Positions 1-64,000 of a stretch of DNA of 64,000 nt are shown piece by piece. The translations under genes and the position numbers were made by a program. Under the pieces are notes generated by a model. That model worked only from the letters and a program-made list of their open reading frames with translations. It searched no databases and was not told the DNA's origin. Source of the DNA: Leucosporidium creatinivorum (Eukaryota > Basidiomycota > Microbotryomycetes > Leucosporidiales > Leucosporidiaceae); assembly GCA_001600635.1 (NCBI GenBank), contig BCKL01000011.1, positions 125,383 to 189,382 of the forward strand. Reading direction: 5' to 3'. The first letter of the stretch is position 1, and each line of letters opens with the position of its first letter.

Positions 1-132
1 CCTGCTCTTCCTAAACCTGACTGCTCCTCCCAGCAGTCCGCTCTAGTACCTCAAAGTCCACCCTCTACGCCTTGACGATGGAGTAGCAAGGAGCATCGAG
101 AGACTTGGCTCCGTCGCAGAAGGAGACCTCGA
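1..132 (-). pseudogene. Duplicated 3' fragment of the APRT gene
   Basis: This stretch repeats positions 1849-1981 in the same orientation, with a single mismatch that I could find (position 9). It contains the last ~20 codons of adenine phosphoribosyltransferase, its stop codon and the 3' flank. Similarity stops abruptly at about 132, within the codons just before the conserved VSFCDG segment. Because it begins at the window edge, the copy may extend further left. It has no start codon, no PRPP-binding motif and no upstream exons, so it cannot encode an enzyme. The near-identity points to a recent duplication that left the NPC2-like gene between the fragment and the intact gene. Confidence 0.9.
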
Positions 133-371
133 TTGCCGGCGCCGAGACCGACTCGCTCAAGCGGCTTGCGAAAGGCAGATAAAGCGTTGCCAGTCGTCCT
201 CGGTAACTAGCCATCTCTCATCCGCTGGGCCTGAAAGTGCAGCGACTTCAACAAGCCTGGCAGCTGACAGGGCGACCTTCGCACGTGTGCTGATGAACCG
301 AGTCGTGTTTCCGAGTCCTCTACTCTGCTGCAGCTCCTTCTCTTGCGTGTGTAGTATCTCTTGCAGTACGT

Positions 372-1278
372 CTACTCCTCCTTGACGGCGTCGGGGAGGA
401 GGAAGTTGACTGTGAGGGGAGGAGAATCAGCTCGGCGCAAACGAGAAGCGAACGTCTCTGCTCACTCCAAAGGTCGACGCAGGCGGCGGGGAGCTCTTCC
501 TGGGTGAAGACGCGAGCCGAAACCTGAAACTTGGCTGTTGAGAGGGAATGAGTGTCAGCAAAGCGAGTGATTCGACTTAGGCGGAAGGACATACCCCGAG
601 GGATCTCGGCGGGGAGGGCGACGGTCTGCTCAATGGTGTACTCTCCGGGCTTGATGGGGCACTGGAGGGTCGAGTCGGCGTTGTCGCTGTATAGTGAGAC
701 AGTTCAGATCAGCAAGCAGCCCGGCGAGCGGAAGGGGCAAGGCGTACAGCTCCTCGCAGACGTCGAACCGCTTCGTCAACAGCTTGATGAGACCAAGCTT
801 GACGATCACATCGGCGTACGCTCCTTGCTGTAGACCAAGAGCGGTCAGCACCTCGCTTAGCGTGCGTCTCCACCTGCCGTCTCCCAACTCACGTCGACCA
901 AGTCGCTGACGGTTCCCGAGGCCTTGATGGTGAGGTTCTTGCCTGGGACGGGAGGGTCGGGGCTAATCTCGAGGCTCTTGATCTGGATCACGTCGGTGGG
1001 CTCGCCTGCACAAGAGACGGAGGAGGGCAGGTCTCAGTGGGGTCCCTCTCCTCTGTTACAAGTCAGCAGGGCTCACCGCAATCGACCCAGTCCCACCGAG
1101 TAGCAGTGTGCACTCCACCATCGTTGGTGCCGACCTTCGAGAGAGCTCCAGCGCCCCAGTTGAGCGCCTTGCCGCCAGCGTTCAAGACGAGCTGATCGCG
1201 GGTGGCGCCAGGCAGCGCGGACGAGACGGTGGCGAGGAGGAGGGTGGCCGTAGCCGAGAGGATTGATACGGAGCGCAT
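372..1278 (-). CDS. NPC2: NPC2-like ML-domain lipid transfer protein (PG/PI transfer type)
   Basis: A secreted or vacuolar sterol/phospholipid transfer protein of about 190 residues in six exons. The start at 1278 gives a clear signal peptide (MRSVSILSATATLLLATVSS). Mature-domain features fit the MD-2-related lipid-recognition fold: DWVDCGEP, then SPDPPVPGKNLTI and ASGTVSDLV, then GAYADVIVKLG and FDVCEEL, then LQCPIKPGEYT, a VALPAEIP segment and a final Cys (ACVDL). The four cysteines sit where the two disulfides of fungal Npc2/PG-PI-TP proteins lie. Introns have GTGAGC-like donors and CTGAC branch sites; the last exon encodes INFLLPDAVKEE and ends at 372. Family knowledge gives lipid binding in the vacuole lumen; the exact ligand cannot be read from sequence. 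Confidence 0.9.
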
Positions 1279-1848
1279 AGTGAGGTGAAAGTCGAGCTAA
1301 GTAGCCTGTCGAGAGATTGAGGCGGAGTCCAAGAGAAAGGCAGCCGGCATCAGCTGAGGCAGCCCACTGACGAGGGGTCGGTCGCTCTCGACAAGTACAG
1401 CAAATCAAAGTAAGAGAGTTTCAGATTGCTATACACAAGAATTTGTCGAGCCAGAGCGAGTCTGAAGCGCTACAGCCCATTGCGAGTCCACCTCCTCTTC
1501 GTCCGAGATTGGCTCGGCGCCGAGCTAGCTGCTGTGCTGCTCCTTCATGAGGGACTCGCCTAGACTCTGCCGTGGGCTCGGACAAGATGTGACATTGCCT
1601 GAAGGCCGATGCATGGCCAGGCGAGCCTCCGCACTTCGGTGAGAACCCGGTGTGCCCCTTCGCCGAAGCTGATCGCTCCTCTCTCCCGCTCGGCATCGTC
1701 GCAAGTGTACAAGTCACCAGCCGGTGGCTGCTTATCATTAATAGCACATGTATATGCCTACGCGCGGCATCAATCCCCGCTTCAGCTCTAGACTGAGTCG
1801 CCTCGGCGCTCCTCCTTCGGTCCCCTCAGCTCCGCTCGTCTCGCTCGT
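1279..1848. other. Intergenic region between APRT and the NPC2-like gene
   Basis: About 570 bp upstream of the NPC2-like gene and downstream of APRT, transcribed in the same direction. I see no convincing gene, RNA or repeat. It must hold the NPC2-like promoter and the APRT 3' flank; short AT-richer patches near 1410-1440 and 1730-1760 are the only compositional change. Confidence 0.5.
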
Positions 1849-1912
1849 CCTGCTCTGCCTAAACCTGACTGCTCCTCCCAGCAGTCCGCTCTAGTACCTC
1901 AAAGTCCACCCT

Positions 1913-3009
1913 CTACGCCTTGACGATGGAGTAGCAAGGAGCATCGAGAGACTTGGCTCCGTCGCAGAAGGAGACCTCGATGACAAAGATATACTCGACA
2001 ACGGCGGCTCCGCAACGCTTAACGAGCTCTCCAGCGGCCTTGGCGGATCCACCTTAATCCCCAGAGAGTCAGTCCGAGTCCTGGAGGTCTTCAAAAGCAC
2101 TCAGAATAGGCTCACCAGTGGCGATCAGGTCATCGACGACGAGGACGGTCTGGCCAGCCTTGATGCTGCCCTCTTGGAGCTGGAAGCTGTCGGTTCCGTA
2201 CTCCTTCTCGTAGGAGACGGTAACGCACTGTCCGGGAAGCTTTCCGGGCTTGCGGACGGGAACGAAGGAAGCGCCGAGGCCTGCGAAACGGGAGGAGGGT
2301 CAGCGCCAGCTCGCAGACTTCGAAGGGGCTCGGTAAGCAAGCTCGGAAGGGGTGCAGCGCTTATAAGTGACAGGAGCACTCCTTTACGAGCCTTTGCAAG
2401 ACCTGAGTCCTTGCAGAGATGCAGCAGCGCCGAAAAGGGAAGACCGAGAGGACTCACGCTGGGCAATCATGGGTCCGAAGAGGAATCCACGGGCATCAAG
2501 TCCGACGACGACGTCAATCTTCTTGCTAGGGATGTTGGGGATGGTGTGGGAGAAGATGCGGTTCATGAAGTGGGAGATGAGGGTCTCGAAGGCAACGGGG
2601 TCGAGGACTGAGAGGGTCGGAGGGAGGTGCAGAGGTACAGGAGGTTCGGGATAGGCAGTGAATCGTGTCAGTAATGTCCCCTACTTCGCCCACAGCCGGA
2701 GAGTAGCGCCGAAGCGGAGCTCAGCGGTTCGGAGTAGGCGAGCACCGCATCTCGCCATTTCCTCTGCACCACTATGGCCGCCGTGGGGGATACAAGAGCA
2801 GAGAAAGAACGTACGGATAGGGAAGATGTCGAGGAAGAGGATGTCCTTGACGGGGAAGTCTGTAGTGTTGGGAGAACGGTCAGCGAGAGTCGAGAGGCTT
2901 TCCCTGGACAAAGTTGCTGCAGCTCACCCTGATGCCGGCCGAGAAGGCTGGTGATGAGCTTGACGTCTCCGTTGTTGGCATCGGGGTTGGTCATGTTGAC
3001 GGAGGCCAT
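1913..3009 (-). CDS. APT1: Adenine phosphoribosyltransferase
   Basis: Converts adenine plus PRPP to AMP and pyrophosphate in the cytosol (purine salvage). Five exons encode about 180 residues. Exon 1 begins [18 protein letters not shown] and ends before [15 protein letters not shown], the substrate-pocket segment. The following exons give [11 protein letters not shown], then [13 protein letters not shown] (adenine pocket), then [11 protein letters not shown] and [14 protein letters not shown], and the PRPP loop [17 protein letters not shown], which is split by an intron between the two Gly codons. The protein ends SIVKA. Length and motif order match eukaryotic type I phosphoribosyltransferases. 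The 3' end is the source or sister of the fragment at 1-132. The start is the first ATG in the exon and gives the usual short N-terminus. Confidence 0.97.
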
Positions 3010-3282
3010 TGTAGCAGAGTAGATGCGAAGAGAGCGAGCGAGAAGAGAGAGAAGCGCGAAAATGCAAGTGCTCGGCTGCTTTTCCACTGCACGTGTTGAT
3101 GAGTAACGCACGTCGTCGAGCGAGCAGTGCTGTATTGGTGTGTACTAAAGAGCTCCCCCATGCGCAAAACATCGCCGAGATTCGCAAGGTTGGCGGCCCC
3201 TGAATGCCTCCGCCGAGGGGAAGCTCGAGCGGACCGGTGAGAAAAGCGGTTCAGGGGATTTCATTACGGCCGCCCAGAGCGA

Positions 3283-4978
<1,696 letters not shown>

Positions 4979-5235
4979 GTCGTCTGTAATGGTGGAGCTG
5001 GAGTTGGTCGAATTGAAACGATGTGGTCGCGTCCAAGCTGCTTCCGCGGGCGCACCTTCGCTTCGACAAGTCAGCCGGACCGAGGCGACTGTTCTCCGTG
5101 CTCGCGAGTCGAAAGTTGTAGGGGAGTCGAAGCACACGCGGCAGCGCCGGTGTAGAAGAGTTGCACTATCTGCTAGCCTGATCTCCTAAACACGGATCAA
5201 TCCCTGCCAAGCCCTCGCTACACTGCTCCTTCGGC

Positions 5236-7673
5236 TCAAGCTTCGGCGACGGGCGACGCCTTCAGGTTCTTGAAGTCGGGGAAAGTCGAGTCGAGGGAAG
5301 GGTAGACTGCAGGAGAGAGGGATTACGGTCAGCCACACACCCCACTCGGAACGAAACGCACAGACTCACCCTGGTCCTCAAGATCGAGCTGCTCGGCGGT
5401 CCAGAGGTTGACGGGCTTGCCAGCGAGCTCCTTGCGGCCCACGAGCTCATCCGAGCGCTTGAGTCCCAACTCGACCCACACGTCGTTGACAGCCTGGACA
5501 AGCTCATCCAACTGCGCCTCGGTGTGAAGAGGAGAAGGGGTGATCCTCAAGCGCTCACTCCCAATGGCGACGGTCGGGAAGTTGATGCTCTGAACATAGA
5601 GCTTGTGCTTGACGAGGAGGAGGTCACTGGCCGCCTTGGCTTGCTCGGCCGAGCCGACGAAGAGGGGCACAATGTGCGAGGGGTTGGGGATGACGGGGAT
5701 GCCGATGGAGGCGAACTTGGCCTTGACCGAGGCGACGTTGCGTTGCTGCTGCTGGCGGTCGCCGAGGTGCTCCCTCTGGTAAGCGACGGCCGCGCGAGCT
5801 CCAGCGGCGTTGCTGGGAGGGAGCGAGGTCGTCTGCAGCGAGAGCAGAGGTCAGTTTCGGCGCTCAGCTCAAGGGGAGAAGTGAGGGCACTAACGAAGAT
5901 GAAGCCAGGGGCGTAGGACCTGACCATGTCGACAAAGCGAGCGCTTCCAGCGATATAGCCACCAACGACTCCGTAAGCCTTGGCGAGGGTGCCGGTAATC
6001 TGAAAGGTGAGGAGAGGGTCAGCCGAAGCTCGAAAGCGGTCTCAAAGGAGCCACTCACGATGTCGATGCGGTCCATGACGGAGCCTTCAACGCCACCGTT
6101 GCGGTTGGCCTCGAAATCGAGGTGCTCAGCGACTCCAGCGCCGGTGGGTCCGTACATGCCGACGGCTGCGACGAGGCGAATCAGCTCGCGGAGCGGACGA
6201 AAGAGTGAAGCTTAAGACTCACCGTGAACCTCATCGAGGAAGGTGATAGCACCGTACTTGTCGGCGAGATCGCAGATCTCCTTGATGGGAGCAACGGAGC
6301 CGCACATGGAGTAGACGGACTCGAAAGCGATGATCTTGGGACTGCTCGGCGGGGGCAAAAGGTGAGCTCTAGCTCGACGCGGCGAGGCCGGCGAAGCAAC
6401 TCACGTCTCGACAGGGAGAGTCTTGAGCTTGGCCTCGAGGTCGACGAGGTCGTTGTGCTTCCAGATCATCTTCTGGGCGCGCGAGTGACGGATGCCTTGA
6501 ATCATCGAGGCGTGGTTGCTCTCGTCGGAGAGGATGACGCAGCCAGGTAGCTTGGCGCCGAGGGTGCTCACTGTGAAATCGAGTAGAGTCAGCTTCTGCG
6601 AGTCGAAGAGGTGGAGAGGGAAAGAACGAACGCGTCTCGACGTTGGCGACGTAGCAAGAGGAGAACACGAGCGCTCCAGGCTTCTGGTGCAACTCGGCCA
6701 ACTCCTTCTCGAGCGAGAGATGGAGCTGAGCGTTGCCAGCAATGTTGCGCGTGCCCCCAGCTCCGGCGCCGTAGGTGTCGAGCGTGTCGCTGAAGTTCGG
6801 CGAAGGCCTCGGTCAGCTCGGTGGACTACAGCGATGGGAGAGCGTGAGATGGACTCACTGCATAGCCTTGAGAACGACGGGATGACGTCCCATGCCGAGG
6901 CTGTAGGTACACAGCAAGCGCAAAGGTCAGCTTGTTCAAAGCGGGGAAGTCGATGGCGGCGAGCGGGCTCACTAATCGTTGGAGCAATGAACCGTCACCT
7001 CATCCTCCTTGCGAGCGGTGTGGGCGATGGGGAACCTGGCCCTCAAACGATTGATGTTGTTAAAATACTGTAGAGTATCGAGCGCGAAGGGTCAGTTGAC
7101 TTGCTCGGTAAAAACAGCCCGATGGTCGCGACTGACCCTGTAAGACTTGTCCTTGTGCTTCTTGTCCAGCTCTGCATGATAGAATCCCTCGTAATCAAAT
7201 CCTGGTCTCGCAGAGGTAACGACGTGCTTGGCGAAGCCGAGGGCGTTGGTAGGGCGGCCGCCAGGGAAGGTGCGGTCGGGCTGCTGCTCAGCTTCAGCGG
7301 CGACTCCTCCGGACTGGCCTGTAGCGGCAGCGGCAGCAGCAGCGGCCTCTTGACGCTGGAGACGGGAGGACTCGGCCTGCTGCTCGGCGATGGAGGCATA
7401 GCCGCGAACTTGGGAGGTGAAGGTCGTCGTCGTCGCTTGCTGCTCGACGGGGGCAGTGGCGGGCTTGACGGGGACGAGGGCGGTAGAAGAGGTGGAGAAA
7501 GACTTGGCAGCGTAGGCCATGCTCATCAAAGGGCATTTCGTCTGGGCCAAGTGAGCGAGACGGTTGCCAGCGGGGGTGGCCTGAGTCGAGAGGGAGCGAA
7601 GTCCCGAGATGGTCGACTTGTGCAGGAAGGGGCACACGGCCCCAAACGCCTTGAGTCCACGAATCGCTTCCAT
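5236..7673 (-). CDS. HEM1: 5-Aminolevulinate synthase, mitochondrial
   Basis: PLP enzyme that makes 5-aminolevulinate from glycine and succinyl-CoA, the first committed step of heme synthesis in the mitochondrial matrix. The N-terminal ~130 residues form a presequence rich in Ala, Ser, Gln and Arg and contain two Cys-Pro motifs (Cys14 in VCPF, Cys47 in KCPLM) that look like heme regulatory motifs. The catalytic domain starts around [17 protein letters not shown] and includes [13 protein letters not shown], the PLP-lysine segment [13 protein letters not shown] (split by an intron) and [17 protein letters not shown]. The C-terminal part has [19 protein letters not shown]. About ten small exons. 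The start at 7673 precedes the presequence; an in-frame upstream extension is judged 5' UTR. Heme feedback on import is known for the family and inferred here. Confidence 0.97.
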
Positions 7674-8080
7674 GTTCTGTAGGTTGTGTGCTGGGGTGTT
7701 GAGATGTGAGGGAGAAGTGAAAGGGAGGAGAAAGAGATCCGATGGCGACCAATCCGAGACTCGGCCAAACGAGCGAAAGAAGCGAGCCTGTTCTTCTCGC
7801 GGTTGAAAGGGCACAGCAGGCAGTGCAGAGCATCTCCTTAGGGATCGTACAGCCTCTCGCCCCGAATACGGCACAACTCCTCTCCGCTAAGCCTAAGCTG
7901 AGTCCCCTGGCTTTCGCGGTCGGTACAGCGGGGCACTACTATGGTTACAGCACATCAGGGTCCATGTCTAGATCCCATACACTCCTACACCGTCACCTCC
8001 CACCCTCTTTCCGTGAGCTACAGAAGCGCAAACGGCGTCAGCGACCAACTCCGAGACTCGACGCCAGCCTGCAGGACGAC
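7674..8080. promoter_or_regulatory. HEM1 upstream region
   Basis: About 400 bp between the HEM1 start and the end of the ARFRP1-like gene, both on the minus strand. Long open frames cross it but have no codon pattern, introns or similarity that I recognise, so I treat it as the HEM1 promoter/5' UTR and the ARFRP1 3' flank. I could not assign a specific regulator site. Confidence 0.5.
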
Positions 8081-9232
8081 TCACTTCTGCACCCTCACAA
8101 ACAGCCACTGTACTGCTTCTCGAATCCCATCCCTGTTATCATCCGAGCGTGCACGGAGAGAGAGCGAGGGAGCGAAATTAAGAGAATCAGCGACCGCTTG
8201 CCCCGACCGAGAGTAGCGAGCCTCCGCCTTCCTTGCCAGTCCACGCCGGCGAAAGCACTCACCCCCTCAACGCCGATATTGGCATCACAGCTCCCTCAGA
8301 CACGTTCAACTTGCCCACAATGAGCTGATTGAACATCTGCTTGATGTCCTCCACCGCCATGGCTCCCTCGGCGTCCTGCTTGTTGGCGAGCACGAGCGTG
8401 GGGACGCCGTCTACTCGGTGGTCGGTTACGATGGTTTCTGCGGCGACCTTATAGCGTTAGGCAGTGGCAAGAGGAGAGAGAATAGGAGCGACCCACCGAA
8501 CACCTTCCAACATTCCTCGATCCGCTCCTTGTCCGTCGAATCAATCACGAAGCAGACGGCATGGCATTCGGAGTAGTACTTGGGCCATATTGAGCGGATG
8601 TCGCGTTGTCCTGCAGGCAAATTCAACGGCGGGGTCAGCTCTGCGCTTGGAGAGCTCCGCCGAGGGAAGGAACCTAGACCCGAGAACTCACCTCCGAGGT
8701 CCCAGAATTGCAGTACGGAGGAAGAGAGTGTGATTCGACCGACTGTTGAAGTTCCGGGGTCAGCACACTGAGCCCCTCGTCGCTCAACGCCGACACGACT
8801 GACTGTTCTGGCCGATTGTCGGCGCGATTGATGCTGGGTCGACCTGCGGTGTGTCGTTGAAGGTGCTCTTGATTCGTTCTGTGAGCTCGGATAATCAGCA
8901 AAGTTTGAAAGCGCTTCTGTAGCTTGAAACCAGCTCACCTAGGAAGGTCGTCTTTCCCGCGTTGTCCAAACCCATGATGAGGACCGAAAACTGGTGCGTG
9001 GGAGGAGCAGGGATAAGCATATGTAGCTTGGTAAACCCTCCCTCCCTTCCCCAGCACTCTCAGTCGTCTACTGTTCCTCAGCACCTCGACGACGCTCTCC
9101 TTCGATGCGAAGGGCAGCGGCTCACCTCTTCCTTTTGTGTGACATGGCTGATGAAGCCTGAGATTAGGCGGTACACTGTGGTGAGAGCTGCTCAGCTTGG
9201 AAAACAGCGAGCTACAGCCATGAGAGCTCACT
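8081..9232 (-). CDS. ARL3: ARF-related GTPase (ARFRP1 / yeast Arl3 type)
   Basis: Small GTPase of the ARF family, about 190 residues, acting at the trans-Golgi in recruitment of golgins and cargo. The spliced N-terminus MYRLISGFISHVTQKEE matches ARFRP1-type proteins, which begin Met-Tyr rather than with the Gly2 myristoylation site of Arf1. GTP-binding motifs: P-loop GLDNAGKTTF, switch I APTIGQN, switch II WDLGGQ, NKQD, and the SAL motif in MPISALRG. The start codon is split by an intron: A at 9232 (before a GTGAGC donor) and TG at 9175-9174. No other arrangement gives the conserved N-terminus. Later introns are short with CTGA-type branch sites. The gene is divergent from VPS20 over a ~310 bp shared upstream region. 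Confidence 0.93.
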
Positions 9233-9540
9233 CCCAGAGTCGAGGCCGCGCGAGGCGGACGTGTGGGTTGCGAGACGAGCTGGAGGGCGGCGAGTGCTGG
9301 GATAGCCGATGTAGGTGATCCGAGTGCGAACCTCAGACTGTACGAGAAGCGAAACGATACGAGCGAGCAGAGAGCAGATGACGGACGAAGCGTAAGGGGC
9401 GGGCGGGAGTCTCCCACGGTTGGCTTCCTCCTCTCTGCTGTCCAACTGCTCGTTCTCGTCGCCCGCATCATATATCAACCTACATCTCATCTCTCTGCTC
9501 TCCTGCTCTCTCGTGCACTCTCCGCCTCTCTATAACTACC
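9233..9540. promoter_or_regulatory. Bidirectional promoter between the ARFRP1-like gene and VPS20
   Basis: About 310 bp between the split start codons of two divergent genes. It contains pyrimidine-rich tracts on the VPS20 side (9440-9535), typical of fungal transcription start regions, and on both sides runs straight into a coding exon whose only coding base is the A of the ATG. No TATA box is obvious. Confidence 0.6.
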
Positions 9541-10555
9541 AGTGAGTCGCGCCCCGCTCTCCGCTCTTTCCGCTCTCTCGCGCTCGCTGACCTCAATTCT
9601 GCACCTCATCAGTGGGCCAATCTTCATCAGTACCAGCGGTCAAGATCACACCGCAGGACCGATCCATCCTCGAGTATGCTGCACTCCCTCATCACCCTCC
9701 GCCGCTCCCCCACTGACGCCCTTCCCCTCTCTCTCGCCCACAGCCTCAAGCTACAGCGCGACAAGCTCAAGCAGTACCAGAAGCGGGTGAGCTCCTTCTT
9801 CTTCTGGATCTAGTCCCTCCTGCTGACCCATCAAATTCGACTACAGATCGAGGTCGTCCTCGCCCGCGAGCGGGAGATTGCTAAGGAGCAGCTGGCACTA
9901 GGGAACAAAGACCGCGCCTTGATCGCCCTCCGTCAACGCAAGTACCAAGAGACTCTCCTGAGCCAAACAGACAATCAGCTAGAGACGCTGCAGAAGCTGG
10001 TCGGTCCTTTCTCTCTCTGCTCGGCGCGGACAGAGCTGACGAGCTCGGGCTTGAACAGGTCTCATCCATCGAGTTCGCCAAGGTGGAGCAGAGCGTACTA
10101 TTTGGGCTGAAGCAGGGTAGCGCCGTATTGAAGGAGATCAACAAGGAGATGGACCTCAACATGGTTGAGCAGCTCATGAGCGATACGGCCGAGGGGATCG
10201 CTTACCAGGAGGCGAGTCTCTGCGCTTCTGTTAGCACTCGAGACGGCGCTGACCTTGATGATGGACGGTCAATAGGAAGTCTCGGCCCTTCTCTCGTCCA
10301 AGATCTCAGCGGCGGACGAGGAGGACGTGCTCTCCGAACTGGCCGCCTTGCAGGCCGAGCAGGTACAGGTGCGCTCCCTTTCCCGCTTCTTCGCTCCTCT
10401 CCCTGCACTGATCTCTTGCTCGCTCGCAGGACAAGCTCCCCTCTGTCCCCCTCGCCCCTCTCCCCGAACGGCAGCCTGCTCTCGAGGAAGAGCCGGCGCA
10501 AGGCGAGCCAGCACCCAAGCGACAAGCAGAGAGGCGGCAGGCCATGCTCGCTTGA
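9541..10555 (+). CDS. VPS20: ESCRT-III subunit Vps20 (CHMP6)
   Basis: Myristoylated ESCRT-III subunit that links ESCRT-II to Snf7 on endosomes. The start codon is split: A at 9541 directly before a GTGAGT donor, TG at 9613-9614, giving MGQSSSVPAVKITPQDRSIL with the N-myristoylation pattern MGxxxS. Next come the basic helix LKLQRDKLKQYQKRIEVVLA, the helix KDRALIALRQRKYQETLL, ETLQKLVSSIEFAKVEQSVL and KEINKEMDLNMVEQLM, all typical of the Snf7/CHMP fold. The C-terminus is acidic and Pro/Glu-rich (PEVxL-like spacer, MIM-type region). Eight exons are seen. The intron starting at 10212 has a GC donor (GAG|GCGAGT) with a normal AG acceptor at 10275. Confidence 0.95.
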
Positions 10556-10945
10556 GCTCGAGCAGTCGGAGGAGAAGCCTAGAAAGCTATTGTATCACTC
10601 TCTCGAAACCTTGTTGTAACTCGTCTAGCTCGTTTCACCTTTGTGAGGCGAGTCTCGGTTGACGCTGAAGGGCTTGAGAGCGTTCGCTCTGCTCTCTAGC
10701 TCTCCTGGTACCCGACGAGCGATACAGCAAAGCAGTTTGTGTTGCACAAACGACTAGGAGGAGCTACAAGAACGACGGCGGCGATGTCGGAGGAGGCTCG
10801 GAGGCCAACCCTCGATCTTTAAGAGGGGGAAGAGGGGAAGGAAGGGGAAGGAAGGGGTAAGCACGACTTGCTCGACAAGGACCGCCCAAGGAAAGGGAAA
10901 CTCGATGAGATGAGAGGAAGGAAGCGAGGGTCGACGACTGCTCGT
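10556..10945. other. Convergent 3' region between VPS20 and the SPF30-like gene
   Basis: About 390 bp between two stop codons facing each other. It is purine-rich on the plus strand around 10800-10930 (repeated GGAAGG units), which is pyrimidine-rich in the SPF30-like transcript. No gene or structured RNA was recognised. Confidence 0.5.
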
Positions 10946-11958
10946 CTACTCGTCTCCGCCGCCGAGGAAGGTCTGGCGCTTGCGCTCAGTGGTTTTCGTG
11001 ATGCCTTTCCCGGAGCCGGTGACGCCGACTGTGGTGGTGGGTGAGGGGGAGGTCAGTCAAGTTCTCGACTGTAAGAGGAGGGAGTAGAAAGCGAGCCTAC
11101 CCTTGGCGTTCGGGTTGAGGTCCTCGGGCGAGCGGAAGAGGGATGCTCCTGTGGTTGGTCGAGCGAGGAGGAGGGTCAGCCATACTCCCATCGTTTCACA
11201 GAGTCCTACCGAACGGCAACTCACCCGAAACCCCCGGGATCTTGACCCCCTTCTTCGTACTCTTCTTCGCAAAGCTCTGCCACCCCTTCTGCCTCTGTTC
11301 CTGCTCCTCCTGCTTCTCCTTCTTCGTCACCTCCCTCTTCTCATTCTTCTTCCTCTTCCTTTCCTTCTCCTTATCCTCCTCCGTCAACTCCAACTCCCTC
11401 TTCTTATGCTCCGTCAACGGCTTGACATCCCCACTCCCTACCAGCTCGGTCGAGTCGTATCCCCGGAAGATGACAGAGTAGACGAAATTGGGCTCCGAAC
11501 CGCCGATGGAGGTGATGCGGGCGGGGTAGAACTTGGAGTCACCAGAGTAGCGCGCTTGACACTCGTCGCCCGTTTTGAACTTGTGCGCTGGGCCGGGCGC
11601 GGCGGGTGCTGCGGGGGCGGGAGGACGAGGAGAGGCAGAGGCCGATGTAGTAGAGCGCGCTGCTGGTGCGGAGGGACGGGCGGAAGGAGTCGAGGCGGAA
11701 GAGGTGGAAGCGGATGGAGCGGCGGGTGTTGCTGCTGGTTGCGAGGCGAGGTATTCCTTGGTCAAGTCGATGAGGGATTGCAGTTCGTCCTTGAGGTTCA
11801 AGTACTCGGCGTTTTGCGGGTCTTTGGCCAAGGCGAGCTTGATTTGTGAGAGTTGGTACTGAGGCAGACGCAAGAGAAGTGGCGAGTGTGAGGCTTTGTA
11901 GGCTGCTAGAGGGGGTAGCAGGACTCACCTCATACTGTTCAATATCTGAGGCGTTCAT
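10946..11958 (-). CDS. Tudor-domain splicing factor, SPF30/SMNDC1-like
   Basis: Likely spliceosome-associated Tudor protein. The N-terminus MNASDIEQYEYQLSQIKLAL with DPQNAEYLNLKDELQSLIDL resembles the helical start of SPF30 homologues. An Ala/Ser/Pro linker follows, then a Tudor domain with GDECQARYSGDSKFYPARI, FVYSVIFRGYDSTELV and a short tail. After it comes a basic coiled region (KEKERKRKKNEKREVTKKEK) and WQSFAKKSTKKG, which resembles the SPF30 segment KNSWLKFNTK-like. The end is TKTTERKRQTFLGGGDE. Three or four exons. In the family, the Tudor cage binds dimethyl-arginine on Sm proteins and helps tri-snRNP joining; the aromatic positions here are consistent but not proven. SMN itself would have a different C-terminus. 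Confidence 0.75.
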
Positions 11959-12185
11959 CTTGGCTGCAGACGAGGCGAGGCGAGAGTGAGCTTTGAGACG
12001 AGGAGTTGTGCGGAGGGCAAGGAGCGCAAGGCTAGGGGGGGCTCGAGTGAAGCAGATCGTTTCGCAGAGTCGCTCTCTTGGCTCTCTGCACGCGAGATAC
12101 AGTCGAACACAATTCTCAATTATCCACCTCAGTCGGCGCAAAGCACGATAAATCGGCTCCAACTTGCACAGCTCGGCGCTCGAAA

Positions 12186-15100
12186 CTACTCGGCCTCACC
12201 CTTCGGCCTCTTGACCCTCGGATCATCCGTCTTATTCTCCTTCTGCATATCCTTCTCTTCCTCCTTAGTCTCCTCTTTCAACTTCTCCTCAGCAACTCCA
12301 TCCTCAGCTTTCCGCTTCTTTGCACTCCCTCCTCCTCCCTCGCCCAAACCAGCAGCGCCGAGGTTCAAAGGCGTATTCTCTCGGCTCTGTCTCGCCGATC
12401 CAGCCCCAGAGGCCGCGGCGGCATCGAGTTTCAATCTCGTAGAAGCGCGCGAAGCGGACGCCTCGGCGTGGCAGGTGGCGTGGTAGAGCTGTTTACAGGT
12501 TAGATCCATTCGGCGAGTCAGTCAGCTTCGGCCGAGCGAGAAGGAGCAAGAGAGAAACGAGAAAAACGTACCACACCCTCCACCTCGACAGCATTCCAAA
12601 ACACCCACTCCTCCTCCTCCTCCTCGAACGCGGCCTTCCACTTCTCCTTACACACGGGACAGGGCCTCGCGAGCTTGATCGGGTCGTCCGTCGGTGCGGC
12701 GACTTTACGCTTCATCAGTGCTGCTCGGTCCAATGCGGAGGTGGAAGCAGCGAGAGCGGCGGCGCGGGTGGTGGATGTTGATCCTGAGGGATGAGAGGCG
12801 TCGGCGTCGGAGAGAAGGTGCGAATCCGAGTGGATCCAGTCCTGTTCTCATCCACAGCATTCGGGGTCAGCTTCTCTCTCCTCCTCTGCACTCACTCAAC
12901 ACAGAAAAGCAGGAAAAAGCGAGAAAACAACTCACCTCCTCCAACCCCAACCAACTCCTCCCCTGAGCCCTGCCCTGTCCCTCCCTCACCCTCCTCTTAT
13001 GCGTAAAGTGCCAATCCAAATGGCCATCCATCCTCCTCTGCCCCTGCTTGCTGTTGAAGAACCTCAAGCCACATTGCTTGCACTGGAGCGGGAGGGAGGC
13101 GTAGAGGAAGGGGTGAAGGAGGGTCGGGGGGTGGGTGCTGCGAAGGAGGGGAGGAAGGTCAGCGAGGGACATAAGAGAAGGGTGGAGCTAGGGACAAGGA
13201 GGAACGCACGACATGATCTCCTTGTTACTCAACCCCACTCCAAGCGCGAGGATCGCCTCCTCATAAGCCTTGACCAACGGATCCTCCTTCTCCTCCTTCT
13301 CCTCCTCCTCCTCCACCATCTCCTTCTTCTTGCTCTCTCCCACTTGCTCCACCTTGACCCTCGGCGTCGGCGTCGGCGTCGGAGCAGCAGCAGCAGCAGC
13401 AGCAACGGCATCAGGCTTGCTCTCCCCGCTCGCCGCGAGGCTGGGCGCAGGAACCGCCGGGGCGAACAAACTAGCGAAACCCCCCGAAGCGCCGAGGCCC
13501 TGCAGCTGAGCGAGGAGGGAGAGGTCGATCCCGTGCGCCGCTGCTGGCGGTGCTGCTGCTGCTGCTGGTGGTGGTGGAGGGGTAGGTTCAACAGCAGGCG
13601 AGTTGCCTCGATTGGGCGCGAGGAGCTCGGCCAGTCGCGCGGGATCGAAGGGAGGGACTGCTGGTGTCGGTACCGGGAGGGAGGAGGAGCAGGGTTCGGG
13701 AGTACCGTGATAAGAGGCGGAGAGGGTCGGTTGCATGGGCTCGGATTTGATCGAGTTTGCGAGAGGTTCGAAGGGGGCCTGGAGAGTCGGTTCGTGAGCT
13801 GCTGCTGCTGGTGCTGGTGCTGGGGGAGTGGGAGTGAGAGCGGCGAGTTGAGCGCGGATTTGCCCAACTTGGTCCGAGGTGAGTTGGGTGTTGAGGACGA
13901 GGGATTCGAGCTATTTGTCAGGACGTTCGGCGTTCGGAAAGAAGAAGGGAGTCAGTTCTCGGCCCGTCGCTCCCCACCCAGCTCGAGAAGACAGCACGAC
14001 TCACCTGCGTCAAAGCGCTAACCTGCCCCTGGTTGACCTCGTCGTCCGGTCGCTGGACGGCTTGATCTTGCCGCTGTTGGAGGAGACGGCGGATGTCGAC
14101 AAGCACGCCGGAGCGCTCGTTGGCCGTGGCGGCCGAGGGTCCTGCTGGGGGCTGTTGGGGTGGGTAGGGGAGAAGGGTGTAGAGAGTCGGAGACCAGTCA
14201 GCCAGCGTTATTGAGGGCGAGAGAAGGCTCAAAGCGCCGAGAAGACGATCGCCGAAGTGTGCGATGAAGGCTTGAAGGCACTGAAGACGAGGCGGAAGAG
14301 ACAAGACCACTGACCCCTTGCCCATACTGCTCGTTCTCTCCTCCTCCACCAGTAGCCCCCACCGCCGCCGGCGCACCAAACAGTGCCCCCTCAATCCCCC
14401 TCTGCACCCTTCCTCTCATTCCCTCCCCCTCAACCCTAAACAATTCCCCCCCATCCGGCGCACCAGTCCTCCACGTTCCCAGCAGTTCCTCCATCTTGAG
14501 CTTGGTAGAATGATCCACGACGTGATAGGCGTGGAGGAAGGAGCGCTCGATGAATTGGGCAAAGAGGGAAAGGTAGGGGGGCCCGATGTTCTTGGAGATG
14601 GAGTCGAGGAGGTAGAGGGAGGGGAGCTTGTACGCCGGGGGGCACTGTGGTGGTGTAGGGAATGAGGGAGGAGAGGAATGGAAACGCCGAGGCCAAAGCC
14701 GAAGAGGGGAGCGAGGTCAGTAGCGTAGCTCTCGAGATGGAAGGGACGGACTGTTGTGGTGTAGATGCGATCGCGCATGTTCTCGAATCGTAGATCTTGA
14801 GTGCAGTACATTCGCGGCGAATCTCGAACAGCAAGCAGGAAGCAGCGAGGCGACGGTCGATGGCGAGCGCTTCCCCAAGTCATCGAAAGGGCCAGATGGG
14901 AGAGGAAGTAGCGAGGCTGACGGGCCCAAGGTGGGAAAGGTGTGGTACACTACTACTACAAGACTGCATCCCTCTCTGTCCTCCGCCGACCTCTGCTCCC
15001 TCTCCATTTTCTGCAAGAGAAGTGACGAACGACTCACCTGGTTGAGATGATCCTCCAAGGTAGAAGCGAGGACGCTGCTCATGCGCATAGCATGTTGATG

Positions 15101-15475
15101 AGCGAACAGAGTGAGATTGGTGATTACGGGTTTCGAGTTGAACGAGAGTCGTTGTAAGGTGGTAGACAAGAAGCGGCGAAACGAGTTTGGGTCAGTGCCC
15201 ACGTCCTGAGGGGGATCTAGTTGATTCGGGTCATGATGTTGGGGAGGACGAGGGTAGTGATGAGGGTGATGTTGATAAGGTGGTTGTTGGTAGTAGTCGT
15301 AGTCGTGATGTGCTACAGGAAGAGGAGGAGGAGGGTAACCCCCGTAAGGAGGAGCGTATCCTGTTGGCGGAGGAGGTGCTGCTTCAGGGTAATGTTGAGG
15401 ATAGCCCTGTTGATGTTGATGGTGATGCTGCTCCCATCCTCCCCCTGTAGGTGGTCCATAGCCTCCGTATGACAT
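12186..15475 (-). CDS. PCF11: Pre-mRNA cleavage complex II protein Pcf11
   Basis: Scaffold of cleavage factor IA that binds the RNA polymerase II CTD and promotes 3'-end cleavage and termination. A His/Gln/Pro/Tyr-rich leader (residues ~1-95) precedes a CTD-interacting domain: DPNSFRRFLSTTLQRLSFNS, ITNLTLFAHQHA, then YLLDSISKNIGPPYLSLF, the hallmark CID segment, and VVDHSTKLKMEELLGTW. The middle is low complexity with Gln, Ala and Pro runs. Near the C-terminus are the two Pcf11 zinc fingers: CKQCGLRF...GHLDWHF and CPVCKEKW...EEEEEEWVFWNAVEVEG...YHATCHAE. The tail is Lys/Glu-rich and ends at 12186. Many introns interrupt it. Placement next to a splicing-factor gene is probably chance. Confidence 0.86.
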
Positions 15476-16055
15476 GTTGCAGCAAACAAGCTAGTGAGTG
15501 GTAGCAAGTCAACAGGTCGAAATACAATCTCAAAAGCTATCACTTCAACTCGCCAATACTTAGAAACTATTTCATTTCATTTCAATTCCTCAATTTCGCA
15601 GCCTCTCTCAGCCCAAGTCCGCTCACCGCTTCCCTCTTCTTCTCTTCGTTCGACCCCAGCCCCGTCTCGCCACTTATCGTGAGTCTCTACTACATTCTCA
15701 CTACAGCACATCTACACCGCCATGCATCCTTCTACACTTCCCACCACTTCCTCCCCCTTGCAACCTCTCGCCGACGCCGTTTTGAACGAGTTTTCTGGCG
15801 ACTTGCTCGAGCAACATGGAAGAGCGAGGGGGGAGGGCAGCAGGGAGCACAGGGCGGTGCAGAGAGTGTAGATCTACTAGGAGGGGCAATTGCTGGCTCG
15901 AGGGGAAACGCTGGGATGGCATTGTCGGCGCAAGGGGGGAAATTGCTGCTCGCAGAGGGGGAGACGCTGCCCGTCCAGACGACTTGATCGGAGTCACAAC
16001 CTCGCTATCCCCCCTACACATCTCTAACCACCCATCTCTTGCTCGCCAACAGAAA
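15476..16055. promoter_or_regulatory. Divergent PCF11/RPL9 promoter with a 5' UTR intron of RPL9
   Basis: About 580 bp between divergent starts. A GTGAGT donor at 15679 and a CAG acceptor ending at 16052, four bases before the RPL9 ATG, define a likely 374-nt 5' UTR intron with a CTAAC branch site near 16024. Such leader introns are common in fungal ribosomal protein genes. The promoter proper is thus about 200 bp. Confidence 0.6.
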
Positions 16056-17128
16056 ATGAAGCAGGTCTACAAGGAAGAGGAGCTCGTCGTCCCGTGAGTC
16101 TTCCTACGCTCCCCTCGCCGAAACTCCCCCAAGCTGACCCTGCTCTTCACTCCTACAGCGAGGGAGTCACCGTCGCCATCAAGGCGCGTGTCATCACCGT
16201 CACTGGTCCCCGTGGTACTCTCCAGAAGGTGCGTCCATGCAATTCCCAGCGCTGGCTAACCACCGTGCGGATACCCTAGCAGCCGAGGGCAGTGCTAACG
16301 GTACCCTCGTGTCCACCTTTTTGCCTCCCCCTCCTTCTCTCCTTCGTTGTCTCTCGCATTGTCTTGTTGCATTTTCCCTTCCCTCCCGCCTCCGCGCCTC
16401 TGAACCCCCTCGCCTTCGCACTTGCTCTCTCGCCTCCGCCCTCGCCTCATTACATCAAATGGACGCCTCGACCCACCACAGAACTGCCAGCACGCCGACA
16501 TGTCGATGCGCGTGATCGCCCCCACCCCCAACTCGGTCAAGAACGAGTGGAAGGTCCGCCTCGTCGTCTGGCACGGAGGACGCAAGCACGTCGCCTGCCT
16601 CCGCACCATCCGCTCGTGCATCGAGAACCTCATCCAGGGCGTCACCTACGGCTTCCAGTACAAGATGCGCCTCGTCTACGCCCATTTCCCCATCAACGTC
16701 ATCATCAACGACAAGAAGGATGCCGTCGAGATTCGCAACTTCCTCGGAGAGAAGATTGTTCGCAACGTCCCCATGCTTGAGGGTGTTACCATTCGCGAGT
16801 CGACCGCCCAGAAGGTGAGCTATATCTCTCGGCCTTGTCGCTTACGCCGAGAGCCGAACGCTGACCTTACTTTCAACGCCGAACAGGACGAGATTATCCT
16901 CGAGGGTAACGACATCGACAACGTTTCCCAGTCGGCCGCCTCGATCCACGGATCCTGCCTCGTCAAGAACAAGGATATCCGCAAGTTCCTCGATGGCATC
17001 TACGTCTCCGAGGTTCGTTTCTCCCTCGCCCTTCTTCGCCGAGCCGCTCGCTGACCCTCCTTCTCCTCCCTCCCGTCCTTCTACGGCGTTGATAGAAGTG
17101 CACTGTCGTCGCTAAGGAGGAGGCATAA
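16056..17128 (+). CDS. RPL9: 60S ribosomal protein uL6 (L9)
   Basis: Structural protein of the large ribosomal subunit near the factor-binding site, about 190 residues. It starts [20 protein letters not shown] and includes [82 protein letters not shown] and the very conserved [17 protein letters not shown]. Five exons. The second intron is 253 nt (16229-16481), much longer than its neighbours. I looked there for C/D or H/ACA snoRNA boxes without a convincing result. The last exon, after a CTGAC-type intron, encodes CTVVAKEEA and ends at 17128. Confidence 0.98.
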
Positions 17129-18051
17129 ACCTGCTTCTGATGTGCAACACGCTGTTGGGAGTCGCATGTACCATGTCCGTGTAGATGAGAGGCAAAGAAG
17201 GACGCCGAGCAGCGAATCGCGAGCCAGGACTTGACGACGGGTCTCACCCACCTGCTACTGCGCTCTAAGTCTGCACAGCGGCCTCACCGGCGTCTCGCAT
17301 ACGCTATGTGAGCCTGTTCGACGGCACGCGGACTCGGAGCTGAGAGCTCGGCGCAGGCTGAGCCGCTCGATTGCCCCCCCTCGAGCTGCAGACCCTAAGC
17401 GCGGAAGGCTCACCAGCCTGCATGTAGATCAATCTGAACTCTCTTCCAGCTGCCTTGCCATCCTGCTCCCTCCCCGCCTACGCCGGCTTTTGTCCCGACT
17501 CGCCCATCCGACTTCGGCGATGCTTTCACCTCCGAAAGGGCATTCACCTCCGGCCTCTCGCCCGCTCTCCCCTCCATCGACATCTATGTACGATCGTACA
17601 GCCCACGCCCTCAGCATGGCCTTTGTATTCCGCGCTTGGTCGTTTCCACTCCCTTCGACACCAGCCCCCCTTGGCCGAAAGCGGAAGTCCTGACCCTCTC
17701 CCGCCCTGCGATACGCTGGGGGTCTCGTGTGCATCCTACCGCTCTAGGAGCATTGCATGGGAAGGGTTATGAGGCACTCAGCCGGATGGGAAGTCATCCC
17801 GCAGGCAAATGCTGAGGGCAGCAGTGGAGTGGAAATTCATGCCTGACCGAGCTCGGCGCGGCCGGGTCGTCACCTCGCGACGACGACGATGCGGGCTGCT
17901 GTGTTGCTTTTCTTTCTCTCTCCTCTCACACACTTGTTCTCTCTCGTGCGCTTGCGTTTCGTGCACCAACCCCCCGGTTCTCCCTTCTTCTTTCACACCA
18001 GCTCGCCGGTCGAGCTCCCTTTGGTTTCCCCTTTTCCCCTCTTCTCTGAGC
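17129..18051. other. Intergenic region before FRE1
   Basis: About 920 bp with no gene I can support. It contains the RPL9 terminator and the promoter of the first ferric reductase. From 17900 to 18040 the plus strand is a strong C/T-rich tract, typical of a fungal transcription start/5' UTR. Short unspliced frames lack coding character. Confidence 0.5.
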
Positions 18052-20691
18052 ATGTCTCCCCTCCTCAGCGCCGGCCGCAAAGCCTACACACCCCGACCCA
18101 TCGGTCTAACCCCCGCCATTCCTCATGTCACTCGCTCCCTCCCCTCCCCCTCCCTCTCGCAAAAGGCCCTCTCCCGCCGAATCATCCTCCTCTACAACCT
18201 CGTCCTCCTGCTCTTCGTCCTCCTCCTCACGCTCCGTCATCTCGCTCTGATCGCAGGAAAGAGGAGAAGGAGCAGGAAGATCAAGGCTGAGATTGCGAGG
18301 GAGGTGGAGCGGAGCGTGCAGAGCTTGGAGGAGAAGAAGCAGGGATGGTGGGGAGCGGAGAAGGAGAGCGAGATTGAGGTGATGAGTGTCAAGAGGGCCG
18401 GTAGTGGTGGACGATGGGAAAGAGTGGAGAGGTGGGCGACGGGTCAGCTGCATGGGAGGTGGAGGTGTGGGCTCGAGAACCCGCTGCAGGTGGCCATCTT
18501 TGTCGGCTTGTTGGCTTTGAACGTGGCTTTCACGCTCGTGAGTCGAGCTGGCTCTTCTTGGTTCGGTGGATATGTAGCTGACTTGCTCATCTCTGACAGT
18601 GGGGCACCGTCGTATATGTAGGCGAGCACACCGCCGCCAACAACGCCATCCGTTTGTCCTCTCCCTGCCCGCTCTCGGCGATCCAGGACTGACTCTCTCT
18701 TTCGCACCTCGCAGACTCGGCCGCCCTCCGCTGCGGCTACATGTCAGTCGCCAACCTCCCCCTTCTCATCGCCATGACCGGTCGTAACGGTGTCGTTCAG
18801 TTCCTCACCGGCATCGAGTACCAGCACCTTCGCTTCGTGCATAAGGTGAGCTCCAGTCTCCAGCTTCCAGGGTGCTACAGGAGAGCAGGATGGCTCCACT
18901 TTCCTCTCCACCCCTTCTCACTTCACCTGGTAGTGTCCCTCGCGTGTACGAGCTCGAAGGCTGATCTCGGCGCTCCCCTCCTCGCAGCTCATGGCCCTCT
19001 GGATGGCTGTCTTGGCCGTCATCCACACCGTCGACGCTACTGTCGCTCAGACTCAATGGTTCGGAGGTGCTGGTGTAGCCACTATGTACTTCCACAACTA
19101 CCTCGGCCAGACTGGTCTCGCCGTGAGTTCTCGGCCTCTCATCTCGACCCTCGTGAACGCTCGAGCTGACCTCGCTCGCCTGCGCAGATGATCGTCGGAC
19201 TTCTTCTGATTCTCATCTTCAGCATTCGCGCTGTGCGCAACCGTTTCTACGAGCTCTTCATCGTCACTCACGTCGTCGGTACGCCCGTCTCGGCCGTCTC
19301 TTCCTCGCCCTTTCCCTAACCTTCCGCGTCTCGCGCAGGCGCCGTCCTCATCCTCGTTGGTCTCTTCTACCACATCCCCGCTCTCCGCCCCTGGGTCTGG
19401 ACACCCATCGCCATCTGGGCATTCGAGCGCACCGCCCGCCTCCTCCAATTCCTTTCGATCCACCTCCTCACGCGCTTCAACCTGCGCTCTCCCCTTCGCA
19501 AGGCCAATGCCACCCTCGTCGACGGCGCCATCATCCTTCGCGTACCGTTTAAGGGCTACTGGGGATCCGGCCAGCACGCCTACCTCTCCTTCCCCGGCAT
19601 GGCGCTCGGTCAGAGCCACCCCTTCTCCATCGCCAACGTTCCTTCCGACTTCAACGCTACAGAGGAGAAGGACACGCACGAGATGCTCTTCGTTCTTGGA
19701 GTTCGGGGTGGAGTCACGGCGACCATCGCCAAGTACCTCGAAGGATTCTCGAGCAAGAGCGCCGAGCTTACTGTCGGCGTGGAGGGACCGTACGGAGGCG
19801 ATAGCAAGGTGCAGCACTACGAGGATATTCTCTTCATTGGTGGAGGAACTGGAATCACTCACCTGTCGAGCAGTGAGTCGCCTGAGCGACCTTTCCCCTC
19901 GGGGGCCGAGCTGATCTTTCTTCCCTCGCAGTGATGGCCGATGCCGTGCAGAAGGCGACCAAGTCAAAGTCGTGCACCACTCGCATCAAGCTCATCTGGA
20001 CGATTCAGTCTGTCGGTGTGTCGCTATTGCGATGCTCGCCTTCTCTTCGTCGAGCTGATCTTCCCCTTTCCTCCTTCGCAGGCCAATCGAGCTGGATCAT
20101 TTCCGACCTCCTCGAGATTGTCAACAAGGCGCAAGAAGCCCGAGTAGCCATCTCTCTCGACTTCCACGTCACCCGCGGTCCCCTCAACGCCTTCTCCTCC
20201 TCCTCGGCCTTCTCCTCCGCTGCGCCAACTCGCAACAACTCCATCATCAACCTCGACGAGCTGCCCGACCGGGCTCCCAACCGCAACAACTCGGTCGACT
20301 CGATGGCTTCCTTCGAGTCGTTCCAGTCCCTCGACTCACTCTACCACCCGAGACCCAACTTTTGGGCGCCTTCGCGCCGACCGAGCGCCGTGTGCGAGAG
20401 CCATCTCGACCTTCTTCTCGACGCTGGTGCCGCTGCTGCGATGCATAAGGGAAGGCCACGACTTCCTCAAGCTATCGCTGCCTTCGTTCAGAGTGCCGGC
20501 AAGGCCACCCTCGTCGTCGGTGAGTTTGCCCGTCTCCCTCTCCTTGCCCTCTCGAGCTCGGCGGCTGACTCTCCTCTCATCTCGCAGTCTGCGGTCCCCC
20601 AAAGATGGCCAAGGAGGTCGCCGCTGAAGCTGCCAAGCTCTCGGTGCTCCACTCCGGCGTCGAGGTCAACATTGCCTGCTTCGAGTGCTGA
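18052..20691 (+). CDS. Ferric-reductase-like transmembrane flavocytochrome (copy 1)
   Basis: FRE-type reductase that moves electrons from NADPH via FAD and two hemes across the membrane to Fe(III) or Cu(II). A membrane segment (RIILLYNLVLLLFVLLLTL) and a basic loop precede the ferric_reduct core. Two His pairs with 13 residues between partners are visible: VHKLMALWMAVLAVIHT and THVVGAVLILVGLFYH, placing two hemes across the bilayer. The FAD domain has GSGQHAYLSFPG and HPFSIANVPS. The NAD domain has VGVEGPYGG, FIGGGTGITH, a Ser/Asn-rich insert of ~120 residues, then VVCGPPKMAKEV and the terminal FEC. About ten exons. It is tandem with copy 2, which shares architecture and the same terminal FEC. 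Confidence 0.93.
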
Positions 20692-21387
20692 TTCTCCGAG
20701 TCGGGTTCGGCGACGGGGCCTCGGCCGTGAGGAGCAGTGGCTGCCGCTAGGGGCGCCTGCATGTTAGCATTTCTCCTTTACACTTAATCTGCTGTAGCCT
20801 TAGACTTGTAGCTTTAGATCCGCTGCAACCCGCATTGCTCGTTTTGCTGCTCACCTCGGCGCTGGCTCGGCGAACAGAGCTTTGACCAGCGAGATCGAAA
20901 AAAGAAGACTCGAGCCGGCTCGCTGTAAGCTAGCAGCGCGGCTGAAGCGCACTATGAGCGTGCAGGCGACTCTCCCGCTGTCCTTATGCACGACGACCTA
21001 GGACAAGTTGCTGTGCCGAGAGATCTGGATGCCATCCAGGGCCGAGCTGGATCAGGCAAGAATTGAGCTCGCTCAGAGAATTGGAGGGAAATTGAGCTCC
21101 ATGAAGCGACGGACTTGTACATTGAACGAGTCCTGATTCCAGGGCATCGACCTCTCCCCAATCTGCAGGGGAGCAGAGCGTCTTGCTCTTCTCTCTTTCT
21201 CTCTTTCCCTCGCTCGTTCTCCTTCGAATCCGCCTTCGTTTCTCCTTCTTTCTCCTTTCTCTCGACGTCCCGGCGACTGTCACCCTTCTTACAGCTTTCT
21301 TTTCGTCTTTCACTCGACTTCCCACCGTCCTTCGACACCCCCCAGGCTTGACGCCTCACTTTCCACTCTCCTCAGCAACTACATACC
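20692..21387. promoter_or_regulatory. Intergenic region between the two ferric-reductase genes
   Basis: About 700 bp. The first ~100 bp carry repeated TGTAG-containing motifs (20793-20812) that may mark the 3' end of copy 1. The stretch 21180-21330 is a C/T-rich leader of copy 2. I found no unambiguous iron-responsive GATA element, so iron regulation is expected from the family but not shown. Confidence 0.5.
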
Positions 21388-24065
21388 ATGTCTCCCACTC
21401 CCGGCATGATGCAAGAGCTCAACCCTCCTCCCGGTATGGCGCACGACCTCACCCGTCGCATGGCCTACAACAAAGCCGACATGATGTACGTGACCAGCGA
21501 GAGCCAGCGCCAAGGTCGGGCTACGCTCCACTTCGTCACGGCCTACCAATACATCATCATCACCGTCGTCGCTCTCCTCACCATCCGACACGCCATCCTC
21601 ATCATGCACCGCCGTAACCGAGCCTGGCGCCTGGTCTACGAGCGCCTCCGCATCCTCAACAACGAGAAGAACCACCGTCGCGAGTACGAGGAGATCGAAC
21701 ACAGGGTCTCGCTACAGGCCAAGATCGACTGCTATCTCTATCGCCCTCTCCCCGCCATTTGGTGGAACGTTGGACTCGAGAACTGGCTCCAAATGGGCAT
21801 CTTCATTGCCAGCTTCGCCATCAACGTCGGCTTCTCCCTGGTGAGCTGCAATTCCGTTCGCGCCTCGGCTCCCTCGCTGACGAAGCTCTCCTACAACAGG
21901 CGGTCGCCATCAAGTTCAACGATCAAGAGAACGCCGTTTGGAACCACATTCGTGCGCCGAGCTGCTCCCGACTTGCTTCGGCGATGAGCTGACGCCTCCC
22001 CTGTTCCGCAGACGTCGTCGCGCTTCGCATGGGCTTCATGGCAATGGCTCAGATGCCCGCCATCTTTGCCCTCACCGGCCGCAACAGCGTCGTGCAGTTC
22101 TTTACGGGCATCGAGTACCAACACCTTCGCTTCGTTCACAAGGTGGGCTTCGCGTCTCTGGCTTCGAGCTCTGCGGCAGTCGCAGGCCGGGGCTGTGCGT
22201 AGCGTTTCTCAATTGGACCCTGAACTGACGCAATGCGCCTCTCGCTCCACAGCTCCTCGCCCTGTGGATGGCCGTCTTCGGCGTTATCCACACCATCGAC
22301 GCTACTCTCGCCCATTTGAAGTACTTCCGAGGTGCTGGAGTCCTCGAGTTGTACTTTCATGACTACCTCGGACAGACTGGCATTGTGGTGAGTCGAGCAA
22401 GGCTGCTCGAGTGAGCTCCCGAACTAACGCCGAGATTCGCAGATGCTTGTCGGTCTCTCGTGCATCCTCTTCTTCAGCATTCGCGCTGTCCGTATGCGCT
22501 GGTACGAGATTTTCCTTACTATGCATGTCCTTGGTACGTGTTCAGCTCTCTCAGACCGTCTATCGAGCCTCGGCTGACGCTTCACTGCTGCAGGCGCCTT
22601 CCTCATGCTCGTCGGCCTTCTCCTCCGTACGTCTCGCACGCCGCGTGCCCGAAATGCTTTGCTAACCATTGATCCACAGACGTCCCCGCCCTCGCCAAAT
22701 GGATCTACCCCTCGATTGCCTTCTGGGCTTTCGAGCGCGTTGCTCGCCTCATCCAGATGTGCTCGGTGCACCTCCTCGTTCGCTTCCAGTTCCGCAAGCC
22801 GTTCGTGAAGGCTCACTGCACCCTCATTGAGGGCGCCATTGTCATTCGCGTTCCCTATAAGGGGACCTGGGGAGGTGAGCAGCGCCCGTTCAGCCGAGAG
22901 AACGGCGCCGAGCTGACTGTGCTCGAGAATTACAGCTGGTCAGCACGCCTACCTCTCGATCTGGGATCCCATCTTCAAGCGCACGCCCCTCATCTACGGC
23001 CAATCCCACCCCTTCTCGATCTGCAACGTCCCCTCGGCGACCACCGTGGACGACTCGGGCAAGGTCTACGACATGATCTTCGTCTGCCGCACTCGCGATG
23101 GTATGACCAGCATGCTCGCCAAGCACCTCGCTTCGTCGCCCGACGGTAGTCAGGAGGTCCTCGTGTCGGTCGAGGGACCTTACGGGCACTCCATGGACGT
23201 CGAGCAATACAACGAGGTCCTACTCGTCGCTGGAGGCTCCGGTATTACGCACTGCATGTCGAGTGAGTCTTTCAACCTGCCTGACGTAGAGCGAGTGAGG
23301 TGAGAAGACGCCGACTGACCCTCAATTGCTGCTTGCGCAGTGCTCGGCGATGTCGTTCACAAGGCGGCCATCTCGTACTCTCGCTGCTCGCACGTCAAGC
23401 TTGTCTGGATCGTACAGTCGGTCGGTGAGTTGATGTCTCTGAGGTACAGAAGGTCGGATTTGTGGCTGACTCGACGCCTTGCGCAGAGCAATCTATCTGG
23501 ACCCTCACCGAGCTCCTCCGCACGGCGCAGAAGGCTCGCGAGTGCGGCGTCACGCTCGAGATCGAGCTCTATGTTACTCGCGGCGTCAAGAAGCAGCTCA
23601 ACCGCCTATCGACGTACCAGCCCCTTCGCAAGGACCTGCCCGCGCTGCCCGAGAAGGGAAGGAGCTCCCTCTTCGCCTCCGACACTGCAACCCTCATCGG
23701 CGGCACCGAGGAGGACCTCACGGATCTATCCCAAAAGGAGTCTGCTGAGGCCCTCACCATTATCTCGGGAAGGCCGCCTTTGCAAGCTCTCGTCCCTTCG
23801 TTCGTAACCGCCTCCAGCGGCAGGACTCTCATCGTCGGTGAGTCTACTACACCCAACAGTATGCCGAGCTACAGATCCCTGACTTATTCCTCTTCACTTT
23901 CTCTCCCTCTCTACCTTTCCTGCACCTCTCCACACCCTCTTTGGCCTCGCTTTTCCCACCTCAGCTTGCGGACCCGGTCCTATGTCGCAGACGGTCCGTA
24001 CTGAGGCGCAGAAGCTCAGCTTGGAGTATCCTGTGGATTGCGAGATAGCTCTATTCGAATGCTAG
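21388..24065 (+). CDS. Ferric-reductase-like transmembrane flavocytochrome (copy 2)
   Basis: Second FRE-type reductase, same orientation. It begins MSPTPGMMQELNPPPGMAHD, with a first membrane segment at YQYIIITVVALLTIRHAILI. The heme pairs are VHKLLALWMAVFGVIHTI and MHVLGAFLMLVGLLLHV, again with 13 residues between the histidines; an intron splits the second pair. FAD motif: GAGQHAYLSIWD, HPFSICNVPS. NAD motif: VSVEGPYGHS, VAGGSGITH, VACGPGPMS; end FEC. It shares the GRNxVVQFxTGIEYQHLRFV block with copy 1 but differs widely in the N-terminus and in the NAD-domain insert, so the duplication is old. More than ten exons. Confidence 0.93.
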
Positions 24066-24525
24066 TTTCCTGTAGCCCTCCATTAAATCTGTAGCCCCAT
24101 TGTTCGACCGTAGCGTCCCGAGAGAGCCAGCGCCGAGCACCGAGCCGAAGTCGGGAGAAATGCGAAAAAGGCCCGCCTGACTCAGCATGCGCACCCTCAT
24201 ACGTTCAAAGGGAGACCGGGTCACCGCCCTGCAGCGCGAGAAGGCGCCAAGTTGGGCGACGGGTGCTGTTCGACGGATGCTGATCAGCCGCCGAGCTTCG
24301 CCTCTGCACTCTCGCTCACGGTTTCGCTTCGAAACGGACGTCGATGACTCTTTTCAAAGCTCACGACTAGTGAGACATCGAAACAACATGTTACCAGGAG
24401 TACACAACTACCCATCATCAAGGTACAAAACAATTCTACAACCCTTGCCCCATCCGCCGAAGAGCGCCGAGCCATCCTGGAGCAAACTACCGAGCACGCC
24501 ACACTCTTCTTCTGATACTGCCTCC
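24066..24525. other. Convergent 3' region between FRE copy 2 and the DLT1-like gene
   Basis: About 460 bp between facing stop codons. The first 60 bp contain two CTGTAGCCC-type motifs. An AT-richer patch lies near 24380-24430. No gene was recognised. Confidence 0.5.
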
Positions 24526-25621
24526 CTACTTCTGAGCCAAACGTTGACTGACACCGTTGATCTGGGACAGCCTGCGCCGGAGCGCAGAATCATTCGTCCC
24601 CTGACCCAAAGCCGCCAGCTGCACGTCGCTCAGCACGCCAACAAGCACCGCGACAATCTTGACCACCTCGTCATGATCCTTCTCGTCGGGTTCTCGAGCG
24701 CCGTATTTTGCTCGAGCGAGGTGTTGTTCGTAGAGCTCGACGAGGGGGGTGAGGGCTGTTGGGATGGGAGAGGGGCGGACGGCGAGGAGGGAAGGGAGGT
24801 AGGAGAGGGAGGCGGCCGCCCGTGGTCGTCTTGCGGGGCGAGAAGGGTCGGGAAGGAGTGGGGTGCAGATGGCGTCTGTTTGAGGTGGAGAGAGGGAGGT
24901 GAGCGATGAGGAGACGGTTCGAATGAGGGCTGTGATTGCTTACCCATGATTTCGACGGTCGATAGAATGGCAGAGCGGAAGTTGGTGTTTTCGTACTCGG
25001 TTCCTGTGAGCGAGTGCGCAAGGTTAGCCAGGCTGCAGGGAGTTCGGCGCACGAGGACCGAACGAACCTGGTCGGCCCCATCCCTGTTGCTGTCTCCCTT
25101 TCGGCTGAGAGATGTTGGCGATAACGGCCGCTCGGTCGTACTCGTTCGAGATGAGCTCGTGCGCTTTCTGTGAAGAGCGAAGGCGTGAGCGAGCTGTCTC
25201 TGCGCCGAAACGGCCCATTCCGGCTCACCTTAGGCACGTCCGATTTGCCGATGGGTAGGTAGCCCTTGGGGATGGAAGAGAGGATGCTTCTGCCCGAGAT
25301 GGCTCTCGAAGCCAGAATGGCGAAGCCCAGGACGATCTACAGCTCTCTTGTCAGCTGGGACGTCAAGCTCGGAGTCTCAGCGTAACTCACCACAACAACA
25401 TAGGTACCAAAGGTGATGATAGTATCGCTGACCTTGCTCGCCCTGTTGCTGCGAAGTAGCTGGAGCGCGATATCGAAGAGAGAAGCGAGGAGGGCGACGG
25501 CGATGAGGAGCAAGAGGAATCCGAGCGCGATTTGACGCAAGACGGCCCAGATGGTACGTAGGATCTTGTGAGGATACTTTGGCTGCGGTAGGCGAGTCTG
25601 TGGTGGTGGGTAAGACGACAT
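24526..25621 (-). CDS. DLT1: Dlt1-like two-TM membrane protein
   Basis: Resembles yeast Dlt1 (defect at low temperature), a membrane protein of unclear role. It begins MSSYPPPQTRLPQPKYPHKI. TM1 is ALGFLLLLIAVALLASLFDI; an SDTIITFGTYVVV segment starts TM2, which continues after an intron as IVLGFAILASRAISGR, followed by ILSSIPKGYLPIGKSDVPK. The soluble part has KAHELISNEYDRAAVIANIS and a helix TALTPLVELYEQHLARAKYG. The last intron, with its donor just after the codons for VEIM, shifts the frame of the final exon to one that ends VNGVSQRLAQK (in genomic sense, INGVSQRLAQK) at 24526. The start lies only 82 bp from the divergent P1 gene, a very compact shared promoter. Confidence 0.75.
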
Positions 25622-25703
25622 GGTCGAATTTGGGCAGAGGTCAAGAGGTGGAGCTCGAGAGCTCGAGGGTTGTCCTTCGTTCTAATCGCTCTACTCGCCT
25701 CGA

Positions 25704-27243
25704 ATGCCTAGTCTGGTGGACAACGTACCCGGTCTCGCCGAGAAATGCGCCTATCAAACGCCCGCCGAGTTCATGGCTGCTCATTACACTGCTCTTGCAG
25801 CGAAGCAGGCGAGAGGGACCGCGCTCGCAGAGCCACAACAGCCGGCCCCTTCTCGAGCTGATGCAGCAGCAGGACCTTCGACGACCTCCAAGAAGCGCAA
25901 AGCAGTCGATCCGCCGCCTGAGGAGTGGCCATGGTGCCCTGCAGACACTGCGAGACCTCTCTATACCTCTGCCGACTTCAACACGCCATTCGCGACGGAG
26001 GAGCAGGTTCGCAGGTAGGTCACGAGCTTCAGAGTCAGTTATATAGATGCTGATTCATTCCCTGCATAGCTGGTACACTCGCTTCAAGCACATCGTCGGT
26101 CCGAGCTCTTTCGCGCTCTCGGCGTTCGGCGCTGACTTCTCTCCTACAGCTGAGCAAGCGGAACTTCTACGTCGTACAAGAGCATCGTAAGTCTCATCGA
26201 ACCTTCGCGCGAGAGACGGAGCTGACTTCCTGGCCAACAGACGCCACGGCGAACCACTGGGACCTTCGGATTCAGCTGGACGGCGGACTCGTCTCGTTCT
26301 GCATCCCCAAAGGGCTCTTCGACTTTGAGGAGGGACCCGAGCGTCGATATGTGGTGTGGCAGCCGGTCCACCCGATCACGGATTGTCTCGTCGAGGGCGG
26401 TTCGGTCGGCGATAAGAAGGTCGACGATCTCGGCTTGTATACGGTGAGTCGGGGACTCTGTGAGCTAGCTCGCAAGCTGATCTGTTTGTCTAAAGATGAT
26501 GGAGACCCTTAGCAAGGCCAAGAAACGAGCTGATATCCGCAAGCAGGGCTTCGACGATACCGAGACGACCGACGACGATGAGGATGCTCAACCCGAGGAT
26601 GAGAAGCAGGAGGATCTTTTTGCTCAAGGTAGATCTTGAAGACCTCACATTCTGCTTCCTGCGCTGACCAGTCGTGCGGTAGCCTTTTACTACACCATGT
26701 TCCAGCCGCTCGGCTCTCGCTGGGGCCAGCCTGCTCCTCCCTCGCCTCGCAAGGATCCACGAAAAGGCCGCGCCTTCGTTATCGAGCTAGTGAGTTCCTT
26801 TTCTCCTTCTCATAGACAGTCCACGCGGCTGACATGCTCTCTCCGTCGCAGAATGGAACCCGCTTCAAGGGCGTTCGGCTCCACTTCTTTCGCAACCCCG
26901 GCGACATCAAGTACCAGCGCTCAAAGTCCGTTCCCTCTCCAGAGCTAGTAATTCTGTCTAGCTGACCTTCTCGATGAATAACCCTCCCACTTAGGGGCGA
27001 CCGATTCCCCGAGGTGAGCTCGCTCGTTCGGCTTTCGCATGCTTGAACCTGGCTGATCATCCGCGTCGCCTACAGTATATGGTGAGCATCCACAAGGGGT
27101 CACCTCCCACCGTAAAGGACACCTCCTTCGGCAAAAAATCGATCCTCACCGGCCGCACGATGGAACAAGTCCGCGCCGGTCGCGCCGAGCAGGAGCATTT
27201 GGTGAGAGAGAGCCGCGACGGCAAGAGGCATAGGGGGGAGTAG
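25704..27243 (+). CDS. LigD-type 3'-phosphoesterase-like protein, paralogue P1
   Basis: Resembles the N-terminal phosphoesterase domain of bacterial LigD, found alone in some fungi and archaea, which trims 3'-phosphates or ribonucleotides at DNA ends. The N-terminus has YQTPAEFMAAHYTALAA, shared with P3, then a Pro/Lys linker. The domain core is LSKRNFYVVQEHHATANHWD followed by LRIQLDGGLVSFCIPKGLF; it keeps the H-x5-H-x-D-x-R pattern of the active site. A second His occurs in WQPVHPIT. Then come LVEGGSVGDKKVDDLGLY, an acidic insert (TETTDDDEDAQPEDEKQEDL), a Trp/Gly-rich stretch and a final segment ILTGRTMEQVRAGRAEQEHL. About nine exons. Function is inferred from the motif only. The 3' end of this gene is also present as a relic at 52350-52414. 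Confidence 0.62.
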
Positions 27244-27407
27244 GACCGTGTGTAGACTGCTGTGGGTTCGTAGTTGCACTCAGCGCCATTCACGAGGTGA
27301 CACTTCCTGCACCGACGAGCGACAAGCGAGCCGCTCGCTCTCTCCGACATCTCTCGAGCACGAGTAGACGACTTCACGGCACACGATGCATTGTACACAA
27401 AAGACCG

Positions 27408-28750
27408 CTACACTATCAATCCAAACGCCTTGGCCATCGCCTCCAGCGCCTGCACCCTCTGCTTCAGCCCCTCGTTCTCCGTCTCCAGCTCCTTGTTCCG
27501 CTCCTCCAACTCCCCAAGTCGCTCCTGCTTGCGCTGACGAGACTTGCGAGCCGACAGCGTGTTCTGTAGCCTCTTGCGCTCGACAGCAGCAGCAATGTCC
27601 TCGGGGATGGCGTCCTCCGGCGAAACCTCGTTTGACGACTTCGCAGCCTCCGAGTCGGGGCTGGCGCTCGTCCGGCCGCGCTTGGCCAGCTCGCGCTCGA
27701 CGGCGGCTGTCTTGCGCTTCTTGGAGGTGGTAGAGTCGACGAGGTAGTTGCGAGAGCGGATGGGAGCGTCCATGGGGACAAGCTGGGTCGCAGGACCGCG
27801 GAAGCCAGTCCCTCGGCGACTCGTCTTGACGGCAGGGGCCTTCTCAGAGGTGGTAGAGGTCGATGTAGTCGGTGGAGGAGGAGCAGGCGTGAGCGAGGAG
27901 ATGGAGATTGGGAGGGAGGGCAGGGCAGGTAAAGCGGGACTGCGGAGCAGCATCGTCTCCAGGCTGGACGGAGGAGCGAGTGCTGGCGTAGGAGCGAACG
28001 TGTAGGAGGTGTTGGGGAACAGCGACGGATAGCTGAGGTCGAAGGGAGGAGTGGCGGTTCCCGCGTCGCTGGCGAAGATGGGCGAGTTGAGGAACTCGGA
28101 GAAGGGGCTGTCTTGCTCCAATCCGAGCGGCGACTCGAGGCTGCCGTCCAGCGCGAACGGGTTGCCGCCGTTGAGCGATGTATGAGGCGAGTAGGACGGT
28201 GGGTTTGAGAGGGAGGTAGTCACGGAAGTGAGGGCGAAAGCGTAGGTGTCGAAGGAGGACGGGAGAGCCGAGCTGTCCGCCGACGAAGAGTCGAAGGTGC
28301 CGTGCCGAAGGTCTGTTCGTGGAGAACGTCATTAGCGCTGTAGTCTGGCTCAAGGATAAAGCCCAAGCTCACCTCCACCGAAAGGCTTGAGAGGCTCGGC
28401 GTTGGCTCCGTTCTTTTGAGATTCATGTCCGCCGTCGAGCTCGATGAGTCCGAACGGGTTGTCGAAGGCGAGGTGGTTGTTTACAGGGAGGTCGATGTCT
28501 GCCGACGCCGTGGGAGAAGCGTCGGTCGAACCGAGAGTCGAGTCGAGGTTACCGAGAGGGAAGAGGGACGATTGCAGGGGCCGAGGGACGTCCGAGATGG
28601 TGCTCGAAGCGTCCGCATGATGAGGTACAGTTGCAAGGCGTTGCGAGCTTAGTTGTCGCGCGAAGCCTTCGAGGTCGCCGGTGCTGGCGAGCTCTGCTGA
28701 GGCGCCATGGCGGGGGGGAAGAGAGCTGAGGAGCTGTAGAAGGTCTGCAT
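27408..28750 (-). CDS. Gcn4-like bZIP transcription factor A1
   Basis: Nuclear bZIP regulator. The C-terminal basic region RLQNTLSARKSRQRKQERL, with N..AA/SARKSR as in Gcn4/Cpc1, precedes a leucine zipper (LGELEERNKELETENEGLK, then QRVQALEAM). Upstream are VPMDAPIRSRNYLVDSTTSK and an acidic Ser/Pro-rich region with SLESPLGLEQDSPFSEF, probably activation domains. The main frame spans two exons with a 60-65 nt intron near 28310-28375. It has no in-frame ATG: the only ATG at the front (28750) opens a 33-codon frame, MQTFYSSSALFPPAM..., ending in TAA before the bZIP frame is reached. A C7 run (28712-28718, complement) could allow a -1 shift into the bZIP frame; alternatives are an uORF plus an unseen start. 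Near-identical to A2. Confidence 0.75.
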
Positions 28751-29455
28751 GATAATCTTGGGGTGGGGGGTGATCGTTGCTGTTGGTGTGTAGAGCTGTA
28801 GATCAGCTCACTGCTCTGCAAGCCTACAGAAAGCCTTATCGGTCTCTCCACGCGGGCCCACGGCTGCTAGCTCTGCCGTCGGCCACACACCAAGCTGTAG
28901 TGGACTCACTTTAGGTAGTGAGGGATTGGGACCGCTTGACAGGTACGAGGGGTTGAGCGCTGTAGGTTGACAGAGGGGAAACTACGGTTCTGGACTGTTG
29001 GAGACCACTAGGCTTGAGGAGCTGGAAGGGCTGAGGGAGCTGGGGAGGGCGAGAGCAGAAGGGAGACTGCTCTGTAGAACTCTCGAGGTCGGAGAGGCTG
29101 CTGCTGTAGGCTTGTAGGCTGTGTGCCGAGGCTGAGGGAAGTGCAAGAGAGCAAGCCTGTTCGACCCTTGGAGACCAGCGCCCGGCTCGGATCCGAGCGC
29201 TCCAAGTCGACTCATTTCCCAAGTTCCCGCGCGTTAGGCCTTTTTCTGACGTGATGTGCAGAGCTGGAGGTTGCGATGGAGATTGCAAAGCACAAGGGAG
29301 ATGTACGAGAGCAGAAGGCGATGAGCGAGATGGTGAACGCTCGCTCTCACCCCTTCGCCGAGGAGAGGAGCGCCGAGCCGAGCACTGGAAGATCAAGCGA
29401 GGCGATTCCCTTCCGTTCCAGACTATTCATATGTGAATCAAGCTAAGCTACAGAA
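28751..29455. promoter_or_regulatory. Upstream region and leader of bZIP A1
   Basis: About 700 bp between A1 and the 3' end of P2. On the minus strand a GTGAGT donor (near 28910) and a TCTACAG acceptor (near 28796) define a likely leader intron; both are conserved in the A2 copy. The leader exon contains short open frames that differ in frame between copies A1 and A2, which argues that it is untranslated. CTACAG/CTGTAG motifs recur throughout. Confidence 0.55.
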
Positions 29456-31172
29456 CTAATCGCTATCATCCAAGCTCCTCCTGCTCCTCACAGTCGGCCT
29501 CGGCCTCGGCGTCGACCTCGTTAAGCGCTCAGCCATGACCCACGCCCTATCCTCGGGAGCTACAGCAACGACAATCTCGTCCTCCGGCTTATCAGGAGCA
29601 TCGTTCCAAGGCCTCCTCCCCTTGACTCCCGCCTCCCATTTGCGCGCGAGGGGAGGGTTCCAAGCGTACCAGTCTTCGGCGACGGTCGTCGATTTCTCCT
29701 TGTCGGCAGCAATCTCCTCCATCGAGCGGTCGGTGAGGAGAGAGCGCTTGTACGACGGAAAGATGATTCCAGAGGATCCAGGGCGATCGTCGAGGTTGAA
29801 GTACCACTGCGTTGGGGGCAGAAAGTCAGCGGAGGCCAGCGCCGAGAGAGCAAATTCACGGCTCACCTGGTGCTGGAAGCGGCGAGGGATCTCGGGAGGC
29901 CCGTACTTGTTACTGTGTGGGTCATTAACACTCTGTCAGCTTCAACGCAGGCAGCACAGAAGCGAGAGCAGACGCACGTGGTGTTCTTGCGCAGAGACGA
30001 CCAGCGCTGGAATTGAAGGCGCACGCCCTGGTGACGGTAGCCGTTCTGCGGAGGGTAAGAGGGGGTTCAGCTTTACCTAAGCCGCGCTCTTCAGCACCAG
30101 GCTCACCAGCTCGAGGACAAAGCCGCGACGATCGCCCGTGTCTTCGGCGGCAGGCTGACCAGGCTGACCCCAGCGAGGTGGGAGAGGAAGGAAAGAGCCG
30201 TGGTAGAACGCTGCAGCGATATACCTGGTCAGCGCAAATGCTCTGAGCCCGCTAAGTAACGGAGGAGAAGCCCACCTTCAGCAAACAGAGTCTCCTGCTT
30301 CTCGTCCTCAGCCTCGCCGGGCTCGCCCTCGCTATCTCCCTCCTCCTCGGTCGTTGTATCGTCACTGAAGCCTTGCTTGCGAATAGCAGCCTTCTCTTTC
30401 TTCCTCTTCTTGACCTCGCTCGTCCTCGGCAGCACCTGTAGACCGCTCTTCGGGTCAGCTCTCCTTCCAGACTTCCTCTCGGCGATGCACCACCACTCAC
30501 CTTGTACTCGCCAATGTCCTCGCACATGGTCACTCCCATTCCACCCCCATCCAAAAGCGCAATGTTGACCGCCCTAGGCTGCTCCTCCAACGCCAGACGT
30601 CCCCACTTCATATCGTCGCCCTCGCCGATTCTCGGCGCTCGCGAGAGGCCGTCTTTGGAGGGGATGCAGAAAGTCACGAGTTGGTTGTCGAGCTGGAGGC
30701 GGAGGTCGAAGTGCTGGGGGTGTGTAGCGGGGTCTGCGCGAAGAGGAAGACGGGTCAGCGCGAGGTGAGAGGAATGCTCGGCGAAGGACCACGACTGACG
30801 ATGGCGCTGCAAGACGAAGAAGTTGCGCTTCCTCAACGCAGGGTGCTCCTTCATCCATCTGTAACAGAGTAAGAGAGTGATCAGTCTGCAACTTACCCCT
30901 GCAGCGAGCCACGCCTCACCCTTTGACCTGTGCGACCGACCAGTCGGGGGTGAGGAAGTCCTTCGGGACGAAGCGACGGCGAACGGGGACAGTTGCAGTA
31001 GGCTGCGGGAGTGCTTGCTTCTTAGAGGTAGGTTCTTAGAGGTAGGAGAGGCGAGAGCAGAAGCGGCTCGTTTCGAGGTAGTCGACGTGCTGGCGGCGGA
31101 AGGCGAATCGAAGGGCTCGCGAGGAGCTGCCGAGGCGTTTGAAGGGGTGCGGAAGGGCTCAGTGGGTCCCAT
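29456..31172 (-). pseudogene. LigD-type phosphoesterase-like paralogue P2, frameshifted in exon 1
   Basis: Inverted near-identical copy of P4. It begins MGPTEPFRTPSNASAAPREP. The domain core reads QHFDLRLQLDNQLVTFCIPS, and then EEQPRAVNIALLDGGG, where the family's second His motif is replaced. The acidic segment and the C-terminal block YKRSLLTDRSMEEIAADKEK are intact. In exon 1 a 14-nt unit (AACCTACCTCTAAG, minus-strand sense, around 31021-31048) is duplicated in tandem; P4 has one unit. The shift leads to a stop at the beginning of exon 2, so the product would lack the whole catalytic domain unless splicing or translation avoids it. The rest of the gene keeps normal splice sites, including the GTGAGC donor that P4 has lost. 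Either a young pseudogene or a sequence error. Confidence 0.6.
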
Positions 31173-31465
31173 GTGCGCTACGGAGCTGCCGTGTTACAGC
31201 AAGCCGAGCGAGAGACAAGTGAAGCGAGCGGAAAGTGAGCGGCAGGAAGGCAAGAACCGAAATCGGCTTCGACGGCTCTCTCCCTTCTCCTTCATCTTTC
31301 GCTCCGCTTCGACTCGTCGCTTTCACCTTCCCCCTTTCGCTGTAGGAGGGTAGCTCAAACTCGTACAGCTCTACAGCACTAAGCTCCGACCAGTCAGCAA
31401 ATTCTGCGACACTCTCGGGCCCTCCGCCAGCGTCTGTCCTCTCGCCGCGTCTCACAGCTCGAGCC
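31173..31465. promoter_or_regulatory. Divergent promoter of P2 and the F-box gene
   Basis: About 290 bp between start codons. The P2-side ~190 bp are conserved in front of P4 (48230-48409) with over 90% identity; the F-box-side part is unique here. The X repeat therefore ends inside this promoter. Confidence 0.6.
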
Positions 31466-32985
31466 ATGGCGACTGTAGAAGAGCAGAGCAGGTGAGTAAG
31501 GATAGCAGAGCAGTGTCAAAGTGGCGTGTAGCTGATCTCACTGCTCCAACACAGCCCCAGCATCCCCTCCCTCCCCACCGAAATCCTCGCGCACATCGCC
31601 TCCTTCCTCACGCCCTCGCCCACTCGCGGTTGGCTCCCCGGGACTCGAGGAAAGCAATACAGGCAGTGGAAAGAACAGCACAAGGTCATTACTTCTCTCC
31701 AGCTCGTCGATCGACGCTTCGCAGCTGTGTGCCGACCTCTGGTCTGGCGCACCGTGTGCTTCTCGTCGGAGGATCGACAGCACAAGGGCCCAGCCACTCT
31801 CTACGCGCTGGAAGAAGTCCACCCAATCGTCGCCGAACTTCGCTGGGAGATGGGAGAGGGCACCTACACCGACATGTCGCCGCTTTTCCTCCCCTTCCTC
31901 ACCAACCTCGCCTCCCTCGCTTTGCTCCAAGTCGACGAAAGTGGGGACTATCCTATCACAGTGGCGACGTCTCTCACGAAAGCCATTCGCACACTCCCTC
32001 ATCTGCGTAGCCTGCAGCTCGACGAGTACAACGATTTGCAGGATGCAGCTTTCGACCTCGGCGCCGAGCTGCCCCAGCTGCGCTGCCTCACGCTCGGAAC
32101 CTGGTGGATCCACGAGTATGGACGGAAGCTCCCTGCAGTTGCTGGAGATCTACACTACACAGAGGACTGCGAGGTCTTTTGGGGCGTCCGAGACGCCCGT
32201 GCCATCGCCGAATCCCTTCCCCTCTTGCATCACCTCACCCTCGACTGTTACTTGGCTACTCCTCGCTCTACATCTTCACCCAAAGTCTCTGTTGGCATTG
32301 ATCCGCTGCTTTCGGAGCTGCTGGGAGCGCATTCGGTGCAGGTCCGTTGAAAGCGAAGGTTCCGCCTCCCCTTCCGAGCTCTACTGACCTTTTCTCATAC
32401 GTAGGCGCGATCTGAATTTCCTCTCGAAAGTCTCACCCTCAGGAAGCTTGATCTCTTAGACTCGGAGGAGCTTCTGGGGTTCTTGAAAACCCTAGCTCCG
32501 TGCACCTCGCTCCAGACCCTCGCTTTCACCGACTGTTCATCCTACGAAAACGACAATACGGCACCCTGGCGCACGCTTCAGATGCCTCAAGTCAACAGCG
32601 TGAGAATCACGATGCAGGAACCACCTGTACGTTTTCTCAGATCGTCGGCCGCTTGTTGCTGGGTGCTGACTCGCTCACCGTATGCTCGCAGTCCGAGCCT
32701 CTCCCTCTCCAAGCCCTCCTCAGCGCCTTCCCCAACCTCGCCTACCTCGATATCTCGGACGTTCTCAACCCTCTCGCCACGCTCAACGCCCCGCTCAACA
32801 CCCTCGCCGGCCTCCCCGCCGAGGTCCTCATGCTCCTCAAGTTCGCCCGAGAGCAGACCTCCATCCAACGCCTCGTCATCCGCTTCCCGAAGAAGAACAA
32901 GATCCTACGCTGCTGGAGAATCGAGGACGATGAGGCGGAGAAGGGAAGCTACGGCTTTGCTCGCGAGCTGTGCAGGGAGTGGTAG
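31466..32985 (+). CDS. F-box/LRR-like protein
   Basis: Probable substrate receptor of an SCF ubiquitin ligase. Exon 1 gives MATVEEQSS, then PSIPSLPTEILAHIASFLTP, a typical F-box start, followed by QLVDRRFAAVCRPLVWRTV. The rest consists of Leu-rich segments (LASLALLQVDES, HLRSLQLDEYNDL, LLHHLTLDCYLA, SLTLRKLDLLDSEELL, NLAYLDISDVL) that look like irregular LRRs. It ends FARELCREW. Four exons. A 5'-truncated paralogue of its last exons lies at 47486-48075 beside P4, so the P-gene/F-box pair was duplicated together. The target is unknown. Confidence 0.7.
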
Positions 32986-33705
32986 TCGAGGTGCGCCGAG
33001 AGGCTGTTGACTTCTCAAAGCTTTCGCTGACCTAAGGCTATACAGGGCGAGACGCAAATGTGGAGCTTTACGTACGATACTGTAGACTGGAACCCAACGC
33101 ACTGGTAGTTGGCCCTCAGAGCTCGCTGCTCGGCGGGCTAGTCAGTTCGGCGAGAGGCTGCTGTTCACGTCTCGGAGCGATACTCGCCGCTGGCGAGCTC
33201 AGAAGTCTACAAATTTTGTGCACTCGATAGCGAGCGAGGCCGCTGTACATTCACCTGGACCCTTCACGGCGAAGGGAAGTCTCTCGGCGATGGGGAGTGA
33301 GACAGCGGATCTTGTTCGACGTCGCCGCTCGAGACACTTCGGCTCCTCCGGGAATTGATGTGCTGATTTACTAGGACTCGCGCAGCCGTCCGAGCGGACT
33401 GTTGGAGTGCGTTGGCGCCTTCCGCGATGGCTGCGAAGCTCGACCGAGCTAGTAAGTAGCCTTCGCAGCGAGGGGAGGGAGGGTGGCTTGGGGAGGAGGG
33501 GGAGCGGTCAAGAGGGAGCGTCTGGTAGTCATGATGAAGTGGAGCCTCGAGTCGAACGCCGAGCTCGCCAGCTTCCCGTTTCGGGGAGTCGTCTCTCGAC
33601 GGTCCAGCCCTCTCTCGCCAGCCTCTCGACGCCTCGACTTGGCCCTCGTTCAACTTCTCGCTTTTCGCCTCAATCTCTCGTCTTGCTTGCTTTCGACTCG
33701 TCTAC
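32986..33705. other. Intergenic region upstream of the fucosyltransferase-like gene
   Basis: About 720 bp. There are overlapping short open frames on both strands but no splice pattern or recognisable domain. The last 150 bp are C/T-rich on the plus strand and probably form the leader of the next gene. Confidence 0.5.
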
Positions 33706-35698
33706 ATGAACCATCGGGGTTCTCTCTCCCGATCCCAGTACGAGGAATCGCTCAGGCGGCGCTCCTCGGTCCTCACTGCTCTCGCCCAAGTCGCCCCCTC
33801 ACGGCGGACTCCGTATCGAGTGCTCCTCCTCGTACGTAGCTCGCTACAGCCGGTTGGAGCAGTACAGGAAGCTGACTCTCAATCCTCTCAATCCCCTACA
33901 GGCCCTCATCTGTTTGTCGACCATCCTCCTCTTCTTTCACGCTACGCCGCACGAAACACGCGCCCAGATCAGCACCCTCTCGCGCTCGTCGCTGCAGCGA
34001 TTGCAGGACTCGGCCGCTGCTGCTGCATTCGCCGCCAAGAATGCTGTAGGACCTTGGAAGGAGACCACGTCCTGCGATACGCCCGAGTGGAGGGACGCCG
34101 CCAACCGCGAGGGAGGAGCCGAATCGCTGCTCGTCGAGGAGGAGCAGCCACACTACCAGTACCCGCCGTTGCTGCACGCTCCGGCCAAGGGCTACGGTGC
34201 GCTGAGTAGGACGGACAATCCATGGAGGGAGCGCTTCTTGGTACCGCTCTACGCTTGCAACGAGCAGGAGACGGGAAGTCAGATGCATGTTCGCCAGCTG
34301 CTGCACCTCGCCAAGGCCACCAATAGGACACTGGTACTGCCGAACTGGGGCTTTGGAGTAAGTAGATGCCGCCGCTGCTGCTACAGCGAGAGCTGACCCT
34401 TCGCCGAACCTTTCGCAGATTCCGACGATCAGCAACTGCCGCCCTTACTCTTTCGACACCATCTACGAGACCGAGTCGACCAACTCGGTCGGCCTGTGGT
34501 CTGTACCGTACCGTACATGGCTCGCCTGGGTGCAGCGGAAGCAGCAGCGGACCAAGATCGACGCAAGGTGAGCTTCGCACGCCGATTTAGCTACTCGGCC
34601 CAGAATTGACGCCTCGTCGTCTCACGTCGCAGGATCAGCGTGATCTTCTTCCGCGACACGCACAAGGTGCTCGCCAACTCGATTGCCACCTCGGACGCTG
34701 GCATCCTCGAGGAGGGCTGCGTGCCCGTCGACCCCTTCCGCATCGAGGACCCTCCCCTCTACATCGCAACAGACGGCCAGACCTACCTCTCCACCGTCGT
34801 CAACAAGCTTCGCGAGACGGACCACCTCCAAACCCTCTTCGTCATCTTCAACCACTACTCCGACTTCCGCATCAAAGGCGACGTCCTCTTCCCCGACCCC
34901 CTCATGCAGGCTCGGCCGAAGGAGTGGGGTCTATGGGTCGGAGCCTCGTGGCCTCAGTGGAACTACTCTACGCAGGTCAACACCATGTTCGACATTGCTC
35001 GCCACAGGCTGCCCGACCGCTACGCCGCCATGCAATGGCGTATGGAGCTCATGCCGCCCAAGACCCTCACCAAGTGCGCCGACATGTTCGCCGAGTCGAT
35101 CATCTCGGGTATGCGGGAGCAGGGGCTGTCGACCATCTACGTGGCGAGTGACATGCCGTTAGGCAAGGACCGCAAGAAGTCGAAGAGCGCAAGCTTCAAC
35201 GCTCCCGAGGTTGCTCAGGCGAGGGAGAGTGTCGACCACCTCGTCTTCCGATTGAACGAGGCTAGCTTCCACGTCAAGACTTGGAACGACGTCAAGCCCC
35301 ACGATGGAGATGAGGTGAGTTTCGAGCGTTTGGCATTCTCGGCGATGGCTCTGCAGGTGCTGACCATCCCCTTCGCTACAGGGAGCCATCGACGGCTTGG
35401 CAGAGGGAGGAAGTGGTATCTTCGACAAGCTGATACTGGGTAGTGCGGAGCATCTATGGGGCGCCAACCCTCATTGTGGCTTCAAATCCTCCTTCCTCGT
35501 ACGTCGAACCGCTCCTCATCTTCCTCTCGAGCCTCTCGCTGATGCTTGTTTGTCTACTTACAGGGCTCCATCCAAACACTACGACAAGACCGGATAGGAG
35601 ATCCTACAGAGACGGACTGGGAGAAGTTGGCGGTAACATGGGTCGGCGAGCCGATCAAGCAGCGGTTCTGGTGGCACGTCAAGGGTGGCCAGCTGTAG
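33706..35698 (+). CDS. Type II membrane protein, O-fucosyltransferase-like
   Basis: Likely Golgi glycosyltransferase. A short Arg/Ser-rich cytoplasmic tail (MNHRGSLSRSQYEESLRRRS) leads to a signal anchor around YRVLLLALICLSTILLFF, completed by splicing. The luminal part has a stem, then RERFLVPLYACNEQETGSQM, HVRQLLHLAKATNRTLVLPN (the N-terminal phosphate-binding type motif of O-FucT proteins), a long middle region and YAAMQWRMELMPP, resembling the xQWRxE motif of GDP-fucose protein O-fucosyltransferases. Late segments are LSTIYVASDMPLG and FDKLILGSAEHLWGANP, the latter like the D/S-x-x-x-C/A site near the C-terminus. It ends FWWHVKGGQL. Six exons. The donor sugar is not proven by sequence. 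Confidence 0.55.
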
Positions 35699-35985
35699 CG
35701 CATAGTCAGTACTATCATTATTAGAGCTCATACATCATCATCTTCAGGCAGCAGGGCAAGAGAGGCGGGCTCGGCGATGTTTGAGGTTCGGCGATGAGCA
35801 CTCGCTCAAGATCCAGCTCGGGGCGAAGTTAGCGAGGCTCAGCTCACTCAGTCACACTGCTGCTCACCACTCGCCACTCTACCTGATCCCGAGTCGAACC
35901 TCAGGAGAGATGAAAGGCCGCTCGCGAGGCCAAATCCCTTCTTGCCTCTCGCCTAATTTTGCTCGCTTCGCCTCGCATCTACGCC

Positions 35986-37848
35986 ATGACGTGGGGAGTG
36001 GAAGGACTGGTCAAGGATCCTCGCTTCTACTACCAAACCCCGGACGAGTTCATGGCCGCTCATTACGCGGCGCTGGCAGCGAACGGAGCGGAGAGGGAGA
36101 GAGCTCAGCTCGAGCAGGAGCAGTTAGAGATCAGGCGGAGTAGTGTAGATGTACCGCAGGCCGACCCTTCTACCTTCGCCAAACGACCACCCTCCCCATC
36201 CACCTTTTCACCCTCACCCATGCGACCGCGACTCTCGCCTTCTCCTGCACCCGAACCAGTTCCATCGCCCAAGCCAAAGCGCAACTACCTCGGAGCAGAC
36301 ATCCCGCGCCCTCCCCACTCGCGCCACGATGCAGCAGGATGGCCTGTCTGTCCTCCTGGCATGGAGCGACCTCGCTACGAGCCTGAGGACTTCCAGTCGC
36401 GCAGTGCTAGTTCAGAGCAGATTCAGCAGTGCGTAACGAGCTTTCTCTACACCTGAGTATCCCTCTGACCTTCGGATACCGACAGATTCTACCGCAAGCA
36501 TCCTGCGGTAAGCGCGACCCGAGCTCGGCGATCCTTCTCGAGCTGAAACTGACCTACTCCTTCTGCAGCTCGGCAAGCGCAACTTCTTCATCGTACAGGA
36601 ACATCGTGAGTCCACACGCATGTCCAACCGAGGAAGCTAGCGCTAAGTCTCCTCTCGCCCAGACGCTACGAACAAGCATTGGGATCTTCGGCTTCAACTC
36701 GACGGCGGCACGATCTCTTGGGCGATCCCTCGAGGTCTCTTGAGCGCGAGTCGAGATGCCCCAGTCCTCGGAGTGGAGACCGATCCTCATTGGATCAGCT
36801 ACACCTTGCACGAAGGCTTCGGAATCGGCACGACCAAGCTCGAGGACGTCGGCTTTTACGAGGTGAGCAGCCGCTGTGCTTGAGTCAGCCTTAGGAGCGC
36901 TGAAAAAAATAATCTGCCCTGCCTTCTGATAGATCTGGGCTACCTTCAACGAGCAGGCGAGGCAGAAGAAGGCGCGCGACCGAGGCAAAAGGACGGGTCT
37001 CGTCGCCGAGGAGACGACAGATGAGGAGGAGGAAGCTCGGCCTTGGGACGAGAAGCAGGAGGATTTGTTCGCTGAAGGTGCGTGATACCGCATGGCCGGA
37101 AGGCGATGCCTAACTGACTCTTTCTCACTCGTCATCGACCTTTCGCAGGCTACTACCGCGCCCGCTTTGAGCAGACCCCGCAGCGGTGGGATACAGCTGC
37201 TGGTTCTCTCCCTCTATCAAGTACCAGCGATGAAGAGCAACGTGGGTTCGTAATCAAGCTTGTAGGTGACTCTCGATGAGCGTGGTTGACGTCTCGGCTT
37301 GGGCCGCTCCAGTCCTGTCGCTGACTCGGCTGACTTTGCTGCCCACTCTACTCCCTCACAGAACGGCGAGCGATACAAGAACCTCATCCTCTGCTTCCAC
37401 CGCCGCGAGAAGGACGTCAAGATGATCAAGTGAGCCGTCGGCCTTCATCGCCGCAGCCGAGATCACGTCTGACCTTCAGATTACACCTGCACAGGCCTCG
37501 AGATAACCCGACCTCCAAGTTCGCAGATGTCATTCGTCGCAGCGTAGGTCCCATCTTCTGTCCGAGCTCCTCGCTCTCGTCTGACAGCCTTCTCGGCGTT
37601 GACAGTGGTTCATCACGCTCGACAAGCGCGACAAGGCCCTTGCGGATGACGCCGCCCGCTCGAGCCTCAAGAAGAGCATCTCAACTTCCATCCTCACTGG
37701 ACGCACCATGGACGAGATCAAGGCGGCGAAGGGCGAGGAGAATGAATTCCGCGCGATGGCCAACTGGAAGAGGAAGGAGGGGCGCTGGGTGCAGAGCGAG
37801 AGTGACGACGAATTGGGGAGCGACTTGGAGATTGACGGAGAAATCTGA
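35986..37848 (+). CDS. LigD-type 3'-phosphoesterase-like protein, paralogue P3
   Basis: Third member of the P family. It begins MTWGVEGLVKDPRFYYQTPD and shares EFMAAHYAALAA with P1. A Pro/Ser linker and PRYEPEDF follow. The core is GKRNFFIVQEHHATNKHWD then LRLQLDGGTISWAIPRGLL, with the His (split by an intron), His, Asp and Arg pattern intact and the best match to the bacterial WAVPKG motif. DPHWISYTLHEGFGIGTTKL follows. A basic/acidic insert ends DEKQEDLFAEG, and the C-terminus has ILTGRTMDEIKAAKGEENEF. About nine exons. P3 lies outside the X repeat and looks intact, so with P1 it is the best candidate for an active enzyme. Role inferred from domain motifs only. Confidence 0.63.
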
Positions 37849-38079
37849 ATGTGTCGATGACTTGATCACGGTGACCTTAGTGCGAGCGAAGAATCTGCAA
37901 AGGCGAGTTTTGCACCCGCCAGCTTCGCCGAGACCCTCTCTCAGCTCTTCCATAGACCCTGTACTGCATTGTTACACTTACATACTATCTCCACCTTCTA
38001 ATATTGAACATTACCAATTGTACAAGCTACTGAAGAGCCCTCACCAAGCTACAAGCCCTCGGCGAGCCCTCCCTCTCGC

Positions 38080-38419
38080 TCAATTTCCTCGGGTGGCGCC
38101 AGTCGGCAAAGGTGGCAGAGGGTAGTTTGGAGGTGGTGTAGGAGGTGGAGAAGGCTTCTTGCCCGAGCGCGATGAGTAGGTCTTGCTCATGTTGATGGTG
38201 GAGAAGGCGGACGTTGGACTCGGAGGAGTGTGAAGGCGGGGTTGAGGAGGCTATAGACAAGGATAGGGTCAGCTTTAGCCAGCAGCGGGGCAAGGAGAAT
38301 AGTCTACAAAGGCTGATAGTCGGAAACTTGACGAGAAAGCAAGGAGCAGCCGACCAAGTCAGTTTCGGCTCAGCCTTCGCAGGCGAGACGTACAGATCTC
38401 CAGCGGTGCTCGATCGCAT
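38080..38419 (-). CDS. Possible small Pro-rich protein
   Basis: Tentative. A CTATAG acceptor near 38250 precedes an open stretch encoding PPQPRLHTPPSPTSAF, then MSKTYSSRSGKKPSPPPTPP and NYPLPPLPTGATRGN before a stop at 38080. An upstream exon could start at 38419 (MRSSTAGDL) with a GTACGT donor. No family is recognised, and low complexity makes chance likely. Confidence 0.25.
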
Positions 38420-38676
38420 CCTGAGTCGGGCGTCAGCTCTCAAGTCCGTCGCCTGACTCCTGAAAACCCATGATTTCTGCTCAAGGCTGGGACATGAGTG
38501 AAAGTACCCGACAGCTCGGCGCTCGCTTTGGCGGGTCCCGGCAGCGTTTGAGGCGCTACAGACACGCCGAGGTACAAACCAGCGTGCACACTTCCATCCT
38601 ACAGCCTTGTAAGTGACTAGGCTCTCGCTCCTGCCCATCTCCTTGTTCCTCAGAGCTCGGCCAGCTTTCCCCCTCC

Positions 38677-39081
38677 TCACTTCGGCTTCGGCTTGGGCGT
38701 CGTGGACGGCGGCGGAGGAGCCGGACGATGCACGTAGTCTGGGGGGAGTCCCATTGGGTTTGGGTTTGGTGGAGGATGGCCTTTGGGTGGCATGGGCGGC
38801 TCGAGCGTGAGGTTCGGCGGAGCTGAGGGGAAGGGGAGGCGAGTGAGGGAGCTGTTGAGTAAGGTAGGAGGCGAAGAAGAAGCGAGTTGTGGCTGGAGGA
38901 AGGTGGTGAAGAGTCGCCACAGGTTTAGCGGACTCTCGTACAGATGAGCGCCGACAGCCCCGCTCGGCGATCCCTCAGGCAGAGTCTGGCTTGTGACCTG
39001 CACCTGAGGAGTTCAGGCGAGTAGAAGCCGTAGAGATGAGCAGTACGGTATCCTTCGACGCTGGCCGACCTGCAACACCAT
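38677..39081 (-). CDS. Possible small Pro-rich protein next to IST3
   Basis: Tentative. An ATG at 39081 could splice to a longer exon encoding HLYESPLNLWRLFTTFLQP, then a Pro/Asn-rich tail (PPKGHPPPNPNPMGLPPDY) ending PKPKPK. The proposed donor (GTCGGC) is weak and the start lies only 25 bp after the IST3 stop, which is unusually tight. The hydrophobic/aromatic LWRLFTTFL segment suggests a small membrane-associated protein if real. Confidence 0.3.
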
Positions 39082-39105
39082 ATAGCGCAACGACCAAGTA
39101 CGATT

Positions 39106-40307
39106 TCACTTGCCCTTGGCCCACTGCTCGAGATCTGCGAATGCCGACGACCTCCCTCCGGGCCTCCTCCTGTCCCCCTCGTCCTCGGTTCCTCTCCGAC
39201 GGTCACGGTCGTCTCTATCGTCCCTTCGGCGGTCGTCGTTGCGCCTGTAGTCGCTCGAGCGGTCGCGGTCTCCCCTTCCTGGCGACCTCTCGCGACCAGA
39301 CGAGCGGTCGTCCCTCCTCCTGGGCGGCGAGCGATCCCGCTCCTCCCTCCTCCTAGGTGAGTAGTCCCTCTCATCCCTCCTCCTCTCCGGCTGCCTATCC
39401 CTGTCGTCCCTCCGACGCTCTGGCTCCCGCTCGGCTCGGCTTCCTCCCTCGATCGCCTTGCTCCTGGACGATCCTCCAACAGCCTTCATCTCCTTCTTCC
39501 TTGCCTTCTCTTCCTTGGCCTTCCTCTTCTGCTCCCTCCTCTCCTTGCGCTCCTCCTTGCTCTCGCCCTCACGACCGCGCTTCTTGCCTCCCCCGGCCTT
39601 GCGAGCTGCTCGGCGCTGCTCGATGAGGTAGTCGCGCATGGGGTCGTCGATGTCGATGGAGCCGTGGGAAGATTCCGACTCGTTGCCGCTGTCCGATGCG
39701 GGAGCTGCGACCGCCTTGAACTTGTCGGGATGAGCGGCGAGGCTACACACGAGAGAAGGGTCAGCAGGAGGCGACGAGACAGTGACAGCGAGCACGCACC
39801 TCTGAGATTCCCTCTCCTTCATCTTGCCCGTCTCGTTGTCCCGCTCCAGCTGCTTGTAGTTGAGCACATGGTCCACCTTGAGGGTGCGGTCCAGCACCTT
39901 TGCTCCGCCGAGGTTGTCGACGGCGAGGACGGTACTGCGCTGGTCGGCGTACATGAGGAAAGCGAATCCGCGAGGCTTCTGCGTGTTGGGATCGCGAGGG
40001 AGGGTGATGTCGACGACCTCGCCATACCTGAGGGCGCGCGAGCAAGTCAGCTTCGAGCGCTGGCAGCTTGCAAGAGGTGCAGAACTCACTGGGAGAAGAT
40101 GGTGATAACGTCTCCTTCTGTAAGCTGGTAGGGCAGTCCTCCGACGTGGATGTAGGCCGAGTCCTTGTACTGCAGCGAGGCAAGAGAGCGTCAGCTGTGT
40201 GAGCTGAGTCGAGTGAGTCTGTAGCTCACCTGATCGTGCCAGGAAGCAGTGGAGCCTGACGCGAGCTCCGCCTCGTTGATACGCCTAATCTCCTGTACCG
40301 TGTTCAT
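39106..40307 (-). CDS. IST3: RES-complex RNA-binding protein Ist3/Snu17 (RBMX2)
   Basis: Subunit of the RES pre-mRNA retention and splicing complex (with Bud13 and Pml1). The start [18 protein letters not shown] followed by [20 protein letters not shown] is the family hallmark. The RRM has RNP2 (YIHVGGL) and RNP1 (RGFAFLMY), plus [18 protein letters not shown] and [10 protein letters not shown]. Unlike the short yeast protein it carries a long tail of Arg/Asp/Glu repeats ([18 protein letters not shown]-like), as in animal RBMX2, and ends [10 protein letters not shown]. Four exons. It is divergent from the carrier-like gene at 40590. Confidence 0.9.
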
Positions 40308-40589
40308 CCTGCGAGTCGAGACGAGCGGATTGGAGCGATTTGGCAGAGGGAGACCTTGGAGGCCAGCGCTCGCTGCTTCTTAGCTCTCGACCAATACCTC
40401 GTCTTTCGCTTCTCGACACTCCAAGCTCGCTTCTGTAGCTCAGCATTAGCGCCAGAGCTCCCGCGAGCAGCTGTAGCTCATCCCAGCACCTCTCATCCGA
40501 AACCGCGCGTCTCTCCGGCAGCAGCTCATGCTCTCCCCAGCTCGATAGCCCTTCCTCCTTCGCTCCTTCAACCCCTCGCCGAGCTCGAG

Positions 40590-42570
40590 ATGAGCGTAGC
40601 AGCGCTGCCAGTGGTGCTCATGCCGCCAACGAACGAGGACCGAGAGGAGGAGCAGCGCATCGCTGCGAAGCAGCAAGACGGCAGCAGCTCGACGGGCAAG
40701 AAGCCATCCACTTGGGCTGCAGTCACTCGGGCGCTCTTCGGTTCGCTCGCCTTTCTGTTCAAACGTCCTATCCGACTCTTTCGCCCCGTCAAGATCTCGA
40801 CTTGGACCGGGATTCAGGCCATCGCGGAGGAGCAAGGGAGGTCGGTCACGCCGGGCTTTGTCAGGGCGCTGCTTCGCAAGGAAGGGGTGAGTGAGATCCT
40901 GTAGATGTTTATGGACCTTTCGCTGACCCTCCCTTCCCCTCTAGTGGCGCTTCTTTCCTCGGCATGTCCTCCCTCCCCTCCTCGTGAACACCGCCGTCGG
41001 CCTTACCCTCTTTACCTGCTACACTGTTCGTCTCCGGCTCGGTCTACTGGAGAATAAGAGCGTTGACTGATCTCCCTTCATTAACAGGGCGCCGAGTCTC
41101 TCCTCACCCCCGTCCTCAGCAACTCCCTCTCCCCTACTTCGACCTTCCTCCTCGTGCCCTTCCTCTCCGGCTCCTTCGCCGGCGGCGCCCAATCCCTCCT
41201 CTCCGCTCCCCTTGACAACGCTCGTCTCCTCCTCCTCCGTCGCCAGCGCCTCCTGCGCCAGTACGGCCGTCGCAACCTCGCTCGGCATGGCCAAGGCGCA
41301 GGGACAGCCTTCACCGGCTGGTGGGGGCTCATGCGTGACGCTGTGTTCCAGAGTAGCATCCTCTCCGGTTCGCGGGGCAAGGCCGATACTACGGCGGCGG
41401 GGAGGGTGCAGCAGGGAAGGCAGTGGGCTCGGCGAGGATGGAGCTTATGGTCCCTTAGCCTCAGCAAGGATGCTATGTGCTTTGGAGTCTTCTTCACCAT
41501 CTTCGAAGTCGGTCGGGAGGGCGCACGGAGAGTGGGACTAGCCTGGGATGGCATTACCGAGGAGGAGCGGATCCCGACCGTCCGGCGCGACGAAGCAGGC
41601 GACGACGAAGAATACTCGGACGACTGGGATGGAGGAACTCGCAAGCGGAAACGTAGCTTCCCATCGCTCGTCCTTCAATCGTTCCTTATCCTCCTCTCGG
41701 GCGGAGTAGCAGGCTTATGCTTTGCCCTCGTCGCTCGGCCGTTCGAGCGGGCAAGGGCAGCGATCTGGGAAGGTCGGTCGAGATGGGCGGAGAGGGATGG
41801 TCGGTTGAGGGTGATTGAGGAGCTTGCGCTGAAGGGAGCTGAGGTGGAGGTCAAGCCCGAACGAGGGAGGCGCCGGTACGGCAAGAGCGAGAAGCACCAC
41901 CCGAGCGCCAAACGGAGAGCTGTACGGATTCAAGTCACCAAGCGACGAGGAGTAGGAAGGACCTTTGTCATCGCCAAACGGCGACAGCTCAAGGTCAAGG
42001 CATTCGCGGCGGCGAAAGCTCTCCACCAGCACGAGCACCCCTCCGCCGACTTTTCCCTGTCTCCTCGCCCACCACGTCCACGACAACCCATGCCCTCCGC
42101 CATCTCTCTCGTCACCCTCGCTGCCCGTCGCTACGGCGTCCGCAACTTCTTCCTCGCGCCCCTGCCCGTCCTCAAGCGGCAGGAAGCGCAACTCTCGAGC
42201 ATGCAGTCGTCCATGTCGCCCGAGGGAGTGCTACAGGCGCCGATAGCGGCCGCTAAGCCCAAGAAGACGCCTATGAAGGTCGGACCGACGAGGCTGTCAG
42301 CAAGAGGGAGGGAGGTGGGAAAGGCGATGAAGGCGACGGGAGGGTGGAGGAAGGGAGCAGCGCTGTTGGCTTACAGTGAGCTTCGTCGTTTCGCTGAGCT
42401 ATCATCGCCGTTTGCTGACCGCTCCTGCCTCCTTCTCATTGCCTCCCCACCCTCCTCACCGCGCCATTGCTCGCCCCTCGCCTCGCGCCTGCTCGGCTTC
42501 CCCTTCCCCAGTCCCTCCTTACGCCGTCGGCTTCTTCGCCTATGCTATGATGAGCGGTGATCTTCGTTGA
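40590..42570 (+). CDS. Divergent mitochondrial-carrier-like membrane protein
   Basis: Begins MSVAALPVVLMPPTNEDREE. Two carrier-type signatures are visible, APLDNARLLLLRR and ARPFERARAAIWEG (pattern P-x-[DE]-x-x-[RK]). Membrane-like helices lie around them (LLVNTAVGLTLFTCYTGAES, FLLVPFLSGSFAGGAQSLLS, FLILLSGGVAGLCFALVARP). A long Lys/Arg/His-rich, probably matrix- or cytosol-exposed insert follows (residues ~400-500 by rough count), and the last exon encodes PPYAVGFFAYAMMSGDLR. The third carrier repeat is not clear, so transport is uncertain; it may be a structural member such as Ugo1-type proteins. Four exons; one donor is GTTCGT. Confidence 0.6.
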
Positions 42571-42886
42571 GTGTTGAAGCATGTAGATAGAGCAGACGGA
42601 CTGCAAAGTGCTTGCTTTCGTCTCTCATCGTCTCGGCGCTGGCTAGCTGGTCGTCTCTCGCCGCCAAGAAATGATAGACAGTGCGAGCTCGTTACATCGT
42701 TCTGCGCTCAAGCTCAAACAGAAAAGCAAACATCTGCACGTCATCAAGCGCCGACCTCCTCGAGCCTCGATCGACCTCATTCTTTGCTCTGAGAAGAGAG
42801 AGCACAGCAAGGGTCAGCTTCGGCGATAGGTCGACGCTCGGCGGACTCACCAGCTTCCATCATGTCAAGCGCACATGTTGAATGAG
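42571..42886. other. Convergent 3' region between the carrier-like and MYND1 genes
   Basis: About 315 bp between facing stop codons with no recognisable gene or RNA. Confidence 0.5.
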
Positions 42887-44040
42887 CTACCTGGTCCTCT
42901 CCTTGCGATTCTTCTTGCACCTGTGAGACGCGAAGGAGCGGATCAGCGAACAAACTTCATCGCCGAAGGAGCCGAGACGACTTACCAGCTTTTGTGGTGC
43001 GGCCAGGCCTCCTTCTGGTGCTCTCCCGTGCAGTAAGACGCCTCTTCGCACCCAGCACATCGCTTCAGCTTTTGGTTCTGGATACCACAGACCTCACACC
43101 AACGGGGAATGTTCGCTAAAGTGCAGGCGACCGACCACGCGTCGTCTCGAAGACCTGGGCACCCGGATTCCAGCTTGCTTCCATCTTCCATTGGCCATAC
43201 TTGTCCCGACTCCTCCAAGAACGCAGAGCGTGGCTTTCCCACGCTAGCAATGCGTCGGGCCTTGAGGAGATCCACGGCGGCGTCGGCGAGTGAGGGGAGG
43301 CGAGCGAGACGTCCGGTCGAGCTATCGTGCTGACACCAGAACTCGAAGTTGTTCTTGGAACTGAGTAGGTTGAAGGTCGTCGCTAACGTTGCTACGCCGT
43401 GCCAGACCAAGGCAAGGTGTCCAGACTCGGGCGAGCTCCCCGTCGAGGGCATGATGAGGGGGGCGAGAGACTCGGCGGCAACGTTGTAACATAGTATAGA
43501 AGGGGGATAGGTAACGGTTGAATACCCGAAAGAAGCGTGGGCGAAACAGATGCCTCCGTCAAACGAGGAGGATGCGCAGAGCGAGTTGAGGGTTTCGCCA
43601 ACGACTCGGAGAGGGCCTCGGTCGAGTCCTCGAGGGCCCCGGGCGACGAACGTGAGGTACTCGATGTGCGCGTTGTCGTTTCCGCTTCGGAGGAAGTCGA
43701 CGATGGCGGTAAGAGGGGCTAACGCACTCCAATCGCTTCCAGCGACCTCAGAGCCCAAGGCGAGGACTGCCATCCGACGAGTCTGAGTGCATGAGGCGAA
43801 TAGGTGACCGTTCCCCCAGTTGCCAGCTACTCCTTGAAAGTTCGAGTCCTCCGCCGAAAGTAGGGCGTAGCAGCTGGGAGCGAGGCGAAGGAAGGTGCTG
43901 GGGAGGTGGAGCTCGAGGGGTTCAGACAGCGAGCGGGGCTGATGCAAGCGAGAGTCTCCTGGCGGTAGGAGGACATGTGAAGCGCAGAGATCCAGCTTCC
44001 CCTTGTGCCGGAATTGCTCGTTGATGGCGTGAATGTCCAT
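42887..44040 (-). CDS. MYND-type zinc-finger protein 1
   Basis: About 360 residues, begins MDIHAINEQFRHKGKLDLC. The body has no domain I recognise (segments such as SALAPLTAIVDFLRSGND and IEYLTFVARGPRG). The C-terminus is a complete MYND finger: CEVCGIQNQKLKRCAGC, then EASYCTGEHQKEAWPHHKSW, with the last Cys supplied by the final exon (CKKNRKERTR) after an intron. MYND fingers bind proline-rich peptides in partner proteins. Two exons. The gene lies at the outer edge of repeat arm Y' in the same relative place as MYND2 at arm Y, but the two proteins are strongly diverged outside the finger. Confidence 0.8.
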
Positions 44041-44189
44041 TTGGACGAGACGAGGTCGGGGCGGGAAGACAAGAGACGAGATCAAAGCTGGCTTTCTCTC
44101 TCGCCGAGTTATCCGCTTGATATTCGGTCAGCTGTTGTAGTCGGGTACAGAGCTCTTAAAAGCTGTTGAGCTCTCTCGCTGACCTCTGT

Positions 44190-47100
44190 AGCGCTCCCCT
44201 TCCCCTCCTCCAGCTCGACGCTCGGACGCTCAAACACGTTGCCGAAGCGGTGCAGACGACTCAGCAGGTCAACAAGGGTGTGCAGAGCTGTGAGGGATGT
44301 TTGTGAGTAGCTGGGGCACCTGTCAAGCAGCAGCGAGCTGTCAATCAAGCTCCTTCGCCGCCCTCGAGTTTCGGCCGAGTTCCTTTGTTCGGCGATGAGA
44401 GAAAGAGCTCGTGCCTCGATTGTGGCGCTCTGTGTCTTGCAGTGAGGCAGCATGAGAGCCAGTTAACGAAGTATGGCGGACCTCGAGGGTGCTGAAAGAA
44501 GCGAGAGAGGCATCAACGAGCAGCTTCTCGTTCGGCGCCGAGTCGCTCTCAATTCGCTTCGCGGCGGCTCTCAAGTCAGCTCTGCTCAAGTCGAGATACT
44601 GCTAAACACATATGAGATTTTTGGTACTGATGGAGAGCTACACAAAAGCGAGAGCTATGCACAAGGGAGGAGATGGGACTCTTTTTGATCGCGCCGAAGC
44701 GCGGTGAAGGAGATGCTAAGTGGAGGGGGAGAGGTACTAATGATAGGGCAGGGGAAAGCCGAACAATCACAACGCAACGCCCGCCGCCTGGGCTCGACTC
44801 CTCAACTCCTCATTCTCCTGCCTCAGCTCCTCCAACTGCTCGTCCTGCTCCTTGACTCTGGCCTCCAACCCCGCGAGGTACTCGGCCTTGCGCTGCCTAC
44901 TCTTCCTCGCCGCCAGCGTGTTCTGCTTGCGCTTCTCGTCCACCTCCTGCTTCGTCTCGTCGTCAATCTCGTCCGCCTCCTCATCGTTGACGCCGACCGA
45001 GGTGTTGCGCTTGCGCTGCGACGAGATCGTCTTGGCGATGGCCTTGGGCAGCACCTTGCGCGAGGTGCGAGACTCGCCGCGCCAGTTGCGAGGCTGGATG
45101 GGCGCCTCGAGGGGGACGGTGGGCACCGTGTCGTGGGAGCGAACGCCGTTAAAGACTCGCTTGCCCGTGTTGGGATCGCGAACGCCGGCGCCGGTGGGCT
45201 TGCGCTTGCGAGTGGTGGTGGTACGAGTCGAGTGAGAGGTGGAAGAGGAAGGCGTGTACTCCTCGTCGTCGTCGTCGCCGCGGGTGTGGGAAGCCATTGG
45301 TGTAGCCTCCTCATCGCCGAGCTCCTCGACCTGCTGCTGAGCGGGCTGCTGTCCCTCAGCGGAGGGTACAGGAGCGAGTCCGACGTCGCGAGTAGCAGGA
45401 GAGCCGAAAGGCGAAGCGAAGAGGGGTCCAGCTCCGCTGAACTGTTGCTGCTGCTGCTGCTGTGCGACGAGTCCGCCGGTGGAGATGTCGGGGTAGAGCT
45501 TGAGCTCGGGGAAGACGGCTTGGAGGGAGGTGGTCGACTGCGCGGCGCTCGTGTCGAAGAGGGGCGAGTAGTCGAGCGAAGGAGTGCCGAGCGCGGCCTC
45601 CCAGGGCGAAGGGGTGTACTCGGACGAGCTGCCAAAGGGCGAGTCGAGGTCAAAGTCCAACGGCGACTCGAGCGCAGCGTTGAAGCCCATCGCGCGTGCT
45701 TGCATGTCGCTGGAGGTGATGGGCGCTGTCGCCGAGCCAGGGATGGGGAAGGTGACGGCCATGGAGAAGGGGGAGGGCTCGGTGAAGGAGGGAGGAGCCT
45801 TTTGGGCGGCGACGAGCGATGCATGCTCGTGGTGCACGTAGTGGGCGAGGTCGAAGGGAGCGCCTGCGAGTGTGGCAGAGAGTAAGAGCGAGTCAGCGCC
45901 CGAGTTCAACCCCAGCGCCTCATGCAACCCTTCCCAAGCGAGCCAGTGATACTCACCTCCATCCAAGGACGGCGAAGGAGCAATCTGCACCGGAGCGAGG
46001 GTGGGAGCGAATTGCGAACCCTGGCCAAAGGTGACTCCGAACGAGCTGCTCGTGTGATTGGCGGGCGAGAAGAGGGCGGGCGAAAGGTGGGGGATGGAGG
46101 CGCCTTCGTTGTCGAGGTCGCCAAAGAGGGGAGAGAACTCGCTTAGGGCCGCGTGTTCGGCTGCGACTGCCTCTGAAGACAGTCGCGAAGGTGCGAAGGA
46201 GGGAGAGCGAGCTGGGCCTGCAGCTCGAAACGAAGCGCTTGCTGCGAGGGGCGGAGAGGGTGGAAGGACGGGTGGTTCATCGTCGGCGAAGTGGGCGGCA
46301 TCCTGGGTGGTGTTGTAGGTGATTGGAGTGTCGTCCGAGCCAAAGGCAGGCGAAGTCGGGCTATCAGAGCGGGTGAGCATCGCTGTTGCGGTTCGAGTGG
46401 CGCTCGAGGGCTGTACTAACCTGGGGAAGCTGTTGCTGGCGGGCTGTAGCCTAGTAGGGTGATGGGAAGGGAAGCTGGGCTCGGAGTAACCGTGAATGGT
46501 GCCGGTTTGCGAGCGAAAAGGGCGAAGAGACGAAGAGAGAGCGGCTCAAAGGGCGAGCGCGGCGAGGGTCTCTTCTGTAGGGTGGTTGGATGTACTAGGA
46601 CGACGGCTGCCAGGTGTGCTGTACTAGTTGGTAGAAGCTGTTGACCTGGACGACGACGATTAGACGAAGAATCGACGCTGTGAGCGGTAAGAAGCCAAGC
46701 TTGGTCAGCTCCCTCGCGCGCTCCAAATACTGACTTGGTGGCCGCGCAAGCTCCGTCTCGAGTCACAATTCGACCACATCTCGTTAGCGTTGTGTCTGCT
46801 TGGTCTGGAAGGGTGCAGAAAAGCGCAATTCCCGCTGCTGAGATCACCCTTGCAACTCGGAGCCACAGTCTCCCCCTCCGAACCCATCGCCGAGCGCCGA
46901 GCGGAATGGCCCTCTGTAGGAGATCAGGACTGTTGTGTACCTTCGACTGGGGTCAGAGCAGAGTGTATCTTCTCCTTCATTTCCCCACTCGACCTCGTAG
47001 GAAGCAGCCTCGGCTCGCCAACACCATCGCCGAACAGCTTCACCTTCGCCGAGCCAATTTTCCTCGGCTCTCGAGGTAGATCAGGGCAACTCCTCGTCGA

Positions 47101-47205
47101 GGCGCTGCAATCGATACTCTTGGCTCAGCTCTGCCGAAGCGAGACGACTCGACATCGAAAGAGCCTCAGAAACGGAAGCCGAGAAGGAGGTCGAGCGCCG
47201 AGCAG
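44190..47205. repeat. Inverted repeat Y', left copy
   Basis: About 3 kb, inverted relative to ~52404-55480. The core (~44350-46740 against ~52905-55300) contains bZIP B and its promoter and is almost identical; paired positions of the B genes add up to exactly 99643, so there is no indel across 1.6 kb. Outside the core, identity drops visibly on both sides, down to about 80% near 44200 and 47000 by eye. Confidence 0.92.
44767..46380 (-). CDS. Gcn4-like bZIP transcription factor B1
   Basis: Nuclear bZIP regulator, up to 537 residues if unspliced. It starts MLTRSDSPTSPAFGSDD. An intron near 45865-45955 (GTGAGT donor, CTGAC, CGCAG) interrupts the frame after SPSLDG; it is in frame and stop-free, so retention would add about 30 residues. 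The middle has ALESPLDFDLDSPFGSS, a Gln run and acidic DDDDEEY. VPLEAPIQPRNWRGESRTSR precedes the bZIP: basic region KRKQNTLAARKSRQRKAEYL and zipper AGLEARVKEQDEQLEELRQE. Paralogous to bZIP A through the LESPL/DSPF and EAPI.RN motifs. It differs from B2 by two residues that I can see (Thr/Ala in FDTSAAQ, Asp/Asn in EVDEKRKQ). Confidence 0.87.
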   Translation of the reverse strand: MLTRSDSPTSPAFGSDDTPITYNTTQDAAHFADDEPPVLPPSPPLAASASFRAAGPARSPSFAPSRLSSEAVAAEHAALSEFSPLFGDLDNEGASIPHLSPALFSPANHTSSSFGVTFGQGSQFAPTLAPVQIAPSPSLDGGEYHWLAWEGLHEALGLNSGADSLLLSATLAGAPFDLAHYVHHEHASLVAAQKAPPSFTEPSPFSMAVTFPIPGSATAPITSSDMQARAMGFNAALESPLDFDLDSPFGSSSEYTPSPWEAALGTPSLDYSPLFDTSAAQSTTSLQAVFPELKLYPDISTGGLVAQQQQQQQFSGAGPLFASPFGSPATRDVGLAPVPSAEGQQPAQQQVEELGDEEATPMASHTRGDDDDEEYTPSSSTSHSTRTTTTRKRKPTGAGVRDPNTGKRVFNGVRSHDTVPTVPLEAPIQPRNWRGESRTSRKVLPKAIAKTISSQRKRNTSVGVNDEEADEIDDETKQEVDEKRKQNTLAARKSRQRKAEYLAGLEARVKEQDEQLEELRQENEELRSRAQAAGVAL

Positions 47206-47485
47206 ACCTCATGCAAAAGTGCGGACCCTTGGCGCCTCGCCGGTTCTCCCTTGCCCTTCTTGGTGTGCGTAGCAAGTCATCTCCGCCGTCAAGACGACCG
47301 AAACGAGGGGAAGGAATCGCTCGCCCGACTCGACTCGCGAATCGCCGGCGACGATGGGAAGCAGAACGCCATTGTTGCACGTCAGAGAAGCAAGCAGAGC
47401 GTCATCATCGTCACACCATTCATCTCCTTCGATGTAGACAAGTCGGCAGTCGCTCATGAGACGACAGTAGCGCCGAGCTCACCTT
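46381..47485. promoter_or_regulatory. Upstream region of bZIP B1 and end of repeat Y'
   Basis: About 1.1 kb. Positions 46381-46740 are essentially identical to the region before B2; 46740-47205 is a diverged part of Y'; 47206-47485 is unique here and without recognisable coding content. Confidence 0.6.
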
Positions 47486-48075
47486 TCACCACTCCCTCCA
47501 GAGCTCGCGAGCAAAGCCATAGTATCTCTGCTCAACGGCATCGTCTTCGACTCTCCAGCACTTGAGGATCTCCGTCTTATTCGGCGAGCGGACGATGAGC
47601 CTTTCGATAGAAGTGACCTCTCGCCCGAACTTGAGGAGCAGGCGGAGCTCGACTGGGAGGTCGTCGGGCGAGCTGAGCGTAGCGAAGGAGTTGAGCAGGT
47701 TGGCAACTCCCACCTTGGCAACGTCGAGGGAGACCAGATTTGGGAAAGCGCCGAGAAGAGTTTGTAGAGGGATAGGCGTTGACTGTAGGAACGCAAGTCG
47801 AGGGTCAGCGCCGAGCCGACGAGCGATGGAGCGACCGCTAAGAGGAACGTACAGGCGGCTTGCGCATCACGATCTTCACCATTCTGACCTGAGACAGCTG
47901 CAGCGTGCTCCATGTAGCCATGGGAAGGCTGGCGTCCGCCGAGCAGTCGAGGAAGGTGATGGAGCGCAAAGCCGCGCACGGAGCAAGTACGTCCAAGAGC
48001 TTGACTACGTCGTTCGAGGTGAAGAGATCGATGTTGATGGTGGTGAGGGTCTCGAGGGGGAAACCTTGACGCTCC
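47486..48075 (-). pseudogene. 5'-truncated paralogue of the F-box/LRR gene
   Basis: Two exons similar to the last part of the F-box gene at 31466-32985. The first has FPLETLTTINIDLFTSNDVV, LAPCAALRSITFLDCS and TLQLSQVRMVKIVMRKPP; the second has PLQTLLGAFPNLVSLDVAKV, LLKFGREVTSIERLIVRS and CWRVEDD, ending FARELWREW. The intron position matches. Upstream, a CTGAC/AAG intron end is visible at about 48076-48110, and then similarity stops. The F-box itself and most LRRs are missing, so it is a relic. About half the residues match the intact gene by eye, far less than the neighbouring P2/P4 pair. Confidence 0.75.
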
Positions 48076-48409
48076 TTGATGTATAATATCGTCAGCGAGG
48101 GCTCGGCACCGACATCTTCAGCTCTGAACCCGGGCGCACCGAGAGGACGGACCCTGGCGGAGGTTTAGGAGCGGCGACGTTTTGCTGGCTGGTTGGAGTT
48201 GGGCGACGTAGAGCTGTGCGAGCTTGAGCTACCCTCCTACATCGAAGCACTGAAGGTGAAAGCGACGAGTCGAAGCGAAACGAAAGATGAGGGAGAAGGG
48301 AGAGAGCCGTCGAAGCCGATTTCGCTTCTTGCCTTCCTGCCGCTCACTTTCCGCTCGCTTCACTCGTCTCTCGCTCGGCTTGCTGTAGCACGGCAGCTCC
48401 GTAGCGCAC

Positions 48410-50118
48410 ATGGCACCCACTGAGCCCTTCCGCACCCCTTCAAACGCCTCGGCAGCTCCTCGCGAGCGCTTCGAATCGCCTCCCGTCGCCAGCACGTGGA
48501 CCGCCTCGAAACGAGCCGCTTCTCCTCTCGCCGCTCCTACCTCTAAGAGGCAAGCACTCCCGCAGCCTACTGCAACTGTCCCCGTTCGCCGTCGCTTCGT
48601 TCCGAAGGACCTCCTCACCCCCGACTGGTCGCTCGCACAGGTCAAAGGGTGAGCCGTGGCTCGCTTCAAGAAGAAGCTGAGAAATGCTCACTCTCTTGCT
48701 CTGTTACAGATGGATGAAGGAGCACCCTGCGTTGAGGAAGCGCAACTTCTTCGTCTTGCAGCGCCATCGTGAGTCGTCGTCCTTCGCCGAGCATTCCTCT
48801 CACCTCGCGCTGACCCGTCCTACTCTTCGCGCAGACCCGGCTACCCATCCCCAGCACTTCGACCTCCGCCTCCAGCTCGACAACCAACTCCTGACTTTCT
48901 GCATCCCCTCCAAAGACGGCCTCTCGCGAGCGCCGAGAATCGGCGAGGGGGACGACATGAAGTGGGGGCGTCTGGCGTTGGAGGAGCAGCCTAGGGCGGT
49001 CAACATTGCGCTGTTGGATGGAGGTGGAATGGGAGTGACCATGTGCGAGGACATTGGCGAGTACAAGGTGAGCGGTAGAGCATAGCCGAGAGGGACGGTG
49101 GGAGGAGAGCTGACCTGAAGAGCCGTGTACAGGTGCTGCCGAGGTCGAGCGAGGTCAAGAAGAGGAAGAAGAAGAAGGCTGCTATTCGCAAGCAAGGCTT
49201 CAGTGACGATACCACGACCGAGGAGGAGGGAGATAGCGAGGGCGAGCCCGGCGAGGGTGAGGACGAGAAGCAGGAGACTCTGTTTGCTGAAGGTGGGCTT
49301 CTCAGGCCTCTTATTGCGAGAGCAGAGCATTAGAGCTGACCTGGTATATCGCTGCAGCGTTCTACCACGGCTCTTTCCTCCCTCTCCCACCTCGCTGGGG
49401 TCAGCCTGGTCAACCCGCCGCCGAAGACCCGGGCGATCGTCGCGGCTTCGTCCTCGAGCTGGTGAGCCTGGTGCTGAAGAGCGCGGCTTAGGTAAAGCTG
49501 AACCCCCTCTTACCCTCCGTAGAACGGCTACCGTCACCGAGGCGTGCGCCTGCAGTTCCAGCGCTGGTCGTCGTTGCGCAAGAACACCGCGTTCGTCTTC
49601 TCTCGCTGCTGAGCCGGCATTTCTCGAAGCTGACTAGACCTCGACTCATCAACAGCAACAAGTACGGGCCTCCCGAGATCCCTCGCCGCTTCCAGCACCA
49701 GGCGCGCCGCGGATTGCTCTCTCGGCGTTGACCTCGGAGTCGGCTGACCTTTCTGCTCCCAACGCAGTGGTACTTCAACCTCGACGATCGTCCTGGGTCC
49801 CCTGGAATCATCTTTCCGTCGTACAAGCGCTCGCTCCTCACCGATCGCTCGATGGAGGAGATCGCTGCCGACAAGGAAAAGTCGACGACCGTCGCCGAAG
49901 ATTGGTACACCTGGAACCCTCCTCTGGCGCGCAAGTGGGAGGCGGGAGTCAAGGGGAGGAGGCCTTGGAACGATGCTCCTGATAAGCCGGAGGACGAGAT
50001 TGTCGTTGCTGTAGCTCCCGAGGATAGGGCGTGGGTCATGGCTGAGCGCTTAACGAGGTCGACGCCGAGGCCGAGGCCGACTGTGAGGAGCAGGAGGAGC
50101 TTGGATGATAGTGATTAG
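48410..50118 (+). CDS. LigD-type phosphoesterase-like protein, paralogue P4
   Basis: Near-identical to P2 but with an intact exon 1 (MAPTEPFRTPSNASAAPRER; TATVPVRRRFVPKDLLTPDW). The core is WMKEHPALRKRNFFVLQRHH then HPQHFDLRLQLDNQLLTFCI. The His-x-Asp-x-Arg part is kept, but the spacing to the first His is altered and the second His motif reads EEQPRAVN, so catalysis is doubtful. The acidic segment DDTTTEEEGDSEGEPGEGED and a C-terminal block as in P2 follow. The intron beginning at 49702 has lost its donor: P2 has GTGAGC where P4 has GCGCGC. If this intron is retained, a stop follows within about a dozen codons and the last ~100 residues are lost. A non-consensus GC donor could still be used. 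Confidence 0.6.
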
Positions 50119-50821
50119 TTCTGTAGCTTAGTTTGGTTCACATAGGAATAGTCCGGACCGGAAAGGAATCGTCTCGCTTGATCTTCCAGTCCTCGGCTCG
50201 GCGCTCCTTACCTCGGCGAAGGGGTGAGAGCGAGCGTTCACCATCTCGCTCATCGCCTTCTGCTCTCGTACATCTCCCTTGTGCTTCAAATCTCCATCGC
50301 AACCTCCAGCTCTGCACATCACGTCAGAAAAAGGCCTAACGCGCGGGACTTGGGAAATGAGTCGACTTCGAGCTCTCGGATCCGAGCCGGGCGCTGGTCT
50401 CAAGGGTCGAACAGGCTTGCTCTCTTGCACTTTCCTCAGCCTCGGCACACAGCCTACAAGCCTCAAGCAGCAGCCTTTCCGACCTCGAGAGTCACTACAG
50501 AGCAGTCTCCCTTCTGCTCTCCCTCCTTCCCGCTCCCTCAGCCCTTCCAGCTCCTCAAGCCTAGTGGTCTCCTACACTCCAGCACCGTAGTTTCCCCTCT
50601 GTCAACCTACAGCGCTCAACCCCTCGTACCCGTCAAGCGGTCCCAATCCCTCACTACGTAAAGTGAGTCCACTACAGCTTGATTTTTGGCCGACGGCAGA
50701 GCCAGCAGCCGTGGGCCCGCGTGGAGAGACCGATAAGGCTTTCTGTAGGCTTGCAGAGCAGTGAGCTGATCTACAGCTCTACACACCAACAGCAACGATC
50801 ACCCCCCACCCCAAGATTATC
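50119..50821. promoter_or_regulatory. Upstream region and leader of bZIP A2
   Basis: About 700 bp between the P4 stop and the first ATG of A2. A likely leader intron runs from a GTGAGT donor at 50662 to a TCTACAG acceptor ending at 50775, conserved with A1. Directly before the donor stands a TAA in the bZIP frame, so that frame cannot be extended upstream through this junction to an earlier ATG. Confidence 0.55.
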
Positions 50822-52164
50822 ATGCAGACCTTCTACAGCTCCTCAGCTCTCTACCCCCCCGCCATGGCGCCTCAGCAGAGCTCGCCAGCACCGGCGACCT
50901 CGAAGGCTTCGCGCAACAACTAAGCTCGCAACGCCTCGCAACTGTACCTCATCATGCGGACGCTTCGAGCACCATCTCGGACGTCCCTCGGCCCCTGCAA
51001 TCGTCCCTCTTCCCTCTCGGTAACCTCGACTCGACTCTCGGTTCGACCGACGCTTCTCCCACGGCGTCGGCAGACATCGACCTCCCTGTAAACAACCACC
51101 TCGCCTTCGACAACCCGTTCGGACTCATCGAGCTCGACGGCGGACATGAATCTCAAAAGAACGGAGCCAACGCCGAGCCTCTCAAGCCTTTCGGTGGAGG
51201 TGAGCTTGGGCTTTATCCTTGAGCCAGACTACAGCGCTAATGACGTTCTCCACGAACAGACCTTCGGCACGGCACCTTCGACTCTTCGTCGGCGGACAGC
51301 TCGGCTCTCCCGTCCTCCTTCGACACCTACGCTTTCGCCCTCACTTCCGTGACTACCTCCCTCTCAAACCCACCGTCCTACTCGCCTCATACATCGCTCA
51401 ACGGCGGCAACCCGTTCGCGCTGGACGGCAGCCTCGAGTCGCCGCTCGGATTGGAGCAAGACAGCCCCTTCTCCGAGTTCCTCAACTCGCCCATCTTCGC
51501 CAGCGACGCGGGAACCGCCACTCCTCCCTTCGACCTCAGCTATCCGTCGCTGTTCCCCAACACCTCCTACCCGTTCGCTCCTACGCCAGCACTCGCTCCT
51601 CCGTCCAGCCTGGAGACGATGCTGCTCCGCAGTCCCGCTCTCCCCGCTCTTCCGTCCCTCCCGGCTTCAACCTCTTCGCTCGACCCCGCTCCTCCTCCAC
51701 CTACACACTCGACCTCTACCACCTCGGTGAAGGCTCCTGCTACCAAGACGAGCCGCCGAGGGACTGGCTTCCGCGGTCCTGCAACCCAGCTCGTCCCCAT
51801 GGACGCTCCCATCCGCATTCGCAACTACCTCGTCGACTCGACCACCTCCAAGAAGCGCAAGACAGCCGCCGTCGAGCGCGAGCTGGCCAAGCGCGGCCGG
51901 ACGAGCGCCAGCCCCGACTCGGAGGCTGCGAAGCCGTCAAGCGAGGTTTCGCCGGAGGACGCCATCCCCGAGGACATTGCTGCTGCTGTCGAGCGCAAGA
52001 GGCTGCAGAACACGCTGTCGGCTCGCAAGTCTCGTCAGCGCAAGCAGGAGCGACTTGGGGAGTTGGAGGAGCGGAACAAGGAGCTGGAGACGGAGAACGA
52101 GGGATTGAAGCAGAGGGTGCAGGCGCTGGAGGCGATGGCCAAGGCGTTTGGATTAACAGTGTAG
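50822..52164 (+). CDS. Gcn4-like bZIP transcription factor A2
   Basis: Near-identical to A1. The bZIP frame is open from 50776 to the intron at 51200-51259 and on to the stop at 52162-52164. It encodes LLQLLSSLPPRHGASAELAS, DIDLPVNNHLAFDNPFGLIE, then SLESPLGLEQDSPFSEF, VPMDAPIRIRNYLVDSTTSK and the bZIP (RLQNTLSARKSRQRKQERL plus zipper). No ATG occurs in this frame before the middle of the protein. The first ATG (50822) opens a 33-codon frame with TAA at 50921. In it, codons TAC CCC CCC GCC place a C CCC CCC heptamer at 50854-50860; a -1 slip there enters the bZIP frame exactly. No GT lies between the ATG and that TAA, so ordinary splicing cannot join the frames. Confidence 0.75.
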
Positions 52165-52349
52165 CGCTCTCTTGTGTACAGTGCATTGTGTGCTGTGAAG
52201 ACGTCTCGTTGTGCTCGAGAGATGTCGGAGAGAGCGAGAACTGCAGCCAGCAGGTCGGCCCGCTCGTCGCTCGTCGCTCGTCGGCGCAGGAATTGTCACC
52301 TCTTGGAGGGCGCTGAGTGCACATACGAGCCCACAACAGTCTACACACG

Positions 52350-52414
52350 ATCTTACCCCCTCTTATGTTTCTTGGCGGCACCGCTCTCCCTGACCAAACG
52401 CTCCTGCTCGGCGC
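52350..52414 (-). pseudogene. Relic of the P1 C-terminus
   Basis: On the minus strand this short stretch reads SAEQERLVRESGAAKKHK-like, matching the last codons of P1 (RAEQEHLVRESRDGKRH). The rest of the P1-type gene is absent; the sequence continues directly into repeat Y. It shows that segment X was copied from the 27-31 kb locus. Confidence 0.7.
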
Positions 52415-53262
52415 TCGATCTCCTGCTCGGCTTTCCGTTTCTGAGGCTTTTTCGATGTCGAGTCGTCTCGCTTCGGCAGAGCTGAGCTAAGAGTGTCGAT
52501 TGCAGCGCCTCGACGAGGTGTTGCTTGATCTACCTCGAGAGCCGAGGAAAACGCTCGGCGAAGGTGAAGCTGTTCGGCGATGGTGTTCGCGAGACGAGCA
52601 AGCTTCGTTCGAGGTCGACCGGGTGAGCGAAGGGGATAGAACATGTCTCTAAACCCTGCTCACCGTGAGCAGCGCCACCCTGCTCTCCTACAGAAGGCAG
52701 TTTCGCTCGGCGCTCGGCGATGGGTTCGGAGGGGGAGACTGTGGCTCCGAGTTGCAAGGGTGATCTCAGAAGCGGGAATTGCGCGAATGGAATACACGTG
52801 CTTTTCTGTACCCTTACAGACCTCTCCACGAAGCTAACGAGGTGTGGTCGAATTGTGACTCGAGACGGAGCTTGCGCGGCCCTCCTCTGCGCTCAGATCT
52901 CAGACCAAGTCAGTATTTGGAGCGCGCGAGGGAGCTGACCAAGCTTGGCTTCTTACCGCTCACAGCGTCGATTCTTCGTCTAATCGTCGTCGTCCAGGTC
53001 AACAGCTTCTACCAACTAGTACAGCACACCTGGCAGCCGTCGTCCTAGTACATCCAACCACCCTACAGAAGAGACCCTCGCCGCGCTCGCCCTTTGAGCC
53101 GCTCTCTCTTCGTCTCTTCGCCCTTTTCGCTCGCAAACCGGCACCATTCACGGTTACTCCGAGCCCAGCTTCCCTTCCCATCACCCTACTAGGCTACAGC
53201 CCGCCAGCAACAGCTTCCCCAGGTTAGTACAGCCCTCGAGCGCCACTCGAACCGCAACAGCG
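52415..53262. promoter_or_regulatory. Upstream region of bZIP B2
   Basis: About 850 bp with no gene I can support. The proximal ~360 bp are the same as before B1, so the two genes share promoter and leader, including GCTACAG and CCAACCACCCTACAG motifs. Confidence 0.6.
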
Positions 53263-54876
53263 ATGCTCACCCGCTCTGATAGCCCGACTTCGCCTGCCTT
53301 TGGCTCGGACGACACTCCAATCACCTACAACACCACCCAGGATGCCGCCCACTTCGCCGACGATGAACCACCCGTCCTTCCACCCTCTCCGCCCCTCGCA
53401 GCAAGCGCTTCGTTTCGAGCTGCAGGCCCAGCTCGCTCTCCCTCCTTCGCACCTTCGCGACTGTCTTCAGAGGCAGTCGCAGCCGAACACGCGGCCCTAA
53501 GCGAGTTCTCTCCCCTCTTTGGCGACCTCGACAACGAAGGCGCCTCCATCCCCCACCTTTCGCCCGCCCTCTTCTCGCCCGCCAATCACACGAGCAGCTC
53601 GTTCGGAGTCACCTTTGGCCAGGGTTCGCAATTCGCTCCCACCCTCGCTCCGGTGCAGATTGCTCCTTCGCCGTCCTTGGATGGAGGTGAGTATCACTGG
53701 CTCGCTTGGGAAGGGTTGCATGAGGCGCTGGGGTTGAACTCGGGCGCTGACTCGCTCTTACTCTCTGCCACACTCGCAGGCGCTCCCTTCGACCTCGCCC
53801 ACTACGTGCACCACGAGCATGCATCGCTCGTCGCCGCCCAAAAGGCTCCTCCCTCCTTCACCGAGCCCTCCCCCTTCTCCATGGCCGTCACCTTCCCCAT
53901 CCCTGGCTCGGCGACAGCGCCCATCACCTCCAGCGACATGCAAGCACGCGCGATGGGCTTCAACGCTGCGCTCGAGTCGCCGTTGGACTTTGACCTCGAC
54001 TCGCCCTTTGGCAGCTCGTCCGAGTACACCCCTTCGCCCTGGGAGGCCGCGCTCGGCACTCCTTCGCTCGACTACTCGCCCCTCTTCGACGCGAGCGCCG
54101 CGCAGTCGACCACCTCCCTCCAAGCCGTCTTCCCCGAGCTCAAGCTCTACCCCGACATCTCCACCGGCGGACTCGTCGCACAGCAGCAGCAGCAGCAACA
54201 GTTCAGCGGAGCTGGACCCCTCTTCGCTTCGCCTTTCGGCTCTCCTGCTACTCGCGACGTCGGACTCGCTCCTGTACCCTCCGCTGAGGGACAGCAGCCC
54301 GCTCAGCAGCAGGTCGAGGAGCTCGGCGATGAGGAGGCTACACCAATGGCTTCCCACACCCGCGGCGACGACGACGACGAGGAGTACACGCCTTCCTCTT
54401 CCACCTCTCACTCGACTCGTACCACCACCACTCGCAAGCGCAAGCCCACCGGCGCCGGCGTTCGCGATCCCAACACGGGCAAGCGAGTCTTTAACGGCGT
54501 TCGCTCCCACGACACGGTGCCCACCGTCCCCCTCGAGGCGCCCATCCAGCCTCGCAACTGGCGCGGCGAGTCTCGCACCTCGCGCAAGGTGCTGCCCAAG
54601 GCCATCGCCAAGACGATCTCGTCGCAGCGCAAGCGCAACACCTCGGTCGGCGTCAACGATGAGGAGGCGGACGAGATTGACGACGAGACGAAGCAGGAGG
54701 TGAACGAGAAGCGCAAGCAGAACACGCTGGCGGCGAGGAAGAGTAGGCAGCGCAAGGCCGAGTACCTCGCGGGGTTGGAGGCCAGAGTCAAGGAGCAGGA
54801 CGAGCAGTTGGAGGAGCTGAGGCAGGAGAATGAGGAGTTGAGGAGTCGAGCCCAGGCGGCGGGCGTTGCGTTGTGA
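53263..54876 (+). CDS. Gcn4-like bZIP transcription factor B2
   Basis: Nearly identical to B1 (see that entry for domains); two residue differences were seen over 537 codons. The frame is intact, with the intron near 53690-53780 and the same polyglutamine run near 54181. It ends RAQAAGVAL. The gene points away from the X copy, whereas B1 points the other way, so the two B genes flank P4 and A2 symmetrically. Confidence 0.87.
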   Translation: MLTRSDSPTSPAFGSDDTPITYNTTQDAAHFADDEPPVLPPSPPLAASASFRAAGPARSPSFAPSRLSSEAVAAEHAALSEFSPLFGDLDNEGASIPHLSPALFSPANHTSSSFGVTFGQGSQFAPTLAPVQIAPSPSLDGGEYHWLAWEGLHEALGLNSGADSLLLSATLAGAPFDLAHYVHHEHASLVAAQKAPPSFTEPSPFSMAVTFPIPGSATAPITSSDMQARAMGFNAALESPLDFDLDSPFGSSSEYTPSPWEAALGTPSLDYSPLFDASAAQSTTSLQAVFPELKLYPDISTGGLVAQQQQQQQFSGAGPLFASPFGSPATRDVGLAPVPSAEGQQPAQQQVEELGDEEATPMASHTRGDDDDEEYTPSSSTSHSTRTTTTRKRKPTGAGVRDPNTGKRVFNGVRSHDTVPTVPLEAPIQPRNWRGESRTSRKVLPKAIAKTISSQRKRNTSVGVNDEEADEIDDETKQEVNEKRKQNTLAARKSRQRKAEYLAGLEARVKEQDEQLEELRQENEELRSRAQAAGVAL

Positions 54877-55639
54877 TTGTTCGGCTTTCCCCTACCCTAT
54901 CATTAGTACCTCTCCCCCTCCACTTAGCATCTCCTTCACCGCGCTTCGGCGCGATCAAAAAGAGTTCCATCTCCTCCCTTGTGCATAGCTCTCGCTTTTG
55001 TGTAGCTCTCCATCAGTACCAAAAATCTCATATGTGTTTAGCAGTATCTCGACTTGAGCAGAGCTGACTTGAGAGCCGCCGCGAAGCGAATTGAGAGCGA
55101 CTCGGCGCCGAACGAGAAGCTGCTCGTTGATGCCTCTCTCGCTTCTTTCAGCACCCTCGAGGTCCGCCATACTTCGTTAACTGGCTCTCATGCTGCCTCA
55201 CTGCAAGACACAGAGCGCCACAATCGAGGCACGAGCTCTTTCTCTCATCGCCGAACAAAGGAACCCGGCCGAAGCTCGAGGGCGGCGAAGGAGCTTGATT
55301 GACCGCTCGCTGCTAGTCTACAGGTGCTGCAGCTACTCTCACAGATCCCTCACAGCCCTCCAGACTCTTGTTGACCCGCCAAATCGTCTGCAACCGCTGC
55401 AGCGACGTGTTTGAGCGTCCGAGCGTCGAGGTGGAGCAGGGGAAGGGGAGCGCTACAGAGGTCAGCGAGGGTGCTCAGTAGTTTTTCAGAGCTATTCGAT
55501 GGACTATAGGAGCTCACTGAGCCTTGTGAGGAGAGCGAGGGAACAGAGAAAGCCAACTTTGAACTCGATCTCGCCTCGTGTCCTTCTCCCACAACCTCGC
55601 CTCGTCTCGTCTCGCTCTCGACGTCGCTCAGCCAGCAGC

Positions 55640-56713
55640 ATGCCCATCCAGGTCAAGCAACGGAATTGCACCGAAGGCGACCCAGTGGCAAGCTCCGGCA
55701 AGTCAGCCTCTTCGGACAGCGTTCGTCGCCTCCAGAGCCTAGTAACGCTGCCCAACTACACCTACGCCTCCCTCACACCCTCTTCGCCGAAGGTTGCTGC
55801 ATGCGCCCTCGCATCCGATCATTCGGATGTCCTCGTAGCGCATTGCTCGGCGACTGAGCGCTCCACCGTCAGCTCGTCGGGAAAGGCCTTCACCGAATGG
55901 TCTTCGTATGCCGAGCAGCTCGAGTGGCTCGCAGACGGAAAGCCTGGGTCAGTTGGAACTCCTCGTCATCTACCTCGACGGCACGCAAGCGCCTCCCAGC
56001 ACACTTCGTTCGACTCTCTTCGCTCTCGCCGAGGCCAAGTCCGTTGCGCTGGAGTACGGCGAGGTGGTCACCGCCACTGGGCTGGTGGAGGTTAGCAAGA
56101 CAGAAGCTGTCACTACTTTGGTCCATGCGCCAACCGACATGGGCTTGAACTTCACTCTCACCGCCGAGCCGAACGACGTCTACGGCGTAGCGCTGTGCAC
56201 CGCTATCGTGCTCTTCCACAACACCCTCAGCACCTCGATAGAGCGAATCAACGTTCCTTTCTGGCGGTACTACGACGGGCAGCAAGGTTGGACTCGCCTC
56301 CCCATCCTTTCGGACCTCGCCCGCTCACTCTTGCAGCAGGCTAGGATGAATCGCTTCGCAGAGGGAGGTCAACGCACGAATTCCTCGGCGACCGCCCTCA
56401 GGAGGGATCTGAGAACCGTTCTCGCTGCTCCCTTCCCTCTCATACAGTCGACTCGGGAGCTGATCCTCAACATGGTCCAAAGCGTGACGACCTTCGGAGC
56501 GCTTTGCGGGTTCTGTGGGAAGCTGGGATCGATCAAAAAGTGTGGAGGATGCGAGTGGGAGTCCTACTGCTCGACAGAGCATCAACGAGAGGATTGGCCG
56601 CATCACAGGAGCTGGTGAGCGCTTTCGCTTCTTCCGGCGATGAACTTCGTTGGCTGAACCCGGTCTTTCGCTTCGCTAGGTGCAAGAAGAACCGCAAGGC
56701 GATTAATTTGTAG
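55640..56713 (+). CDS. MYND-type zinc-finger protein 2 (apparent frameshift)
   Basis: Positional counterpart of MYND1. It starts MPIQVKQRNCTEGDPVASSG. The body shows VAACALASDHSDVLVAHC and WSSYAEQLEWLADGKPG, then QLELLVIYLDGTQAPPSTLR and onward, but these two parts are in different frames: the shift lies near 55943-55952 and no GT-AG intron joins them, so one extra base (or a sequence error) is likely. The C-terminal MYND finger is complete: CGFCGKLGSIKKCGGC, ESYCSTEHQREDWPHHRSW and, after an intron in the same place as in MYND1, CKKNRKAINL. Outside the finger it is only weakly similar to MYND1. Confidence 0.7.
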
Positions 56714-57067
56714 CTTGTCAGCCTTTACGTCCGAGGACGAGGAAGCTGGTGAGCCGTTCTGCCTTCTCCTAAACGCCGAACCGAGCTGACCTCGTCGCGC
56801 GCCTGCTCAGGAAGGAGAACCGATGGAGCGAGACCTGGGCTCTGTGGATGTGCAGTAGGAGGCTGAGACGAGGGGAGAATGAAACTTGCTGTCGAGTACG
56901 GACCACCAGAGATGAGAGCATGGTGCAGCGAGCGCTGAGAGTAGACGAGAACGAGCATCGGTCGAGTCTCTCCAGTTCGACGCGAGAGATAATAGAGGGT
57001 ACAATGAACCGACAATTTTGCAGTACACCGTACATCTCCGCTGACGCCAGCTCCCTGCTCCACTGGC
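56714..57067. other. Convergent 3' region between MYND2 and UTP7
   Basis: About 350 bp between facing stop codons. An intron-like stretch (GTGAGC at 56751 to a CTCAG near 56810) may be chance or 3' UTR splicing. No gene was recognised. Confidence 0.45.
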
Positions 57068-59315
57068 CTACTTGAAGCCGAAACGATCTAGAGCTCCCGC
57101 TGTGCCCGAAGCAGCCGACTTCTGCGCGAGCGCGTTCTGCTTGGCGACCTTGGTGGCTGCGCGTTGACGCTCGAGCTTCTCCTTGAGCGCGACCTGTGAT
57201 GGGATAAAGAGAAGAGGAAAGGAAAGATCAGCGCCGAGCGCAGCCAGAGTGCGAAAACGACAGAACGCACCGTCTGAGGATCCACAACATTCCTTCTCCT
57301 CTTCCTCAGCATCTTCTTGAGCGTCGAGTTCCTTCCCCTCGCCCTGTTCTTGGCATCGGCCTTCTCCACCCTTGCCAACTTCTTAGCCTTCCTCCTCTCC
57401 TCATCCTCATCCTCATCATCGTCGCTATCCTCCTCCTCATCCTCCTGATGCTCTCCATCCGTCTTCAATCGATCCAGCCTCGTCTTCTGAGCATACGGCG
57501 TCGCCTTGAAGCCCGGCTTGTCGGGGTTGATCCTCTCCTCCGCCTTCATGACGTTGGTATCCAGCTTTCCGACCATCTCCGTATCGAGCGTGATCATGTC
57601 GAAGGGGATCTTGTCGAGAAGCGAGTTGACCTCACGCTCACGACGACGCCTCTTGCCCTCGAAGGGATCGGCCTCGAGCGAATCGAAGTTGGCCTCTCCA
57701 GCGCCGGGGATGATGAGCGAGGTGAAGCCCGAGCCGTGGCCGACTCCGAGGACGTCGTCGAAGGGGCAGAAGCGCATGTCGTTGACAGCGGTGCCGGGGA
57801 AGGTGTGGGTCATGTAGGGCGGTGGCGGCATGCGAGGGTTCTGGCCTGGTCGCTGGAGGTCCTTGAAGACCTGTTGGGTAAAGAGAGAGCGTGTCAGCGA
57901 GATGAAAGAGAAGTATGGGTAGCGAATGTAGCGCACCGAAACGTGGTTGCCCCATCCCAAGCCGAGCAGGCCCTTCTGACTCCAAACGGCCGTCTTCGGC
58001 GTCTTCTTGAACTGGTACTCGTTCAGAACGGCCCACTTCCTCGTGTCCCAGACCTTGACTGTTCCGTCGACGCCGGTGGTGACCATGCGAGTGCCGAGTG
58101 TAGAAGGGTCGAGAGCGATGGACGAGACGGGACCTCGGTGAGCTTGCAGCTGGACTTGAGGCTTGGAGACGGAGGGAGACCAGAGCGAGACGGTTCCTGT
58201 AGGTGGAAGGGGGGGTCAGCGAAAGATAGCGGAACGAGAAGAGCAGCTGACCTCACCGTTCTGGTGACCGAGGTGGATGAAGGCGTTGTGAGGGTTCTGA
58301 GCCATCGTTTGGCATCCGCCGAGCTTGGTGCGCATCTCGGCGACGAGCTGACCCGTCGATGTATCCTGGTACTTGAGGTATCCGGCGTTGCCCTGCGACG
58401 TGCGAGAGCCGGTCAGCTCTCCGCTCGGCCTCCATCGCCGAAGCCAATCTCAAACTCACTACCGTCGCGAGCAGGAAGTGGTAGGGGAGGAACTCCATCT
58501 GGGTGACCTCGACATGATTCCGCAGCTGGTGCACCTCGAGTCCGTCTTTATCGTAGATGTAGACGTACTGCTTCTGCGCAACGGCGAAGAAGCTCTCGTC
58601 GTGAAGCCAGCGGATCGCTCGTGCCGTCTCCTTGAGCTGAATCTCGCAGTGGAGGCGTCCCGAATGCCAGTCAAAGGTTCCGATGTGTCCCTTGCGACCG
58701 GCAATGGCGAGATGGCTGCAGGAGAAAGCGCGAGGATCAGCTCGGCGCCACTTGCCAAGGGGGAGAGCAAACGCCGAACTCACCGTCCATTCCTCGTGTA
58801 ATCGACGGCGTAGGGTCCAAACTCCTCCAGCTTCAGACTAAACGACTTGCTAGCAGTAGCAATCGCACTCGACTCGACAATCTCGTCCTGCTTGACCTTC
58901 CAAGTCCTCTCCATATCCGTCTCCGTCTCCATCAACCCCGAGTTGGAGTGGTCCAGCAGCAGGTCGTCGTGCTCGTGGCTCTTCATGCCCGAAGCCTTGG
59001 CCGAGGACGACAGCGAGTTGAGGTGGTGTCCCAGCTTCTTGTCGCTTTGGCTTTTAACCCAATTCTTCTGCACCAACTCTGGCCGGGCGCCGTACATGTA
59101 CTTCTTGAGCGATTGCGTAGGAATGACATGCTCTATATCAAGAGGTCAGCAGCTAGTCCGAAGCTGTACGAGACGAGCAAGAGCTCACCGTCTTGTTTTG
59201 GTAGCTGCCTCGAGTTTGAGAGGAGCGACGGCTCTTGAGGCTTCTCCTTGCCCTTGCCGTGCTTGCCTTTGCCCTTCTGTACCGCTTTACTAGTGCTGGC
59301 TATCGGCGCAAACAT
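57068..59315 (-). CDS. UTP7: U3 snoRNP/SSU processome WD40 protein Utp7 (WDR46/BING4)
   Basis: Nucleolar WD40 protein required for 18S rRNA maturation. It starts [20 protein letters not shown]. Repeats include [20 protein letters not shown] then [76 protein letters not shown] and [16 protein letters not shown]. After the propeller come [20 protein letters not shown] and [20 protein letters not shown] (the BING4CT region), [25 protein letters not shown], and a Lys/Arg/acidic tail ending GALDRFGFK. About seven exons. It shares a ~120 bp divergent upstream region with the THYN1-like gene. Confidence 0.92.
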
Positions 59316-59437
59316 GTCCAAGTCGAGGCGAGATGCGAAACGAGTGATCGTGAGAGAGAGAAGATGCGAAGTGCGAAGCTTCGCAGGCCCTAGGCTTAGC
59401 TCCGGCCGAATCGTCTGTACCGCTTCAACTCGCTCGA

Positions 59438-60895
59438 ATGGCTCCCAAGAAGGCTTCAGCTGCTTCTACTGCCGCAGAGCAGCCCACTCATACCCACTGG
59501 CTACTCAAGGTGAGCTCCTCGCTGCTCAGCTCGCTCCCCGCATCGCCGCTCATCGCAATCTCACCCTGCAGGCCGAGTAAGCTCTTGCCGTTTCGCAAGC
59601 CGGTAGAAGCTCACTAATAGCTTCCTACAGACCCGAGACTAGGATTGAAAAGGGTGTGGATGTCAAGTTCTCGATCGACGACTTCGAGGAGTGCCGCGTG
59701 AGTGTTGTGCTGGCACTGCAGGCCTCAGATCAGCTGTGGGAAAGCAGCGCTAACTCTCTAGACTACAGGTCACCAGCTGGGAAGGAGTCCGGTGCGATTC
59801 CGCTCCCTAGTCGTCTCATACGGCACGCTACTCGACGCGTCGCCTGCTGACGCCTTTGCTGCACCTCGAACAGCAACCACGAAGCCAAGAAGATTATGAA
59901 GGAGAAGATGCAGCTCGGTCAAAAGTGCTTGTTCTATGCCAGCAACTGCAAAGTGCCGGGAATCACGGGGTTGGCCAAGGTGGTCAAGACGGGTGGGTGT
60001 CTGCTGCCCTCTACTAACGATGCTGAGCATGCTGACCCTCCCCACGAACTCATAGGATACCCCGACCACAACGCCTGGGACCCGAAGCATCCGTAAGGTG
60101 TCTGTTGCTGTCCCGAGTCGCTTCGGCGGACTCCTGCTCGGCGTTGCTGGATCAGGCTGATCTCTCTTCTTGTCCGGAAACAGCTACTACGACCCCAAGA
60201 GTGATTCTCAGTACCCGACGTGGTACATGGTCGATCTCGAGGTGAGTTGGCTCGATCCCGGCCCCGGCTCGGCGCTGGCTGCCTTCGCTGGCGTCGTTTC
60301 TCTTACCTCTGGGCAGCTTAACTGACCTCGCTCTGCCCCGCGTACCTCTATTTTTTGCTCTACTCGACCCCGCACCCTCCCACCAACCGTCTCTTCTCCT
60401 CCTGCCTCCGCCTCGCCTGCTCGGCGCACCTCCCCTCCCCCTCCCCCGCCTCAGTTCGTCTCCCGCCTCCCGCACCTCGTCCCTCTCAAGCTCCTCCAAT
60501 CCCTCTCCCTTCTCACCACCCCTCCCTCCTGCACTCCCTACCTAACGACCTCCCACCTCTCCGCCATCACCAACTCGGCGCTCATCAAACGGGGTCGGCT
60601 CTCCGTTCAGCCTGCCAGTCAGGAGTTCTATGAGGCGGTCAAGTTGTTGGGTGAGGAGGGAGGGTGGGAGGAGTTGATGCCGGTCAAGGGGGCGAAGAAG
60701 GTGAAGAAGGAGGTGAAGGAGGAGGAGAGTGAGGAGGAGGAAGAGACGAAGGGCAAGGGAAAGAAGGTGCCCGCGAAGGCTGGGGGGAAGAAGAGGAAGA
60801 GTGTGGCTAAAGAGGGCAGCGACGAAGGAGAAGGGTCGGATGAGGAGGTCATCCCCAAGGGCAGCAGCTCGAGGCCGAGCAAGAAGAGCAAGTGA
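59438..60895 (+). CDS. EVE-domain protein, THYN1-like
   Basis: Nuclear EVE (PUA-like) domain protein related to thymocyte nuclear protein 1, thought to recognise modified bases in DNA or RNA. It starts MAPKKASAASTAAEQPTHTH, then HWLLKAEPETRIEKGVDVKF, SIDDFEECRVTSWEGVRNHE, KMQLGQKCLFYASNCKVPGI, YPDHNAWDPKHPYYDPKSD and WYMVDLEFVSRLPHLVPL, which follow human THYN1 closely. The C-terminus, after LIKRGRLSVQPASQEFYEAV, is a Lys/Glu tail ending RPSKKSK. About nine exons. Exon 2 is only 5 nt (59572-59576, GCCGA), needed to give the conserved LLKAEPE. An EVE protein close to LigD-like genes is notable but they are 9 kb apart. Confidence 0.92.
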
Positions 60896-61197
60896 GGGAT
60901 CGGTGATGATTGGCTTGGGCTCGTGCCGGTCTCGAGGACGGGCGAGAATAGTAGTGAGCAGTTCTGGATAGTCTTCTGTTGTACATTGAAACCCGCTTTG
61001 CTTCGATACTTCTCTCTCTCACGGTCCTCGGGCTCGCGATCGCTCTCGTTCCAACTTCCCTCTCCCGCGACGGCCGAGGATGGGTGATAATCCCGAAGGA
61101 GCTGTTTTGGGATAATCTATTGTGCCATCATATGCTGTATCAAGTCGTCGTCGTCTTATGCGCGTCTGCCTCTCCTCCCCCTTCAGCTCGCCTCCGC
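60896..61197. other. Convergent 3' region between the THYN1-like and MTM1-type genes
   Basis: About 300 bp between facing stop codons. It contains TTGTACATTG-type AT-rich sequence near 60980 and 61110-61145. No gene was recognised. Confidence 0.5.
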
Positions 61198-63236
61198 TCA
61201 TGCATCGCCGAGCAAGACGGACAGGCCCTCATAACTAGCGATCATGAGTCCACAGGCGGGTCCGACCTGAAGTAGGTGAGAGGTGCGGGAAAGGACGGTG
61301 AATGAAGGAGGCAGGAGAGCAGGGGAAGCGAAGTCAGCGAGCGTTTCTCGTTCCCCCGTTACCGCGCGCCCAAACGAACGCACCTTAGCCAACCTCGGCG
61401 TCAACCCCCTCATCAACCCGGTCATCCCCTCCTTCTGGAAGATGTCCCTCGCGATCGCGAACGTCTTGGTCAACTGCGGTGGTGGAACTTCTCCCCTCTT
61501 CAATGCCTCGGCGGAGATGGCTGAAGTGTCGAGAGCTTGTCGACGGGTCTTGACGACGTCGAAGGGATTTGTTAGAGTGGCTGCGATCTGTTGTGCGTCG
61601 AGGGAGAAGGGCAGCGAGGGTCAGCGACGAGCTTGAGCGAAACCAGCGCCGAGAAGCCAAGAAACGCAGCTGACCATGCCACTCCCCGCTCCACTGACGA
61701 ACGCGACCCCAAACTCCTCCCAAGCGCCCATGTCACCCTTCTCCCCCATACCCTTCCCACCCGTCAAGCTCCTCTTGATGCCCTCATACCCTGCCCAGTA
61801 AATGCCCGAGAACGGCACGTCCCTCCACAACGTCGGCGGCAATCCCCTCCATGCCGATGCAAGCCCTTCGGCGCGGAGGGAGGTGTAGATGGTGGAGAGG
61901 GAGGTGGAGGAGCTGGAGTGGGAGGATTGGAGACGTGTGCGCACGAGCTCGAGGGGGGAGGTGAGGCAGGCGACGAGGGTGCGGGAGAGGGAGCCGGCGA
62001 GGAGGGGGACCATCGTTAGATAGGAGGTTTTAAGGTCTTTGCCGCCTGGTGCGTCTACTGAGGTGGTGTATGCCCACGTCGGCGCTTTCTCGAACGCCGT
62101 CCGCCGGCCCCAGTCATACCCGACCATGTACACCACCTGCCCCGGTACTGACATGACCAACGTCGGTCCAGTTCCTCTCCACATCGCTGCCAATCCCTCA
62201 TGCTTCGTAATCTTGATCACTGCGTCCCAAAAGCCCGTGAGATGTCTCGAGGCCGAGGGAGCGGACTGGGAGGGAAGGGAGAGGGTAGCTGCAGAGGGTG
62301 TGGGGTAGATGCAGGATGCTGCTGATGAGGAGGAGGAAGAGAGGAGGACGGAGGGAGACGGTGTGTGTTGGTGGGAGAGGGGGGCGAGGTGGTGCACGAA
62401 GGCCGAGGAGGGGGGTTGCCGGACGGAGGCTGCTGAAGGGGAGGTGGAGGTCGTGTGGGAGCCCGAGGCGGGAAGGGAGGAGGTGGATAGTCGTGGATCG
62501 AAACGACAGAGGAGCGAGGCGTCCATGTTGGTGGAGAAGTAGGTCGGTCGACAGCAGGTCGCGGCGTTGGTTGCTGCTGCCGAAGTTGAAGCTCCTAATG
62601 GTAGTGGGTGAGCGGTCGAGGTAGCAGTCGAAGTGCTTGCTACTGGTGGTGGCCATGGTGAGGTGGAAGAACGAGAAGATGGAGGAGGGAGGTGAGATGA
62701 GGGCCGAAAGAGCGGCTCGGCGGGCGCTTGAGTTTGCAGGCGCGTCTTGATTACGTCGAAGGGAGTCACTGCAGTATAAAAAAGTATAGTCAGCACTTGA
62801 AGCTACTCTCGTGTCCACTGTAGCCCGCGATTCGCAACCCTTCTCGACGTCATGCGCCTCGAGAGCTTTCCCCCTTTCCCAGTGCCACCCTGTAGCTTTC
62901 TGTGCTGCTCTGTAGCTCCATATGCATTCCCTCTAGTCCCTGCTACCTTGCCACGCTGTCCCAGCTCGATAGCGAAGCGCCGTCGCCGAAAGGACGCGTT
63001 GAACCGGCTGCCTCCGCCACCGCCGAAAAGTGTCTGCTGTAGTCCAGCCTGGCTGTGGTATAGCTCGACTCACTCGTAAGGGATGTAAGGGTCGCTCCCA
63101 CGGCTGCTGCAATGATCTTGTGCTGCTCTTTAGCTGTGGCTGCTTTTGGCCGTGAGCGCGAGGGAGCCGGAGGAGCGTCGGTTGGAGAAGTGTAGGGCGG
63201 TAGCTCCTCGCTGAGGGCGTTTTCTAGTGCTCCCAT
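61198..63236 (-). CDS. MTM1: Mitochondrial carrier of the Mtm1/SLC25A39-40 type
   Basis: Inner-membrane carrier; relatives supply glutathione to mitochondria and affect manganese and iron-sulfur metabolism. Three carrier signatures are visible: TPFDVIKTRLQTQ, SPLELVRTRLQS and NPFDVVKTRRQA. After the first lies a long Ser/Pro/Thr-rich insert (about 140 residues), as in other fungal Mtm1 proteins. The downstream motif HEGLAAMWRGTGPTLVMSVP and VPFSGIYWAGYEGIKRSLTG fit the family, as does the end VGPACGLMIASYEGLSVL. Exon 1 (MGALENALSEELPPYTSPTD) is followed by a ~310-nt intron, long for this window; the join makes TSLTMTPFDVIK. Five exons. Divergent from eIF4E over 252 bp. Confidence 0.86.
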
Positions 63237-63488
63237 GGTTGGAGGCAGAGACGAGGTTGAAAAGAAGTACAGAAGCGAAGTGACAAGGACGAGTCTGGAA
63301 CTTGACCTTCGCGCTCAGCCAGATTTGCTTGAGAGCGGCGAGAGCGAGTGGTGGCTCAGCTTCTTACCTCATCTTCTTAGCTCGTCTCTTAGTCGCTCGT
63401 CTCGTCGTTCACCAGTACTACAGGCCTCCTACCGTCCTACCGTCCTACACATCCTACCGCCCTCAGCTCTCTCTCAGCCGTTTCGACC

Positions 63489-64000
63489 ATGGCAGAGCCC
63501 TCGACCTCGTCCCTTCCCCCAGCAGCCGCCGACGCAGCAGCAGCAGCCGTGCGCGCAGCTATCGAGAAGTCCCAACAACCAGGAGCTACCGCTACTGAGA
63601 CTGAGTCCAAGGAGGAGGGCGCCGACGAGGGAGAGGGAGAGGGAGCTGGAGAGGGATCAAAGGAGCCGCAAACGACCGTCGAGGGAGGGCTGGTAGACCC
63701 TAACAAGGATGTCACCGTCTTTGCCGACCAGGCCAACTTTACCGTCAAGCACCCGCTTTACTCGCCTTGGACTATGTGGTTCGATTCGGCTTCCAAGCAG
63801 GTGAGCTCTTTGAGAGGGAGCGGAGGAGGGAAGCGCAGGGGAAGCTAACGCGGAGATGCTACTACAGGACAAGGCAAAGAGCTGGGACGAGGCTCTGGTC
63901 AAGGTGATTGCATTCGAGTCGGTCGAGGAGTTCTGGGGGTCAGTCCTTTTGTCTCCCTCTCCCGCTCTCGCTGCTCGGCGCTGACTCTGTTCTCTCGCAG
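63489..64000 (+). CDS. CDC33: Translation initiation factor eIF4E (5' part)
   Basis: mRNA cap-binding protein. It starts MAEPSTSSLPPAAADAAAAA with a low-complexity acidic leader, then VTVFADQANFTVKHPLYSPW followed by TMWFDSASKQ, the conserved HPL..W..W block with the first cap-pocket region. Exon 2 (63868-63938) encodes DKAKSWDEALVKVIAFESVE then EFWG. The next intron (GTCAGT donor at 63939) ends with CGCAG at exactly position 64000, so the following exon starts just outside the window. The cap-binding Trp residues of the later exons are therefore not visible. Confidence 0.93.

Follow-up and report, generated by a model that had tools for sequence, protein, structure and literature searches.

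AUG-less bZIP frames in fungal cpc-1 and GCN4 homologs

The closest described systems are the cpc-1/GCN4 homologs of other fungi. In the available excerpts of Ivanov et al. (2017; PMC5487733), the bZIP frame of cpc-1 homologs from Pezizomycotina and from the 32 examined Basidiomycota is free of stops far 5' of the AUG, AUG-opened uORFs overlap these AUG-less bZIP extensions, and at least four near-cognate codons initiate translation in N. crassa extracts. The two Microbotryomycetes covered in these excerpts carry a long uORF that opens with an AUG in good context and overlaps the main frame; they lack a short uORF1, and 5' of the long uORF they have a single conserved near-cognate codon. A close upstream gene is recorded there at cpc-1 of Leucosporidium scottii, and several cpc-1 paralogs in some basidiomycetes. 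The near-cognate starts of Cryptococcus given in the excerpts of PMC7049704 are ACG, AUU, and CUG. For eukaryotic -1 frameshifting signals, the PRFdb rule as given in the available part of PMC2483730 is N NNW WWH, with AAA or UUU as YYY. Our literature search yielded no report on such a leader in a red yeast among the matches listed, and no relatives of the present locus were found in the viral-contig, genome-contig, and plasmid collections searched.

The bZIP A gene analyzed here occurs in two copies, A1 and A2, in the window, which is the whole stretch of 64,000 nucleotides of Leucosporidium creatinivorum DNA that was analyzed (G+C content of 59.7%). The features of A2 and their A1 counterparts, by position in the window, are the following:

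27182-31444, minus strand: inverted copy with bZIP A1 and its neighbor gene, 92.5% identical to 48140-52414
28649-28750, minus strand: uORF2 of A1 (ATG 28750, C7 run 28718-28712, stop ending at 28649)
49732-50118, plus strand: last exon of the upstream neighbor gene (left limit uncertain; stop at 50116-50118)
50357-50590, plus strand: uORF1, 77 codons (A1 counterpart 29215-28982)
50659-50661, plus strand: TAA that falls in the bZIP frame when donor 50663 is spliced to the acceptor that ends at 50776
50663-50776, plus strand: candidate leader intron (donor AAA/GTGAGT with eight of nine consensus positions; acceptor CTACAG)
50767-50769, plus strand: TGA closing the unspliced bZIP frame upstream
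50822-50923, plus strand: uORF2, 33 codons, in the +1 frame relative to bZIP, with A at -3 (inner AUG 50864 in GCCATGG)
50854-50860, plus strand: C7 run, C CCC CCC in the uORF2 register
50954-51091, plus strand: uORF3, 45 codons, in the uORF2 frame, AUG with A at -3; overlaps the bZIP coding region
50974-50976, plus strand: AUC, at which the long bZIP isoform may start (context AGCACC-AUC-U)
50974-51199, plus strand: bZIP A2 coding exon, from codon scores (its left boundary lies somewhere from 50777 to about 50995)
51146-51352, plus strand: uORF4, 48 codons once the intron at 51200-51259 is removed, in the uORF2 frame
51200-51259, plus strand: intron of 60 bases, GTGAGC...ACAG, called from signals and frame
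51260-52164, plus strand: bZIP A2 last exon including the stop (A1 vs A2 dN/dS of 0.25 over 51271-52161)
51619-51621, plus strand: first in-frame AUG, which would yield a 181-residue bZIP protein
51988-52137, plus strand: bZIP_1 domain PF00170 (profile match, E 3.7e-11), C-terminal in bZIP A2

Like the AUG-less cpc-1/GCN4 homologs in the excerpts of PMC5487733, bZIP A has a C-terminal bZIP domain and a frame that is open and coding-like 5' of its first AUG, uORFs at 50822 and 50954 (A at -3) that overlap the extended frame, a close upstream gene, as also in Leucosporidium scottii, and more than one paralog. Unlike the Basidiomycota cpc-1 genes published there, it has an in-frame stop just 5' of uORF2 (the TAA at 50659 when the inferred intron is spliced, the TGA at 50767 when it is not), and the best-scored intron leaves it without a near-cognate codon 5' of uORF2. 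Its AUG uORFs all end before the first in-frame AUG at 51619, in contrast to the systems of PMC5487733, and passage from uORF2 to the main frame requires -1 (or +2) in bZIP A, compared to +1 (or -2) for uORF2 of the Pezizomycotina in the same excerpts. Because of the in-frame stop near uORF2 and the lack of an upstream near-cognate codon, bZIP A is likened here to the AUG-less cpc-1 system and is not classed as a member of it; the putative kinship to cpc-1 is drawn from the bZIP domain and the layout only. Another similar gene is CNAG_06246 of Cryptococcus neoformans, with a C-terminal bZIP domain and two AUG uORFs that the excerpts of PMC7049704 call reminiscent of Gcn4/Atf4; this likeness is one of description, not sequence, and an AUG-less main frame is not reported for CNAG_06246 in those excerpts.

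Gene copies and paralogs

The domain matches identified bZIP A as a bZIP transcription factor with a basic region and a leucine zipper. In addition to bZIP_1, bZIP A2 matched PF07716 (E 2.6e-09), and its best matches to Jun and GCN4 in a PDB sequence search had E-values of 1.1e-4 and 6.7e-4, respectively. The NCBIfam search with bZIP A and bZIP B and the Rfam search over 50100-52450 with E up to 1 each gave zero matches. The neighbor exon (49732-50115) differs between A1 and A2 by 13 synonymous and 4 nonsynonymous changes; since these differences are mostly synonymous and the exon ends in the stop at 50116-50118, the bZIP A leader was taken to lie 3' of 50118.

Over 50719-51618, four of the 900 aligned columns differ between A1 and A2 (50853, 50915, 50937, and 51571). 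The sequence-only reading had stated that A1 keeps the uORF2 ATG, the C7 run, and the stop, which is correct; however, with so few differing columns, the agreement of A1 with A2 provides no independent support. The near-identical tract sits between more diverged stretches, a pattern as after gene conversion.

A second bZIP paralog, bZIP B, occupies 53263-54876, with an inverted copy at 44767-46545. The B1 and B2 proteins are related to bZIP A (32-33% identical across the C-terminal portion that aligns) and, unlike bZIP A, are read from one long open frame that has an in-frame AUG close to its start (53263); the B2 leader contains five AUGs within 52415-53262. bZIP B is held in a second inverted duplication (44044-47205 and 52404-55606, 94.3% identity), and its copies over 52904-55303 differ by six substitutions and no gaps. 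The order of the A and B copies differs from that expected of a single inverted block.

Leader, uORFs, and leader intron

Scanning of 50119-50822 revealed one leader AUG before 50822, the uORF1 start at 50357. The start and stop of uORF1 are common to A1 and A2, and two 1-base indels shift its middle part into different frames. Downstream of uORF1, the splice signals point to a probable leader intron at 50663-50776. Its donor GTGAGT is the only GT donor with eight of nine consensus positions and adjoins the TAA at 50659-50661, in agreement with the earlier proposal of an in-frame TAA at the leader-intron junction. With the acceptor CTACAG, the exon starts at 50777, a small correction to that proposal. 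With the same donor, an alternative acceptor ending at 50792 would let the bZIP frame run back to the TAG at 50562 with one AUC (50646, C at -3) inside; it was the only acceptor before AUG 50822 among those tried that reaches an upstream near-cognate codon. The spliced leader of 348 nt contained no AUG, and 64% of 2000 shuffles likewise contained none, so an AUG-free leader was rejected as remarkable by itself.

The elements of uORF2 described from the sequence, namely the ATG at 50822 that opens a 33-codon frame, the C7 run, and the closing TAA, are all present. Its translation is MQTFYSSSALYPPAMAPQQSSPAPATSKASRNN, followed by the stop TAA at 50921-50923, and C CCC CCC is the sole heptamer of the X XXY YYZ type in uORF2. 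All four AUGs within 50822-51618 (50822, 50864, 50954, and 51146) share one frame, +1 relative to bZIP.

Coding potential upstream of the first in-frame AUG

The bZIP frame is open over 50770-51222 without a single ATG, and the sequence-only reading was right that no AUG occurs in it until deep in the protein, at 51619. Given the Met frequency of the training set, the probability of no AUG is about 0.007 over 261 codons and 0.026 over the 195 codons from 50974, so that the missing AUG is somewhat unusual compared with chance. The absence of an in-frame AUG in this sequence is real. Downstream of the TGA at 50767, the first near-cognate start in the bZIP frame is the ATC/AUC at 50974, and the next is the CUG at 50995.

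Codon scores were trained on 22 segments (3006 codons) with the A genes left out. Over 50995-51199, the bZIP frame scored 15.2, whereas the two alternative frames scored -30.3 and -48.6; over 51271-51618, it scored 14.8, compared to -49.0 and -15.9. In the last exon, the comparison of A1 with A2 gave a dN of 0.028 and a dS of 0.110 in the bZIP frame (ratio 0.25), whereas the ratios in the other two frames were 1.49 and 1.70. The intron at 51200-51259 preserves the bZIP frame. We concluded that the bZIP frame is truly coding upstream of 51619, from about 50974-50995 onward.

The codon scores of the bZIP frame were poor 5' of 50974, where the ATG frame (50822-50920) scored better, and across 50924-50994 they were low in all three frames. 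The coding-start score peaked at 50971 in all four models, and AUC 50974 was within 0.8 of the peak. In the B2 control, the same score placed the start at 53503, 80 codons past the apparent ATG at 53263. The penalty there was about 8 to 9, near that of entry at the C7 run in bZIP A (8 to 11), and B2 codons 42-84 scored -13.8 in their presumed true frame. The coding-start score is therefore unreliable for starts in the bZIP A/B family, and after the failure of this control the codon-score start was downgraded to weak support for 50974. Among open 20-codon non-coding windows, 40 of 1616 reached a score of 3.17; of 351 20-codon windows of the training data itself, 336 outscored the two alternative frames.

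Homology between the N-termini of bZIP A and bZIP B was assessed by shuffling. For the bZIP frame over 50860-50994, 746 of 1000 shuffles scored at least as high as the real sequence, in a comparison that has no power because the surely coding stretch 50995-51202 fails it as well (765 of 1000). Similarity of the ATG frame to bZIP B (19 of 1000 shuffles) was rejected as homology, since it is a low-complexity match.

Translation start of bZIP A

We tentatively favor uORF-type translational control combined with initiation at a non-AUG codon, at or close to AUC 50974, an explanation to which we give somewhat less than an even chance. bZIP A would then be a cpc-1/GCN4-type factor, by presumed orthology, with a leader in which AUG-opened uORFs exert a predicted regulatory role. 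AUG 50822 would open uORF2, not the bZIP protein; uORF2 and uORF3 would overlap a bZIP frame whose own first AUG comes only after about 195 coding codons, and the long protein would begin at a non-AUG codon, for which AUC 50974 is the best candidate. A short form carrying the whole bZIP domain could be produced from AUG 51619. The uORFs would hold the output down, and low eIF2 activity, as in amino-acid starvation, would let more ribosomes pass. The C-terminal bZIP domain, the placement of all four AUGs of 50822-51618 in the +1 frame, the coding-like frame upstream of 51619, and the dN/dS of the last exon were counted in favor of this explanation. Counted against it were the in-frame stop and the missing near-cognate codon 5' of uORF2, and, for the AUC start, the position of AUC 50974, 20 bases 3' of AUG 50954 with its A at -3. 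AUC is a weak start codon. A GCN4-like overlapping uORF with an unseen or non-AUG start had been the secondary alternative of the sequence-only reading, and it fits the cpc-1/GCN4 architecture in the published excerpts of PMC5487733.

A one-base sequence error would also account for the absence of a start. If the assembly were one base short in both copies, most likely in the C run, AUG 50822 would be the ordinary bZIP A start, which we consider unlikely but by no means negligible: it is the next AUG 3' of uORF1, with an A at -3, the needed frame change could sit in the C7 run, and A1 and A2 are near-identical here, so that one systematic error could hit both. Other homopolymer runs give no strong sign of shortening, as C or G runs reach length 7 six times in the window and never exceed it. 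The six-G runs at 61953, 62379, and 62410 all lie in a 393-codon open frame that also contains two mitochondrial-carrier matches; at least the run at 61953 is in frame because it lies inside the better of these matches. Codon scores over 50860-50973 do not favor coding in the bZIP frame either, as judged by the score that failed the B2 control. The homopolymer runs neither show nor exclude a sequence error. With the C7 run in error, the bZIP A gene is ordinary. With the run real, two gene copies make a bZIP factor from an AUG-less frame, probably with no near-cognate codon 5' of the uORF, unlike the published Basidiomycota cpc-1 homologs; the initiation sites are then narrowed, or a frame change is forced, which would make the locus a simple test case for the starts of cpc-1/GCN4 extensions. 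An AUG could also be brought into the bZIP frame by unseen splicing through weak or non-canonical sites or an alternative 5' exon, which appears improbable. When introns of the GT-AG or GC-AG type whose splice sites are shared by A1 and A2 were enumerated, 153 of 2933 single introns and 163 of 8596 two-intron combinations achieved this, nine of the latter with donor 50663 in the second intron, and the low codon scores of all frames over 50924-50994 are intron-like. However, 144 of the 153 single introns use AUG 50357 and donors with at most five of nine consensus positions, and the other nine use AUG 50822 or 50864 and GC donors with at most four; the two-intron combinations start from AUG 50357 (154 of 163) or AUG 50490 (nine), and each needs at least one donor of five of nine, eight of nine being reached by a GT donor solely at 50663. 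Furthermore, the frame of uORF1 differs in part between A1 and A2, the neighbor gene apparently ends at 50118, and GT is absent between 50822 and 50943; the earlier claim that no GT separates the ATG from the TAA was confirmed over all 102 bases of 50822-50923, with the next GT at 50944. None of the enumerated splicing solutions is convincing. It is very unlikely that AUG 51619 alone is used, with the 181-residue protein as the product and the upstream frame as leader: this codon is the first in-frame AUG, has A at -3, and precedes the entire bZIP domain, but about 195 codons upstream of it are coding-like and contain a frame-preserving intron.

The sequence-only reading had given first place to a -1 slip, in which ribosomes from AUG 50822 would shift at C CCC CCC and read on in the bZIP frame to give ...YPPRHGAS. 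As that reading held, the run lies in exact X XXY YYZ register and a -1 slip leads into the bZIP frame; the two proline codons read CCC whether or not the slip occurs, no stop interrupts the bZIP frame anywhere in the uORF2 overlap, and frameshifting from the uORF AUG is left open for cpc-1 by the authors in the excerpts of PMC5487733. Slippage is mechanically possible, but the heptamer rule, the chance test, and the codon scores, with their B2 caveat, do not support it, and we judge it highly improbable. The C7 run shares its register with the PRFdb signals but differs in YYY, since C CCC CCC fails N NNW WWH and Y = C is outside the AAA/UUU rule of the PMC2483730 excerpts, and no stimulatory fold stood out; the downstream folds were within the shuffles (z of +0.87 for 50861-50960, -0.84 for 50867-50930, and -0.55 for 50854-50990, in a fold model without pseudoknots). 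An in-frame X XXY YYZ heptamer was present in 18.3% of 20,000 codon-shuffled 33-codon ORFs, so its occurrence in uORF2 is not improbable. The codon score was 9.49 for a frame switch at C7, 14.23 for one at 50879, and 12.31 for one at the TAA, and 2.45 for the bZIP frame throughout from 50822. Placing a stretch of the ATG frame ahead of the bZIP frame thus raises the score, and C7 is not the favored switch point. It would take still more for bZIP A to be a starvation regulator made through a -1 slip on CCC CCC that reads proline tRNA charge directly, an idea to which we assign only a very small chance; ribosomes from AUG 50822 would in that case reach the bZIP frame only on pausing at CCC CCC.

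Other features of the window

A gene on the minus strand at 57091-58837, which we take to be UTP7/WDR46-like, contains a BING4CT domain (E 1.3e-36) and a WD40 repeat. The C7 run at 58215-58209 in this gene sits in an intron suggested by its signals. At the left end of the window, a direct repeat of 133 bases (1-133 and 1849-1981) is 99.2% identical, and two pairs of stretches in direct orientation, with 71-73% identity, were found in 18710-19259 and 22007-22514.
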